Positions 1 to 53,592 of a stretch of DNA of 53,592 bases are shown here, piece after piece. The stretch's first letter is position 1, and each line of letters opens with the position of its first letter. A program made the translations under genes and the position numbers. Location of the stretch: the NCBI GenBank assembly GCA_024226335.1, contig JAAELY010000172.1:1-53592 (forward strand), written 5' to 3'. Under the pieces are notes generated by a model, which was not told the origin of the DNA, searched no databases, and saw only the letters and a list, made by a program, of their open reading frames with translations. This stretch comes from a bacterium (GTDB lineage: Bacteria > Myxococcota_A > UBA9160 > SZUA-336).

Positions 1-169
1 CTAGGGAATCTCTGCACAGGGAGGAATCGAGCGAGAAGCGGGAGTCGCCGCCTGAGCAAGAAGCGTGATCCGATCGCAGATCCGTAGATCTGCAGAGGGT
101 CGCGCGACGCAGCGCAGGCGGATGCATCGCGCTGCGCAGCCGCAGCCTCACTGTGCAGAGGTTCCCTAG
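1..169. repeat. MITE-like inverted-repeat element with CTAG flanks
   Basis: A 161-bp non-coding unit (5-165) ends in 15-bp inverted repeats, GGAATCTCTGCACAG at 5-19 and CTGTGCAGAGGTTCC at 151-165, with one mismatch. It is flanked on both sides by CTAG (1-4 and 166-169), which reads as a 4-bp target duplication. Inside are a perfect 7-bp hairpin (GCAGATC-cgta-GATCTGC, 76-93) and a GCAGCG/CGCTGC stem. No protein is encoded. IS5-type transposases are known to make 4-bp YTAR duplications, so mobilisation in trans by an IS5-family enzyme is a reasonable inference, but no transposase is in the window. A second copy closes the window. Confidence 0.75.
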
Positions 170-203
170 GCAGCTCCGGACACTCGATGTTCCGAGGCCG
201 GGC

Positions 204-1625
204 TCATGGCGCGGCACTCGGGTGGATTGCACCGACCGGGAAGACGATCGTCTGGTGCATGACGGCGAGCACGAGCCACAGCGCCGCAAATGCGAGCCAG
301 CGCTGCTTCGGACTCCAGTTCGCCAACTCGAGTCCGGCCGGGAACGCAACCAGCGGCACGAGGAACGCCCACACGCGGGCAGTTTCGACGCGCAGCAGAC
401 CACTGCCCGCAACGATCGCGACCTGGAGGACGCACAGGCCGACGATCCAGGCCAGGCGCGTGAGTTTCTGGCGAGCAGTGATGCGATCCAGGACGTAGAA
501 ACCGAGCAAGAGAATCGGCAGCCAGGCCGCGCCGCGCGCGAAGTCCTGCAGGTCCGAGGGGATCGTCGTCGGCCAGGGACGGTTGTGCCGGGCCGCAAGA
601 TCCGCCTGGGTCGAGACGGCGACCAGGAAGGTCTGGATCGGATCGAAACCGGTCACGAGCCACAGCAGTGCGTACGGCACGACGATTGCGGCGAGTGCGA
701 GACCGACCTGAGACAAGATCGGGCGAATCGTCTCGGGGCCTTCGACCGCGATGCGCAACCCGGCCAAAGCGACGATGAAGGCCCCGAGCGTCAGTAACGC
801 GTAGCTGAAAAAGATCCCCACGGCGATCGCGCCACCGGCCAGAAGCGCCCAGCGAGCCCGATCGCTACGCAGGGCCTTGGCCCATGCGCCCAGCATCACG
901 CCCGTGATGCCGATGTACGCCGGATCGAAAAGGGGGGCAAACAAGAGGAGGCTCGGCATCAGCGACACCACGCAAGCGCCGTAAAACGCCGGAGGTCCGG
1001 TCGCGCCGAAGCCACGCGCCATGACGTAGGTCGCGGGAACGGAAACGGACGTGAGCAACACGAGACAGAATGCGGCCGTGAGCGCGCGCAGGTTCACATC
1101 TTCAAACGCCCAGATGAAGGGCATGTAATAGAGGATCGGACCGGGCGGGTGAGTTCTGCTGTGCAGACTGTAATCGGGTGAACGCTCGTGGAACCGGCCC
1201 AGCACTTCCTCTTGTCCGAGTAGTTCGGTCGCGTCGGTGAAGTAACTGGTGGTCTTCGCGTCGTTCACCAGATTGCTCGTGCGTTGAAACGTTCCCGTCT
1301 CTTCGAGCCAGCGCGAGCCGACCTGCAGGGTCACGGTCGACAGCGAGACCAGCCCCAGCGCCAGAACGATTCGCAAGCGCTCCTCGCGATAGACCCACAA
1401 CCCGGCCGCAAGAGGTAGAGCGCAGAGTGCCATGACCGGATAGGCACTCGACGAGGGCAGCATTCGCCACCACCAGAACCAGTACGCTGAACCGTTCAGG
1501 CCCTCGACGTGATTCCACAACAGAACCGCCAGGCCCAGCGCACAGGCGACCAGGAGCACTGGTTTCCAGATCGGTGCGGATTCCGCGCCCGATGTTCGCT
1601 GGGGTCGCTTGCGGCTTCGACCCAC
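204..1625 (-). CDS. polytopic membrane protein, possible GT-C type glycosyltransferase
   Basis: A 473-residue protein with a basic N-terminus (GRSRKRPQR) and about twelve hydrophobic segments. Between the early segments lies a polar stretch ending in HSRTHPPGP (155-163). Such His/Pro/Gly loops next to a membrane helix occur in ArnT/PMT-like GT-C enzymes that use polyprenyl-phosphate sugars. I cannot see a clear catalytic DD or DE motif, so the glycosyltransferase label is an inference; a membrane protein of unknown function is the safe reading. The gene starts 6 bp after the asnS stop and is probably co-transcribed with it. Its own stop lies just inside the MITE at the window edge. Confidence 0.6.
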   Translation of the reverse strand: MGRSRKRPQRTSGAESAPIWKPVLLVACALGLAVLLWNHVEGLNGSAYWFWWWRMLPSSSAYPVMALCALPLAAGLWVYREERLRIVLALGLVSLSTVTLQVGSRWLEETGTFQRTSNLVNDAKTTSYFTDATELLGQEEVLGRFHERSPDYSLHSRTHPPGPILYYMPFIWAFEDVNLRALTAAFCLVLLTSVSVPATYVMARGFGATGPPAFYGACVVSLMPSLLLFAPLFDPAYIGITGVMLGAWAKALRSDRARWALLAGGAIAVGIFFSYALLTLGAFIVALAGLRIAVEGPETIRPILSQVGLALAAIVVPYALLWLVTGFDPIQTFLVAVSTQADLAARHNRPWPTTIPSDLQDFARGAAWLPILLLGFYVLDRITARQKLTRLAWIVGLCVLQVAIVAGSGLLRVETARVWAFLVPLVAFPAGLELANWSPKQRWLAFAALWLVLAVMHQTIVFPVGAIHPSAAP

Positions 1626-1631
1626 GGCCGC

Positions 1632-3035
1632 CTAGAACTCTGCGGAACCGGGGACGCGGGGGAATGGAATCACGTCTCGGATGTTGGCCATGCCGGTTAC
1701 GAACTGAATCACGCGCTCGAAGCCCAGTCCGAAACCGGAGTGGGGAACCGACCCGAAGCGGCGCAAATCCAGATACCAGTCGTAGGGCTCGTGCGGCAGA
1801 CCGCATTCGGTCAGGCGCGACTTCAATACGTCGAGTCGATCCTCCCGCTGTGAACCTCCGACGATCTCGCCGACCTTCGGTACGAGCACGTCCATCGCCC
1901 GCACAGTCTTCTGATCGTCGTTCAGGTACATGTAGAACGCCTTGATGCTCTTGGGGTAGTCGGTGACGATCACCGGTCGACCCACGTGCTCTTCCGCCAG
2001 GAAGCGTTCGTGTTCGCTCTGCAGGTTTACGCCCCACTTCACAGGATACTCGAAAGACCGGCCGGTGCGTTCCAGGATTTCGATCGCCTCGGTGTAGGTC
2101 AGACGCTCGAAAGAGCTATCGACGATGTGTCGCAGCGTCTCGAGAACGGTCTTGTCGATGCGCTCGTTGAAGAACTCCATGTCGTCGGGACAGTCCTCGA
2201 GCACGGAACGGAAGATCTCCTTCAAGAAGGCTTCGGCCAGATCGGCGTCCCCGCGCAGATCGCAGAAAGCCATCTCCGGCTCGATCATCCAGAACTCGGA
2301 AAGATGCCGACTGGTGTTGGAGTTCTCCGCGCGAAACGTCGGCCCGAAGGTGTAGACATTGCTCAGCGCCAGAGCGCCGATCTCGGCTTCGAGTTGGCCG
2401 GAAACCGTCAGATAGGCCTCGCGTTCGAAGAAGTCCTGTCCGTAATCGACGTCTCCGGATTCTTTTCGCGGCACGCGCGAGGGATCGAGCGTGGTTACGC
2501 GGAAAAGATCCCCCGCGCCCTCGGCGTCCGAGGTGGTAATGATCGGCGTATTCAAATAGATGAAGCCGCGCTCCTGAAAGAAGCGGTGCACCGCGCGAGC
2601 CGCGGAGTTGCGAACCCGCATCACCGCACCAATCGTGTTCGTGCGCATGCGCAGATGCGCGATCTCGCGCAGGAACTCGAAACTGTGTCGTTTCTTCTGC
2701 AACGGATAGTCATCCTCCACCTGCCCGATGACTTCGATCCGCGACACCTGGATCTCGAAGGCCTGGCCCTTGGCAGGAGATTCAGCGAGCGTTCCCTCGA
2801 CGGCGACGGAACAGCCTGTGCGCAGCTTGCGAAGCTCCGCGTCGTAGTCCGGCAGCGCGGGATCGAGTACGGCCTGTATGCCTGAGAAACACGATCCGTC
2901 GCTCACGTCCAGAAAAGACACGCCTTTGGAGTGGCGGGCCGTCCGAACCCAGCCGCGCACGGCGACAACACCCTCGGCCGCCGAACGGCCGAGAACTTCT
3001 TTCACCGAGCTGAACGGATTTTCAAACTGCGCCAT
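1632..3035 (-). CDS. asnS: asparagine-tRNA ligase
   Basis: Charges tRNA-Asn with asparagine using ATP in the cytoplasm. At 467 residues it matches the usual length of about 466. An N-terminal OB-fold (roughly residues 20-105, with [19 protein letters not shown]) is followed by a class II catalytic domain. Motif 2 is represented by [21 protein letters not shown] and motif 3 by [14 protein letters not shown] near the C-terminus, followed by the AsnS-typical [10 protein letters not shown] ending. The start is preceded on the minus strand by a G-rich Shine-Dalgarno-like run (gggggtgag). The presence of AsnS suggests direct charging of tRNA-Asn rather than only the transamidation route. Identification is secure. 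Confidence 0.97.
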
Positions 3036-3285
3036 CTCTCACCCCCAGAGAACCAGACGATAGCCCGACGGCGACGCCCCCCCCACCCCCGAGGACCACC
3101 CGGGGTTCCCGTCAGGTGGCATGAACTCCTCGGACAGAGCCCCGGCTGCTGTAGCTTTCGCGCGAGCGCTCAGGCTCGACACCGTTGGACAGTCTGGCCA
3201 TGGCCGTGGACCTGGTGTCCCGAATCTGCGGATCGCGCGGGACCTGTATGCTGGGTCAGGCAGAAGAACCTCGAGGAATTTCACC

Positions 3286-4068
3286 ATGAAAAACTGCGCA
3301 TTGTTTGTCGTCTTCTGGCTGGTATGGATACCGGCCCATGCCTTCGAACTGGGTGATCACCAATTGATCGACCTGAGTCATTCCTACGGCGACGACACGC
3401 TCTACTGGCCAACCTCTCCCTCGCGTTTCGAGAAACAGCAACTGGCCTACGGCCCGACAGACGGTGGCTGGTTCTATTCCTCCAACTCCGTCTGCACTCC
3501 AGAACACGGCGGCACGCATCTCGATGCCCCGATTCATTTTGCCGCGGACGGCCTGACTACAGATCAGATTCCGTTGAAAAATCTGATCGCCCCGGGCGTT
3601 GTCATCGATATCAGCCAGAAGGCGGCGAACGATCGAAACTATCGACTTAGCGTTGCTGATGTAGAAGCGTTCGAGAAGAAGCACGGACGCATCGCTTCAA
3701 ACACGATCGTACTACTGCGGTCCGGCTGGAGCAGATTCTGGCCGGACGCCAAGAAATACCTCGGCGATGACACCCCGGGGGACGCCAGCAAGCTGCAATT
3801 CCCGGGTTACGGTGCCGAGTCCGCCCGGTTCTTGGTCGAGAGCCGAAAAGTATCGTTACTCGGCATCGATACGGCCTCCATTGACTACGGCAAGTCCGAC
3901 GACTTCACGGTGCATCGCATAACAGCTGCGCTGGGTGTTGGCGGACTCGAGAACCTGACCGGACTCGAAAAACTACCGCCTGTCGGTTTTCTCGTCATGG
4001 CACTACCGATGAAGATTGCCGGTGGATCAGGTGGCCCGGTGAGGGTGGTGGCAGTCGTGCCCAGGTAG
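3286..4068 (+). CDS. secreted cyclase-family (kynurenine formamidase-like) metal hydrolase
   Basis: A 260-residue protein of the Pfam Cyclase family, whose members hydrolyse N-formylkynurenine, cyclic amides or related esters with a bound divalent metal. The signature HGGTHLDAP supplies H74, H78 and D80, and ...DLSHSYGDDTLYWP at the N-terminus is also family-typical. The first 19 residues (MKNCALFVVFWLVWIPAHA) form a Sec signal peptide, so it should act in the periplasm. The start at 3286 is chosen because GAGGAA lies just upstream and the signal peptide begins there; the frame is open further upstream without support. The substrate cannot be inferred from neighbours. Confidence 0.85.
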   Translation: MKNCALFVVFWLVWIPAHAFELGDHQLIDLSHSYGDDTLYWPTSPSRFEKQQLAYGPTDGGWFYSSNSVCTPEHGGTHLDAPIHFAADGLTTDQIPLKNLIAPGVVIDISQKAANDRNYRLSVADVEAFEKKHGRIASNTIVLLRSGWSRFWPDAKKYLGDDTPGDASKLQFPGYGAESARFLVESRKVSLLGIDTASIDYGKSDDFTVHRITAALGVGGLENLTGLEKLPPVGFLVMALPMKIAGGSGGPVRVVAVVPR

Positions 4069-4196
4069 TTCTCGGTGCCAGAGGCCAAGCCAAGGCGGCA
4101 ATCCACCCGGCGATGAAGACTGGGAGGCGCAGCACCGCAGACCAGATATCCCGCGTCGAGCAAGCTGATCCCTCATTTCAAGGCTAATCTCCTCCA

Positions 4197-5651
4197 GTGC
4201 AGGACGCACCCCCAAAACCCCTCCCTGGCCCTGGCTCGCCTGAAGATTCAGCTGCAGGCGCAGGTCGCGACTCCTTCCTGTCGCGTGTGCGCAATCGCGA
4301 CCACACGCAGGCGAATCTTCTGGGTTCGATCGCCGCTCTTTCGATCCCGGCGATCTTCATGTCTCTGATGGGCGGAGCTCTGTTTCAGCTGGTAGACCTG
4401 AGCTTCCTGGGTCGACTCGGCGACGCTTCACTGGCCGCGGCGGGTGCGACGAACCAGACGCTGCGCCAGTTCTTCTTTCTGATGTCGTTTGGCCTGTCGG
4501 TTGCGGCGCAGATGTTGATCGCGCGCTTCGTGGGTGCGGGCAGCATCGAAGGCGCCGAACACGTGGCGGGCCAGACTTTCCTGCTGGGAATCCTTCTGGC
4601 GCTGTTCACCGCGGTCATCGGTTTTCTTTTCGCCGAACCGCTGGTTGCACTGGTCATGCGCGACCCCGAAGTGCAGGCGCTCGCGACCACCTATCTGCGC
4701 ATCACCTTCGCGACGCTCACCTTCACCATAATGGTGCAGTCGTTCAGTTCGGTACTCAACGGTGCCGGAGACTCGACCACGCCCATGCTCATCAGTTTCG
4801 TCATCACTCCCATGGGAATCCTCGGCGAGTACACACTGGCCTTTGGGCATTTCGGTTTCCCGGAAATGGGTATCGCGGGGATCGCCCTCGGAGCTGGACT
4901 GGGTGGATTCAGCGGTCTGCTCGTCGCCAGCTGGGCTCTGTTCAGTGGACGCTGTCGCGTACACCTGCGAGCCCGACATCTGAAACCCGACCTATCCGTG
5001 TTGCGCAGGATCGTCCGTTCAGCGTGGCAACCGGCGCTGCACATGCTGGCCCGTACGTCGATGATCTTCTTCTTCATGTGGCTGGCGAGCCGGATCGGAG
5101 GGAAAGTCCAGGCCGCCTTCACGATCGGGCTGCGACTCGAGATGGTTCCGATCATGATCGCGTTCCCGATCGCCAACGCCTGTGCGACGCTGGTGGGTCA
5201 GAATCTGGGTGCGAACAACCTGCCCCGCGCCTGGCGGTCGATCTGGGTAACCTACGGCGTGCAGTGCTCGGTGCTCTGGCCCTTGGGTTTGTTCTACTTC
5301 GTGTTTCGACACGAACTCGTCGGAGCCTTCACCAGCGACCCGGAAGTCGCCGCGCTGGCCGCGGAGTACTTGACCTTCTCGAGTGCCATCCTGCTGACAG
5401 CCGGGCTGTACTTCACCTCGTTTCGAGCACTGCAAGCGGCCGGAGACATGAACTCGCCCATGCTCATCTCCGTGAGCGTCGCGTTCCTGGTCGGCGCGCC
5501 ACTCGGCTACTATCTCGCCACCGCCAGCGACATGGGCGCGCGCGGTATGTGGATCGGGAACCTGGTATACGCCTACGTGAATGCCGCGTTGATGGTGGGC
5601 TGGTTGATGACCGGTCGCTGGAGCCACAAACACGCGAGGTCGATCGCGTGA
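4197..5651 (+). CDS. MATE family multidrug/metabolite efflux transporter
   Basis: A 484-residue membrane protein with two MatE repeats and about twelve transmembrane helices. The N-terminal cytoplasmic tail runs to about residue 40, followed by family-typical stretches such as FQLVDLSFLGRLGD and LNGAGDSTTPM. MATE proteins export cationic drugs or metabolites by H+ or Na+ antiport. The start is a GTG at 4197, which lies 6 nt after a TAATCT hexamer and has no Shine-Dalgarno sequence, so a leaderless message is possible. The gene lies 25 bp before a hydrolase and may be co-transcribed with it. The substrate is unknown. Confidence 0.9.
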   Translation: MQDAPPKPLPGPGSPEDSAAGAGRDSFLSRVRNRDHTQANLLGSIAALSIPAIFMSLMGGALFQLVDLSFLGRLGDASLAAAGATNQTLRQFFFLMSFGLSVAAQMLIARFVGAGSIEGAEHVAGQTFLLGILLALFTAVIGFLFAEPLVALVMRDPEVQALATTYLRITFATLTFTIMVQSFSSVLNGAGDSTTPMLISFVITPMGILGEYTLAFGHFGFPEMGIAGIALGAGLGGFSGLLVASWALFSGRCRVHLRARHLKPDLSVLRRIVRSAWQPALHMLARTSMIFFFMWLASRIGGKVQAAFTIGLRLEMVPIMIAFPIANACATLVGQNLGANNLPRAWRSIWVTYGVQCSVLWPLGLFYFVFRHELVGAFTSDPEVAALAAEYLTFSSAILLTAGLYFTSFRALQAAGDMNSPMLISVSVAFLVGAPLGYYLATASDMGARGMWIGNLVYAYVNAALMVGWLMTGRWSHKHARSIA

Positions 5652-5676
5652 CCCTTCTGGACACTTGGAGTGAACG

Positions 5677-6588
5677 ATGAGCGAGGAAGAAACCGTCCGC
5701 TATCCCGGCGCACGCCGTCCCGACCGGCAGCACTTCGTCGGCCCCGAAGGCGCACGCCTCGCCGTGCACGAATGGGGGGAACCCGACGGCAAGCCGATAT
5801 TACTGGCCCACGGCGGCTTCGATTTCGCGGGCACGTTTGACGGATTCGCGCCCCTGCTCGCGGACGAGGGCTATCGCGTCGTGTGCTGGGATCACCGCGG
5901 TCACGGGGATTCCGATCACGCGGCCCTGTACTCCTGGCAGGCGGATCAGCGCGACGCGCTAGCGGTACTCGACACGATATCGCGCGAACCCGTTGCGATG
6001 ATCGGTCATAGCAAGGGAGGCGGCGTGCTCATGCAGCTTTGCGAAGCGCGACCGCATCGCGTCAGCCGCTTCATCAACATCGATGGCATGCCTTCGAAGT
6101 GGAACGCGCCCGACGTGGCCGACCACGAACGCACGCGCCTGCGCGACAGCGAGCTTTCCGCCTGGTTGGATCATCGACGCGTATCTTCGGAACTGAAACG
6201 GAAGCCGGGCACGATCGACGAGTTGGCCAAGCGTCGAGGCCGAATGAACCCCCGGCTCACACACGAGTGGTTGCGTTATCTGGTCCCGATCGGCGCGCGC
6301 AAAGACGCTGACGGCTGGCGCTGGAAAATCGATCCCGTCATGCGCTTCGGAGGCTTCGGACCCTGGCGACCCGACTGGTATCTGAAGCGCCTGCCCGGCT
6401 TTCCGGTACCGCTGCTCGGAATTCTCGGCGAGCAGAAAGAGGAAATGGGCTGGGGCACGAAACCCTCCGAAGTCGAACCCTATCTTCCACCGGACGCAAA
6501 ACTGGTGGCGTTCGAAGACTCGGGGCACTTCGTGCACATCGAACACCCGCGGCGCGTCGCGGACCTGTGTCTGGAGTTCCTGACTTGA
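5677..6588 (+). CDS. alpha/beta hydrolase
   Basis: A 303-residue alpha/beta-hydrolase-fold enzyme. The oxyanion segment is LAHGGFDFAGTF (about 43-54). The family loop CWDHRGHGDSD is at about 70-80. The nucleophile elbow GHSKGG gives Ser112, and EDSGHFVHIEHP near the C-terminus provides the catalytic His. The acid is probably in the strand containing LGILGEQKE. No signal peptide, so cytoplasmic. It follows the MATE gene closely and its stop overlaps the next gene, suggesting an operon that runs through to about 8345. The substrate (ester, epoxide or haloalkane) is not predictable. Confidence 0.88.
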   Translation: MSEEETVRYPGARRPDRQHFVGPEGARLAVHEWGEPDGKPILLAHGGFDFAGTFDGFAPLLADEGYRVVCWDHRGHGDSDHAALYSWQADQRDALAVLDTISREPVAMIGHSKGGGVLMQLCEARPHRVSRFINIDGMPSKWNAPDVADHERTRLRDSELSAWLDHRRVSSELKRKPGTIDELAKRRGRMNPRLTHEWLRYLVPIGARKDADGWRWKIDPVMRFGGFGPWRPDWYLKRLPGFPVPLLGILGEQKEEMGWGTKPSEVEPYLPPDAKLVAFEDSGHFVHIEHPRRVADLCLEFLT

Positions 6589-7235
6589 TCCACTACCTGG
6601 CGCATTCGAAGATCCGCCTCGCGCTACACGAAATCCGCGCGGGCCACGGACGATCTCTACTCCTGCTACACGGACTGGCCGAGCGCTCGCCCGAGCACCT
6701 TCCGGAAGAGTACGAGGACTGGCCCGGACCGGTACACGCTCTGGACTTCACCGGACACGGTCAGTCGACGATTCCGGTGGGCGGCGGGTACACCTGCGAA
6801 CTTCTGATGGGCGATGTCGACATCGCACTCGCCCATCTCGAAACCGCGACGATCGCCGGGCGGGGACTCGGCGGGTACGTCGCGCTACTCACGCTGGGCG
6901 CCCGGCCCAAACTCGTGAAGGGGATCATTCTGGGCGACGGACCGGGACTCGCCGGTGGCAGTGCCCGTCCCGGGACTCCACTGGTGCCGGTCGCAGATCC
7001 GCATGCGGTCTCGCCGCCCGATCCCTATGCAATCGTGGAACTGGCGGGAGACATCCGGCCGCCGGACTACGCCTCCAGCTTCGTGCGTCAGGCCACCAGT
7101 CTGTCGGATCTCGACCGACCGATCAGCGTGTGCGCGCGCGAGCGTCCGGAATGGCTCGAGGCCGTCGCCAAGGAACCCGGAGTCCAGGAAGTCCCACTCG
7201 CCGAAGCTCTCGCGGAGTACGCGTCCGTCCAGTAG
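6567..7235 (+). CDS. alpha/beta-hydrolase-fold protein lacking the nucleophile
   Basis: A 222-residue protein with a recognisable alpha/beta-hydrolase core: LLLLHGLAERSPE (31-43) and LDFTGHGQST (59-68). The nucleophile elbow, however, reads G-R-G-L-G (98-102) where G-x-S-x-G is expected, so position 100 is Gly and the catalytic Ser is missing. The C-terminal acid and His are also not obvious. It may be a degenerate, non-hydrolytic paralogue of its upstream neighbour. The start is uncertain. GTG 6567 overlaps the upstream gene by 22 bp; TTG 6585 would overlap its stop codon as TTGA. Confidence 0.7.
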   Translation: MSGVPDLIHYLAHSKIRLALHEIRAGHGRSLLLLHGLAERSPEHLPEEYEDWPGPVHALDFTGHGQSTIPVGGGYTCELLMGDVDIALAHLETATIAGRGLGGYVALLTLGARPKLVKGIILGDGPGLAGGSARPGTPLVPVADPHAVSPPDPYAIVELAGDIRPPDYASSFVRQATSLSDLDRPISVCARERPEWLEAVAKEPGVQEVPLAEALAEYASVQ

Positions 7236-7317
7236 TCGCCAGCGAAGTGGCCGGTTGCCGAGTAGCCGCAAGCACTTCTGTGGGCGTACAATCTGCCCAT
7301 CCAAGGGAGGACAGGCC

Positions 7318-7677
7318 GTGAAGCACGCCGGAGTTCATCACGTATCGCTCAATGTCGACGACACCCAGAAGGTCGCCGAGTTCTACGTAGACGTCCTGGG
7401 TATGAAGGAAATCTCGCGGCCGGATTTCGGCTTCCCGGGAACCTGGTTGCAGTGTGGCCCGCAGGAAGTGCACTTGCTGCAGGTCGATGATCACCAGGCC
7501 CCGCAGGGACAGCACTTCGCGCTTCGCGTCGAAGACATCGACGGCGCTCGCGAAGAACTGATTGGACGCGGCATCGACGTGAGTCCGATCAACGAGATCC
7601 CGCCGATCGCACGGCAGTGCTTCCTGAGAGACCCGGCCGGCAATATCGTCGAACTGAACCAGGCGTACCCGAAATGA
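7318..7677 (+). CDS. VOC (glyoxalase/dioxygenase) superfamily protein
   Basis: A 119-residue single-domain protein with two beta-alpha-beta-beta-beta modules. It has family-typical starts and ends: HHVSLNVDDTQKVAEFYVDVLGM at the N-terminus and FLRDPAGNIVELNQ at the C-terminus. Candidate metal ligands are the N-terminal His pair (7-8), a central His (QGQHFALRV) and the terminal Glu of NIVELNQ. The family includes glyoxalase I, extradiol dioxygenases and antibiotic-binding proteins; the reaction here is unknown. The GTG start at 7318 is supported by GGGAGG at 7305-7310. A TACAAT hexamer at 7289-7294 may be a -10 box. Its stop overlaps the next ATG. Confidence 0.85.
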   Translation: MKHAGVHHVSLNVDDTQKVAEFYVDVLGMKEISRPDFGFPGTWLQCGPQEVHLLQVDDHQAPQGQHFALRVEDIDGAREELIGRGIDVSPINEIPPIARQCFLRDPAGNIVELNQAYPK

Positions 7678-8345
7678 GTCGACCGATCATTCTGGTTCAC
7701 GGAGCGTGGCATGGCGCCTGGTGCTGGGATCACGTGGTTCCGCGTCTACGAGAACGCGAACTCGCCGTTGCGGCCATCGACCTGCCTTTCACTTCGTCTG
7801 CCAATGACGTGGAGGCGGCGCGGCAGGCGATCGAGACGCGCCCGGGCGCGGTCGTCCTGGGCCACTCCTACGGCGGCGCTGTCATCACCGAAGCCGCATC
7901 TGGGCTCGATGTTTCGCATCTCGTCTATCTGGCCGCATTCATGCAGAACGAGGACGAGACTCTCGCGAGTTTGATGGCCACGGCTCCTCCAACTCCCCTG
8001 GTCGGGGGAATGTCGTTCAACGACGACGGTTCGACCACCATCACCCCCGAAGCCGCGTTACCGGCATTCTACGAAGACTGCTCTCCGGAAGATGCTCAGT
8101 CCGCAATCGATCGACTGCGACCCGTGTTCTTCACGGCGCCGGAAGGAGAATCGGCCAGACCTGCGTGGTGCGACATCAACTCGACCTACGTCGTCTGCAC
8201 ACAGGACCGCGCACTCGACGCTTCGTTCCAGCGCCGGCTCGCGAAGCGGGCCACGAACATCGTCGAATGGGAGACCTCGCATTCGCCGTTTATGTCGCAG
8301 CCCGGGTTGCTCGTAGACCTGCTGACGAAACTCGCGCAGGCCTGA
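7674..8345 (+). CDS. alpha/beta hydrolase, salicylate-esterase-like
   Basis: A 223-residue alpha/beta hydrolase. The N-terminus ILVHGAWHGAWCWDHVVP with a short core resembles the plant methylesterase/pyrethroid-hydrolase group (MES/hydroxynitrile lyase-like), which cleaves methyl esters of small acids. The nucleophile elbow GHSYGG gives Ser65 and the catalytic His is in ETSHSPFMSQP near the C-terminus. The ATG at 7674 overlaps the stop of the VOC gene (ATGA), so translation is probably coupled. The substrate is not evident from the sequence. Confidence 0.87.
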   Translation: MSRPIILVHGAWHGAWCWDHVVPRLRERELAVAAIDLPFTSSANDVEAARQAIETRPGAVVLGHSYGGAVITEAASGLDVSHLVYLAAFMQNEDETLASLMATAPPTPLVGGMSFNDDGSTTITPEAALPAFYEDCSPEDAQSAIDRLRPVFFTAPEGESARPAWCDINSTYVVCTQDRALDASFQRRLAKRATNIVEWETSHSPFMSQPGLLVDLLTKLAQA

Positions 8346-8360
8346 ATACTGCGCATCCTG

Positions 8361-9029
8361 CTAGATCGTCTCGTCCGTCGACGGGCGCCGAGTCCCCCAC
8401 GAGTTCCAGTACGTGACCTCTTGTGCTGGCTTGCGGTTCGCGGGCTTGAGGACGGCGTCGAGTGTGTAGGCAACCGGAAGCAATACGGTCTGGGTCACAT
8501 TCTCGGGAATCCCGAGCACCCCCGCCGCCTCTCGTTCGTGCAGGAGATGCAGAGTCGTCCAGGTGGAACCAAGACCGCGGGCGCGCAGGGCAACCATCAA
8601 CGACCAGGCGGCCGGCAGGATCGAGCCGTAAAACGCGACCTGTAGAGCCACATCGTCGGGGTGCGGACGACCTTCCGCGCACACCAGGACCAGTGCGGGA
8701 ACCTCGTGCAGGCGTTTGGCCAGCGCCTCTTGAGCCGGTCGCGGCGCGGGACGTTCGCTTCCAGGATCGGCCGGCCCCGCTTGTTCGAGGGCGGTGCGGT
8801 AACGGGCGAGGGCCCGCCGGTAAAGCTCGGCAAGTGCGAGTTTCTTTTCCGCATCCGTGACGATCAGAAAACGCCAACTCTCCTGGTCGACACCCGTCGG
8901 CGCCTGCGTCGCCGTGTCGATGCAGGCTTCGAGCACTTCGGGGTCGATGGGGCGATCGAAATCGAGTCGTCGGCGCACCGATCGCGTGGTTCGCAGGGCG
9001 TGTTCGACGGACTGCGGATCGATCTCCAT
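8361..9029 (-). CDS. nitroreductase family FMN oxidoreductase
   Basis: A 222-residue nitroreductase-fold protein. The N-terminal flavin-binding segment RTTRSVRRRLDFDRPID is typical, as are TQAPTGVDQESWRF and the C-terminal LGIPENVTQTVLLPVAYT (the GIPE..T..LIALGY-like region of the family). These enzymes use NAD(P)H and FMN to reduce nitro groups, quinones or enones. Its start lies 1 bp after the stop of the acyl-CoA ligase on the same strand, so the two are surely co-transcribed. The physiological substrate is unknown. Confidence 0.9.
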   Translation of the reverse strand: MEIDPQSVEHALRTTRSVRRRLDFDRPIDPEVLEACIDTATQAPTGVDQESWRFLIVTDAEKKLALAELYRRALARYRTALEQAGPADPGSERPAPRPAQEALAKRLHEVPALVLVCAEGRPHPDDVALQVAFYGSILPAAWSLMVALRARGLGSTWTTLHLLHEREAAGVLGIPENVTQTVLLPVAYTLDAVLKPANRKPAQEVTYWNSWGTRRPSTDETI

Positions 9030-9030
9030 G

Positions 9031-10569
9031 CTATTCCGCGGCCGGGCCCGGAAATGCGTCCCTGAGAATGCGCTTCAGGATCTTGCCACTCGGGTTGCGC
9101 TGAATCTCTTCGACGAACTCGACACCCCGCGGCATCTTGAACTTGGCGAGCTTGCCGTTGCAGTAGTCGAGTACGTCTTGCGCTTCCGGGAATTCACCGT
9201 CGGCGGGAACCACGATTGCCAGTGGCGACTCGCCCCAGCGCTCCGAAGGCTGACCGATCACCGCTACATCCTTGATCTTCGGGTGACCGGACAGGAGGTT
9301 TTCGATCTCGGCGGGATAGACGTTCTCGCCTCCCGAAATGATCATGTCCTTCTTGCGATCCTGGATGTAGACGAAGCCCTCTTTGTCGACCGTCGCCAGA
9401 TCCCCGGAATACAACCAGCCGTCGCGGATCGTTTCGGCGGTGGCCTCCGGGCGGTTCCAGTACTCGGTCATGATGTGCGGACCTCGGATGATCACCTCGC
9501 CAATCTCGCCGGGTCCCACATCCTGGCCCGCGTCGCTCACCACGCGCACATCGGTGTGCAGAAAGGCCGGCCCGGTCGAACCCGCCTTCGCGAGAGCCTC
9601 TTCCGGACTGATGAGACAGGCGGGGCCACAGGTCTCGGTCAGACCGTAGACCTGCTGGATCTCGATGTTGATTTCCGCGTATTTCTCGATCAGCGAGACA
9701 GGCACGGGAGCCGCACCGCTCATGATCCAGCGGATGCTGCTGAGATCCGCGCCCTCGCGCTTCTTTGAAGCCCACATGGCCTGGAGCATGGCGGGAACCG
9801 CGAGACCGGTCGTGATCCGCTCGTTCGCGATCACATCGAAGATCGCGTTGGGATCAAACGCGCGCATGACCACCAGGGTACCGCCGCGATGGATGACGCC
9901 AGTCGCCGGTGTGAGCGCGCCGACATGAAACAGCGGCATGACCTGCAGATAGCGATCGCGATAGCGCATGTCCGCCGTCATGTTCACGGTGATCGAAGCC
10001 CAGATCGTCGTACTGTGCGTCTGCACGACGCCCTTGGGCAGGCCGGTGGTGCCCGAGGTGTACATGATGAAGAGCAGATCGTCGTCGCTGGCCGTGATCT
10101 CGGGTTCTTCCTCGGACGCGGCATCCACTGCTGCGTCGTAGCTTTCGATACCCGTTCCCGGTGCGCCTTCGCCCGCGCTCAACCAGTGTTTGACCGTGGT
10201 CTTTCGGCCCTGCAGTTCCAGCACGGCGGACTCGAAGGCATCGTCGAAGATCAGAACGGTTGAACCCGAATCGTTGATGATGAACTCCAGCTCATCGGGA
10301 ACCAGGCGCCAGTTCAGCGGAACCATGACCGCGCCGATCTTGGCCGCTGCGAAATAGGACTCGAGGTACTCGACGCCGTTCATCATCAGCAGCGCGACTC
10401 GATCGCCCTTTTTCACGCCTCGCTCCAGTAGAGCGTGGGCCGCGCGATTGGTCCGGATGTTCAATTCCGCGTAGGTAAAGCGACGCCCGCGCTCGACTTC
10501 GACCACCGCTTCGATCCCGGGGCAGAGTTGTGCGCGCTTCGCGAGAAAGAGGCCTAAGTTGTTCTTCAT
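9031..10569 (-). CDS. long-chain acyl-CoA synthetase / AMP-dependent ligase
   Basis: A 512-residue ANL-superfamily enzyme that activates a carboxylic acid as acyl-AMP and transfers it to CoA. The P-loop-like motif YTSGTTGLPKGVV is at about 175-187. The A8 hinge region GWLYSGDLATVDKEG leads to IQDRKKDMIISGGENVYP, and the C-terminal catalytic Lys lies in NPSGKILKR. The ATG at 10569 is preferred because GGAGG sits five bases upstream on the minus strand; the frame is open further upstream through sequence used by the divergent gene. FadD-like medium/long-chain acids are the likely substrates, consistent with the crotonases nearby, but this is inference. Confidence 0.93.
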   Translation of the reverse strand: MKNNLGLFLAKRAQLCPGIEAVVEVERGRRFTYAELNIRTNRAAHALLERGVKKGDRVALLMMNGVEYLESYFAAAKIGAVMVPLNWRLVPDELEFIINDSGSTVLIFDDAFESAVLELQGRKTTVKHWLSAGEGAPGTGIESYDAAVDAASEEEPEITASDDDLLFIMYTSGTTGLPKGVVQTHSTTIWASITVNMTADMRYRDRYLQVMPLFHVGALTPATGVIHRGGTLVVMRAFDPNAIFDVIANERITTGLAVPAMLQAMWASKKREGADLSSIRWIMSGAAPVPVSLIEKYAEINIEIQQVYGLTETCGPACLISPEEALAKAGSTGPAFLHTDVRVVSDAGQDVGPGEIGEVIIRGPHIMTEYWNRPEATAETIRDGWLYSGDLATVDKEGFVYIQDRKKDMIISGGENVYPAEIENLLSGHPKIKDVAVIGQPSERWGESPLAIVVPADGEFPEAQDVLDYCNGKLAKFKMPRGVEFVEEIQRNPSGKILKRILRDAFPGPAAE

Positions 10570-11239
10570 GAGGTCCTCCGTTCGTCGATTCAAAGGTCGC
10601 CGCATTGTACCGCGACCCGCCCGTCTACTGAGCTTTTTGCTTCTGGGAGCCGCTCTGTGGGGAATCGGACTGCTCCAGGGGTGCGTAACGCCACCACCGG
10701 CCCAACCAGACGATCTCTGCGCCGTTTTCTCCCAGCACCGCGCCTGGTATCGAGACGCCAGGGACTCGACCCGGCGCTGGGGCATTCCCGAAGCCACCCA
10801 GATGGCAATCATCCACCAGGAATCGAGCTTCCGCGCCCGGGCAAGGCCCGCGCGCTCGCGCTTTCTGTGGGTGTTCCCCGGCGTTCGCCCCTCCACGGCC
10901 TATGGCTACGGCCAGGTGATCGACACGACCTGGAGCAACTACATCCGCAGTAGCGGGAACCGCGGCGCGGATCGCGACGACTTCGGAGACGTGACGGATT
11001 TCATCGGCTGGTACGGCGACAAGCTCTCCAAGCGCACTTTTGTCTCCAAGGGCGACGCCAGGCACCTGTACATCGCCTACCACGAAGGACCCGGCGGCTA
11101 TCTACGCGGTACGCACAAGAGCAAGAAGTGGCTGCTCAGCGTTTCCAAGAAAGTCGCGGCCCGTGCAGCCCGCTACGATCGGCAGCTCGGAGAGTGCCGC
11201 GAGCGTCTCGAATCCAAGCGCTGGTTCCAGATCTTCTAA
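10568..11239 (+). CDS. lytic transglycosylase-like lipoprotein
   Basis: A 223-residue lipoprotein with a basic n-region, a hydrophobic segment and the lipobox LLQGC (about residues 35-39). The mature part resembles SLT-type lytic transglycosylases that cleave peptidoglycan: IIHQESSFRARARPA contains the catalytic Glu, AYGYGQVIDTTW is the usual glycine-rich segment, and YIAYHEGPGGYLRG corresponds to the A-Y-N/H-x-G region. Its ATG shares the CATG tetranucleotide with the divergent ligase start, so promoters must lie in the opposing coding sequences. TTG at 10559 is an alternative start. Confidence 0.85.
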   Translation: MRSSVRRFKGRRIVPRPARLLSFLLLGAALWGIGLLQGCVTPPPAQPDDLCAVFSQHRAWYRDARDSTRRWGIPEATQMAIIHQESSFRARARPARSRFLWVFPGVRPSTAYGYGQVIDTTWSNYIRSSGNRGADRDDFGDVTDFIGWYGDKLSKRTFVSKGDARHLYIAYHEGPGGYLRGTHKSKKWLLSVSKKVAARAARYDRQLGECRERLESKRWFQIF

Positions 11240-11256
11240 ACGCGTTGCAGCGGCGA

Positions 11257-12651
11257 TCAGAACCCCGGAGGACGTCGACGATGCCAGTCAGTCACCTGTT
11301 GATAGGCGTGTCCGGCCCGACACAACAGCGCCTCGGAAAGATGCGGTCCGATCAGCTGGAAGCCGAGCGGAAGACCGGCCTCGCTGAAGCCTCCCGGTAA
11401 CGAGATCGTGGGACTACCAGAATAGTCAAACGGCGCGGTGAAGATCAGCAGCGGTGCGAGATTCGGATCGTCGACTCCCGCCGTGCTGTCGGGCACAGTC
11501 GGTGGCGGCATCGGCATCGCGGGCGCAATCAAGAGATCGACGCGCTCCCACAGACCTTCGAGCCGTCCCTTGAAACTCGCACGTTCGACCTCGACGCGGG
11601 CGTAGTCGGCGCCCGAGACCGTCTGTCCCAGTTCGAGCAGTTGTCGCAGCTGCGGACCGTAGTCCTCGGCCCGACTCGGGAAGGTCTCTGCGTGGGCCAT
11701 CGCGACCTCGACCGACGTCGTGATCGCCCAGCCCGCGATCAACGCTTCCAGCGCTGGAAGCTCGACTTCTCGAACTTCCGCCCCCAGTTCGCGAAAGCGA
11801 TCCAGAGCCGCCAGGGCCGCCCCACTCGAGAGCGGGTCCACGCGATCGCACACATAAGAGCGATCCACTCCAATGCGCACGCCTCGAAGATCGCCCTCCA
11901 ATTCGGCGACATAGTCCGGAACGTCTGCGCGCAGGCTCGTGGGATCTCGCGGATCGTACCCGGCGATCACGCCGAGCATCGCCGCCGCGTCCGCCACCGA
12001 ACGCGTCATCGGACCGATGTGATCGAGCGAGTGGGCCAGGGGAAAGACTCCGTCGCGACTCACGCGACCGTAGGTCGGCTTGATCCCGACCAGACCGCAG
12101 CACGCCGATGGAAAGCGAATCGATCCACCGGTGTCAGACCCCAGGGAACCGAAGCAGAGCCCAGCCGCTGTGGCCACCCCCGAGCCGCTGGATGACACTC
12201 CCGTCCAGTGCTCCGCGCTCCACGGATTGACCGGAAGCTGGATTTCGGGGTGGTGCCAGCCGTAGGCCCCTTCCGTGAGTTGGAGTTTGCCCAGAATCAC
12301 AGCGCCCGCCGCCTGCAGTCGTTCGACCAGAGTCGCGGTGTGATCGGGGACGCGATCGCGCATGACCTTGGTTCCGGCCGCGGTGCGCACACCTTTCATT
12401 GCGCACAGATCCTTGACCGCGATGGGAACGCCGTGCAGCGGGCCGCGAATCTCGCCGCGCTCGTACTCCCGCTCTGCTCGCTCGGCCGCTTCGAGAGCGG
12501 CTTCGGGCAGAAATTCGGCAAAAGCGTGCAACTCGGGATCGAGCGCTTCCACGCGCGCGAGCATCGCGCGCGTTACTTCGACGGCTGACAACTCGCGCTT
12601 GCGCAATCGCCGACTGACTTCGATCAGGTCCAGCGCGTGGATTTCACTCAT
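11257..12651 (-). CDS. amidase (amidase-signature family)
   Basis: A 464-residue amidase-signature hydrolase. The Ser-cisSer-Lys triad is visible: Lys80 in PIAVKDL, the cis-Ser within GVSSSGSG (151-158) and the nucleophile Ser177 in TGGSIRFP. These enzymes hydrolyse aliphatic or aryl amides, or act as GatA; no gatB/gatC is nearby, so a catabolic amidase is more likely. No Shine-Dalgarno sequence precedes the ATG, but TACAAT lies 6 nt upstream on the minus strand, so the mRNA may be leaderless. Substrate unknown. Confidence 0.9.
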   Translation of the reverse strand: MSEIHALDLIEVSRRLRKRELSAVEVTRAMLARVEALDPELHAFAEFLPEAALEAAERAEREYERGEIRGPLHGVPIAVKDLCAMKGVRTAAGTKVMRDRVPDHTATLVERLQAAGAVILGKLQLTEGAYGWHHPEIQLPVNPWSAEHWTGVSSSGSGVATAAGLCFGSLGSDTGGSIRFPSACCGLVGIKPTYGRVSRDGVFPLAHSLDHIGPMTRSVADAAAMLGVIAGYDPRDPTSLRADVPDYVAELEGDLRGVRIGVDRSYVCDRVDPLSSGAALAALDRFRELGAEVREVELPALEALIAGWAITTSVEVAMAHAETFPSRAEDYGPQLRQLLELGQTVSGADYARVEVERASFKGRLEGLWERVDLLIAPAMPMPPPTVPDSTAGVDDPNLAPLLIFTAPFDYSGSPTISLPGGFSEAGLPLGFQLIGPHLSEALLCRAGHAYQQVTDWHRRRPPGF

Positions 12652-12657
12652 ACCTGC

Positions 12658-12663
12658 ATTGTA
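12658..12663 (-). promoter_or_regulatory. -10 box of a possible leaderless promoter for the amidase
   Basis: On the minus strand TACAAT is followed by 6 nt (gcaggt) and then the amidase ATG, which places the expected transcription start on the initiator codon. No convincing -35 hexamer is seen. Confidence 0.35.
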
Positions 12664-12681
12664 GACGATGGCTGGCGACGC

Positions 12682-13455
12682 TCAGTCCGAAAACTCTCCG
12701 TGACGCCCGGCGCCTTCCGCAAAGCGACGCGCGCCGTCGAGGGTTTCTCCGGATCGGATCACTTCGAGCCCGATGCGCGTCTCTTCGAGCAGCGATTCAT
12801 CGAGCGGCAGATTCCACTGCTTGTACGAGGACATGCGATCCCCGCGCAGGCAAAGCTGGGGAAAGTCGGCGAGTTGCTTTGCGAGCTTCTTCGCCTCGCC
12901 CAGTGCTTGTCCCGGCTCGACGAGGCGGTTCGCCAGACCCATGAGCCGGGCTTCTTCTCCCGAAACACCGCGGCCCGTCAGGATCATGTCCAGGGCGTGA
13001 CTGTGACCCAGCGCGCGCGTCAGACGGATCGTACCGCCGTCGACCAGAGGGACTCCCCAGCGGCGGCAGAAGACACCGAAGACCGCGTCGGCGGCGGCAA
13101 CGCGCATATCACACCACATCGCCAGTTCGAGTCCGCCGGCCACGGCGTAGCCTTCGACGGCCGCGATTACCGGCTTGCTCAACAGGAAACGGGTCGGACC
13201 CATCGGTCCGTCGCCGTCTTCCTGTACGCGGTTCCCCCTGCCCTCGGATACGCCCTTGAGATCCGCTCCGGCACAGAAACAACCGTCTGCACCGGTCAGG
13301 ATCGCAACGGAGAGCGCGTCGTCCGAGTCGAAGCGCCGAAATACGGCGGCCAATTCGACAGCTGTCGGACCGTCCACACAGTTTCGCACCTTGGGACGAT
13401 CGACCGTGATGATCGCCGTCTGCTCCTCGGTCTCGTAGCGAACGTTGCTCATCAT
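12682..13455 (-). CDS. enoyl-CoA hydratase/isomerase family protein
   Basis: A 257-residue crotonase-fold protein. The oxyanion-hole segment GADGCFCAGADLKG and the VEGYAVAGGLELAMWCD helix, with the first catalytic Glu in GGLEL, are present. The usual second Glu (FGxPE in hydratases) is replaced in the stretch FGVFCRRWGV, so ordinary enoyl-CoA hydration is uncertain; isomerase, hydrolase or other crotonase chemistry is possible. The ATG at 13455 overlaps the stop of the upstream crotonase (ATGATGA) and has GGAG five bases away. Probably part of acyl-CoA catabolism together with the ligase. Confidence 0.88.
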   Translation of the reverse strand: MMSNVRYETEEQTAIITVDRPKVRNCVDGPTAVELAAVFRRFDSDDALSVAILTGADGCFCAGADLKGVSEGRGNRVQEDGDGPMGPTRFLLSKPVIAAVEGYAVAGGLELAMWCDMRVAAADAVFGVFCRRWGVPLVDGGTIRLTRALGHSHALDMILTGRGVSGEEARLMGLANRLVEPGQALGEAKKLAKQLADFPQLCLRGDRMSSYKQWNLPLDESLLEETRIGLEVIRSGETLDGARRFAEGAGRHGEFSD

Positions 13456-14315
13456 TCGGACTCCTTCTTCGGGCGACTTCCGTAGTCGCCGAATGGATCA
13501 TCGCGCTCCCGCACCGCATTTCGGAAACCGACGTCCTGTGCGCGCGAGACAAAATCCAGACCTTCCTGAGTGTGTCTCGCGACCCCGTCGAAGAGCGCTC
13601 CGAGCTGGCGGCTCGAAGCCAGACCCATGTTCTCGGCCGTCTGATTGCAGAGCAGCTTCAACATCACGAGCTGGTTGGTCGGAACCTGCGCCATTCGCTT
13701 GGCAAAGGCCAGCGCGTGTTCCTGCAGGGAATCATCGGGTACGGCTTCCAGAATCAGTCCGATTTGCGCAGCCTCGTCCGCGCGAATCTCATCTCCGGTC
13801 AGCAGATAGCGCTTCGCTCGCTCGAGCCCCATTCGATATACCCACATCGCCGTCGTGGGTGTGCCCCAGACGCGTGAAGGCGGATAGCCGAAACTCGCAC
13901 CTTCTCCCGCGATGATCATGTCCGCACACAGAACCATGTCGGTTCCGCCACCGATACACCAACCCTGCACGGCCGCGATCGTCGGCTTGCTGGCGTACCA
14001 CAGCTTCATATACGTATCGACGAAGCGGCCGATCATGCGCATATCGCTCACCGAGTCCCATGCGCGCTTTTTCACCTGGCCACCTTCTTCGGACTGCGCT
14101 CGAGTGGACCAGTCGAGTCCGTACCCGGCACAGAAGGCCTTCCCTTCGGCTCGCAACAGAATCACGTGTGCCTCTGAGTGCGCATCGCCCTCATCGATGG
14201 CCACCGCGAGTTCATCGCGCAGATCGGGCGTGATCGTGTTGTACTCGGCCGCACGCGTGAGCGTGATCGTGAAGACGCCATCCTCGATCCCTGTTTTGAG
14301 ACTGGTGTAGCTCAT
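13452..14315 (-). CDS. enoyl-CoA hydratase/isomerase family protein
   Basis: A 287-residue crotonase-fold protein with LRAEGKAFCAGYGLDW as oxyanion segment and VQGWCIGGGTDMVLCAD as the core helix. The first catalytic position reads GGGTDM (Asp in place of Glu), and the second reads FGYPPSRVWG without Glu, so the reaction is probably not classical hydration. It overlaps its downstream paralogue by 4 bp, forming a two-gene operon. No Shine-Dalgarno sequence is seen, but CATACT lies 6 nt before the ATG on the minus strand. Confidence 0.87.
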   Translation of the reverse strand: MSYTSLKTGIEDGVFTITLTRAAEYNTITPDLRDELAVAIDEGDAHSEAHVILLRAEGKAFCAGYGLDWSTRAQSEEGGQVKKRAWDSVSDMRMIGRFVDTYMKLWYASKPTIAAVQGWCIGGGTDMVLCADMIIAGEGASFGYPPSRVWGTPTTAMWVYRMGLERAKRYLLTGDEIRADEAAQIGLILEAVPDDSLQEHALAFAKRMAQVPTNQLVMLKLLCNQTAENMGLASSRQLGALFDGVARHTQEGLDFVSRAQDVGFRNAVRERDDPFGDYGSRPKKESE

Positions 14316-14321
14316 CGCGAC

Positions 14322-14327
14322 AGTATG
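14322..14327 (-). promoter_or_regulatory. -10 box of a possible leaderless promoter for the crotonase pair
   Basis: Minus-strand CATACT lies 6 nt upstream of the ATG at 14315, the same geometry as at several other starts in the left half. No clear -35. Confidence 0.3.
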
Positions 14328-14405
14328 CCCGACAACGACACCGGAGATTCGCTGCCGTGACTCGGGTCACCCAGTGCTCTACTCGGAAGCCGATGACGGA
14401 CGGTA

Positions 14406-15116
14406 TTGGGACTCCTTTCGTTTGACGCTCCATATGACCGCACGCGCATTCTGCAGGCCGCAGCACGAGCGCAGGCCCGGCGCCAGAGGCGCCGGGCCAT
14501 CCGTCTCTACCGCCGGGTCATCGCACTGGAAACCGGCAACGCGGAGTTGCACACGCGCATCGCCCCACTTCTCGCGGAGGTCGGCCAGGATTTCGATGCC
14601 TGGATCAGCTATCGGATCGCCGGACGCACCTACCTGAAGGAGGGTCGACCGGAGAGTGCGCTCGCTACCTATCGCGACGCCGTGCGCTGCATGCCGCGTT
14701 GTGTCGAAGTCTGGCTGGCGATCGCAAAGCTACATCGACACGAAGGAAGAAGTCACGAAGCCGTCGACTCGCTGCTCGAGGGCTATCGCTACTTCCGCGG
14801 CCGCAAACTGCGTCCCCAGGCCATCCATCTTCTACAGGCCTTGCGCGAGATCGAGCCCAGGCATCTGCTCGGCACCCTCGAACTCGCGCGCACCCTGGCC
14901 CGTGCCTCTCGCGAAGCGGAATCCAGCGCCCTGCTTCACGACCTCTCCAGACATCTGCGCTCCCCCGAAGAACTGGAAAGGCTGCGCTTCACGCAATGGC
15001 GCCTCCACTCATCACTCGGCAACACCGTGCGCTGGCTGAGAGCGCGCTACGAACGCCACTTCCCGAGCGAACCGGAACGCCCCCGACTGCCCGCCCTACG
15101 CCCCTACCGGCGTTAA
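14406..15116 (+). CDS. TPR-repeat protein
   Basis: A 236-residue, Arg-rich soluble protein with helix pairs typical of tetratricopeptide repeats. Examples are RAIRLYRRVIALETGNAELHTRIAPLLAEVG (about 31-61) and SALATYRDAVRCMPRCVEVWLAIAKLHRHEGR (about 83-115). TPRs mediate protein-protein contacts, so it is likely a scaffold of unknown partner. The start is a TTG, the first initiator after an in-frame TGA at 14394, with a weak GGACGG upstream; the true start is therefore uncertain. No signal peptide. Confidence 0.7.
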   Translation: MGLLSFDAPYDRTRILQAAARAQARRQRRRAIRLYRRVIALETGNAELHTRIAPLLAEVGQDFDAWISYRIAGRTYLKEGRPESALATYRDAVRCMPRCVEVWLAIAKLHRHEGRSHEAVDSLLEGYRYFRGRKLRPQAIHLLQALREIEPRHLLGTLELARTLARASREAESSALLHDLSRHLRSPEELERLRFTQWRLHSSLGNTVRWLRARYERHFPSEPERPRLPALRPYRR

Positions 15117-15124
15117 CCTGATCG

Positions 15125-15251
15125 TGGTTCGAAGAATGGGTCTGGTGCCGGAAGGCTCGAAATGAGAACCTCCAGCAACTGCGAGAGTCACTCTGCGTGC
15201 CTCTCGCGAGGTTCAGAACCCCGGTAGACGCCGGACCCATTCTTCGGACCA
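15125..15251 (+). ncRNA. long imperfect hairpin (candidate structured RNA leader)
   Basis: The arms 15125-15147 and 15229-15251 are inverted repeats with three differences, all T-to-C; in plus-strand RNA every difference becomes a G-U wobble, so 23 consecutive pairs form. Inside, GAACCTC (15166-15172) pairs with GAGGTTC (15208-15214), and GCGAGAG (15181-15187) with CTCTCGC (15201-15207) around a 13-nt loop. It lies between the TPR gene and the RidA gene, ending about 20 nt before the RidA ribosome-binding site. It may be a cis-regulatory leader, a processing site or a small repeat; nothing encodes a protein here. Confidence 0.45.
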
Positions 15252-15286
15252 CAATTCTCGGGATGCAGCCAGGAGGGGGAATTCCA

Positions 15287-15667
15287 TTGAACAAGAAGAT
15301 CAACGTCGAAAAGGTCGGCCGATTACCCGCGTTCTCACACGCCACCATCGCAGGTGATCTCATCTTCGTTTCCGGAACGCTCGGCACCAGTGAAGGAGGT
15401 TTCGAGCTTGCGGACGGCGGCATGGGACCGCAGACGCGACAAACACTCGAGAACATCGGGGAAATCCTGAAAGGTGCGGGCGCAAGTTTCGAGGACGTGG
15501 TGAAGATGAATATCTACGTGACCGATATGTCGGTTTTTCCCGAAATGAACAAGGCCTACATGGAGTTCTTCGGAGACGAGCCTCCCGCTCGTATCACCGT
15601 GGGTTGCTCTGCGCTGGCGCTCGGCGCGCTCGTCGAGATCGATTGCATCGCCTGCAAGCCGAGCTGA
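15287..15667 (+). CDS. RidA family (YjgF/YER057c/UK114) protein
   Basis: A 126-residue RidA-like protein. Family members hydrolyse reactive enamine/imine intermediates from PLP enzymes. Recognisable pieces are AGDLIFVSGTLGTSEGG, the helix QTRQTLENIGEILKGAGASFEDVVKMNIYVTD, and the ending PARITVGCSALALGALVEIDCIA, in which the Arg of PAR and the terminal Glu are the usual ligand-binding residues. The TTG at 15287 is chosen because AGGAGG sits at 15271-15276; no better start codon is available. A long hairpin precedes it. It could also act in a specific catabolic pathway. Confidence 0.9.
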   Translation: MNKKINVEKVGRLPAFSHATIAGDLIFVSGTLGTSEGGFELADGGMGPQTRQTLENIGEILKGAGASFEDVVKMNIYVTDMSVFPEMNKAYMEFFGDEPPARITVGCSALALGALVEIDCIACKPS

Positions 15668-15673
15668 ATGCGT

Positions 15674-16381
15674 TCAGAGCAGCATGTGGGCGAGTGACTC
15701 GAGCCGGTCGTGGTCCAGGATGGTCACGTAGCCGCGATCGAATTCCACGATGCTCTCTTCCGACCAACTGCGCAGTTGCTTGTTGACGCTTTCGCGGCTC
15801 GATCCGACGAGTTCACCGAGTTCGCCCTGCGGGAGACGCATTTCGATGCGCGTTCCCTTCTCGCCGGGGCGACCATAGGACTGGGCGAGCGAGAGCAGCT
15901 TCTTCGCGAGTCGCGACGGCAGGGTGAGAAACAGCGTGTCTTCCATCAATTCGCTCAAGCGGCGCACCTGACCGGCCAGTACGGCCGCCAGGTTGACCGT
16001 GACACGAGGGTGCTTTTCCAGGAACGGAATCAGGTCGCGGCGATGGAGCGTCAATAGCTCACAGGAGTCGACGGCCTCGACGGTCGCCGAGCGTGGGTTC
16101 GAATCGAGTAGCGCGATCTCACCCACGACTTCACCGGCGTCCAGAAAACAGAAGACCACTTCCTTGCCGTCCTCGCCCGCGGCCGAAACGCGCAGTCGCC
16201 CGCTCATGATCCCGTACAACTGCTTGCCCGGATCGCCTTTCCGAAACAGGACTTCCTTGGGCTTGAGGCGCTTGGTGGTCGTGATCTGGAGCAGGAGATC
16301 GAGTTCGGCATCGGCGACATCGCGAAAGATCGAAACCTTCTTGAGCAGGCTGCGTTGGTCGAGACTTCCGACTGCACTCAT
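15674..16381 (-). CDS. Crp/Fnr family transcriptional regulator
   Basis: A 235-residue regulator with an N-terminal cyclic-nucleotide-binding-like barrel (about 20-140, including PGKQLYGIMSGRLRVS and GEVVGEIALLDSNPRSATVEA) and a C-terminal helix-turn-helix. The recognition region is LPQGELGELVGSSRESVNKQLRSW, typical of Crp. The barrel retains the GEIALLD...RSATV phosphate-binding cassette, so cAMP or a similar ligand is likely. No cysteine cluster for an Fe-S centre is seen. It lies 9 bp after hupE on the same strand, but TAGAAT 6 nt before its ATG suggests an own promoter too. Confidence 0.92.
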   Translation of the reverse strand: MSAVGSLDQRSLLKKVSIFRDVADAELDLLLQITTTKRLKPKEVLFRKGDPGKQLYGIMSGRLRVSAAGEDGKEVVFCFLDAGEVVGEIALLDSNPRSATVEAVDSCELLTLHRRDLIPFLEKHPRVTVNLAAVLAGQVRRLSELMEDTLFLTLPSRLAKKLLSLAQSYGRPGEKGTRIEMRLPQGELGELVGSSRESVNKQLRSWSEESIVEFDRGYVTILDHDRLESLAHMLL

Positions 16382-16387
16382 GACGTC

Positions 16388-16393
16388 ATTCTA
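16388..16393 (-). promoter_or_regulatory. -10 box of a possible leaderless promoter for the Crp/Fnr gene
   Basis: Minus-strand TAGAAT overlaps the stop codon of the hupE-like gene and is followed by 6 nt and the ATG of the regulator. A -35 match is poor, so this is suggestive only. Confidence 0.35.
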
Positions 16394-17377
16394 CAATGAG
16401 TTCGCGATTCGTTCGATGAGCCAGAAAGCCGCCAGGCCACCGACCGCGTAGGCCGCGGCGAGGTTCGCCCAGCGCGGCCAGCGCCGTACGAACCGGCGGA
16501 AGAGCCCGGCCAGCGCGATCAGCAGGCTCACGAAGAGCAACTGGCCCAACTCGATTCCGATGTTGAAGGATGCGAGGGCCAGCGGAATATCGCCCTGGGG
16601 CAAGCCCGTCTCGAGCAGCGCTCCCGCAAAACCCAGGCCGTGTAGCAGGCCAAAGCCGAGCGCCATCCAGCCGGGATGACGCCACATGGGCCGGTCATCG
16701 TCCGCAGATTCAACCAGCGCCAGGGCCAGCCACAGAATGCTGAGCGCGATTGCGATCTCGATCGGAGCGGCGGGCAGACGCAACCAACCGAGCGCAGCCA
16801 GAGACAGGGTCACGCTGTGCCCCAGCGTGAATGCGGTGATCGTGAACAACAGGCGGCGACCCAGACCCGAAAGCAGTACGAGTCCCGCCACGAAGAGCAG
16901 GTGATCCAGACCCTGGAGGATATGCGTGAAACCGAGCCTCTGGTAGGCGAACGCGGTCTCGATCCAGGAAGGCTGCGGAGAAACGAGTAGATTGGGCTGA
17001 CCCGCATGCAGAACACTTTGCGCAATCCGGCCATCGCCCAGATCGATGCGTGCGATCGCGTTGGTACCACTCTCGCGCAGTCCGGAAACTCCGAAACGCG
17101 CACCCACTAGCGAAGCCTCGCCGCAATCGAGCAGTGACTCGACGACCGCGGCCGTCCCGCTCAGGTACACTTTTCCCGATTCCTCGACCCGGCAGCTCTC
17201 GGGGTACACGGGCTCGAGCCGCGCTCCCCGCGGTTGAACGACCGGCGTCTTGAAGAGCAGTTTCACACGTCCGTCTTCGCGCACCACGACTTCGAGTAGC
17301 GACGGTGCGAGCGGATGGGCACGCACCGTCGGCGCAATCAGCAATAGCACCGCCAACAGCATGAGTCCGCGGATCAC
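16391..17377 (-). CDS. HupE/UreJ family membrane protein
   Basis: A 328-residue protein of the HupE/UreJ_2 type. A signal peptide (MIRGLMLLAVLLLIAPTVRA) exposes an N-terminal HPLAPS, as in the family. A periplasmic domain to about residue 140 is followed by about six to seven membrane helices, with FTHILQGLDHLLFVAGLVLL carrying the conserved His/Asp. HupE proteins are linked to nickel uptake for hydrogenase, but this longer group often lies next to PpiC and DUF3604 genes and its role is unclear. The GTG start overlaps the stop of the PpiC gene (GTGA). Confidence 0.85.
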   Translation of the reverse strand: MIRGLMLLAVLLLIAPTVRAHPLAPSLLEVVVREDGRVKLLFKTPVVQPRGARLEPVYPESCRVEESGKVYLSGTAAVVESLLDCGEASLVGARFGVSGLRESGTNAIARIDLGDGRIAQSVLHAGQPNLLVSPQPSWIETAFAYQRLGFTHILQGLDHLLFVAGLVLLSGLGRRLLFTITAFTLGHSVTLSLAALGWLRLPAAPIEIAIALSILWLALALVESADDDRPMWRHPGWMALGFGLLHGLGFAGALLETGLPQGDIPLALASFNIGIELGQLLFVSLLIALAGLFRRFVRRWPRWANLAAAYAVGGLAAFWLIERIANSL

Positions 17378-18315
17378 TGCTTCAGCCTCACGATCCGGTA
17401 ACCCTTCTTCAATTCCTGTAGCAGTGTTCCAAGTGCGACCCGCTCGCGTTCGGCGAGCAACTCTGCGGAGATCTTCGCTTTGACCAGCTCGAATCTCTGC
17501 GGCCCTTCCGGTTCGAAAGCGCTGATGCGCACGATATGCAGACCGTAGGCCGAGTTCAGCGGTTCCGACCAGTTGTCGCTAGCAAGCGAAAAGGCGGCTC
17601 GGGCGAACTCCGGACCGAAGATATTCGCGAGTTCGCGTTCGCCGAGTGACGTGAATTCGTGCCCCTGCAGAAATGGATCCCCCAACGCGATCGCTTCGCG
17701 GTTGGAGAGCGGATGTGCGCGAAGGCGTTCGGAAACGACCCGGGCCGTGACTTTGAGCGAAGAGGGGCGACGATCGCGGCTCAAGAAAACATGAGCCAGG
17801 GAGACGCGCGCCGGTACCCGAAAGCGCTCGGCCTGCTCATCGTAGACCTCGCGCAGTTCTGCTTCGGGGATCGACTCGCGTCGCACTCGGTCGCCGACGG
17901 CCAGCCGAATGCGCTGTATCAAGCGCCTGCGAACGATCGGATCGCTGCGGTCGAGTCCGAGTCGAAATGCCTCGCGTACCAGTTCGTCGTCGGATTTCTC
18001 GGTATTGCCATCGACGAAGCGCAGATTGCGCGCCAGACGCTGCCGAACAACGCTATCGGTCTGCTGCATTCCGAGAGCGATCGCCTCGCGAAACAACACC
18101 TCTTCGTCGACGGCGCGGGAGATCTCATAGGCGAGTTCACCCTCGGTCGGCTCGCGACCCATTCTCACCATGAACTGACCGCGAATCCCGATCTCCTGCA
18201 TGGCGCTGATTTCGATGGGTTCGGGCCCAGGGGCGGGACGCGATGCCTCCAGCCAGGACTTCCCGGCGAAGAGCACCGCACCGATCAACAAGAACTGCCC
18301 GAGGCGCCAGATCAC
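17374..18315 (-). CDS. membrane-anchored PpiC-type peptidyl-prolyl isomerase
   Basis: A 313-residue protein with a single N-terminal helix (about 8-25) that anchors it in the inner membrane facing the periplasm. The helical region at about 45-160 resembles the SurA/PpiD chaperone part. A parvulin domain follows, from RVSLAHVFLSRDRR to AYGLHIVRISAFEPEG. It probably helps fold an exported protein, perhaps its neighbours HupE or DUF3604. The GTG at 18315 is preferred because it overlaps the upstream stop as GTGA and places the membrane helix at the N-terminus. Confidence 0.83.
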   Translation of the reverse strand: MIWRLGQFLLIGAVLFAGKSWLEASRPAPGPEPIEISAMQEIGIRGQFMVRMGREPTEGELAYEISRAVDEEVLFREAIALGMQQTDSVVRQRLARNLRFVDGNTEKSDDELVREAFRLGLDRSDPIVRRRLIQRIRLAVGDRVRRESIPEAELREVYDEQAERFRVPARVSLAHVFLSRDRRPSSLKVTARVVSERLRAHPLSNREAIALGDPFLQGHEFTSLGERELANIFGPEFARAAFSLASDNWSEPLNSAYGLHIVRISAFEPEGPQRFELVKAKISAELLAERERVALGTLLQELKKGYRIVRLKQ

Positions 18316-20270
18316 TCGTGCTTGGCGGGCGTGAACCAGATCGGTGAGGTCCAGGCCCGTTCTCGAACGGTTGTTGGCACGGACGGATCGCAACAGGCTT
18401 CGAAACCGTCGCTGATCGTATCCGGTCTCATACAGTCGACACCGCCGGCGTTACAGATATGTGTAGTCCAGCGGCAGGTGGGATTCTCGATCACTCGCGC
18501 GTAGTAGAATGCAGCTGACGAGGGGTCAAAGTCCGGATCCGACCACGTGGTGCACAGGGCATCGTCCCCACCGACTGCGACGCGGCAGGTCTTCAGATCG
18601 ACGCCGGGCCCGTCGGGCCCCTGGCCCGCCACGTCATAGACCCGTTCGCGCGGCGTTCCTCCGGCGTCGAGCCAGCCCTTGATGATCTGGATGCGTTCCA
18701 GCCGTGTTCCGGGTCGTCCGGATGAACCCGGGTCTCGCAGTGCAGCGAGTGCGAAACGCGGACCGCGCGCCGCCTGGCGCTCGTCGGGTATCGGCAGGTC
18801 GCCACCCATGGGCACCCCCTGCGCGTAACCGATCCGCGCAAAATCAGCTCGGTCGCAGAGATCCTCCGGGTAGTCCCAACCGCCAAAGAAACGCACGAAG
18901 GGGCGCGTTCCGCTCGTTCCATAGGTCTCTCGCCGTTGCAGGCCCGCGAAGATCGCATCGCGCGAGTTCTCTTCGGCCCAGACCACTGCCAGCCCCCCGG
19001 GATTGAAATCCGCGGAATCGGGCAAGCCGGCGGGGATCGAACCTCGTGCGGGTCTTCCCGCGCCTCCGTGTCCGGCAAAGCTGGCGTCCTCGTCCGCCGC
19101 GCCCGGCGCAGCCAGATGCGTATCGGTACTCGCGATGAATCCGTACTTGAACGGATTCACTCCGAGCTTCGCCTGCTGTAGGAGTCCCTCTTTCAGCGCA
19201 TTCCGCAAGAACTGGCGCGCCGAAGGCACCTCCTTCTCCCAGGGCACGAAGCGTCCGGCGAAGTTGCTGTAGCTGAGCTTCTCGAATCCACAGAGTTCGT
19301 CTTCGGTGTCCCCTCCGGGCAAACACTCCGAGTCGCCCTTGTGCTGCATGACTTCGGCCAGCACTTCAAACTCCGCCCGCGACTTCGCCTCGTTCACGCT
19401 GATCGCGCCACCGCCAAGCCGCTCGGTCGAAAACATCTGCCCACCACCCAGATTCGAGTTATGCGGGATCACCAGCACCTCACACCCGGGTGTGCCCGAG
19501 ATGCAAGCCTGGCGTAACTGGTCCCAGAACAGTTCCGGATGTGGCGCCTCGATGAAGCTGACTGGCAGATCGGGCACGTTCTGATTTCGGAAGATGACGT
19601 TGCGGTGCATATTGTTTCCGAGGCCCGCTGCGCCGGTCCACTCGTAAGCGACAAAGGACGTGAACTCGCAACTCGAAGAGCGATCATAAGCGGCTTCGGC
19701 CGCATCCTGGATCTCCTTCCAGGGCGTGCGCGCGGCTTCGACACAGACTTCTCCATCCGGACCGCAGAAACCGAAACGCGTGGGTCGGTCTTCCGCATCT
19801 CCGGTGCTCGAACGGGTGTTCATCAGAAAAAAGGCGACCCGCGGCCACTCGCGGTACACCCAGCACGTCCACGAGCCGTATTCAGGGTGTTCCTTCGAAG
19901 TACAGACGTGGACTTCTCCGAAGAGCTCGGAGTGATCGGTAATCGACGCGAAATCGAGCGGCCGGGCGAGCTTCAACTGGCGCAATCCGCGACCGTTCTC
20001 GTCGTAGGGCTGGATCTCGAGCTTGTCGCCGCGTGCGAAGCGATAGGCGTCGGCTGGACGCTTGATCGTGCCCTGAGTTCCCGCGTCGAGCGAAATCGCG
20101 GTGTGAACGTGCAGATCTCCGAACAAAGGCCTGCGCTGCGGATCGTACGCGGCACAGGCTTCGCGAACCTCGGTGCGCTCGAACGAAGCCTCGCCAGCCT
20201 GGGAAATCGGCGAGATCAGCACCAGAAGTGCGAGTGTCACACCAGATCCGACCCTGGAATTCATCCGCAC
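18312..20270 (-). CDS. DUF3604 domain protein (PHP-like metal hydrolase, secreted)
   Basis: A 652-residue exported protein with a signal peptide ending near ISQAGEA and the DUF3604 hallmark FGDLHVHTAISLDAG (about 49-64). Further metal-binding-like segments are DFASITDHSELFGE and FIASTDTHLAAPG, resembling PHP phosphoesterases. Function has not been shown for the family as far as I know. Several cysteines suggest disulfides in the periplasm. The start at 20270 (or ATG 20264) has AGGAAAAGG upstream. First gene of the DUF3604-PpiC-HupE unit with 4-bp overlaps. Confidence 0.9.
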   Translation of the reverse strand: MRMNSRVGSGVTLALLVLISPISQAGEASFERTEVREACAAYDPQRRPLFGDLHVHTAISLDAGTQGTIKRPADAYRFARGDKLEIQPYDENGRGLRQLKLARPLDFASITDHSELFGEVHVCTSKEHPEYGSWTCWVYREWPRVAFFLMNTRSSTGDAEDRPTRFGFCGPDGEVCVEAARTPWKEIQDAAEAAYDRSSSCEFTSFVAYEWTGAAGLGNNMHRNVIFRNQNVPDLPVSFIEAPHPELFWDQLRQACISGTPGCEVLVIPHNSNLGGGQMFSTERLGGGAISVNEAKSRAEFEVLAEVMQHKGDSECLPGGDTEDELCGFEKLSYSNFAGRFVPWEKEVPSARQFLRNALKEGLLQQAKLGVNPFKYGFIASTDTHLAAPGAADEDASFAGHGGAGRPARGSIPAGLPDSADFNPGGLAVVWAEENSRDAIFAGLQRRETYGTSGTRPFVRFFGGWDYPEDLCDRADFARIGYAQGVPMGGDLPIPDERQAARGPRFALAALRDPGSSGRPGTRLERIQIIKGWLDAGGTPRERVYDVAGQGPDGPGVDLKTCRVAVGGDDALCTTWSDPDFDPSSAAFYYARVIENPTCRWTTHICNAGGVDCMRPDTISDGFEACCDPSVPTTVRERAWTSPIWFTPAKHE

Positions 20271-20292
20271 CTTTTCCTCTGTGAGCGCGGCG

Positions 20293-20302
20293 ATTGTACA
20301 AT
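20293..20302. promoter_or_regulatory. palindromic divergent -10 region (ATTGTACAAT)
   Basis: The 10-bp perfect palindrome reads TACAAT on both strands. On the plus strand the hexamer (20297-20302) lies 6 nt before the sulfatase ATG, giving a leaderless start. On the minus strand it (20298-20293) lies 22 nt before the DUF3604 ATG, leaving room for its Shine-Dalgarno sequence. The two genes would compete for polymerase at one site. No strong -35 elements are visible. Confidence 0.4.
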
Positions 20303-20308
20303 ACAGAT

Positions 20309-21823
20309 ATGGAAGCCACCGGATCGCCGAAGAACACCGTCATCGTGCTACTCGACAGCCTGAATCGCCACCTTCTCGGCGCCTACGGCAGCCGCGAGTT
20401 CGACACACCCAACCTCGACCGACTCGCAAAGCGCTCGACGCGATTCTTGCGCCATTACGTCGGCTCCCTGCCCTGTATGCCTGCCCGCCACGACATTCTG
20501 TGCGGTGTGCTGGACTTTCTGTGGCGCCCCTGGGGATCGATCGAAATCTGGGAGGAAGCGCTGACCGTTCCTCTGCGCCGATCCGGCGTCACGACCATGC
20601 TCGCAAGTGATCACCCGCACCTGTTCGAGGTCGGGGGAGAAAACTACCACTGCGACTTCACCGCCTGGGATTACCAGCGGGGTCACGAATCCGATCCGTG
20701 GAAGACACGGCCCGACCCCAGCTGGGTGGGCGCGCCGGATTTCGGTCGGGGACACACCGCCTACGACGATTCGCGGGGGTATTTCCGCGACGAGAGCGAC
20801 TTTCCCGGTCCGCGCACGCTCGCGGGTGCCGCGGCCTGGCTCGAAGATCACGCGTCCCACCACGAGCGCTTCTTCCTATTCGTCGACGAGTTCGACCCTC
20901 ACGAACCCTTCGACACGCCCGAACCCTACGCCTCGATGTACGACGACTCCTGGGAAGGTCCACATCTGATCTGGCCGCCGTATACGAAGGCCGGTTTCGC
21001 GGACGGCATCCTCAGCGAGCGCGAAGCCCATCAGGTACGCGCCAGCTATGGCGGGAAGCTGACCATGATCGATCACTGGCTGGGTCGCATCCTCGATGTC
21101 ATGGACCGGCAAGACCTGTGGCAGGACACGGCGCTGATCCTGTGCTCGGATCACGGCCACTATCTGGGCGAAAAGGACTGTTGGGGGAAACCGGGAGTAC
21201 CGGTCTACGAAACCCTGGGGCACACGCCCCTGATGATCTCGATGCCCGGTGTCGAGCCCGGTACCTGTGACGCGCTGACCACGAACGTCGACATCCACGC
21301 GACGGTGCTCGACATCTTCGGCGCTGAATCGTCGCATCGCACCCACGGGCAATCGATGCTCCCGCTGTTGCGGGGCGAAGCTTCCCAGATTCGCGAATAC
21401 GCACTCAGTGGTTATTGGGGTCGCGAAGTCCACCTGATCGACGCTCAGACCAAGTACGTGCGCGGCCCCGTGGGCAAGAACGAACCGCTTTCCATGTGGT
21501 CGAATCGCTGGTCCACGATGCCGGTACACCGACTGCCGGATCTGAAATTGCCCCTACCCGACGAACGTGCAGTACTCGATCGCATGCCCGGATCGAACGT
21601 GCCCGTGATCCGCCAGCCGTTCTTCGATGGAGACGTCTTGCCGTTCTGGGGCTACGGCTCGTTTGCCGGAAACCTGCTCTTCGATCTTGCCGAGGATCCG
21701 CACGAAGAGCGCGACCTCGCTGGAACGCAGAAGGAAGATCGCGCGGCCGAACAGCTTCGCACGGCACTGCGCGAAATCGAAGCTCCTTCCGATCAGTTCG
21801 AACGTCTGGGGTACGGCGATTAG
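20309..21823 (+). CDS. sulfatase (formylglycine-dependent, S1 family)
   Basis: A 504-residue sulfatase. The nucleophile signature C-x-P-x-R is present as CMPAR with Cys56 and Arg60, so it needs Cys-to-formylglycine maturation by a factor not seen in the window. Metal ligands include the Asp in VIVLLDSLN and the pair in CSDHGHYLGEKD; LRGEASQIREYALSGYWG belongs to the usual C-terminal part. No signal peptide is visible, so the enzyme may be cytoplasmic. Substrate (sulfated sugar, aryl or alkyl sulfate) unknown. ATG 20309 is chosen by its position 6 nt after TACAAT. Confidence 0.92.
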   Translation: MEATGSPKNTVIVLLDSLNRHLLGAYGSREFDTPNLDRLAKRSTRFLRHYVGSLPCMPARHDILCGVLDFLWRPWGSIEIWEEALTVPLRRSGVTTMLASDHPHLFEVGGENYHCDFTAWDYQRGHESDPWKTRPDPSWVGAPDFGRGHTAYDDSRGYFRDESDFPGPRTLAGAAAWLEDHASHHERFFLFVDEFDPHEPFDTPEPYASMYDDSWEGPHLIWPPYTKAGFADGILSEREAHQVRASYGGKLTMIDHWLGRILDVMDRQDLWQDTALILCSDHGHYLGEKDCWGKPGVPVYETLGHTPLMISMPGVEPGTCDALTTNVDIHATVLDIFGAESSHRTHGQSMLPLLRGEASQIREYALSGYWGREVHLIDAQTKYVRGPVGKNEPLSMWSNRWSTMPVHRLPDLKLPLPDERAVLDRMPGSNVPVIRQPFFDGDVLPFWGYGSFAGNLLFDLAEDPHEERDLAGTQKEDRAAEQLRTALREIEAPSDQFERLGYGD

Positions 21824-21870
21824 GCGGACGCGGAACTCGGGCGCGATCCGTTACAAGCCCCGGCCGACAA

Positions 21871-24210
21871 TCAGTTCCCGGAGGGGCTGGCCGGTGGCAC
21901 CTGAACCGAATCGATCTGCGCGTGGGCCCGGGTCGGAGCCTCAGGCCAGTCCGCCACAATCGTCTTCGGCCAGCTGGTCTGCACTCCGAGTAGTGCGGCC
22001 AGGGTTTGCGGGATCCCGCGCAGATGGGGTTGACCCGGCGCACGACCGTGCTCGATCCCGCCGCCGATCGCCGTAAAGATTGCGGCCTCGTCGTGCTCGA
22101 GCGCAGTGCGAATCCCGTGATCCGACATCACGACCAGCACGTCGTCGGCGTCGAGTTCCTGCCAGACTTCGCCGATGCGACGATCGAGATAGCGATAGGC
22201 CCAGAGCAAAGTATGTGCACCGTCATCCTGCTCGGAGCGCAGCATCTCGGTAAAGAAGGTATGAGTCAGAATATCCAGCGGCTCGATGCGAATCAGCAAT
22301 AGATCGACTTCACCCGAACGCGCGAGATTGGTCGCGGAGTCGAACTCGGCCGCCATCTTCTCGACTTCGGATCGATACGCGCGGTGATGCTTGAAGATCT
22401 CCGGCAGCCCGTTCTTTTCTCGATTGTTCAAGGGCCGCATCGCCAGCAACTGGCCCGCCGGTCGACGCTTGCTCGAGGGCCCGATGAGTTCGGCGTGTTC
22501 ACCGGCATCGATGTAGCCGTGCGAGAACAAGAGGTTCGCAGTCACGTGCGGCCCCGCTCCGACTCGTTCGAAAAGGTTCTCACCCTCTGGAAGCACCTTC
22601 TGCAAGAACGCGAACGGGTTCTTGCCCACGGATGCGAGACCGCCGATCTCCATGCCGAGCCTGTTTGCCAGACCCAGGAACGTGACGTGCTTGCCCCGCG
22701 TGGGCCAGACCAGGCTCTCCATGGCCGCACCGGTGAACGCGGGTGAGCTTTCGAGCACCGCCCGATAGCCATTGCGCAAGATGAAGTCGTGCACGGGCAT
22801 CTCACCGCGCGCGCGCAGGTACTGGACGATGCGCCAGTCTTCACAGTCGGGAATCACCACGAACACGCGCCGACGACCGTCGCCCTGCGCGAGTTGCGGC
22901 TCGAATTCTTCGGGCGCCTTGGGCGGCCGAGGCTGAATATCGACTCTCGTTTCCCTGCGATCGGGCCACACGGTTCCCGAAGCCAGCGTCTGGCCAGTTT
23001 CACCGCGATAGACCCAACGCTGCGGATGGATGGCAGACTTGCGCTCGACGCGCAGACTGCGACCGGGCCGGATGGGTAGCGAGTGAAATTCAGTGTCGGG
23101 TTCTTCGTCGATCGCGGGCGAGATCAGCAGGCGACCCGGCGGCGCGTCTTCAGGCGTGTGAAACACGAGTGCGTTGGGAGCGCGATCGGCGCCGAGATCC
23201 GAGAGGCGGCTGGACGAAGCCGCACTGCGCAGGATCTCCTCTCGCGAAATCAGCACATTGTCGAGTTTTTCCTTCGCGCGATCGTAGACTTCCAGCGCCT
23301 CCGCAGTGTAGCCATCCACCAGGTAGTGGCCGATCAACCGCTCGTAGAGCGTGCGTTTCAGAGCATCGGAGCCGAGTTTCTCTTCGTCGTCCATCGCGTT
23401 CTTCAGCAACTCGATGCGCGTGAAATCGGGATCGGACAGACCGAACATGCTCACGCGAATCGCGTAGCGCGCGGCCATATCGGCTGAGTTGCCGCCCATC
23501 GACTGCCACCAGTCGTAGGTCTTCTTCAACTCCTCGCGTCGCTCGGAACCGGCAAAAGCTCCCGCACGCCCTTCGAACCAGGCCGTCTGAGCAGAGCCCG
23601 GTTCGGGTGGCGGCACTTCGCCCAGGACCTCGAGCGAACCATCCCAATCGCTGCGGCGCTCGTAACCCGCCGAAAGCACCAGACGCAGAGCCAGCGAAGT
23701 TTCCAGATCATCGCTCAGGCGTGTGCGCATATCCGCAAGCACGTCGATTTCGTCTTCGTAGATACTGCGGTTGATCATCTCGGCTTCGATCAGCTGGGTG
23801 TCGCGCGAGTAAACCTTGTTCGCACGACGCGCCAACTCCGCAGCTTCCTGGAACAAGCCCGATTCCGCGCGCTGGCGAACGACCATGCGGGCAATCGTCA
23901 CATCGGGCACCCAGTCGTCCGCGGCGGGATCGGCGAGCACCTTCTCCACGAGTTGCACGCATTCGTCGAGCCGATCCTGGGCCGCATATGCCCAGCACAG
24001 GCACTCGGCAGCAATCCGGCCTTCCTCACCAGAATCCACCGCATCGTCACCCAGCGAGAGCGCAAGCTCCCACTCGCTATTGCGCGTGGCATCGCAGATT
24101 TCGCCGACCATCGCCTGCCGCTGGACGCGGCGAGCAGAGACCACGCCCAGGGAAACGGCGACGACCATCAAGACGACGGCAAGGGTCGCCGAGATCGCGC
24201 GGGACTTCAC
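21871..24210 (-). CDS. TPR-like domain fused to alkaline-phosphatase-superfamily phosphodiesterase
   Basis: A 779-residue protein with an N-terminal signal anchor (about 5-27) and a helical repeat region at about 35-330 with TPR-like pairs such as CLCWAYAAQDRLDECVQLVEKVL. A C-terminal phosphodiesterase/nucleotide-pyrophosphatase fold begins near VFVVIPDCEDWRIVQYL. The putative nucleophile region is SSPAFTGAAMESLVWPTRG, and late metal ligands are in VMSDHGIRTALEHDE. The active site probably faces the periplasm. The combination is unusual in my experience. Its ATG overlaps the stop of nothing upstream, but its own start precedes the lipoprotein stop by 4 bp, so it follows that gene in an operon. 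Confidence 0.8.
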   Translation of the reverse strand: MKSRAISATLAVVLMVVAVSLGVVSARRVQRQAMVGEICDATRNSEWELALSLGDDAVDSGEEGRIAAECLCWAYAAQDRLDECVQLVEKVLADPAADDWVPDVTIARMVVRQRAESGLFQEAAELARRANKVYSRDTQLIEAEMINRSIYEDEIDVLADMRTRLSDDLETSLALRLVLSAGYERRSDWDGSLEVLGEVPPPEPGSAQTAWFEGRAGAFAGSERREELKKTYDWWQSMGGNSADMAARYAIRVSMFGLSDPDFTRIELLKNAMDDEEKLGSDALKRTLYERLIGHYLVDGYTAEALEVYDRAKEKLDNVLISREEILRSAASSSRLSDLGADRAPNALVFHTPEDAPPGRLLISPAIDEEPDTEFHSLPIRPGRSLRVERKSAIHPQRWVYRGETGQTLASGTVWPDRRETRVDIQPRPPKAPEEFEPQLAQGDGRRRVFVVIPDCEDWRIVQYLRARGEMPVHDFILRNGYRAVLESSPAFTGAAMESLVWPTRGKHVTFLGLANRLGMEIGGLASVGKNPFAFLQKVLPEGENLFERVGAGPHVTANLLFSHGYIDAGEHAELIGPSSKRRPAGQLLAMRPLNNREKNGLPEIFKHHRAYRSEVEKMAAEFDSATNLARSGEVDLLLIRIEPLDILTHTFFTEMLRSEQDDGAHTLLWAYRYLDRRIGEVWQELDADDVLVVMSDHGIRTALEHDEAAIFTAIGGGIEHGRAPGQPHLRGIPQTLAALLGVQTSWPKTIVADWPEAPTRAHAQIDSVQVPPASPSGN

Positions 24211-25427
24211 GAGTCGCCCTTTGCTTCGAGTTCAATCTGCAGACGATATTCGCCTTCGCGCACGGAGGTGCGTGCGATCAGACGATCCCACGCGTAATCG
24301 AACTTGAAGGCCGCAGGTGGCTTTGGCAGTGTGGCGCGAAGCATCTCGTCGGCTGCCGAGAAACGCTCCAGGAATACGAACAATCCGCCGCGCTCATCGA
24401 GAGCCGCCGTCTTTGTCTTCGACAGAGACCTGGAGACACTGGCTTTGTCCCAGCCGATCACCAGGGCCTCGTCGGTCGCGACGTAACAGGGCGCGAACTC
24501 CGGCAGGATCTTCAGATTGTCGAGGCAGGCGCCCGAGTGTTCACCAAGCGTCAGCGGTACCGGCGTTACCGGCCAGGTCTCGCGCAGATCTGAGACGAAT
24601 TGATCCATCGCGGCGATGGCAGCCCGCTTGAAACGGAAGCCCACACTCAGCGCGAGTGGTGGAATCTGCCGTCCGGCTTCGGGCAGGTAGACGGCGAACT
24701 CCAGAGTGCCGTCGAGGACAGCCCCCGCAAAGAGCTCACTCTTCATGCGGAACAGGTCGCTCGCCTGGGAATCCTGCGGCACCAGGGCGGCGATGTTCAG
24801 ACCGCCCTCCGGTCGGAAGCGACCGTGCAAGAGGACGTCGTCGCCGTTCAGTGTCGGCGCTCCGGGCAACTCCGAAGCGGGCAAAAGGAGCTTTCCGGCG
24901 TTCGAGTTCGCGTCGAGCTGGAAACGCGCGTCCAGTGACAGAGACCCGTCCGCAGCCACACGCGCAGCGCCCGCCACACGACCGGCGTCGCCAATCGGCA
25001 GCAAGACGGCGAAGTCGGCATCGCCCCGGATCTGCTTCAGGGCTTCAGGCAGGGCTTCGACCTCAGCGCAGCGGATCGATCGCATCAACGCGCCAATCTC
25101 GCCGTCTGCAGACGAACCGCTGAACGCCTTGCACGCTGCGATGCGCTCGCGCAGTTCGCGCGCGTCCCGGCCCAGAGGCGCCAGTTCGAGTCGTTCCAGG
25201 CGTGACAGGGCACGAACCAGGGCGTCCGCATCCCCTCCGATCATGGCGCCCTGGGGCAACTTCGAAAAGAAGTCCCCGCTCCGGCATCCGCCAGAGAAGA
25301 GCACCAGAATGCTGGCCATGACGCTCCCGGCCGTCACTGTCCAGTTGATTCTGCGAATCTTCGCCGCCGTCGTCGCGCGTGTCTCGTGTGGCAAACGGTC
25401 GACCCCTCTTCGATATGCGGGTCTCAT
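24207..25427 (-). CDS. lipoprotein of unknown function
   Basis: A lipoprotein of about 406 residues; the lipobox is LFSGC-like (VLFSGGC) preceded by the basic KIRRIN and a hydrophobic run. I do not recognise the family; the mature part is a mix of strands and helices with scattered acidic residues, ending in YRLQIELEAKGDS. The start is uncertain: ATG 25427, TTG 25394 or ATG 25319 are in frame, the last giving an implausibly short signal without positive charge. Its stop overlaps the ATG of the downstream phosphodiesterase (ATGA), which suggests that the two proteins work together at the envelope. Confidence 0.7.
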   Translation of the reverse strand: MRPAYRRGVDRLPHETRATTAAKIRRINWTVTAGSVMASILVLFSGGCRSGDFFSKLPQGAMIGGDADALVRALSRLERLELAPLGRDARELRERIAACKAFSGSSADGEIGALMRSIRCAEVEALPEALKQIRGDADFAVLLPIGDAGRVAGAARVAADGSLSLDARFQLDANSNAGKLLLPASELPGAPTLNGDDVLLHGRFRPEGGLNIAALVPQDSQASDLFRMKSELFAGAVLDGTLEFAVYLPEAGRQIPPLALSVGFRFKRAAIAAMDQFVSDLRETWPVTPVPLTLGEHSGACLDNLKILPEFAPCYVATDEALVIGWDKASVSRSLSKTKTAALDERGGLFVFLERFSAADEMLRATLPKPPAAFKFDYAWDRLIARTSVREGEYRLQIELEAKGDS

Positions 25428-25519
25428 CGGTAAGGCTGCGGTTCCCGTTGAGTTCAGGCGCGGCGAAAAGCGGTTTCCCTCCCGGGGTATTCGACACCTG
25501 TTGCGCCCGGCCATGCATA

Positions 25520-26971
25520 ATGAGAACAGTGCAAGACCAGACAGAAACCCCGACGAAGGAACGCTCGGACCGGGAGCCGAGTGCACGGCGCAGCGGCCTT
25601 TCCATGGGTTCGGTTCTCGGCTACGGCTCGGGCAACTTCGCGTTTGCCCTGATTGGCCTGGTCGTGGCTGTGAACCTGCAGTTCTTCTACACCGATTACG
25701 TCGGACTTTCGGCGGGGCTCGTTTCCTGGTCCCTGCTCCTCGCGCGCTGTTTCGACGCAGTAACCGACCCGGTCATGGGCTACCTATCGGATCACACGCA
25801 CACGCGCATCGGTCGGCGCAGACCCTATATCCTGGCGACCGCAATTCCCCTGGGGCTGTCGTTCTACATGCTGTTCTCGCCGCCAGCCATCGACGACCCG
25901 GCCAACCACCAGGGCTATCTACTGGCCTATATGCTCGGCTTCTACATCCTGACCTACTTCATGTGGACCATCGGGGCCGTCCCGTACTTCAGCCTGGGCG
26001 CCGAACTGACAGATGACTACGAGGAACGGGTCAAGGTAATCGCGGTGCGCGAAGGCTGGGCTCTCACCGGCCTGCTCGCGGCCACCGTGCTGCCCGCATA
26101 CCTGATCAACGCCTACGGCGGACCTGCGGGCTATTCCTTCATGGGTGCGATTCTCGGCTTCAGCACGACGGTCTTCTTGATCGGTTGCGGAGTGACTACC
26201 CGCGAACGATCGGAGTTCCACGGTCGCGAACCCATGAACCCCTACGCAGGCTGGCTGGCGACCCTGCGCAATCCGCATTTTCGCCCGCTCTTGCTCGCGT
26301 TCACCTGCGCTGCGATCGCGGGAGCGATCCCGGCAGTGCTGGTCATATACATGTCGGTGTACATCATCGGAACGCCCGACTGGTGGTCTGCGGCGATGCC
26401 GGGGTGGGTGCCGACCTGGTCGTACTACCTGCTGGTGTACTTCGGAAGTGGCGTGGTCTCGCTGCCGTTCTGGAACCGGCTGGCCGGATCGCTCGGCAAG
26501 CGCAACACCTGGGGAGTGGCCCTCGCCATCGCCACCTGCACGAGCATGGCCTGCTTCTGGCTCGACGAGGGCAGCATCTTCTACTTCACGGGAATCCTCG
26601 TACTCGGTGGCATGGCTTTTGGGAACTATCTCTCGTTGCCACCTTCGATGGTCGCCGATCTGATTGACTGGGACGAAATGGAGACGGGCCGCCGGCGCGA
26701 AGGTTCGTACTTTGCGATCTGGGCTTTCGCTACGAAACTGGGAAACGCGATCACCGGGTTCATCGCCCTACAGGTGCTAGAACACGTCGGCTACCAACCG
26801 GGCGTTCCGCAGAGCGAGACCGTCAAGACCTGGATGGTGTGGATGTACTCCTGGTTCCCGGCGCTCTTTTACATGTTTGCGGGAATTGCCCTGGTGCGTT
26901 TTCGCTTCTCGCATAGCGACCTGAGAGCCGCTCAGGAGAGCATCGGGCGCGGGGAGGGTTCGTCGTTGTAG
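25520..26971 (+). CDS. MFS transporter, GPH (glycoside-pentoside-hexuronide) type
   Basis: A 483-residue permease with about twelve membrane helices. The loop after helix 2 reads DPVMGYLSDHT followed by GRRRPYI, and the central region contains YFSLGAELTDDYEERVK, both characteristic of the GPH:cation symporter family (MelB-like). Such proteins import sugars or sugar derivatives with Na+ or H+. With sulfatase and phosphodiesterase genes nearby, uptake of a desulfated glycan is possible but speculative. GTG 25529 is an alternative start; it lies 7 nt after CATAAT (25516-25521), which itself overlaps the ATG. Confidence 0.88.
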   Translation: MRTVQDQTETPTKERSDREPSARRSGLSMGSVLGYGSGNFAFALIGLVVAVNLQFFYTDYVGLSAGLVSWSLLLARCFDAVTDPVMGYLSDHTHTRIGRRRPYILATAIPLGLSFYMLFSPPAIDDPANHQGYLLAYMLGFYILTYFMWTIGAVPYFSLGAELTDDYEERVKVIAVREGWALTGLLAATVLPAYLINAYGGPAGYSFMGAILGFSTTVFLIGCGVTTRERSEFHGREPMNPYAGWLATLRNPHFRPLLLAFTCAAIAGAIPAVLVIYMSVYIIGTPDWWSAAMPGWVPTWSYYLLVYFGSGVVSLPFWNRLAGSLGKRNTWGVALAIATCTSMACFWLDEGSIFYFTGILVLGGMAFGNYLSLPPSMVADLIDWDEMETGRRREGSYFAIWAFATKLGNAITGFIALQVLEHVGYQPGVPQSETVKTWMVWMYSWFPALFYMFAGIALVRFRFSHSDLRAAQESIGRGEGSSL

Positions 26972-26993
26972 TCCACGCATATGGGTGTAGAAT
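26966..26993 (+). promoter_or_regulatory. possible promoter of the response regulator
   Basis: TTGTAG (26966-26971), a 16-nt spacer and TAGAAT (26988-26993) precede the receiver gene; the leader to ATG 27007 would be about 6-7 nt. The -35 box begins within the transporter stop region. Confidence 0.35.
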
Positions 26994-27006
26994 GCCAGAC
27001 GAGTAA

Positions 27007-27375
27007 ATGGCCCGAATCCTTGTCGTCGACGATGATGCGCAGATCCGTGGAGTCATCCGCGGGATGCTCGAAACTATGGGCCACGAGGTGCACGAGGTTT
27101 CCGACGGAATGCACGCGACGGTCGCCTACCGTGAGAAACCGGCGGATCTCGTGATCACCGATATCTACATGCCCGACAAAGAGGGCCTGGAACTCATCCT
27201 CGAACTTCGCACCGAGTTTCCGGACGTCAAGATCGTGGCAGTCTCGGGAGGCGGCGGCGCCTTCGATCTGGAGCCTCTCGAGACCGCCCAGAATCTGGGC
27301 GTGTGCGCCACCTTGAACAAACCCTTCCGCTCTGAAGAGTTGGGCAAACTCGTCGAGCGGGTACTGAAGAGTTAG
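27007..27375 (+). CDS. single-domain response regulator (CheY-like)
   Basis: A 122-residue receiver domain without an output domain. The acidic pocket is Asp8-Asp9, the phosphoacceptor Asp52 in VITDIYMPDKEG, the Thr/Ser position is in IVAVSGGGG and the conserved Lys in LNKPF. It would relay a phosphate or bind a partner. No histidine kinase is encoded in the window, so the partner is elsewhere. It lies between the transporter and an NTF2-like gene on the same strand, 11 bp before the latter. Confidence 0.93.
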   Translation: MARILVVDDDAQIRGVIRGMLETMGHEVHEVSDGMHATVAYREKPADLVITDIYMPDKEGLELILELRTEFPDVKIVAVSGGGGAFDLEPLETAQNLGVCATLNKPFRSEELGKLVERVLKS

Positions 27376-27386
27376 TTGGCCAAACG

Positions 27387-27947
27387 ATGAATTCCTTCCC
27401 ACGCGAAGAAATGGAAGAGATGACGCGGCGCTGGGTCGCCGCAAATACTGAAGCCGGTCGCACGGGTGACTGGTCGAAGATGTCCGCCTTCTACACCGAA
27501 GACGCCCTGTACACCTGGAACAATGGTTCGGGCTGGGAGTTCGCAGCGCGCAATCGCCAGGAAATCCAGGACTGGGTGTTTGGCTCCGAGATGGAGGGAC
27601 TGGAGCACTGGTCCTACCCGTACGTTCGCACTCTGATCGACGACCAGAAGGGAGAGATCCTGGGCATCTGGCGTCAGATCGCGCCCGAGAAGGACCCCGA
27701 GGGCAAGCCCTACGAGATCGCCGGCACGGGCGGATCCTGGTTCCGCTATGCGGGCGACTTCAAGTGGAGCTGGCAACGCGACTTCTTCGACCACATGAAC
27801 GCGGGCGCGGTCTTCGGCGCCATGGCGAAGAACAATCAGCTGACTCCGAAGATGCTGGAGCGCATGAAGAAGGGCTCCGATATGCCGGGCTGGATCCGGC
27901 GCTCGGAGATCGACTGGTACGAGACGATCAGCGATCGCGAGGACTGA
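27387..27947 (+). CDS. SnoaL/NTF2-like domain protein
   Basis: A 186-residue soluble protein that opens with an NTF2/SnoaL-type helix and cone segment: TRRWVAANTEAGRTGDWSKMSAFYTEDALYTWNNG. A long insertion with many Trp and acidic residues follows, and a helical tail closes it. Fold members include polyketide cyclases, steroid isomerases and small-molecule binding proteins. No catalytic residues can be assigned. The second Met at residue 9 is an alternative start; neither has a good Shine-Dalgarno sequence. Convergent with the next gene. Confidence 0.7.
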   Translation: MNSFPREEMEEMTRRWVAANTEAGRTGDWSKMSAFYTEDALYTWNNGSGWEFAARNRQEIQDWVFGSEMEGLEHWSYPYVRTLIDDQKGEILGIWRQIAPEKDPEGKPYEIAGTGGSWFRYAGDFKWSWQRDFFDHMNAGAVFGAMAKNNQLTPKMLERMKKGSDMPGWIRRSEIDWYETISDRED

Positions 27948-28001
27948 GCAGGTCCGGGGTCGGGTGCGCCACACCTGGCCGCATCGCATCACATCTGATG
28001 G

Positions 28002-28016
28002 GGCTCCGAGGGAGCC
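28002..28016. terminator. possible bidirectional hairpin between convergent genes
   Basis: GGCTCC-gag-GGAGCC forms a 6-bp stem with a 3-nt loop between the NTF2-like gene and the convergent lipoprotein, touching the latter's stop codon. It lacks a U-tract, so intrinsic termination is uncertain. Confidence 0.3.
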
Positions 28017-30871
28017 TAATCGAACCAGTCATGGGGCAGCGGAGTGTAGCCCCAACCGTCGTCGCCCCGAAGCGGACGCTCCCCCGATAGATGCTGGTAG
28101 ACCGCCATCGGCACCGAACCATTGACGGCACTGCGCAACGGCGAAGCGGCCCTGCGCGACGCAAGTGGCGGCCCCCATACAGTGACCAGTGCGTTCTTTT
28201 CGTGAAACGATTCCCCGGCGTGGCGGCCAGGCACGAACGAGTTATAGCCAATGCCCGCGCGCGGAAAGAGATTGATCGTACCCGCACGCTCAGAGGCGTA
28301 TAAATGGCCGAGTTGCACCACGGAATCGGGCCGCGGGGTATACGAACAGAGCCGGCGCCAGGCCTCCTCGGTACACCAGGTGCTCACATCGTCTTCCAGG
28401 GCACCGAGGCAGCGCTTGCGCAGGACGGCGTGATCGCGGAGATCGTCGTCCGTGAAAACCTCGTAGGGTGAAAGCCGATCCGTGTCGAGCAGGTCCGCTC
28501 CCTCGAAGCTGAAGTGCAGGCGATTCCCCCGGCGTCGAATCAGCGCTTCAGCGCGCTCGCCATCCCGCCAGCCGATCAGGCGAACCCTTCCCTCGTCGGG
28601 CGAATTGGCTGTCTCGCGCACGGCGAGGTACTCCAACGAGTCGGACAGGCGCGTGACAATCTCTTCCAGCAAGTCAATGGGCGCGGCGTCGGGCTGTGAC
28701 AGTGGCCGGATCGCGCGCAGTTCCGAAGCCAACGGTTGGCGCGCGAAGCCCGCGTCCTGATCGACAAAGAGATCGAACATATAGTTGCCACCCGCAGTCG
28801 AGGCGATGACCACGTCGATGCCCTTCATGCTCGGTGGACGAAATGGATTGGTGAGCTTGGGTCCCTCGCCTTCATCCGACGAAATCTTCACGACCCGGAA
28901 ATCCAGACCCCGCTCGCGCAATGCGTCGAAGATTTCGACCTCTGGATTCAGGAGATGGAACACGGGCGACAGGCCGTGGTCCCCGGACAGACCGAATACC
29001 GTCCTTTCGAGCAAACCGGCCTTCTGGTAGGCGCGTTGCCAGCGACCCAACCAGTAGTCCAGTCGATTGAGTTCGCCCGACGGGGCCAGGATCTCGTCGG
29101 CAAACGGTCCCTCGAAGTGCGCGAAATGATCGGGCCAGGGATCGTAGACCATCAGGAGTTCGGGCAGTGTGCGCTGTTCCAGTTCCGCAATCTCCTCGAT
29201 CCAACCCTCGGCGAGTTTGCGGTCCTGCTCGTCGGCAATCCGCACCCAGAAACGCCACCAGGGAGAAGTCCCGTCGAAACTCGCGCGCTTGTCGAGCAGG
29301 CGGTTTCGCAGTTTGCGCAGCTTCAACTCGGTATCCACGCGCTTTTCGAGTTCGGCCGCACACTGACGCTCGCCGAAATCGCGCAGCTTCTCTCCCAGAC
29401 CCAGGTTGACGAAAGGGTCGATACCGAACTGGGCTCGCTCGTCGTACTGAGCGCTGCAACTCATGCTTCCCACCTCAGGCAGGCGCTCGAAGAGAGTCCG
29501 CAGTTCCGCTGCGTCGGTGAGGCGCACCAGATCGACGGCATCACTGCCGTAGAAGTAGTACGCCCTGCCCTGCTGCTGACCGTTGCGTTCGTAGTTGCGC
29601 TCAACGAAGTGGAAGTTCGGCAGACCGGTCGAGTTCGCACCCGCCACCGGCGCGCCGGTGAGCCCGATCGGAATATTGCGCACGCTGATCGTGGGAGTGG
29701 TCGAGATACCGACGGGAAGCCAGTGCGTGTGCGCATCGGCCAGACGCTCGCGAAAGAACGGCAGATAGTCGGGATGCCGGTAGCCTCGCTGCGCGAAGGC
29801 TTCCAGGAAAGCGGTCTGTTGCGCCGCAGGCTCGCGCAGTGACTTCGCCTTCGGAGCGGGCCCACCCGCCGCGCGCTGCTCTTCGGCGATCCGGGCGATG
29901 AATGCATCGTCGGCGCCGGAGCCCGCGAGCGCTTGCACGAGGCGTCCCTGCAAGCCATCGACGACGACCACGACGCCGTGGCGTCGCTCGTACTGCGCGT
30001 GTTCGAGGTAGGACCAGAGCGCGCCGCCCTGCGGGCGAGCCAGCTCGGCCTTCAGCCAGTTCTTCAGCTGATTCGCGCGAAACGCACGCGACGCAAAGAA
30101 GCGGTAATTGCGGCAGACGGTCTGATCGATGAAACGGATCAGCGCGGCCGTCGCCGTCTCCAGCTTTTCGTCGTCCTTCAGCACAGCCGCCAGTGCCGCA
30201 CCGAGATCCGCTTGCCCCTCCATCTGCTCGCCCAACGCCTCGAGCAGATTGCGGATCGAAGGCAGTGCGGCGCGCGTAGCCCGCTCGAGCGCGGGCAGTT
30301 CCGCCCGTCTCTCACAGGCGAGTCGCTCCTCCACCTGCGAAGCATCCGTGCGATCTCGCAGATACAGGACATCGTAGAACGCGAGCAACTCGCGCACGAC
30401 CTCAGGCGCCAGTCCGGGAAGACTCGGACCTTCAGGCACCTGCTCGGGATTCCACTCGAACATCGAGTGCTCGATTCCCGGCACGTCATCTTCCGGCGCG
30501 AAATGCGCGCGAAGGTGATCATCGAAAGTCTCCGCAGACTCCCCTACAGGCGGCTGGTACATCTCGTGTACGAAGAGCAGGAACGGAACCAGCTCATCTA
30601 CGAAGTCGTCGGCATTCACGCGCGCGCGCAGCCGTTGGTGCAGGGCTTCGGGAAGCTCGAGCTCCGCAAGAAAGCGCTCCAGCTTGACCCGGGCGTAGAG
30701 CGAAACCGCCAATTCCACGGGAACCCGTCGCAACCAGGCTCCCGTGTCGTAGATCTGTCGCAGGTGCAGCCGGATCGCGCCCGTCACCGGACGCTGGACT
30801 TCACCGCAACCGGTCGGGCCGCAGGCAGCCAGACAGATGGAAACGGCGAGCAGACCGGTGCGGAGTCGCAT
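28016..30871 (-). CDS. large alkaline-phosphatase-superfamily lipoprotein
   Basis: A 951-residue lipoprotein; MRLRTGLLAVSICLAAC is the signal with a LAAC lipobox. After a helical region to about residue 300, an AP-superfamily core begins at VVVVDGLQGRLVQAL. A Thr-rich segment (STTPTISVRN) could hold the nucleophile, and VYDPWPDHFAHFEGP and FGLSGDHGLSPVFH contain the Asp/His metal ligands typical of type I phosphodiesterases and phosphomutases. It likely sits in the outer or inner membrane facing the periplasm; the substrate is unknown. ATG 30871 is preferred over upstream in-frame starts because it opens the signal peptide and lies 7 nt after TATGCT. Confidence 0.78.
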   Translation of the reverse strand: MRLRTGLLAVSICLAACGPTGCGEVQRPVTGAIRLHLRQIYDTGAWLRRVPVELAVSLYARVKLERFLAELELPEALHQRLRARVNADDFVDELVPFLLFVHEMYQPPVGESAETFDDHLRAHFAPEDDVPGIEHSMFEWNPEQVPEGPSLPGLAPEVVRELLAFYDVLYLRDRTDASQVEERLACERRAELPALERATRAALPSIRNLLEALGEQMEGQADLGAALAAVLKDDEKLETATAALIRFIDQTVCRNYRFFASRAFRANQLKNWLKAELARPQGGALWSYLEHAQYERRHGVVVVVDGLQGRLVQALAGSGADDAFIARIAEEQRAAGGPAPKAKSLREPAAQQTAFLEAFAQRGYRHPDYLPFFRERLADAHTHWLPVGISTTPTISVRNIPIGLTGAPVAGANSTGLPNFHFVERNYERNGQQQGRAYYFYGSDAVDLVRLTDAAELRTLFERLPEVGSMSCSAQYDERAQFGIDPFVNLGLGEKLRDFGERQCAAELEKRVDTELKLRKLRNRLLDKRASFDGTSPWWRFWVRIADEQDRKLAEGWIEEIAELEQRTLPELLMVYDPWPDHFAHFEGPFADEILAPSGELNRLDYWLGRWQRAYQKAGLLERTVFGLSGDHGLSPVFHLLNPEVEIFDALRERGLDFRVVKISSDEGEGPKLTNPFRPPSMKGIDVVIASTAGGNYMFDLFVDQDAGFARQPLASELRAIRPLSQPDAAPIDLLEEIVTRLSDSLEYLAVRETANSPDEGRVRLIGWRDGERAEALIRRRGNRLHFSFEGADLLDTDRLSPYEVFTDDDLRDHAVLRKRCLGALEDDVSTWCTEEAWRRLCSYTPRPDSVVQLGHLYASERAGTINLFPRAGIGYNSFVPGRHAGESFHEKNALVTVWGPPLASRRAASPLRSAVNGSVPMAVYQHLSGERPLRGDDGWGYTPLPHDWFD

Positions 30872-30878
30872 GGACCCG

Positions 30879-30884
30879 AGCATA
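30879..30884 (-). promoter_or_regulatory. -10 box of a possible leaderless promoter
   Basis: Minus-strand TATGCT lies 7 nt upstream of the ATG of the large lipoprotein; no Shine-Dalgarno sequence and no good -35. Confidence 0.3.
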
Positions 30885-30945
30885 CCGAACAGATCGACCG
30901 AGCCACGGCCCAGCGGGTACAGGAACGGCCCGGAATTCAAACAGG

Positions 30946-30978
30946 TGGTGACCCCCGCGGGATTCGAACCCGCACTGC
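30946..30978 (-). tRNA. 3' fragment of a tRNA gene (candidate att site)
   Basis: On the minus strand the sequence reads a perfect 5-bp T-stem with canonical loop (GCGGG-TTCGAAT-CCCGC, 30973-30957), the acceptor strand GGGGGTC, a discriminator A and encoded CCA (30948-30946). Upstream on that strand the anticodon arm, D-arm and 5' acceptor strand are absent. A complete tRNA is not formed. Such 3' ends are what integrases leave when elements insert into tRNA genes, and here it sits exactly at the border between ordinary genes and the accessory right half. The tRNA species cannot be named. Confidence 0.65.
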
Positions 30979-31182
30979 TCTCTGTAAATACCTGTTTGCA
31001 AAGACGTTTTTCCTGGACCTTCAGGTCTTGTTACGAGGGTGTGACAACTTTCGTCTCTCCGTGCGAGCGATCGTCGCCAGTCACGTTGCTCTGTTGATCT
31101 TTGCGGCGATGATCGAAACCGACCGCATCATGCGAGCTCTTCACCACAGCACGGCCGACCTTCGCTGCCCCAGCGCTGGCCA
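30979..31182. other. non-coding stretch after the tRNA fragment
   Basis: About 200 bp without a supported gene. A small GACCT-tc-AGGTC hairpin at about 31015-31027 is the only structure I see. A short plus-strand frame here (residues MIETDRIMRALHHS) might be gene debris but matches nothing I recognise. Confidence 0.4.
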
Positions 31183-31350
31183 ATGGAGATCCACGAACTC
31201 AAGACGTGGCCTGATCAGTTCAACGCCATGCGCTACCGGATGAAGACGGCCGACGTCCGGAGGAACGATCGGAACTTCTAGCCCGGCGACATGTTGCGGT
31301 TCCTTGAGTGGGAGCTAGCCAGAGACATGGAGACCGGCGTGATGCTAGGC
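31183..31350 (+). pseudogene. broken DUF3850 (ASCH-like) gene
   Basis: The first 32 residues include MEIHELKTWPDQFNAM and RRNDRNF, the beginning of the DUF3850 family (typical MxIHELKT..P.YF.A...G.KT.EIRKNDR.F). An in-frame TAG at 31279-31281 interrupts it; reading on gives PGDMLRFLEWE, which continues the family pattern (VGDxLxLREWD), and then similarity fades. It is therefore a nonsense-mutated, truncated remnant. DUF3850 genes are common in phages and integrative elements, which supports an accessory origin of this region. Confidence 0.6.
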
Positions 31351-31390
31351 GCGTCCAACAACTCTGATCGTTCTGGGCGGCAAGGGGCAA

Positions 31391-31411
31391 CTGAGAATCC
31401 AAGATTCTCAG
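31391..31411 (-). terminator. hairpin downstream of the 31.4-31.8 kb lipoprotein
   Basis: CTGAGAAT-ccaag-ATTCTCAG is a perfect 8-bp stem with a 5-nt loop located 14 bp after the stop of the minus-strand lipoprotein. No run of U follows, so it is a weak candidate for termination or 3'-end protection. Confidence 0.35.
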
Positions 31412-31425
31412 GACTAGACGTTGCG

Positions 31426-31761
31426 TTACTTCTTCTTGAGTACTGTCCCTGTTACATCAACCTTGTATCCGTTCATTACATATGCCCACCACCAGCTCTC
31501 CTTCACGGAGATGTTGACCAGCTCGTCGCCGTCTTTCTCCTCGAGGATCCTGTCCACCGCGCGCTGGATCTTGTTCGTGTTCTGAATGGGAATGATGTTG
31601 AGAATCATCAAGCCGGTAGCGCTCATCTCGCCTTCCCCGAGATTGGTGTACTTGCTGCTGTCCACATCTACCGCAGCCATCCTATACGCCGTGCCCGAGC
31701 AACCCACAGCCAGAGAGGCAACCAGGGACAGTGTTACGAGAGTGAGACGCGTCGTTTCCAT
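31426..31761 (-). CDS. small lipoprotein of unknown function
   Basis: A 111-residue lipoprotein: METTRLTLVTLSLVASLAVGC has a lipobox LAVGC. The mature part AYRMAAVDVDSSKYTNLGEGEMSATG ... IQRAVDRILEEKDGDELVNISVKESWWWAYVMNGYKVDVTGTVLKKK resembles short envelope lipoproteins that end in a beta-strand, but I do not recognise a named family. GGAGG lies 6 nt before the ATG at 31761, and an AT-rich TATATTAT stretch upstream could serve as -10. The frame extends further upstream without support. Faces away from the chorismatase gene. Confidence 0.75.
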   Translation of the reverse strand: METTRLTLVTLSLVASLAVGCSGTAYRMAAVDVDSSKYTNLGEGEMSATGLMILNIIPIQNTNKIQRAVDRILEEKDGDELVNISVKESWWWAYVMNGYKVDVTGTVLKKK

Positions 31762-32036
31762 CCATGCCTCCAATGTCGATATTCGTATGAATAATATACT
31801 CCGCTTTGGAGGGATCTTGCAGACGGGAGCCTTGCGAACTCCCGTAGGCAAAACACAGCAGAGCCTCACACTCTGCGTCGCTCGAATCGCAGGCTCGGGC
31901 GCTCCTGCCCGGCCGGGATGGATCCCCATCCACCCTTTGAATTGAGGCTGCAGCCAATAGCGGATCGGCGATGGCAAGTTGCCCGCGCGCTCCGCTAGGA
32001 ATTGATCCGAGATTCTTTCGTGCGTACCATCGATAG
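31762..32036. other. intergenic region between divergent lipoprotein and chorismatase genes
   Basis: A 275-bp gene-free stretch. It holds an AT-rich block (31780-31800) likely to be the leftward promoter, a hairpin ACGGGAG/CTCCCGT at 31823-31845 with a 9-nt loop, and the rightward promoter described separately. No coding signal. Confidence 0.4.
32002..32030 (+). promoter_or_regulatory. candidate leaderless promoter of the chorismatase
   Basis: TTGATC (32002-32007), a 17-nt spacer and TACCAT (32025-32030) fit a sigma70-type promoter. The ATG at 32037 begins 6 nt after the -10 box, so transcription would start at the initiator codon. No Shine-Dalgarno sequence is present. Confidence 0.4.
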
Positions 32037-33053
32037 ATGGTCGCTCGTATCGCAGCTGCGTTGGATGCGCCCCAGTCGGTCCAAGCTCGTCTCCCCACCG
32101 CGGAGCCTTCTGTCGCGTCTCACGTACCGACATGGGCGACTGACCTGGCCGGCGGTGAACCCATCTGGGAGCGCGCTCGGCGCGACCTGGTTCTGAGCGA
32201 GGTGGTTGGCGACGAATTCTCCCTCATGTCGGCTCGCACGCCTTGGCCACCCGCGTGGCCTGACGAAGCCCTCGTAGGCGCTGTCATAGACGCATACGCT
32301 GCGGTCCTGATGAGGCTAGAGAAGCGGGGCGTTCATCCCGTCCGAATCTGGAACTTCGTTCCGCAGATCAACCGGGAGGCTCTGTCTAGACAACCAAGAT
32401 ATCACCTCTTCAACCGGGGACGTTTTTCCGCATTCCAGAGCCGTTGCGACGGGGAGCCCCTCTCACTAGATCTATGCGCAGCATCGGCGGTCGACATCGG
32501 CACGAACGAGCTGGAAGTCCACGTACTCGCGAGCGCACATCCCGGGATCGCCATCGAGAATCCTCGCCAAGTCGCAGCGTACGAGTACTCTCCGCGATAT
32601 GGAGCGAACCCTCCCTGCTTCACCAGGGCCACGCGGCTGGCCCCACTGGCCCACCGAGATTGGGAAGGCGAGATCGCACTCGTCTCAGGGACCGCGAGCA
32701 TCGTAGGGGAGGATTCCGAGCATCTGGGAGATGTAGAGGCACAAGCGCGTGAGACGCTCACGAACCTGGCAGTGGTCGCGGCCACTGCGTTCCCTGGCGC
32801 CGCCCGCGCTAGCTCGCGCCTTTTGAGCGGTGACCTCGCGCGGCGGGACCTTCTCGCGCTGTACCGTCTCGTTAGGGTCTACGTAGTACGGGAGACCGAG
32901 ATCGGGGACGTCGTTCGGCTGTTCGAGGAACTCCTCGCGGCGGATTGCGAGCTCGAACTCGTGGTCGCGGATCTGTGCAGACCCTCCCTGTTGTTGGAAG
33001 CGGAAGGAGTGGCCGTTTGGAAGCAGGTGGCCATGGAGTCGAATCGTCGTTGA
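32037..33053 (+). CDS. chorismatase, FkbO/Hyg5/XanB2 family
   Basis: A 338-residue cytoplasmic enzyme that hydrolyses chorismate to pyruvate plus a ring acid (3-hydroxybenzoate for Hyg5, 3- and 4-hydroxybenzoate for XanB2, a dihydroxycyclohexadiene acid for FkbO). Family segments are clear: VRIWNFVPQIN (102-112), HLFNRGRFSAF (123-133), ENPRQVAAYEYSPRYG (174-189) and SGTASIVGEDSEHLGD (217-232). The length is that of the family. Which product it makes cannot be read with certainty. In Xanthomonas the homologue supplies the aryl starter of xanthomonadin; here the gene lies about 3 kb from an aryl-polyene cluster with no ammonia lyase, so the same role is a strong inference. Confidence 0.88.
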   Translation: MVARIAAALDAPQSVQARLPTAEPSVASHVPTWATDLAGGEPIWERARRDLVLSEVVGDEFSLMSARTPWPPAWPDEALVGAVIDAYAAVLMRLEKRGVHPVRIWNFVPQINREALSRQPRYHLFNRGRFSAFQSRCDGEPLSLDLCAASAVDIGTNELEVHVLASAHPGIAIENPRQVAAYEYSPRYGANPPCFTRATRLAPLAHRDWEGEIALVSGTASIVGEDSEHLGDVEAQARETLTNLAVVAATAFPGAARASSRLLSGDLARRDLLALYRLVRVYVVRETEIGDVVRLFEELLAADCELELVVADLCRPSLLLEAEGVAVWKQVAMESNRR

Positions 33054-33121
33054 TCGATGGCTTTCTCCTTTGTAAATGGATCCACCGAGCCCGTTCCCGC
33101 GCGAGTCGAGGAGAGAACAAG

Positions 33122-33444
33122 ATGTCCGTCCATGCCGCCACGATCACCCTAGGGCTGGCCCTTTGCTGACGGGCTGCACCACCACGGGCCGCTTCGTCAT
33201 CCCCGAGGGAACACAGCTCGAAGTCTATCGTCGGCCCGTGACCGTACAGGCGAGAGCCCTCCCAAAAGGAGCCACCGAGTTCCGACTATCCAAGAATGAG
33301 GAAGCGATCCAAGAGGGGCGGCTACACGCGACGTTCCGCGTGGCGTCGATTTTCCGGCTTCCCATCCTCAACGCCGTGATCTATTGGCCAATGGGCTTCA
33401 ACCCGAGCATCACGCACGACCCCGTGCGGGAAACCCATGAGTAG
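33122..33444 (+). pseudogene. lipoprotein gene with a frameshift in the signal peptide
   Basis: ATG 33122 opens a signal (MSVHAATITLGLAL) that runs into TGA at 33167-33169. The other frame, starting around 33166, begins with the lipobox LTGC and continues for about 90 residues (TTTGRFVIPEGTQLEVYRRP ... NPSITHDPVRETHE) to the stop at 33444. One added base near 33163 would join them into a normal lipoprotein of about 107 residues. It is either a recent inactivation or a sequencing error. Its stop overlaps the ATG of the next lipoprotein, so the pair was probably co-translated. Family not recognised. Confidence 0.65.
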
Positions 33445-34288
33445 CGCCGTGCCGGTGTGGAGGCGCACGGTCACGGCACTGCACTGCTGCCTGCTGTTCG
33501 GGTGCGCGAGCCTCCCGTACACACCGTCCACTTGCGATAGCGCCGATCTGATGCCACTACGCGCGGGCGAGCCGCAGATCGAGCGCGGTCGCCCGCACGC
33601 GCTGCTCGACGGGCTGGGCCACTACGTGCTCTCGGTGCCGAGCAAGATCACCCTGCTTGACTGGAAGGTTGACAACCACGACATCTCGGTGGAGACCGAG
33701 ACTGCCCTCGTCGAGTACCTCCGAGCCAACGAACTGTGCAACGTCAAGGTGCGACTGAACCAGTACTCGGTTCCCGGCGAGTGGTCGCGACTGTTCCGCA
33801 ACCGCAACATCGGTGGCTTCTGGCGCTATACTTTCGGGATCCTCACGTTGGCGACCTACACGGCGCTGCCGCAGCGCGCGTTCGGCGGAGACAACTACAA
33901 TCCGTTCACGAACACGATCAACATCTACTCCGACGTCCCGGCGATCGTCCTTCACGAGGGCGGACATGCCAAGGACTTCGCGCGTCGCGAGTCGAAGGGC
34001 CTCTACTCGGCCGTGCGCATCCTCCCGATCGTGCCCCTGTGGCAGGAGGGAATCGCCTCGACGGACGCAGTGAGCTACCTGCGCGCCGAGGGCGACGCCG
34101 ACGGCGAGAGCGCGGCCTACCCGGCGCTCTGGGGCGCCTACGGCACGTACATAGCGGGAGAGGGGCTGCGCTGGTACAGCGGCCCTGCCTGGGTCTCCTA
34201 CGCTGTGTTGATCCCGATCGCCTGGACCGGAAAGTTCGTCGGCTGGATCAAGTCGTTGACTGTCTCAGATTCCCCGCCTTCACCCTGA
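33437..34288 (+). CDS. lipoprotein with HExxH metalloprotease-like motif
   Basis: A 283-residue lipoprotein with signal MSSAVPVWRRTVTALHCC and lipobox LLFGC. The motif VLHEGGHAKDF (about 173-183) fits the zinc-binding HExxH; a later RAEGDADGESA could supply a third ligand, but this is not certain. A hydrophobic stretch lies near the C-terminus (WVSYAVLIPIAWTGKFVGWI). Function unknown; a periplasmic peptidase is possible. The ATG overlaps the preceding stop. A 296-bp internal part (33704-33999) is duplicated at 53098-53393 with only three differences. Confidence 0.75.
   Translation: MSSAVPVWRRTVTALHCCLLFGCASLPYTPSTCDSADLMPLRAGEPQIERGRPHALLDGLGHYVLSVPSKITLLDWKVDNHDISVETETALVEYLRANELCNVKVRLNQYSVPGEWSRLFRNRNIGGFWRYTFGILTLATYTALPQRAFGGDNYNPFTNTINIYSDVPAIVLHEGGHAKDFARRESKGLYSAVRILPIVPLWQEGIASTDAVSYLRAEGDADGESAAYPALWGAYGTYIAGEGLRWYSGPAWVSYAVLIPIAWTGKFVGWIKSLTVSDSPPSP
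33704..33999 (+). repeat. 296-bp direct repeat, copy 1 (inside the HExxH gene)
   Basis: Identical to 53098-53393 except for three substitutions (a G/C near a GTGCGACTgAACC site, T/G in GAGTGgTCG and G/A in ACGGCgCTG). It contains the HExxH codons. The paired copies enclose the whole polyene cluster. Confidence 0.95.
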
Positions 34289-34577
34289 CAAACCGCTGAC
34301 GAAGTCACGACAATGGGGGGCGTTCGATTTCCGGAACTGCTCTCATTATGCGATCTGTTCATCGATCCCGTGGATGCGAATTGCGAGGTCGTCGCTCGGG
34401 AAGACCGAAGCTTTCCCTTGGTCTGCCATCTCCTTAGTTCAGCGGGTAGGCCTTGGCATTCATGGGAGGGGTCTTCGTTCAGAAGGAGGCAATTCGATCC
34501 TCGACGAACGAAGCCCTTCGGCAGATCTACGCGGAACTCGTCCGCGGCCTCCGGAGAGCCTTGGCCCGACCTCCAGA
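34289..34577. other. gene-poor stretch before the DUF3261 gene
   Basis: No convincing gene. A plus-strand frame 34462-34581 encodes 39 residues (MGGVFVQKEAIRSSTNEALRQ...) that match nothing I know. Around 34430-34500 the sequence resembles box A and box B of a tRNA (TAGTTCAGCGGG, ATTCGATCC), but stems do not pair, so at most a decayed tRNA. Confidence 0.35.
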
Positions 34578-35213
34578 CTAGCTGGGACAGATGAGTTCCC
34601 GACGCGAGAGTGTCTCCACTTCGATCTCGTAGTCGTGCAGCCCGTTTCGAAGGTGGACCCGACGAGGAACCTCGCGCGGTGCGACGCCTCCTTTGTAGCT
34701 CACAACCACGCTGCCCATGCGTGCCCCCAAGCGGTCCGGGATCGTGCGCTCGACGAGCCGGCCGTCCTGCCAACGCTCGACGAAAGCGAAGCTCCCCAGA
34801 AACACAGTGTGACTGCCGTCGGCGAGCGGCGGGTCGGCCACGGGGTAGAGATAGGTTCGATGCACATCGAGCAGGACGCGGTCGGGTGCAAAGGGCCAGG
34901 GCTGGGTCGTGAAAGACTGCACCTGCGTCTCGTACCCGCGCTGGGTGATGGAGAAGAGGCGCTGGCCGAGCGGAGACAGGCCCACGATCACTAGCGCACC
35001 GCAATGGACCTGCAGCACGGCTTCGAGCGCCCCACTGGTACCGTCGGCGGCCCGGAAGCGCAGGCGCTGGCGCAGGGCGAAGTTCCCGGGAACCTGGCCG
35101 CTCGCGAGCAGCTTCACAGTGCTCGCATCGGACAGCATCGGCGGTGGCCGCTGTGGCGGACTGACACAGGCTGCCAGAAGCAGCCCTAGTGCGACGGCGG
35201 CGCAACGGCTCAC
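34578..35213 (-). CDS. DUF3261 lipoprotein of aryl-polyene clusters
   Basis: A 211-residue lipoprotein with signal MSRCAAVALGLLLAAC (lipobox LLAAC). The mature domain (LRQRLRFRAADGTSGALEAVLQVHCGALVIVGLSPLGQRLFSITQRGYE ...) matches the DUF3261 proteins regularly found in aryl-polyene clusters next to the LolA-like and MMPL genes. It is thought to help place the polyene lipid in the outer membrane, though its exact task is not established. The ATG overlaps the stop of the LolA-like gene by 4 bp. Family assignment rests on the pattern and the neighbours. Confidence 0.82.
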   Translation of the reverse strand: MSRCAAVALGLLLAACVSPPQRPPPMLSDASTVKLLASGQVPGNFALRQRLRFRAADGTSGALEAVLQVHCGALVIVGLSPLGQRLFSITQRGYETQVQSFTTQPWPFAPDRVLLDVHRTYLYPVADPPLADGSHTVFLGSFAFVERWQDGRLVERTIPDRLGARMGSVVVSYKGGVAPREVPRRVHLRNGLHDYEIEVETLSRRELICPS

Positions 35214-35887
35214 GGGGCGGGCAACTCGAACAGCTCGTCGAGCTCGCGTTGTGTGAACACGCGCTGGCTGTCGACGTCCGTGAACACCATCAGTGTCTCG
35301 TCGCCGCCGCGCTCGAGGATCCGGAGTCGCGAGACGGAGCGACCTTGGCCGAAAATCTGCAGCACGCGCAGGCTCCGCTTCAAGGCTTCGGCCCGCGGCT
35401 CAAGCACGAGCTCCCAGCGGCGGCCCTCCGGCTTCCCGACGCTCCGAAGCTCCAGAACAAAGTTCATTTGCAGACCTGGAAGATCGCCTCGGAGGAGCAT
35501 CCGAAAGCTGTCCACGAATACGCCCAGCATCGGATGCACGGCGAGGTCGAGCGCGCCGCGATCCTCGTCGGACGCGTAGCGCAATTGCTCTCCGTCCAGC
35601 AGCAGGGTCGAGCGCAGCGGGGCCTCGGTGTGACGCGCGAGCCGACCCGGTGGCGCGAAGTAGATCGTGCCGCGTGTCTCGAGCGGCTCGACCAACAGCG
35701 CGAGGTGTTTTTCTTCGTGGAAACGCGCCGCCAGCCCGGGTATGCGTGCGAAGTCGGCGAGGAGCGTCTCGAGATCGAGCGGGGTCTCGCGACCCGGTAG
35801 CGGAGACGCGGCGCGCACGGGCGCCTCGGGGATCAACACGGCAAACGCCAGCAGCACGAGCAGAGCGCTGGACAATGAACGTGCCAT
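35210..35887 (-). CDS. LolA-like periplasmic lipid/lipoprotein carrier
   Basis: A 225-residue protein with a Sec signal peptide (MARSLSSALLVLLAFAVLIPEAPVRA) and a LolA-type beta-barrel. Family marks are LLADFARIPGLAARFHEEKHLALLVEPLETRGTIYFAPPGRLAR and LDGEQLRYAS near the middle. In aryl-polyene clusters the dedicated LolA homologue probably carries the finished lipid between membranes, together with the MMPL exporter and the DUF3261 lipoprotein. ATG 35887 has AGGAG just upstream on the minus strand. It is divergent from the acyltransferase, across a 138-bp spacer. Confidence 0.87.
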   Translation of the reverse strand: MARSLSSALLVLLAFAVLIPEAPVRAASPLPGRETPLDLETLLADFARIPGLAARFHEEKHLALLVEPLETRGTIYFAPPGRLARHTEAPLRSTLLLDGEQLRYASDEDRGALDLAVHPMLGVFVDSFRMLLRGDLPGLQMNFVLELRSVGKPEGRRWELVLEPRAEALKRSLRVLQIFGQGRSVSRLRILERGGDETLMVFTDVDSQRVFTQRELDELFELPAP

Positions 35888-36025
35888 GGGGCTCCTAGAA
35901 TATGTAGGTGAGCGTCGGATCATGTTGTTTACAGCCAACAGGGCCACTGGCATTCTGGCGCTCATCCAATGCGATGGCCAGACCGGATCGTTCCCTGCGC
36001 GTCCGGTATCATTCAGGAGCGACGA

Positions 36026-36880
36026 ATGAGCGAACGCTGCCGAAATCACGAGAGGGCAAGAGACAAGGAAACGACGCCCCTTCCGGCACCATCGCGGAGC
36101 GGCATCGGGCGGCGCCTGGAAAGGCTCTGGCGGGTCTGCGGAACGGCTTTCATGTTCGCAGCCTTCGGTGTCGGCGCCGTCATCTTGGCGCTTGTTGTAG
36201 TCCCGCTTTCGGGGCGACTGACGCGAGGCGAGGTACGCCGCGACCTGCTGGCGCAGCGCTGGATCCAGCGTTCCTTCGCACTGTTCGTGCGACTCGGTGT
36301 TCTGATTCGGGTCTGGAAGACGAGTCATCATGGCATGCAACATCTCGCCGAGGGCCCTAGCCTGGTTGTGGCTAATCACCCCACCCTCATGGACGTAGTA
36401 TTTCTCCTCGCGTTCATGCCGCAGGCGGACTGTGTGGTGAAGCGCGCAGCTTGGAGCAACCCGGCCTTACGCGGCATCGTGCGGGCCGCCGGCTACATCC
36501 CGAACGATAGCAGTGAGACGCTGGTCGAGGCCTGCGCGGACCGCCTGCGCGCTGGGCGCTCCGTGGTCCTGTTCCCTGAGGGGTCCCGCTCGCCAGATTG
36601 CGGCCTCAGGAGCTTTCGGCGCGGCATGGCGCATATCGCTCTCCGCAGCGGCTGCCGGATCGTGCCGGTCGTGATCGACTGCGATCCACCGGCACTCAAA
36701 AAGGGACAACCGTGGTACGCTCTGCCGAACGAGACTTTCCACTATACCTTTAGTGTCGGATCCCCAACATACGCGAAAGACCTAGTCGACGCTGACCTCG
36801 CACCGTCGGTGGCGGCAAGACGCATCAGCTCCTGGATGCGCAACTACTTCGAAGCAAGGCTGAACCATGGAGTCACTTGA
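36026..36880 (+). CDS. 1-acyl-glycerol-phosphate-type acyltransferase (PlsC family)
   Basis: A 284-residue acyltransferase, anchored by a membrane helix at about 40-62. The catalytic H(x)4D is NHPTLMD with His118 and Asp123, and the second block FPEGSRS lies near 190. These enzymes transfer an acyl group from ACP or CoA onto a glycerol-like or sugar acceptor; here they probably link the polyene or a fatty acid to the lipid carrier, as in other aryl-polyene clusters. The start has AGGAG (36015-36019). It is the first gene of the rightward operon and overlaps the first ACP gene. Confidence 0.9.
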   Translation: MSERCRNHERARDKETTPLPAPSRSGIGRRLERLWRVCGTAFMFAAFGVGAVILALVVVPLSGRLTRGEVRRDLLAQRWIQRSFALFVRLGVLIRVWKTSHHGMQHLAEGPSLVVANHPTLMDVVFLLAFMPQADCVVKRAAWSNPALRGIVRAAGYIPNDSSETLVEACADRLRAGRSVVLFPEGSRSPDCGLRSFRRGMAHIALRSGCRIVPVVIDCDPPALKKGQPWYALPNETFHYTFSVGSPTYAKDLVDADLAPSVAARRISSWMRNYFEARLNHGVT

Positions 36881-37136
36881 AACGCTGGAGGCAGAGCTGA
36901 AGGAGCTGATCATCGGCGTGCTCGTACTGGAAGACATCACGCCTGAGGAGATCAGCAGCACGGACGCGCTCTTCGGCGAGGGTCTGGGCTTGGACTCGAT
37001 CGATGCGCTGGAAATCGCGATGGGGCTAGAGAAGCGCTACGAAGTCCAGGTTGGCGACGATCCGGAGGAGAACGCGAAGCACTTTGCGAATGTTCGCGGC
37101 CTGGCCACCTTCGTGTCCGAAAATCGCAAGAAGTAG
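36867..37136 (+). CDS. acyl carrier protein (first of two)
   Basis: An 89-residue acidic ACP. The 4'-phosphopantetheine attachment site is Ser44 in LGLDSIDALE. It has the four-helix pattern of discrete type II carriers. It overlaps the end of the acyltransferase by 14 bp and is followed after 8 bp by a second ACP, the usual tandem of aryl-polyene clusters, where one carrier is thought to load the aryl starter and carry the chain. A phosphopantetheinyl transferase is not encoded in the window, so it would be borrowed from elsewhere. Confidence 0.95.
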   Translation: MESLETLEAELKELIIGVLVLEDITPEEISSTDALFGEGLGLDSIDALEIAMGLEKRYEVQVGDDPEENAKHFANVRGLATFVSENRKK

Positions 37137-37144
37137 CCGCGCGC

Positions 37145-37405
37145 ATGCCCGAGGCTATGACCAAAGAACAGATCTTCCAGCAGGTCAGCGAAATCCTGGT
37201 CCAGTCCTTCGAGCTCGACCCCGACGAGATCCTGCTCTCCGCGCACCTGATCGACGATCTGGACCTGGACAGCATTGACGCCATCGACCTTGCCGTCGGG
37301 CTTCAGGACGAGACCGGACTCGACGTGGCCGAGGAAGAGCTTCGGGAGATCCGGCGCGTGGAGGACATCGTCGAGCTGGTTCACCGCAGGCTGCAGGACG
37401 TGTAG
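37145..37405 (+). CDS. acyl carrier protein (second of two)
   Basis: An 86-residue ACP with the attachment Ser43 in LDLDSIDAID. ATG 37157 (MTKEQIF) is an alternative start. It is only partly similar to its neighbour, and ends LVHRRLQDV. In the model of related clusters the two carriers have separate tasks (chain elongation and loading or transfer), but which is which cannot be told from sequence. Confidence 0.95.
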   Translation: MPEAMTKEQIFQQVSEILVQSFELDPDEILLSAHLIDDLDLDSIDAIDLAVGLQDETGLDVAEEELREIRRVEDIVELVHRRLQDV

Positions 37406-37417
37406 CCAACCGTCGTG

Positions 37418-38395
37418 ATGGCCGCCCTTCAGATCCTAGTCGGCGTCGCGTATCCCGCGTTGATCTACCTCGGGCTCCGCGTGCTCGAGCCGCGTCAGGT
37501 CGCGCTCTCGGTGCTCGGGTTGCTCGCGCTCCGCTTGGCGATCGCCGCACCCCATCGGCTCATCCCTTACACGAAGGTGTTCTGGCTGCCCGTGCTCGCC
37601 GTGGGCCTGATGGTCATGGCGACAGCCGCCACAAACCATCCGCTGAGCCTGCTGCTGGGTCCGAGTCTCATCAACCTGGCGCTCTTTGCCGTGTTCGCCA
37701 GCTCGCTCGTGGGAGCCGAGTCTACGATCGAGCGCCTAGCGCGGATCCAGGTCCCGGACCTGTCCAGAGAAGAACTCGCTTACTGCCGCCGCGTGAACGT
37801 GATCTGGAGCGCGTTCTTCGTGATCAACGGCACGATCGCCTTCGGGCTTGCCCTGGCTGCGACCCTCGAGGCTTGGGCGCTCTACACTGGCGGTATCGCC
37901 TACGTTCTTATGGGCGTGCTGTTCGCAGCCGAGTTCACATATCGGCACTGGCGCTTCCGGCGTTACCTGGGCGCGCCGACCGACTGGGTCTTCCGCATGT
38001 TGTTCGGCGAGGACGAGCAGAGTGACGCAGTGAAACCACGCCTAGACCCGGAGTTCGTGTCAGAGAGGACCGTCGAACAGGGTCGGGAGTTCGAGCTGCG
38101 CGTGCCCGAGGATCTCGCCTGCTGGCCTGGACACTTTCCGGTGTATTCCCTGGTTCCGGGCGTCCTCCAGCTCCGGTGGGTCGTGCAGGCGGTCGAGCGC
38201 TGCACAGGGACACCCGCCTTTGTCCGGAGCATCGAGGCGCTCAAGTTCAAACGGCCGATGCTCCCCGGTCAGGCCTTCACGCTGGCGGTGCAGCCGGACG
38301 AGACGCGCCGCCTATTCCGTTTCAGCCTCAACGCCGGGACCGAAGTCTTCTCTTCGGGACGCCTCCGAGTCGAGTTCGACGAGGAGGGGGCGTGA
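37418..38395 (+). CDS. COG4648-type membrane protein fused to a hot-dog dehydratase
   Basis: A 325-residue two-part protein. Residues 1 to about 200 hold five to six membrane helices (COG4648 type, e.g. LGPSLINLALFAVFASSLVGAES and a loop HWRFRRYLGAPTDWVFRMLFG). The C-terminal 110 residues form a FabA/FabZ-like hot-dog domain with CWPGHFPVYSLVPGVLQL, where His of GHFP is the expected catalytic base. In other aryl-polyene clusters these two functions are usually encoded as neighbouring genes or as this fusion. It would remove water from beta-hydroxyacyl-ACP. GTG 37415 is an alternative start. Confidence 0.85.
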   Translation: MAALQILVGVAYPALIYLGLRVLEPRQVALSVLGLLALRLAIAAPHRLIPYTKVFWLPVLAVGLMVMATAATNHPLSLLLGPSLINLALFAVFASSLVGAESTIERLARIQVPDLSREELAYCRRVNVIWSAFFVINGTIAFGLALAATLEAWALYTGGIAYVLMGVLFAAEFTYRHWRFRRYLGAPTDWVFRMLFGEDEQSDAVKPRLDPEFVSERTVEQGREFELRVPEDLACWPGHFPVYSLVPGVLQLRWVVQAVERCTGTPAFVRSIEALKFKRPMLPGQAFTLAVQPDETRRLFRFSLNAGTEVFSSGRLRVEFDEEGA

Positions 38396-39123
38396 GGCCC
38401 TGCCTGCTGATCCCGAACTACGACCACGGATCGACGATGAAGGATCTGCTCGCCTCCCTCGAGAACCTGGGTCTGGAATGCATCGTGGTGGATGACGGCA
38501 GCGGTGCCGCAACACAGCAGATCCTACGAGCGCTAGACGAACGCTATAGTTGGGTTCGGGTCGTGATGCTGCCTGAAAACCGCGGCAAGGGTGAAGCGCT
38601 GCGCACAGGCTACCGCCTGGCCCACTCGCTCGGGTTCACGCACGCGGTCCAGCTCGATGCCGACGGCCAGCACGACGCGATCGACGTTCCCCTCTTTCTC
38701 GAAATCGCCGAGCAGCGGCCGGACGCGCTACTACTTGGCATGCCTAGCTTCGAAAACGCCTCGCGCGTTCGGCTTTACGGGCGCCTGTTGTCCTGCTTCT
38801 GGGTATGGATCGAGACGTTATCGTTCGAGATCCGCGATCCACTCTGCGGACTGCGCTCCATGCCGTTGGGCCCAACGCTTGGTGTTCTGGAGCGTACGCC
38901 TTGCGGCGATCGGATGGACTTCGACCCCGAGATCGCTGTGCGCCTGTTCTGGGCTTCGGTGCCGGTCGTCAACGTGCCGTGTCGCGTACGTTACTTTGCG
39001 GACGGTCTCTCGCACTTCGACTTCCTGTGGGACAATGTCCGCATGACGCGACTCCATGTGCGGCTGTTCTTTGGCATGGTCACGAGGCTTCCTTGGCTGC
39101 TGCGTCGTCGGAGCCGCAATTGA
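38392..39123 (+). CDS. family 2 glycosyltransferase
   Basis: A 243-residue GT2 enzyme with a GT-A fold: CLLIPNYDHGSTMKDLL at the N-terminus, CIVVDDGSG, the metal-binding AVQLDADGQHD and the acceptor segment DPLCGLRS. It transfers a sugar from an NDP- or polyprenyl-sugar; in aryl-polyene clusters such enzymes are thought to attach sugar to the lipid part. The GTG at 38392 overlaps the preceding stop (GTGA) and has GAGGAGGGGG upstream. A C-terminal hydrophobic and basic tail may bind the membrane. Confidence 0.9.
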   Translation: MRPCLLIPNYDHGSTMKDLLASLENLGLECIVVDDGSGAATQQILRALDERYSWVRVVMLPENRGKGEALRTGYRLAHSLGFTHAVQLDADGQHDAIDVPLFLEIAEQRPDALLLGMPSFENASRVRLYGRLLSCFWVWIETLSFEIRDPLCGLRSMPLGPTLGVLERTPCGDRMDFDPEIAVRLFWASVPVVNVPCRVRYFADGLSHFDFLWDNVRMTRLHVRLFFGMVTRLPWLLRRRSRN

Positions 39124-40085
39124 GTCGCGACCGGGACTGGTATGAGCGACGAGAACGCGGTTCGAGGCTCGGTATGCAGATCACCGGCTGGCTCTACCGA
39201 CACGTCGGCAGCGGGGTGGCGAGCGTTCTGCTCTACCCGATCGTCGGCTACTTTTTCCTCACCGGCCGCGCTGCTCGCCACGCCTCCCTCGTCTACCTTC
39301 GACGCGTCTACGCCACGCCGGAAGCAGCCTGCAGACTCGGCGCGCCACCCGGCCTATTGCAGAGCTTCCGACACTTTCTCGAATTCGGTGTCGCCATCCT
39401 CGACCGTGTGGGCTTCTGGCTTGGGCGGCGTGACGACTTCGAGTTGGAAGTCGACGGCATGCATCACCTGGACCGGGTCGCGGAGGAAAAGTGCGGATGC
39501 TTGATCCTGGGATCGCACCTGGGCAGCTTCGACGCCATGCGTCTACTCGCCGCCACGCGCTCGCCGATCTCCGTCTGCGTGCTCATGCACACGGAGAACG
39601 CCGCGCGCATCAACGACCTGTTGAGCAGCGCAAGCGAGCCCGATGAAAACGTCAAGGTGCGCGTGATCCAGGTCCAAGCAGGTTCCTTCTCCCACGCGCT
39701 CGATGTCAAGGCCTGCATCGAGCGCGGCGAGGTGGTCGCAGTGCTGGGCGACCGGTTCCATCCCAACGAGAGTGACCGGGTGACGAGCGTTGAGTTCCTG
39801 GGAGCACCCGCGGCGCTCCCGCAGGGGCCGCTTCTGCTAGCTAGCGCGCTGGGCTGCCCGGTCCTGCTGATGGTGGGCCTGCGCGTAGGTACCCGACGCT
39901 ACCGCGTTCACGTCGAGCCCTTTGCCGAGCGCGTGCGGATCCCCCGCAAAGAGCGTACGAAGGCGCTCGCCCACTACTGCCAGCTCTACGCGGACCGAAT
40001 CTCGTATTTCTGCGTACGAAACCCGCTCCAGTGGTTCAACTTCTACGACTTCTGGGGGAAGGAAGAGGCGAGCCGTGACCCGTGA
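39120..40085 (+). CDS. LpxL/HtrB-type lysophospholipid acyltransferase
   Basis: A 321-residue acyltransferase of the lipid A lauroyl-transferase type. The N-terminus (RDWYERRERGSRLGMQITGWLYRHVG) is the typical W..RERGS start of these enzymes, which supports the TTG at 39120 overlapping the preceding stop (TTGA). A membrane helix follows, then the H(x)4D motif GSHLGSFDAMR. The product probably receives a second acyl chain, giving the polyene lipid a diacyl-like anchor. Common in aryl-polyene clusters. Confidence 0.87.
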   Translation: MSRDRDWYERRERGSRLGMQITGWLYRHVGSGVASVLLYPIVGYFFLTGRAARHASLVYLRRVYATPEAACRLGAPPGLLQSFRHFLEFGVAILDRVGFWLGRRDDFELEVDGMHHLDRVAEEKCGCLILGSHLGSFDAMRLLAATRSPISVCVLMHTENAARINDLLSSASEPDENVKVRVIQVQAGSFSHALDVKACIERGEVVAVLGDRFHPNESDRVTSVEFLGAPAALPQGPLLLASALGCPVLLMVGLRVGTRRYRVHVEPFAERVRIPRKERTKALAHYCQLYADRISYFCVRNPLQWFNFYDFWGKEEASRDP

Positions 40086-40539
40086 GTTGCCACCGGTCGC
40101 AGAGGTGATCCCTCATTCCGGAAACATGCTCCTGCTTTCCGACATCCTGAGTCACGATCCAGAGGGCGAAACGGTGTGCCTCGTCATCGTCGATCAAGTT
40201 CCCTCGTTTCGTGACGCCGCGGGTCATCTGCCCTCATGGATCGGGCTCGAACTCATGGCGCAATGCGTGGCTGTATACGGAGGACTCGTGGATCGGGAAC
40301 GAGGCGATCCACCTCGCCTCGGTTTCCTGCTGGGCTCCAGGAGTCTGGTCTTTCATCGCGTGCTGTACAATCCCGGACAACGCCTCGAAGTAAGCGCCAC
40401 TCGAACCTGGGGTGCGGCTTCCGGCATGGTGTCGTTCGACTGCGCGGTCAGAGATGCCGCGACAGCCGAGATCCTGGCGGAAGGGCGACTAAACTGCTTC
40501 ATCCCAGAGAAGGGCGTAGCACTGGAGGCATTGCCATGA
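40075..40539 (+). CDS. beta-hydroxyacyl-ACP dehydratase (hot-dog fold)
   Basis: A 154-residue hot-dog-fold protein. The beginning VAEVIPHSGNMLLLSDIL with P-H-S-G-x-M and the following W-I-G-L-E-L-M-A-Q-C segment are typical of the stand-alone dehydratase in aryl-polyene clusters. It would form the trans double bonds of the polyene together with the fused dehydratase upstream. GTG 40075 overlaps the acyltransferase end by 11 bp. Its stop overlaps the ketoreductase ATG. Confidence 0.9.
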   Translation: MTRELPPVAEVIPHSGNMLLLSDILSHDPEGETVCLVIVDQVPSFRDAAGHLPSWIGLELMAQCVAVYGGLVDRERGDPPRLGFLLGSRSLVFHRVLYNPGQRLEVSATRTWGAASGMVSFDCAVRDAATAEILAEGRLNCFIPEKGVALEALP

Positions 40540-41258
40540 AACGAAGAGTCCTGGTCACGGGAGGCAGTCGCGGCATCGGACGCGCGATCGCGCTGGAGCT
40601 GGCAGCCGACGGTTTCGGGGTCGCACTCAACTACCGCAAGCAGCGCGATGCGGCCGAGGCTGTGGTCAAGGAGATCGAGGCGCTGGGGGGAGAGGCCGGG
40701 CTCCTGCCCTTTGATGTCGCAGATCGCGATCAGACTCGCCGCGCGCTCGAGAACGAGATCGAGCGTGCCGGTTCGTTCTACGGCGTGGTATGCAACGCCG
40801 GCGTGCGTGCCGACGGTCCCTTCCCAGGGCTCAGCGACGAGGCCTGGGACCACGTCCTGCGCACGAACCTCGACGGCTTTTACAATGTGCTTCACCCGCT
40901 GGTGATGCCGATGGTTCGGGCACGCAAAGGTGGCCGCATCGTCACCATGTCGTCGCTGGCGGGTGTAGTCGGAAACCGCGGGCAGGTCAACTACAGCGCG
41001 TCGAAGGCCGGATTGATCGCGGCCACGCGTTCGCTTTCGTTGGAGCTGGCCAAGCGGAAGATCACAGCGAACAGCGTCGCACCCGGCTTCATCGGAACGG
41101 ACATGATCGAGGGCCTTCCGGAGGAAATGGCGAAGCTGATCCCGATGCAGCGAGTCGGATCTCCTGAGGAAGTCGCCGCGCTAGTCGCCTTCCTGTTCTC
41201 AGATCGGGCCTCATACATCACCGGGCAGACCATCTCGATCAACGGCGGGATGGCCTGA
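40536..41258 (+). CDS. 3-oxoacyl-ACP reductase (FabG-like)
   Basis: A 240-residue short-chain dehydrogenase. The NADPH-binding motif TGGSRGIG is at 8-15, the NAG region is CNAGV, and the catalytic Tyr-x3-Lys is YSASKAG (about 151-157) with the upstream Ser in VTMSSLAG. It reduces beta-ketoacyl-ACP during polyene elongation. ATG 40536 overlaps the stop of the dehydratase (ATGA) and its stop overlaps the ATG of the ketosynthase, so the three are translated as a coupled set. Confidence 0.95.
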   Translation: MKRRVLVTGGSRGIGRAIALELAADGFGVALNYRKQRDAAEAVVKEIEALGGEAGLLPFDVADRDQTRRALENEIERAGSFYGVVCNAGVRADGPFPGLSDEAWDHVLRTNLDGFYNVLHPLVMPMVRARKGGRIVTMSSLAGVVGNRGQVNYSASKAGLIAATRSLSLELAKRKITANSVAPGFIGTDMIEGLPEEMAKLIPMQRVGSPEEVAALVAFLFSDRASYITGQTISINGGMA

Positions 41259-42493
41259 TGCGGCGCGTCGTCGTCACCGGCATGGGCGGCCTGTGCCCCC
41301 TCGGAAACGACTGGAAGACCGTCTCGGAGGGGCTTCGCAGTGGCTCCTCGGCCGTGGAGTTTCTCGCCGAACTCGAACGCTTCGAGGGCATGAATACGCG
41401 CCTGGCAGCGCGCGTGCACGACTTCGAGGCGCCCTCGCACTACCCCCGCAAGCGCACGCGCAGCATGGGACGCGTATCGCTACTCGCCACGCGCGCCACC
41501 GAGCTGGCCTTGCTGGATGCCGGGCTCTTGGACGATCCGGTGATCAGGAGCGGGCGCGCCGGTATCTCTTACGGTTCCACCAGCGGCAGCCCGCCGGCTC
41601 TCACCGTGTACGCGGTGAACATCGAGACCAAGAGCACGTTGCACGGTATCCGCGCCACCGACTACCTGCAGGTCATGAGCCACACGGTTCCCGCGAACCT
41701 GGCTCAGTTCTTCGAGTTGAAAGGCCGCGTAGTCACGACGTGCAGCGCCTGCACCTCCGGTAGTCAGGGAATCGGCTACGGCTACGAAGCGGTTCAGTCG
41801 GGCAAGCAGGACGTAATGATCACGGGAGGCGCCGAGGAGTACCACGCGATCGACTCCGCAGTGTTCGACATCATGTACGCGACATCGACCCGAAACTCGA
41901 CTCCCCACGAGACGCCGCGACCCTTCGACGTCGACCGCGACGGGCTCGTCGTTGGTGAGGGTGCGGCCACATTCGTGCTCGAAGAACTGGAACACGCGCG
42001 CGCGCGCGGCGCCCAGATTCATGCCGAGCTCGTTGGCTACGGGACCAACTGCGACGGTAAACACATGACCAATCCGGACTCCGATGGCATGCAGCAGGTG
42101 ATGGAGCTCTGCCTCGAGGACGCCGGGCTCGACGCTTCTACCGTCGGCTACGTGAATGCTCACGGCACGGCGACAGAGGCCGGGGACATCGCCGAGAGCC
42201 AGGCGACCCGGCGCGTGTTCGGCGAGCGATTACCGATCAGCTCGCTCAAGAGTTACATCGGCCACACATTGGGCGCCTGCGGCGCGATCGAGGCCTGGCT
42301 TACCATCGAAATGATGCGCGAGGGCTGGTTCGCTCCGACGATAAACCTGGACAGTGTGGATCCCCGCTGCGGTGAGCTGGACTACATTCGCGAGGGGATT
42401 CGCGAGCTCGAAACCGAGTACGTGATGAGCAACAACTTCGCGTTCGGCGGCATCAACACGTCGCTCGCCTTCCGGCGTTGGTCAGGGCAGTAA
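41258..42493 (+). CDS. beta-ketoacyl-ACP synthase (FabF-like)
   Basis: A 411-residue ketosynthase with the complete Cys-His-His triad: Cys165 in TTCSACTSGS, His in NAHGTATEAGD and His in YIGHTLGACGA. The ACTSGSQG pattern is slightly different from the usual ACSSG, as often in aryl-polyene synthases. It condenses malonyl-ACP with the growing aryl chain. It closes the rightward operon and lies 10 bp from the convergent half-ketosynthase gene. Confidence 0.95.
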   Translation: MRRVVVTGMGGLCPLGNDWKTVSEGLRSGSSAVEFLAELERFEGMNTRLAARVHDFEAPSHYPRKRTRSMGRVSLLATRATELALLDAGLLDDPVIRSGRAGISYGSTSGSPPALTVYAVNIETKSTLHGIRATDYLQVMSHTVPANLAQFFELKGRVVTTCSACTSGSQGIGYGYEAVQSGKQDVMITGGAEEYHAIDSAVFDIMYATSTRNSTPHETPRPFDVDRDGLVVGEGAATFVLEELEHARARGAQIHAELVGYGTNCDGKHMTNPDSDGMQQVMELCLEDAGLDASTVGYVNAHGTATEAGDIAESQATRRVFGERLPISSLKSYIGHTLGACGAIEAWLTIEMMREGWFAPTINLDSVDPRCGELDYIREGIRELETEYVMSNNFAFGGINTSLAFRRWSGQ

Positions 42494-42503
42494 CAGGCTC
42501 GAA

Positions 42504-43235
42504 CTAGCGGCGGCACACGAAGCGGTTCGATGCACAATCGAGACTCAGGACAGGCTCGCTCGAGAACAGCCAGCGGACGAACTGCAGGGCCTGCGGAAAG
42601 TCGTTGGAGTCCCCATCCGTTCCATTCGGTGTGGGCTCGAGAGTGAACTCGAGGCTCTCTCCTTCCTCGACGTCGAGCAGCAGCGCCACCGCGTGCGCCC
42701 CGTGATCGTCATCCGAGAGCTCGAGCAGCGGCTCGGGAATCGACTCGTCGCCCACGATCAGCAGCACCGGACGTCCCGGCTGCCTACGCAGCATCGAGAG
42801 CGCCTCGAGAAATCCATAGGCGAAGGTGTGCGCACCGGCCGAGACGCAGGTCGATGCCCGCTGGTTCCCGGCCCAGATCGAGAACAGGCCGGCCGGCGTG
42901 TTCAGGACCGAGTGACTGAACCGGGCCGGAGACAGCTTGGCATCCTCGGCCAGGCACTCGAGCAACGACACCATGGTGGTGAATCCGCCGTGACGCGAGG
43001 CGAAGACCGAGGTCACCTCGGGCAGTAGCGCAGCGCCGCAGCACTCGTGCGCGACGTGCAGCATCATGCGGCTCAGCTGGTCGCAGCGACGACGCATGAG
43101 CGATGGAATGAAACGTAGCGCGGGCGCTCCATCCTTCCGCAGCGGACGCGGATCGCGCGCCCAATCGCCCCAGTCCTTCTCGCTCTCGATCCCGGCCGAC
43201 CACGCAGCCCAGCTCTTCAGGGCGACAGAACTCAC
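42504..43235 (-). CDS. half-size ketosynthase, chain-length-factor-like
   Basis: A 243-residue protein of the Pfam ketoacyl-synt_2 type often named 'beta-ketoacyl synthase chain length factor'. It has the N-terminal half of a thiolase fold; the segment STCVSAGAHTFAYGF corresponds to the active-site region of a ketosynthase with a Cys, but the later His motifs are absent, so it cannot condense by itself. It probably pairs with one of the full ketosynthases as in other aryl-polyene clusters. GTG 43235 overlaps the stop of the upstream ketosynthase (GTGA). Confidence 0.85.
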   Translation of the reverse strand: MSSVALKSWAAWSAGIESEKDWGDWARDPRPLRKDGAPALRFIPSLMRRRCDQLSRMMLHVAHECCGAALLPEVTSVFASRHGGFTTMVSLLECLAEDAKLSPARFSHSVLNTPAGLFSIWAGNQRASTCVSAGAHTFAYGFLEALSMLRRQPGRPVLLIVGDESIPEPLLELSDDDHGAHAVALLLDVEEGESLEFTLEPTPNGTDGDSNDFPQALQFVRWLFSSEPVLSLDCASNRFVCRR

Positions 43236-44449
43236 CCCGACCTCCGGCCAAGCACGAGTGCGGAATTGCTTCCGCCAAAGCCGAACGAATTGCTCATGAG
43301 CATGGGCTCGGCACCGACATCCACCCACGTTTCGTCGCCTGCGAGCCGGAGCTGCGGAAGCTCGCCGTCGAGCTGGCCGTCAAAGCGGTGCGGGGGCACG
43401 CGGAGGCGGCCTCCCTGCTGCCGGTCCAGCATCAGCCAGCAAAAGCCCGCCTCCAGCGCGCCAGACGCACCCAGAGTGTGACCTACTAGCGGCTTGGTCG
43501 AGCTGCAGCAGACGTTCGATCCGTTGAAGACACGCTCGACAGCTGCACTCTCCATCGCGTCGTTATGTGGCGTGCCCGTACCGTGCAGGTTCAGATAGGC
43601 GATCTCGTCCGGGCGAATACTGGCGTCCTGCAGCGCCGCGCGCATGCATGCCTCCGCTCCACGCCCGTTCGGCTCTGGCGCGGACATGTGGTGCGCGTCG
43701 CTCGACTCGCCAGCGCCCAGAAGCTGGATGCCTTCGGGATCGCGCGTCAGCAGAAACAGTGCCCCGCCCTCTCCCAGTGTGAGCCCGTCCCGGTTCCTGC
43801 TCATCGGGTTGGTGATGACCGCGGACACCGCCTGCAAGGCGGCGAACCCGTTCGCCGTAAGGCGGCAGCGTGAGTCGACTGCGCCGGCGATCACGGCATC
43901 GCAGACCCCGAGCTCGAGCAGGCCGCGCGCGGAGATCAACGCCTTGGCGCCCGTCGAACACGCAGTCGAAAGCGCGTAACACGGACCCTGCGCACCCGAG
44001 ATCCGGCCCAGGAACTCGGGCATCCCGCCAAACTCGAGCTGCACCAGGTCGAACGACGGTGAGAGCGCTCCAGTCCGGCGGCGTTGCTCGAACGCCTGTT
44101 CCGCCGCCTCGACGCCTGCGGTGCTCGAGCCTGCGACGATGGCTACGCGGGCCGGCCCGAAGTGCGCGATAGCGCGCTCGACGGCCGGGCGGATCCCCTC
44201 GAAAGCGACGAGCGCCAGGCGGTTGTTCCGACAGTCGAAGCGGGAAAGCGACGCGGGCAGATCCGGCAGCGTCTCAGGGGCCTCGCCCAACAGGTGCACG
44301 CCGCCGCCGACCAGATTCCCGCGCTCTCGGAAGCCCGACTGGTCGCCCGCGATCAGCCTCCGCCAAGTCTCGTCGAGCGTGCTGCCGAGCGCACTCACCA
44401 TTCCCAGGGCACTCAGGGCGCAGGGCTCGCTATGCAGCTCGGGGGCCAT
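43232..44449 (-). CDS. beta-ketoacyl-ACP synthase (second full-length)
   Basis: A 405-residue ketosynthase with Cys164 in ALSTACSTGAKAL, His in NLHGTGTPHND and His in LVGHTLGASGALEA, so catalytically complete. It differs clearly from the other ketosynthase in the cluster, consistent with separate tasks (starter condensation or elongation). It begins directly after the stop of the AMP ligase (TGAATG) and overlaps the half-ketosynthase gene. Confidence 0.94.
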   Translation of the reverse strand: MAPELHSEPCALSALGMVSALGSTLDETWRRLIAGDQSGFRERGNLVGGGVHLLGEAPETLPDLPASLSRFDCRNNRLALVAFEGIRPAVERAIAHFGPARVAIVAGSSTAGVEAAEQAFEQRRRTGALSPSFDLVQLEFGGMPEFLGRISGAQGPCYALSTACSTGAKALISARGLLELGVCDAVIAGAVDSRCRLTANGFAALQAVSAVITNPMSRNRDGLTLGEGGALFLLTRDPEGIQLLGAGESSDAHHMSAPEPNGRGAEACMRAALQDASIRPDEIAYLNLHGTGTPHNDAMESAAVERVFNGSNVCCSSTKPLVGHTLGASGALEAGFCWLMLDRQQGGRLRVPPHRFDGQLDGELPQLRLAGDETWVDVGAEPMLMSNSFGFGGSNSALVLGRRSG

Positions 44450-45997
44450 TCAACGCTGCCCCCCGGCGGGCGCGCGAGCCGCCCGCTCCGCCGCAATCAG
44501 CTCGCCGCGCAGGATCTTGCCGGTCGGCGAACGAGGCACGTCCTCGCGCACTTCGATAACACGCGGAACCTTGAGGGCCGCGAGGTGCTCGCGAGCGAAG
44601 CGCTTCAGCGCCGCGGAATCCACCTGTTCGCCCCGCTTCGGGATCGCGATCGCCTTGAGGCGCTCCGCCGTATCCGAGAACGGGACCGGAATCACGACCG
44701 CCTCCGACACCGTGGGGTGACGGGCGAGACACGCCTCGACTTCGAGCGGGTTCACGCTCTGGGCGCCGACGTCAATCATCAGCTTGAGACGTCCGGTGAG
44801 CCGCAGCCTCCCCTGGTCATCGAGCGTCCCGAGGTCTCCGCTGCGTACGAACCCGTCCACGTAGGGCTCGTCGTCGGAATCGACATAGCCCGAGAGCATG
44901 CTCGGCGCCGAAACGAGCACCTCGCCTTCGGCACCGGCCGGAAGCGGTTGGTGCCCTGCCGGATCATCACTGCGCACGAGCTTCAGCTGGACCCTGGCAA
45001 GCGGTCGGCCGCAGCAGTCCGGATCGAAATCAGGGTCGGCCGGGTCGTTGTAGGTGACGGAACCGAACTCGGTCGCGCCGTAGACCTGGCCGACGCGAAC
45101 GCCGAAGCAATGCTCGAACTGGTCGAATACGCGGCGCGGGAGCGGGCTCCCCGCGGAAATCACACGGCGCAGCGCCGGAGGTTGCCCCACCCCGGTGCTG
45201 GCGGAGACCGCATCCAGCATCAGGGGCACCGCGGGCCATACGCTGACGCGCTGGGCGACAAGCGCAGACCGGACCCGCCCCGGGACAAAACTGGAGTGCA
45301 ACTCGGTCGCACACCCGGCGATCGTCGCGCCCATGAGTGCGAAGTCGATCCCGTACGAATGGTGCAGCGGAATCGTGACCAGCATCAGATCGGATGCGCG
45401 AAGCTCGAGCGCACGGCAGAGGTTGCGCCCGACGGCATCGAGCACCGAAGCGGGCCGGCGTACGATCTTCGGCAAACCCGTGGTCCCTGAACTCTGCAGG
45501 AGGATCACACCGGGCCCGCAGCGCATCGACTCCCCAGCTGCCGGTGACTCGCCTTCGAGCAGCGACTCGACCGGGATGATCTGCTCGATCTCTCCATCGA
45601 GCGCGCGGCGCGGCGCCGCATCCCCGATCAGGAGCGACACACGCGCGCGTCGTGCCAAACCCCGCAGCTCGGTCTCAGTCGACACAGGCGAGACCGGAAG
45701 TACGTCGGCGCCCGCCCAAAGACCGCCGATAAGCCCGATCTGCGCCTCGATGCGGTTCGGCACCGCCAGCATCAACACTATCCTGTCCGTAGACAATCGC
45801 AGCAGCTGCCCCCGCAGCCGCGCTGCAGCGTCGCGCAGCTGCTGCCACGTGAGCTGGCGGCCGCTCCCGAGCACGTCGTCCTCCCGGATCGCCAACTCGT
45901 GTGGACGCTCACTCGCGTGAGATTCGAGTGCGCGAATCAGCTCCGACGGCCCTCCTTCCTGTTCCGCAGCCGGGAAGGGGCCGACCCGTCCGCTCAC
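44450..45997 (-). CDS. AMP-dependent aryl-ACP/CoA ligase
   Basis: A 515-residue ANL-superfamily enzyme: the phosphate loop is LLQSSGTTGLPKIV, followed by VTIPLHHSYGID, and the C-terminal Lys of PTGKILRGEL is in place; the A8 hinge is RLTGRLKLMIDVGAQSV. In related clusters the enzyme activates the aromatic starter (coumarate or hydroxybenzoate) and loads it on an ACP. Given the chorismatase and the lack of an ammonia lyase, hydroxybenzoate is the predicted substrate here. It overlaps the thioesterase by 4 bp. Confidence 0.92.
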   Translation of the reverse strand: MSGRVGPFPAAEQEGGPSELIRALESHASERPHELAIREDDVLGSGRQLTWQQLRDAAARLRGQLLRLSTDRIVLMLAVPNRIEAQIGLIGGLWAGADVLPVSPVSTETELRGLARRARVSLLIGDAAPRRALDGEIEQIIPVESLLEGESPAAGESMRCGPGVILLQSSGTTGLPKIVRRPASVLDAVGRNLCRALELRASDLMLVTIPLHHSYGIDFALMGATIAGCATELHSSFVPGRVRSALVAQRVSVWPAVPLMLDAVSASTGVGQPPALRRVISAGSPLPRRVFDQFEHCFGVRVGQVYGATEFGSVTYNDPADPDFDPDCCGRPLARVQLKLVRSDDPAGHQPLPAGAEGEVLVSAPSMLSGYVDSDDEPYVDGFVRSGDLGTLDDQGRLRLTGRLKLMIDVGAQSVNPLEVEACLARHPTVSEAVVIPVPFSDTAERLKAIAIPKRGEQVDSAALKRFAREHLAALKVPRVIEVREDVPRSPTGKILRGELIAAERAARAPAGGQR

Positions 45998-46503
45998 CGC
46001 GTCGCTCCTTGGAGCTCGTCGGTGCTGGGCCCGCGGGGCAGAAGACGTGCGGCGATCGAGTCGGGCGTGCGGTGCAGCATCTCACCGGTCGGCGTCGTCG
46101 CCACGAGCGTGGTGTGCCCGCGCGCGCTGCGCACTCCCAGGCTCAGGTTCGAAAGTTCGTAGGCGATCAGGATGCGGTGCGTCACGTCTCCGAACCAGGC
46201 GGCAATCCGGACCCGGTCCCCGTAGCGCAGCGGCGCGGTGTGGCGGCACGCGCTCTCGATCACCAGCAATCCGTGGCCGAGCGAGATCAGATCCTTCACA
46301 TCGAGCTTGCGCGAGCGCAGTAGCTGCGTGCGCGCGATCTCCATGTACTTGTAGTAGTGGCCGTGCCAGACGATCCGAAGCGCATCCACGTCGTGAAACG
46401 GAACCTCTAGCTCGGTGCTGCACTCGTGCAGCCTAGCACCGCGCCTCCCGCGCCCCTGGAGTTGAAGTCGGCCTTCGCTGGCTTCAGTGTCAGAGGAGGT
46501 CAT
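45994..46503 (-). CDS. 4HBT-type acyl-CoA/ACP thioesterase
   Basis: A 169-residue hot-dog thioesterase. The active-site stretch VPFHDVDALRIVWHGHYYKYMEIAR (about 34-58) has Asp40 at the position of the catalytic Asp of 4-hydroxybenzoyl-CoA thioesterase. It may release or proofread aryl-ACP or polyene-ACP. It is the first gene of the leftward operon (thioesterase-ligase-ketosynthase-half ketosynthase) and is divergent from the radical SAM gene across a 187-bp spacer. A low-complexity N-terminus (about 1-25) precedes the fold. Confidence 0.9.
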   Translation of the reverse strand: MTSSDTEASEGRLQLQGRGRRGARLHECSTELEVPFHDVDALRIVWHGHYYKYMEIARTQLLRSRKLDVKDLISLGHGLLVIESACRHTAPLRYGDRVRIAAWFGDVTHRILIAYELSNLSLGVRSARGHTTLVATTPTGEMLHRTPDSIAARLLPRGPSTDELQGATR

Positions 46504-46690
46504 GCTCGTTCGACCTTAGAATGCTCGTTTCAGTTGCGGGACTCGTTCCCCAGGGCGCCGAAGCAGAAACCTCGACCCACCAAGCGACAGATCGGGCGCG
46601 CTCCGATCCTCGCGATAGAGTATCATAGCGGCTCCCCACAACCCCTTCCGATCCTTCGCTGAGGCGCTGAAGCGCCCCGGGAGTTGTGCC
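46504..46690. other. divergent intergenic region (thioesterase / radical SAM)
   Basis: A 187-bp spacer with no gene, likely to hold both operon promoters. A TATCAT hexamer at 46621-46626 could be a -10 for the radical SAM gene; TATCAT also lies about 20 nt before the acyltransferase start in the other cluster spacer. No -35 is convincing. Confidence 0.3.
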
Positions 46691-48067
46691 GTGCGAGTCG
46701 CGTTCGTATCCGGAAACCGCGAGAAGCTGCCCGATGCCGTGATCCCGCTCGGCATCCTTAGCGTGCTGGCCAGCACGCCGGACCGCCACGAGAAGCGACT
46801 GATCGATCTTTGCTTCGAGCGTTACCCAACGAAGGCGCTGCAGTCCGAACTCGAGTCCTTCCGACCCGACGTGATTGGGCTCGGCATGCGCAACATCCAG
46901 AATGCGGATTATACAGGCAACGACGACCATCTCGCCTACTACACGGAGCTGATCACCGCAGCGCGGCAAGTCAGCTCAGCCCCGATCGTGCTCGGCGGGT
47001 CAGGGTTCAGCGTGGCGCCGAAAGAGCTGATGGAGCGCCTTCAGCCCGACTACGGGATCGCAGGCGAGGCCGAGGCGTCCTTTCCGCAGTTGCTCGATCG
47101 GCTTGAGGGACGCACGCCGTTGGACCAGCAGATTGGCGGGCTGTTCGCGCGCCAGAACGGTCGCATCACAACGACACCGGCGGATGAGTTTCTGAACCTC
47201 GCGACGCTAGCGATGGTCGACCGCTCGCTGCTCGATCCGCGCTACTACGAACGCTACGGCATCGACTCCGTCCAGACCAAACGGGGCTGCCCGCTGCACT
47301 GCGACTACTGCACCTATCCGACGATCGAGGGACGGGTCGGGCGCCTGCGCCCGCCGACTGCAGTCGTCGACGAGATGCACCTCGCACTCGAGCAGCAGCC
47401 GGAGATCAGGCACTTTTTCCTAGTGGACTCGGTCTTCAACCTGCCGCGCTCCCATGCCAAGGACGTGTGCCGCGAACTGATCTCGCGAGACTGGCGCATC
47501 CCGTGGACCTGCTACGCCAACCCGTTGGGCTTCGATCGCGAGTTCGCGCGGCTCGCGCGCAACGCGGGCTGCACTGGAATGGAGATCGGCTCCGACTCTG
47601 GCGTCGATCGCACCCTGGAACGCCTGCGGAAAGGTTTCACTACGCAGCAGATCCGCGAGATGCACAAGGTCTGCAAGGACGAGGGCATTCCCGACTGTCA
47701 CACCTTCATCCTCGGCACGCGCGACGAAACGCTCGAAGACGTAGAGCGTTCGCTCGAATTCATCGTCTCGCTCGACCCCTACGCCGCGATCCTGACCATT
47801 TGGGTGGAAGACTACGAGGCGCTGGACCCCGAACTGCGGCGCGATCGGCTGCGCCTGCGCGCGCGCATCGAGGAGCGGCTGTCCGAGCACAAGGACGAGT
47901 TCCCCTACTGGATCATCCCGCCGCTCGGCGTCAACTTCGACCGTGGTCTGTTCCGCAGGCTGCGGCGCCAGGGATTGCACGGACCACTGTGGCAATATCT
48001 GCGCTCGACTGACGAGGTCGAGGCACTGGGCGCGGCATTCAGGGCGCGCGCTCGTTCGGTCCCGTGA
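46691..48067 (+). CDS. B12-binding-fold radical SAM protein
   Basis: A 458-residue protein with an N-terminal cobalamin-binding-like Rossmann domain (about 1-140, including PDVIGLGMRNIQN and PIVLGGSGFSVAPKELM). The DxHxxG cobalt-ligating motif is not seen, as in many members. A radical SAM barrel follows, with the cluster-binding Cys200-x3-Cys204-x2-Cys207 in KRGCPLHCDYC. A C-terminal tail of about 90 residues is unassigned. Members do methyl transfers, ring closures and rearrangements on unactivated carbons. Its place among polyene genes suggests tailoring of the polyene or its lipid, which is inference. GTG start. Confidence 0.88.
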   Translation: MRVAFVSGNREKLPDAVIPLGILSVLASTPDRHEKRLIDLCFERYPTKALQSELESFRPDVIGLGMRNIQNADYTGNDDHLAYYTELITAARQVSSAPIVLGGSGFSVAPKELMERLQPDYGIAGEAEASFPQLLDRLEGRTPLDQQIGGLFARQNGRITTTPADEFLNLATLAMVDRSLLDPRYYERYGIDSVQTKRGCPLHCDYCTYPTIEGRVGRLRPPTAVVDEMHLALEQQPEIRHFFLVDSVFNLPRSHAKDVCRELISRDWRIPWTCYANPLGFDREFARLARNAGCTGMEIGSDSGVDRTLERLRKGFTTQQIREMHKVCKDEGIPDCHTFILGTRDETLEDVERSLEFIVSLDPYAAILTIWVEDYEALDPELRRDRLRLRARIEERLSEHKDEFPYWIIPPLGVNFDRGLFRRLRRQGLHGPLWQYLRSTDEVEALGAAFRARARSVP

Positions 48068-50459
48068 GCAGCAGCACTGCCGGGGCCAGGACGAGGCTCA
48101 GCGGCACCCCGATCGCCGTGCTCAACCCGAGCGCGCGCAACGCGGGAAACGACGACGCCGCCAATAGGCCAAAGGCGAGGCACGTGGACAGGCACGCCGC
48201 GCACAGACTCAACAGCGCGGCCGCCCGGCCCGGGCCGCTCGCGTCGCTCGCGACCAGGAAGATCGCGTAGTCCACCCCAATGCTCAGCACGAGAAGTAGA
48301 CCCAGCAGGTGGAGCAGGCTAATCGGAATCCCGGCGATCCCCAACAACGCGAGGGTCAGCGCTGCCGCCAACACCGCGGGTAGCGCGGTCGCGACCGCGA
48401 TCCCGATACTGCGGTAGCGCGCGAAGAGCAGAGCGACGACCGCTGCGAGACCAACGGCGATCAGCACGCTCGTACGCTCGCGGTAGCGACCGTAAATCTG
48501 TGCGAGAAAGCGCCGCTGATCGAAATAGTGCACGCCGTCCAGATCTGCCAGCCGGGCACCCAGTGCGGCGGGATCGGAGACGCCCTGCAGGAAGGTCAGG
48601 AGCGCCACCCGCTCGCCCAGGTCCACGCGGAACGCGGCGACGCTGCTCGCCAAGCTCGAAGCCACGAGATCTGCGAAGCGCAGTGGCGGCGTAGAGTGGT
48701 CGGCGAGCGCGCGGGTGAAGCCCTCGAAGGCATCCGGCCGGAACCCCTCAGCCGACAGGGCCGAGAGCATCTGCCGAGGAAGCTCGGGCATGTCGGCCAG
48801 CACCCCGCGGTTGCGCTCCTGCAAGGACACCGACGGCAGGAACACGTGTAGTGAACGGAAGCCCGTGATCTCGCCTGCCTCACGGGCAGACACGAGTCGC
48901 TCGTAGGCCGCGTCGTTCAGGCGCAACGCGTCCTGCTCGCTCTCGGCAATCGACACGACGAAGCGGCCCGGGTCCATCTGTGCGACCCGGCCGCGAACGC
49001 CGGCGTCTTCGGCGAGCCAGCCCTCGGGCGGCGACAGCCCGAGCGCGAACACATCGTCCTGCATGGACACATGCGGCAGGCCGACCGCGGTGACGGCCAC
49101 TGCACCTAACAACAGAAGCACCAGCGCGAGCCTCCGCTCGCGCATTCCAGCCAGCAGGCGCGCCAGAAGCTGAGAGACCCCAGCTTGCAGCGGCGTCGCG
49201 ACCGGAGCGCGGGGCAGGAGCGGCGGAAGCAGTACGCGCGTCGTGACGAGCGCCCCGATCACACCGGTTCCGGCGAAGATGCCGATCTCGCGGATTCCAG
49301 GAAAGTCCGACCACGCCAGGCCGACGAAGCCGGCGACCGTCGTCAGCGCGCCCATCACCAGCGCACCCCAGATCTGCGCCAGAGACGCACGCGGCCCGTC
49401 GGGTGCCGGAACCAGCGTGTGGTGGCTCACATAGTGGATCGGGTAGTCGATACAGACACCGATCAGCGTCGATCCGAACACCAGCGTCATCAGGCCCAGC
49501 TCGCCGAAAATCAGGATGCCGACGCTGGTGGCGGTGAGCACGCCGCCCGCGATCGGCAGCAGCGAGATCACCAGCAGGCGCAAGGATCCGAACACGACCA
49601 GGAAGAGCAGCACGATACCGACCAGGGAAACCGCCGAGATCCCCTGCATGTCGGCACGCGCGCGCTGCTCCGAAGCCACCGCGAAGCGGTGTACACCACT
49701 GCGCTCGAGCCGCACAGCCCCGGGCTGGCCGGTGGCCAGCTCGGCGAAGCTCCGCTCCAGGAACGCTTCGAGCGGCGCCTGGTGCGCCACGTCAAACGCC
49801 GAGTGCCGAGTAGTCAAGAACAGGATGGCAGCGCGCTCCGCCGGGGATGCAAACTGGCCGGAGACCAGCTCCAGCGGCCCCTGCTGCGCCCCTTCGAACT
49901 CGCGTAACAGCGCGGGAAAGGCCAGCAGCGGATCTTGCCCCGCGATCTCCTTGACGAGCTGCGCCTGCGGAAGCGCGAGCTGCTCGCGTAGCCGCCGCGC
50001 GGCGTTCCGCAGTTCCGCCGGCGAGAGTCTCTGGGCGAGCTCGACCTCGGGCTGGCTCGACAGCAGAAGCAGCCGGCGCGGGAAGTACAGCTCAAAGACG
50101 GCGCGCGCGAACTCCGGGTCCGGACCAGCACGTACGCTCTCCACCTCCGGATGCCCTTGAAGCACCGCCTGCCAGCGTCGCGCTGTCTTCAGCGCCGTCC
50201 TCAGATCCGGCGCGGTCACACTGAGCACCATGGTGCGCGTCAGTGGGCTGTCAACCAGGCGCGCAGAGATGTGGGCCAGCTCCAGATCGGACGACTCGGA
50301 CAGCAAGCTCGCGAGCCCAGTCGATAACTGGAGATTGCGGGCCGTGAACAACGCCATGCCGGCCAGAAGCAACAGACCCGCGGCGGGGACGACGAGCGCG
50401 CGATGACTCACGGGGGCTGGGCGACCTCCATCTCTCAGCGATCCCGCGCTTCCGCGCAT
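48039..50459 (-). CDS. MMPL/RND-family exporter
   Basis: An 806-residue transporter with twelve membrane helices in two MMPL-type halves: a first helix (LVVPAAGLLLLAGMALFTA), a periplasmic domain (about 40-245), helices, a second periplasmic domain from about 440 and a final helix bundle. Charged intramembrane segments such as GVCIDYPIHYVSHH and SIGVDYAIFLVA are the family's proton-relay helices. It is the standard exporter of aryl-polyene clusters. The start is uncertain: ATG 50459 overlaps the TRL-like gene by 25 bp, whereas GTG 50411 with an upstream GGAGG would not. Its stop overlaps the convergent radical SAM gene by 29 bp. Confidence 0.93.
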   Translation of the reverse strand: MRGSAGSLRDGGRPAPVSHRALVVPAAGLLLLAGMALFTARNLQLSTGLASLLSESSDLELAHISARLVDSPLTRTMVLSVTAPDLRTALKTARRWQAVLQGHPEVESVRAGPDPEFARAVFELYFPRRLLLLSSQPEVELAQRLSPAELRNAARRLREQLALPQAQLVKEIAGQDPLLAFPALLREFEGAQQGPLELVSGQFASPAERAAILFLTTRHSAFDVAHQAPLEAFLERSFAELATGQPGAVRLERSGVHRFAVASEQRARADMQGISAVSLVGIVLLFLVVFGSLRLLVISLLPIAGGVLTATSVGILIFGELGLMTLVFGSTLIGVCIDYPIHYVSHHTLVPAPDGPRASLAQIWGALVMGALTTVAGFVGLAWSDFPGIREIGIFAGTGVIGALVTTRVLLPPLLPRAPVATPLQAGVSQLLARLLAGMRERRLALVLLLLGAVAVTAVGLPHVSMQDDVFALGLSPPEGWLAEDAGVRGRVAQMDPGRFVVSIAESEQDALRLNDAAYERLVSAREAGEITGFRSLHVFLPSVSLQERNRGVLADMPELPRQMLSALSAEGFRPDAFEGFTRALADHSTPPLRFADLVASSLASSVAAFRVDLGERVALLTFLQGVSDPAALGARLADLDGVHYFDQRRFLAQIYGRYRERTSVLIAVGLAAVVALLFARYRSIGIAVATALPAVLAAALTLALLGIAGIPISLLHLLGLLLVLSIGVDYAIFLVASDASGPGRAAALLSLCAACLSTCLAFGLLAASSFPALRALGLSTAIGVPLSLVLAPAVLLLTGPNERAP

Positions 50460-50794
50460 TGGCCCTCACGGTCACCGTAGACGATCACCCAGCTCTGCGT
50501 CCAGATTCCCAGGATACTCAAGACCTCGAAATCGGCGTAATAGGCCTTGTCGAAGCCGGCCTGTCGGGCGACCTGCCCGATGCCGTTGCCGTCCCAGCGG
50601 AAGTCCAGGTACCGGTAGCGGACCTGTTTCACGTCCGAGCGCGCCGGCGCGCAGCCGTGCACCGGGGTTCGCGCGAAGTCCGTGCTTAGCGGTTCGACCG
50701 TCCGGCGGAAGATAAAACCCTGCGCGCAGGCGCTCAAGGCCAGGAGAGCGACGAGAAGTACAGCCAGAGCGAGTCGTCGGCCGGCATTAGTCAC
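50435..50794 (-). CDS. TRL-like lipoprotein
   Basis: A 119-residue lipoprotein; signal MTNAGRRLALAVLLVALLALSAC with lipobox ALSAC. The ending FEVLSILGIWTQSWVIVYGDREGQC is the TRL-like hallmark (...LGIxxxxxVIVYGE). A central segment VKQVRYRYLDFRWDGNGIGQVARQAGFDKAYYADFE is consistent. TRL-like proteins are small envelope proteins with no known reaction. Its position, overlapping the exporter, suggests a helper role at the envelope. Two copies in tandem are present here. Confidence 0.8.
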   Translation of the reverse strand: MTNAGRRLALAVLLVALLALSACAQGFIFRRTVEPLSTDFARTPVHGCAPARSDVKQVRYRYLDFRWDGNGIGQVARQAGFDKAYYADFEVLSILGIWTQSWVIVYGDREGQCAEARDR

Positions 50795-51071
50795 CGTACA
50801 CCACGGTCGTCACCCGCGAGTAGACGCCGCCCAGGAGGACGAAGATCTCCTGGTCTGCGTGGTTGATTGTAGTGAGACTTCCGGCCTCGGCGGCCGCCTG
50901 GGTTCCCGCGTCTCCCCAGACCACAGCCCAGAGAACCCCCTGCGTGGACGCCTTACCGATCTTGCTCCCCAGATGGGTGCGATCCAGATTTCTGTCCAAC
51001 GGCAGCACGGTGTGGACATAGCAGCCGGGCAGAGCGAACAGGGCTAGTGCGAGAAGCAGTGGCCGGGTCAT
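50787..51071 (-). CDS. TRL-like lipoprotein (second copy)
   Basis: A 94-residue lipoprotein, signal MTRPLLLALALFALPGC. The mature part GSKIGKASTQGVLWAVVWGDAGTQAAAEAGSLTTINHADQEIFVLLGGVYSRVTTVVYGD is the classical TRL pattern (GK...G...GDa...A...GI..I..VD......G.Y....tIVYG). ATG 51071 is preferred, with AGAGGTG upstream and the signal peptide starting there. It precedes and overlaps the other TRL-like gene by 8 bp. Confidence 0.85.
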   Translation of the reverse strand: MTRPLLLALALFALPGCYVHTVLPLDRNLDRTHLGSKIGKASTQGVLWAVVWGDAGTQAAAEAGSLTTINHADQEIFVLLGGVYSRVTTVVYGD

Positions 51072-51245
51072 AAGCACCTCTTGGATCCCGAAGCTAGCTA
51101 CTGACCGTCGAGTTTGCGACATCGGCGAGCGCGCCCGCAGAGTTGACTCGCCGATTCACCGCCCGCGCAGAGCTGTCAAGGAATGTAGGGCAAGTGCGGT
51201 GGTCGCTGCCGCATAGTATGCTTCCAGACTGGGAGGACGATTCGC

Positions 51246-51689
51246 ATGAACAGACTTCTTATTGCCATAGCCGTCGGGCTCACGACGGCGACCGTAGCGA
51301 ACTCCACGTCCGCGCGGAACACATTCCACGAGCTCGACGTGAATGCCGCAACAAGCAGCTCGATCGGCAATGAGCGACTGCTCGATGTGCCCATCTATAT
51401 GGCCGGTCAGCACCACCCGACCGTCATCAAAGATCTAGGAGTGTTCCGCTCTAACCGACGCACCAGCGCGTTCGCCAAGTCCGACGAGAATGCCTGCAAC
51501 GTCGCGTTCCTCTCGGCCGTGATCTCCCTGCAGAGGCGCGCGCAGAGTCTGGGCGGCGACGCGGTCGTCGACATCAAGTCAATCACTCGGAATCGCGACC
51601 TCGAGAGCGCCACTCAGTTCCGCTGCGTCGCGGGCGCGTTCATCGCGAACGTCGCGCTGAGCGGGAGAGTGGTGAAGGTCCAAAAGTAG
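51246..51689 (+). CDS. small secreted protein of the 'excinuclease-like' misnamed family
   Basis: A 147-residue exported protein with a signal peptide (about 1-23). The core NRRTSAFAKSDENACNVAFLSAVISLQRRAQSLGGDAVVDIKS and the ending QFRCVAGAFIANVALSGRVVKVQ match a family commonly mislabelled 'excinuclease ABC subunit A'; it has no ATPase or DNA-binding motif and is certainly not UvrA. Two cysteines may form a disulfide in the periplasm. Function unknown. GGGAGG lies 10 nt before the ATG and TAGTAT upstream may be a -10 box. Confidence 0.8.
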   Translation: MNRLLIAIAVGLTTATVANSTSARNTFHELDVNAATSSSIGNERLLDVPIYMAGQHHPTVIKDLGVFRSNRRTSAFAKSDENACNVAFLSAVISLQRRAQSLGGDAVVDIKSITRNRDLESATQFRCVAGAFIANVALSGRVVKVQK

Positions 51690-51742
51690 CCCTAAAGGAT
51701 AGGTGCATGGTCACGACTCAGACGAGAGGTTGGAGGAACTGG

Positions 51743-53071
51743 ATGCGCCTGTCCTTGCGTCGACATGCAACTCTCGCGGTCCCACTTATCTTGGCCGTCG
51801 CGTTTCCGTCTGGCTGCACGACTCTCAAGCGGATCGTCAGCTTCAGGGACCAGCTCGAGATGGCGCAGCAGATCAGTCGGATCGACGGGCGAATCGACGC
51901 GGAAGGAAAGACGGGCGGCAATCTGGTCGTGGTCCTCTCGCACGAACCGGAGGTGGACGGCGACCCGCTGATTGGGGTCGACTCCTATGTCAGGGTGAGG
52001 CCGGGTACCTTTGCGTTCCGCGTGCAGGAAGGTCGCTACCGGCTCGGCGCCTACGAGGACAGGAATCGAAACGGGCTCGTCGATCTTGACGAACGCGTCA
52101 GCCGGAACCGCGACAACCCGATCATCGAGGTGGGTCCCGGCGAGGACCACAGCCAGAACATCGTGCTCCAGACCGGCTCCAACTTCGCAGCCTACGCCGA
52201 CGAGCCTCTCGACGTTCTCGGTCTAGTCGAGCGCACGCCGGAGGAACAGCGGCGGTTCAGCCTGTGGTCATGGTCCGTACAGGGAGAGATCTGCGAGGAC
52301 CTGGACGACGCCAAGTTCGGTCCGGAAGCCGGCTCGCGAGGTCTGTGGGAGATTATGGAATTCCTGAACGATGGGATCGCGGGCGTCTACTTCTTGGAAC
52401 CCTACGACCCGAGCCGGATTCCCGTTCTCTTCGTCCATGGCATCAGCGGCTATCCCCAGCAGTTCTCGACGCTGATCGAATCGATCGATCGCGACCGCTA
52501 CCAGCCGTGGTTCTACTTCTTCCCGTCTGGGTTCGGCCTCGACGGCCTCTCGAACCACCTGGCGACGCTCCTCGAGCGACTCGCCATCGGGCACGGCTTC
52601 GAAGAAATTGCTGTCGTCGCGCACAGTATGGGGGGACTCGTCGCGAGGGGCGCCATCCTCAAAGCCGAGCAAGTGGCGGCGCGAGGCAACGTCCGGCTAT
52701 TCATCTCGATCTCCACTCCCTGGGGAGGCGACGTCAATGCCAGGAACGTCGACGGCGCCCCGATCAAGCTACCTCTTTCCTTCCACGACATGAACCCCTC
52801 GAGCGACTACCTACGCCGGATGTTCTATGACGGAGACAAAGTCCGCTCCCTCCTCCCCGCCGTAGAATTTCACCTAGTGTACGGCTTCAAGATGAGCAGC
52901 TCGAAACCGGTGGCCGACGACGGAACTGTGACGGTGGCCAGCCAGACGCGCACCGAGGCCCAGGACCAAGCCGCGACTCAGCGCGCCTACGACCACGGCC
53001 ACGTCGGCATCCTTCACGCCCCAGAAGTCGCAACGCGGCTGAACTGGCTGCTCAGCCAACGCTTCGACTAG
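51743..53071 (+). CDS. lipase-like alpha/beta hydrolase lipoprotein
   Basis: A 442-residue lipoprotein (from ATG 51743; ATG 51707 is an in-frame alternative). The signal MRLSLRRHATLAVPLILAVAFPSGC has a lipobox PSGC. The N-terminal domain (about 30-180) contains a calcium-loop-like segment DRNRNGLVD. The C-terminal hydrolase has LFVHGISGYPQQF as oxyanion region, AHSMGG as nucleophile elbow (Ser) and HGHVGIL with the likely catalytic His. It might cut lipid or ester bonds at the envelope. It is the last complete gene before the repeat copy. Confidence 0.83.
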   Translation: MRLSLRRHATLAVPLILAVAFPSGCTTLKRIVSFRDQLEMAQQISRIDGRIDAEGKTGGNLVVVLSHEPEVDGDPLIGVDSYVRVRPGTFAFRVQEGRYRLGAYEDRNRNGLVDLDERVSRNRDNPIIEVGPGEDHSQNIVLQTGSNFAAYADEPLDVLGLVERTPEEQRRFSLWSWSVQGEICEDLDDAKFGPEAGSRGLWEIMEFLNDGIAGVYFLEPYDPSRIPVLFVHGISGYPQQFSTLIESIDRDRYQPWFYFFPSGFGLDGLSNHLATLLERLAIGHGFEEIAVVAHSMGGLVARGAILKAEQVAARGNVRLFISISTPWGGDVNARNVDGAPIKLPLSFHDMNPSSDYLRRMFYDGDKVRSLLPAVEFHLVYGFKMSSSKPVADDGTVTVASQTRTEAQDQAATQRAYDHGHVGILHAPEVATRLNWLLSQRFD

Positions 53072-53097
53072 GAGCTTTTGCTGATCGGCTTTGCGAA

Positions 53098-53393
53098 GCC
53101 CTCGTCGAGTACCTCCGAGCCAACGAACTGTGCAACGTCAAGGTGCGACTCAACCAGTACTCGGTTCCCGGCGAGTGGGCGCGACTGTTCCGCAACCGCA
53201 ACATCGGTGGCTTCTGGCGCTATACTTTCGGGATCCTCACGTTGGCGACCTACACGGCACTGCCGCAGCGCGCGTTCGGCGGAGACAACTACAATCCGTT
53301 CACGAACACGATCAACATCTACTCCGACGTCCCGGCGATCGTCCTTCACGAGGGCGGACATGCCAAGGACTTCGCGCGTCGCGAGTCGAAGGG
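53098..53393 (+). repeat. 296-bp direct repeat, copy 2
   Basis: Matches 33704-33999 with three substitutions. Both ends are sharp: the upstream flank (TTTGCGAA) and the downstream flank (TGTACGTC) have no similarity to copy 1 flanks. Orientation is the same as copy 1, so recombination between them would delete the intervening 19.4 kb. Confidence 0.95.
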
Positions 53394-53427
53394 TGTACGT
53401 CGTCAAAAGTTTCCAGACTCGAGATAG
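53098..53427 (+). pseudogene. truncated copy of the HExxH lipoprotein gene
   Basis: An internal fragment of the 33.4-34.3 kb gene. It lacks the signal peptide, the first 85 or so residues and everything after RRESKG; about ten unrelated residues (VRRQKFPDSR) follow to a stop at 53427. The HEGGH motif is kept but there is no credible start, so it is most likely non-functional. Confidence 0.8.
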
Positions 53428-53475
53428 CTCTGGCTAAGAGACGGTTCTTGGTTTCGACCTAGGCCGCCATCGCGG

Positions 53476-53592
53476 CTAGGGAATCTCTGCACAGGGAGGA
53501 TTCGAGCGAGAAGCGGGAGTCGCCGCCTGAGCAAGAAGCGTGATCCGATCGCAGATCCGTAGATCTGCAGAGGGTCGCGCGACGCAGCGCAG
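53476..53592. repeat. MITE-like element, second copy (cut by window end)
   Basis: CTAG at 53476-53479 followed by the first 113 bp of the element at 5-165; identical to positions 1-117 except A/T at the 26th base. The right part is beyond the window. The same orientation as the first copy. Confidence 0.8.

Follow-up and report, generated by a model that had tools for sequence, protein, structure and literature searches.

The gene at positions 46,691-48,067 of the window (the whole analysed stretch of DNA, 53,592 nucleotides) encodes a B12-binding radical SAM (rSAM) enzyme. At slightly better than even odds (about 0.52), this enzyme is a cobalamin-dependent radical SAM C-methylase that serves as an accessory tailoring enzyme of the aryl head in a subset of aryl-polyene (APE) clusters. 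The linkage of the gene to APE clusters is real. Methylation as the reaction and the head as the target, together with where and when the methyl group would be added, are what we infer from the family relationships and gene co-occurrence described below.

The radical SAM gene and its flanks

The open reading frame is intact and gives a complete product of 458 amino acids. Its GTG start is in register with the starts of the orthologues in an alignment. The Pfam B12-binding domain (PF02310) occupies residues 14-134 with a score of 45.5 bits (cut-off 32.1) and the Radical_SAM domain (PF04055) occupies residues 197-358 with 77.3 bits (cut-off 29.5). The cobalamin-type domain proposed in an earlier sequence-only reading is thus borne out, both models being above their cut-offs. 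That reading had also described a complete radical SAM motif at Cys200/204/207, which is confirmed by the residues CPLHCDYC starting at position 200, a CX3CX2C motif providing the [4Fe-4S] ligands C200, C204 and C207. These three cysteines are unchanged across 43 homologues, as is the R67-N68 pair at the lower-axial position.

The gene lies between a thioesterase and an exporter, in agreement with the earlier description. The divergent thioesterase gene starts 187 bp upstream on the opposite strand, and the MMPL gene is convergent and overlaps the rSAM gene by 29 bp. No cobalamin riboswitch or other RNA family was found near the gene by Rfam at E ≤0.5.

The host cluster

The E. coli APE cluster (locus L192) was used as the yardstick for a gene-by-gene comparison. 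Homologues were found in the window for ApeC, D, E, F, G, H, I, J, K, L, M, N, O, P, Q and R. The APE set of ketosynthase (KS), KS-CLF, ketoreductase, dehydratases, acyl carrier proteins (ACPs), ligase, acyl- and glycosyltransferases, LolA and MMPL is present, and by gene content the cluster is of the aryl-polyene type, with a putative aryl-polyene product. The features are as follows.

32037-33053, forward strand: chorismatase of the FkbO/Hyg5/XanB2 type
34578-35213, reverse strand: DUF3261 protein, ApeN-like
35210-36379 (ORF limits), reverse strand: LolA-like carrier, ApeL-like, with the domain in the C-terminal half
35969-36880 (ORF limits), forward strand: PlsC-type acyltransferase, ApeD-like
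36867-37136, forward strand: acyl carrier protein, ApeE-like
37145-37405, forward strand: acyl carrier protein, ApeF-like
37415-38395, forward strand: ApeG-ApeI fusion, membrane domain plus dehydratase
38176-39123 (ORF limits), forward strand: family 2 glycosyltransferase, first half of an ApeJ-like pair
38805-40085 (ORF limits), forward strand: LpxL-type acyltransferase, second half of the ApeJ-like pair
39922-40539 (ORF limits), forward strand: ApeP-like dehydratase, domain at residues 57-196
40533-41258, forward strand: FabG ketoreductase, ApeQ-like
41258-42493, forward strand: ketosynthase, ApeR-like
42504-43328, reverse strand: chain-length-factor-like KS N-terminal domain protein, ApeC-like (PF13723)
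43232-44449, reverse strand: ketosynthase, ApeO-like
44450-45997, reverse strand: AMP-forming aryl/acyl ligase, weakly ApeH-like
45994-46503, reverse strand: ApeK-like thioesterase, divergent from the rSAM gene
46691-48067, forward strand: B12-binding and radical SAM enzyme, cobalamin-type, 458 amino acids, GTG start
48039-50459, reverse strand: MMPL/RND-type exporter, ApeM-like

The ApeG-like and ApeI-like parts are joined in one reading frame here (37415-38395), but they are not fused in E. coli or in locus L086. The AMP ligase presumably activates an aryl carboxylate starter, and the chorismatase is the presumed source of a hydroxybenzoate head. In characterised relatives, enzymes of the FkbO/Hyg5/XanB2 type make 3- or 4-hydroxybenzoate as the aryl starter (PMC3949708). 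In the window, some 11 kb separate the chorismatase from the AMP ligase, whereas the two genes adjoin in relatives such as L086, L088 and L091. A second, weaker chorismatase-like match of 61 bits is present in the same genome (G000:C215:1074-1871). The window also carries, on the reverse strand at 28016-30940, a reading frame of 974 amino acids whose coding signal is strong but which matches no NCBIfam model.

The sequence-only reading had remarked that the usual tailoring genes, a methyltransferase or a halogenase, are not seen. This holds: neither was found by Pfam among the window genes scanned, and no homologue of ApeA or of the head methyltransferase ApeB was found among the window's called genes. 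In the E. coli APE, xanthomonadin and arcuflavin clusters, the head is tailored by a SAM methyltransferase and/or a halogenase. The arcuflavin cluster of Azoarcus (PMC3949708) resembles the window in having a chorismatase, an AMP ligase, LolA and an exporter. The arcuflavin paper makes no mention of a B12-rSAM gene, and none was found in the E. coli APE cluster.

Linkage to aryl-polyene genes

Eleven orthologues, near-full or partial, with 57-67% identity are present in genomes of the same class. Among named records, 41 orthologue loci, about 48-66% identical, were found, mainly in Myxococcota or "Deltaproteobacteria". The non-myxococcal orthologues belong to Gammaproteobacteria (Woeseiaceae, Chromatiales and Steroidobacteraceae) and to a few MAGs labelled otherwise. 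Using profiles partly seeded from the orthologue loci themselves, a bias that favours the orthologues, APE genes were detected in the fetched stretch for 30 of the 41 orthologues, some of which are on short contigs, versus none of 16 distant homologues (mostly from Nitrospirae and 31-40% identical; p = 2e-7) and 0 of 20 paralogues, that is, other B12-rSAM proteins of the class (p = 2e-8). The ApeP-like Pfam model, which is independent of these loci and free of the seeding bias, was present, when whole genomes were searched, in 15 of 21 carriers of the gene and in none of seven carriers of distant homologues. Simple gene callers were used for the related loci, so a missing neighbour in some of them is weak evidence.

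Close homologues are accompanied by KS, ACP, FabG, MMPL, LolA and chorismatase genes, which supports the membership in a polyene cluster that had been proposed from the sequence. A hopanoid, bacteriochlorophyll or tRNA-modification setting was rejected: no such neighbours were recognised, and the HpnJ and BchE models score far below their cut-offs. Four orthologues (L103, L110, L113 and L116) are not adjacent to APE genes. The few orthologues found away from APE genes are what would be expected if the gene were unrelated to the cluster and stood beside it by chance. This is, however, extremely improbable in view of the difference between 30 of 41 and none of 16 or 20, and because the gene is conserved in several families within the class and in clusters of Gammaproteobacteria that differ in gene order.

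The gene is an accessory of APE clusters, as shown by 26 genomes of the class that are ApeP-positive but do without it. The earlier statement that it is not a standard aryl-polyene gene is right for E. coli, but it has to be modified for Myxococcota and Gammaproteobacteria, where the gene recurs, and also because the gene stands beside the NCBIfam family "lipid biosynthesis B12-binding/radical SAM protein".

Structural relatives

The AF2 model of the rSAM protein has a pLDDT of 91.3, and its top Foldseek matches are TsrM, AprD4, MgmA, OxsB, CysS and TokK. TsrM (a tryptophan C2-methylase; PDB 6wte and 6wtf) is the closest solved structure by both sequence and fold, with about 25% identity to the window protein. 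The two proteins have in common the CX3CX2C motif, the FNL motif and an arginine beneath the cobalt (R67, equivalent to R69 of TsrM). In TsrM, the loop that follows strand 3 carries Arg69 and places it beneath the cobalt (PMC13331322, PMC8992657). R67 aligns with Arg69, and in the predicted model it too is found in the loop following strand 3.

Glu273 of TsrM occupies the unique iron, so that SAM is blocked at the cluster and radical formation is prevented. The equivalent residue in the window protein is V248 (DSVFNL versus DSEFNL in TsrM). This replacement would leave ordinary radical chemistry open, and the window enzyme looks like a TsrM relative of that kind. It was not assigned to the TsrM family proper, TIGR04428, as it scores 127.5 bits against a cut-off of 500 and the Glu at position 273 is missing.

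In both sequence and fold, AprD4 ranks second among the solved relatives; it has a B12-like domain and binds no cobalamin. Together with OxsB, BchE and HpnJ, it is one of the relatives that do not function as methylases. Its rank agrees with a radical SAM enzyme that has a B12-like domain and no cobalamin, and that catalyses a dehydration or redox step. The sequence alignment with AprD4 is nevertheless limited to the radical SAM domain, whereas that with TsrM covers both domains, and the lower-axial R67-N68 pair is invariant among the 43 homologues, so that an AprD4-like activity is very unlikely. From the sequence features we infer that the window protein binds cobalamin. Cobalamin is probably available in the cell, because the genome encodes a B12-dependent methionine synthase.

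Family placement

The best NCBIfam model for the protein is TIGR04072 (rSAM_ladder_B12), with a score of 270.9 bits that is below the cut-off of 360 and an alignment that stops at profile position 350 of 443. None of the 91 class genomes reaches this cut-off. In a tree of 86 rows, obtained from a quick search and having some long branches, the window clade consists of 44 rows (SH-aLRT 100), and the TIGR04072 rows above the cut-off branch outside it. Membership in TIGR04072 proper was rejected on these two grounds, and the window clade is a separate subfamily. Its earliest branches (L227, L229 and L242) have no APE genes in view.

The window protein resembles TIGR04072 in its domain order and in the RN and D..FN motif pair, a pair that the class's other B12-rSAM paralogues lack. 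Of the ten top-scoring TIGR04072 loci that were examined, seven lie within or next to APE-like sets of type II genes. Myxococcota TIGR04072 proteins (L215-L220 and L222), most of them above the cut-off, are found near ApeO, KS, ApeI, ApeJ, ApeK, LolA and MMPL genes. The window clade shares with the TIGR04072 setting a type II fatty acid/polyene neighbourhood.

A B12-rSAM protein of the anammox bacterium Kuenenia, Kuste2803, was put forward by Rattray et al. as a candidate for ladderane cyclisation (PMC2649909). Kuste2803, from the ladderane cluster, is used here as a comparison protein only and is not an established member of TIGR04072. An analogous radical cascade in the window enzyme would act on the polyene to close a ring or create a carbon-carbon bond. 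Such a reaction fits the top match to TIGR04072, the RN and D..FN pair common to the two groups, and the existence of ring-forming B12-rSAM enzymes (PMC13142503). It is improbable, however, as the score is only 270.9 of the 360 bits, the window clade is separate and well supported, and the co-occurrence described below follows the head genes rather than the chain genes.

The second-best NCBIfam match is BzaD (TIGR04385), at 199.7 bits and far below the cut-off of 450. BzaD is a methyltransferase of the benzimidazole lower-ligand pathway (PMC8123684), and adding a methyl group to a carbon of an aromatic ring is the same kind of chemistry as that proposed for the window enzyme. Aryl C-methylation is the most likely function because methylation is the predominant reaction among cobalamin-binding radical SAM enzymes (PMC13142503) and because TsrM and BzaD are neighbours.

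Co-occurrence with head supply and the target of the enzyme

The survey of the class covered 91 genomes, 19 with the rSAM gene and 72 without it. A chorismatase is present in nine genomes, eight of which have the rSAM gene, and a NosL-like homologue of 3-methyl-2-indolic acid synthase is present in ten, nine of which have it. One or other of these head-supply genes is found in 16 of the 19 carriers versus 2 of the 72 non-carriers (p = 5e-13); these counts ignore kinship and are not phylogenetically independent, the carriers spanning several families of the class. ApeP and the rSAM gene are associated at p = 0.04 in the same 91 genomes, which is too weak for ApeP co-occurrence alone to be taken as proof of linkage inside the class. 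The rSAM gene is lacking in 26 of the 38 ApeP-positive genomes, and only one of these 26 has a head-supply gene.

The rSAM gene and the chorismatase are neighbours on the same strand in five loci, separated by gaps of 5-16 bp. Other same-strand partners at ≤100 bp are ApeN-like genes (3), PlsC (2), LolA (2) and a thioesterase (1). In locus L114, a halogenase-like FAD enzyme is the same-strand neighbour of the rSAM gene, with a gap of ≤16 bp.

Because one subfamily spans chorismatase-type and NosL-like-type heads, it could act on a moiety that both kinds of pigment share. The enzyme would then methylate or otherwise modify the polyene chain (or the lipid anchor) instead of the head. Besides the two chemically different head suppliers, several of the same-strand partners being anchoring or export genes would be in line with this, as would the presence of TIGR04072 relatives above the cut-off in clusters of KS, ApeI, ApeJ, ApeK, LolA and MMPL genes. 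A chain or anchor target is nonetheless rather unlikely, since the 26 ApeP-positive genomes do without the gene despite having the chain and export machinery, and all but one of them also lack a head-supply gene. The head, the polyene and the anchor had all been named as potential targets in the sequence-only reading; among these the head is favoured by two unrelated aryl-starter genes. On the balance of co-occurrence and some operon partners, the aryl head is most likely the target of the enzyme.

In a Woeseiaceae locus (L095:4138-5211, forward strand), an ApeB/FlxJ-like methyltransferase is situated 10 bp downstream of the rSAM gene on the same strand. The two types of head-tailoring enzyme may act on one pigment there. 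ApeB was found in none of the 20 APE clusters of the class that lack the rSAM gene. The rSAM enzyme was therefore not regarded as a simple replacement for ApeB, as L095 has both and the class clusters without the rSAM gene are also without ApeB.

Clusters with NosL-like and FAD enzymes

In clusters without a chorismatase, a NosL-like protein is found near the rSAM gene. It matches the PDB NosL entry with E of about 4e-73 and scores 260.7 bits against TIGR04158, below the cut-off of 400. This NosL-like radical SAM protein is beside the AMP ligase in L101 (7537-8721, reverse strand) and also in L094, L096, L100 and L105. The class genomes with a NosL-like gene are G013, G032, G037, G048, G050, G052, G055, G071, G082 and G089. 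Its presence in APE-type clusters that have no chorismatase suggests an indolyl rather than a phenyl polyene head. We know of no pigment class of indolyl polyenes.

A FAD enzyme related to tryptophan halogenases (L111:2101-3705, reverse strand, and nine other loci) recurs next to rSAM and FabG genes in clusters without a chorismatase. An enzyme of the same kind is located upstream of the chorismatase-rSAM pair in L098 and L106.

Proposed pathway

In the proposed pathway, the chorismatase would convert chorismate to hydroxybenzoate, which the AMP ligase would load onto an ACP. The type II KS, FabG and dehydratase machinery would then extend the aryl starter to the polyene. Either ahead of this step or following it, the rSAM enzyme would methylate the aryl head. 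The first SAM would methylate cob(I)alamin, and the second would be cleaved at the [4Fe-4S] cluster to give a 5'-deoxyadenosyl radical, with the methyl group passing from the cobalt to a carbon of the head. The lipid-linked pigment would be exported via LolA and MMPL.

Implications

Aryl polyenes are among the commonest bacterial pigments, and the known tailors of their heads are ordinary methyltransferases and halogenases. B12-rSAM proteins of type II lipid/polyene clusters are already known by family name. The literature searched yielded no subfamily associated with the supply of aryl-polyene heads and no paper joining "aryl polyene" and "cobalamin-dependent radical SAM", most subscription journals being outside the search.

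A B12-dependent radical enzyme would reach carbon positions that are closed to ordinary methyltransferases and halogenases, and would link the pigment to the supply of vitamin B12. The same clade holds the ladderane-named family, whose chemistry is a question of long standing, and the pigment offers colour and mass as a readout for this branch. Tentatively, a ladderane-type B12-rSAM relative may have become a dedicated tailor of aryl-polyene heads, across both hydroxybenzoate and NosL-like indolic starters. If this is true, the NosL-like starter would lead to indolyl polyenes, and the ladderane enzyme and the pigment-tailoring enzymes would be of common ancestry.
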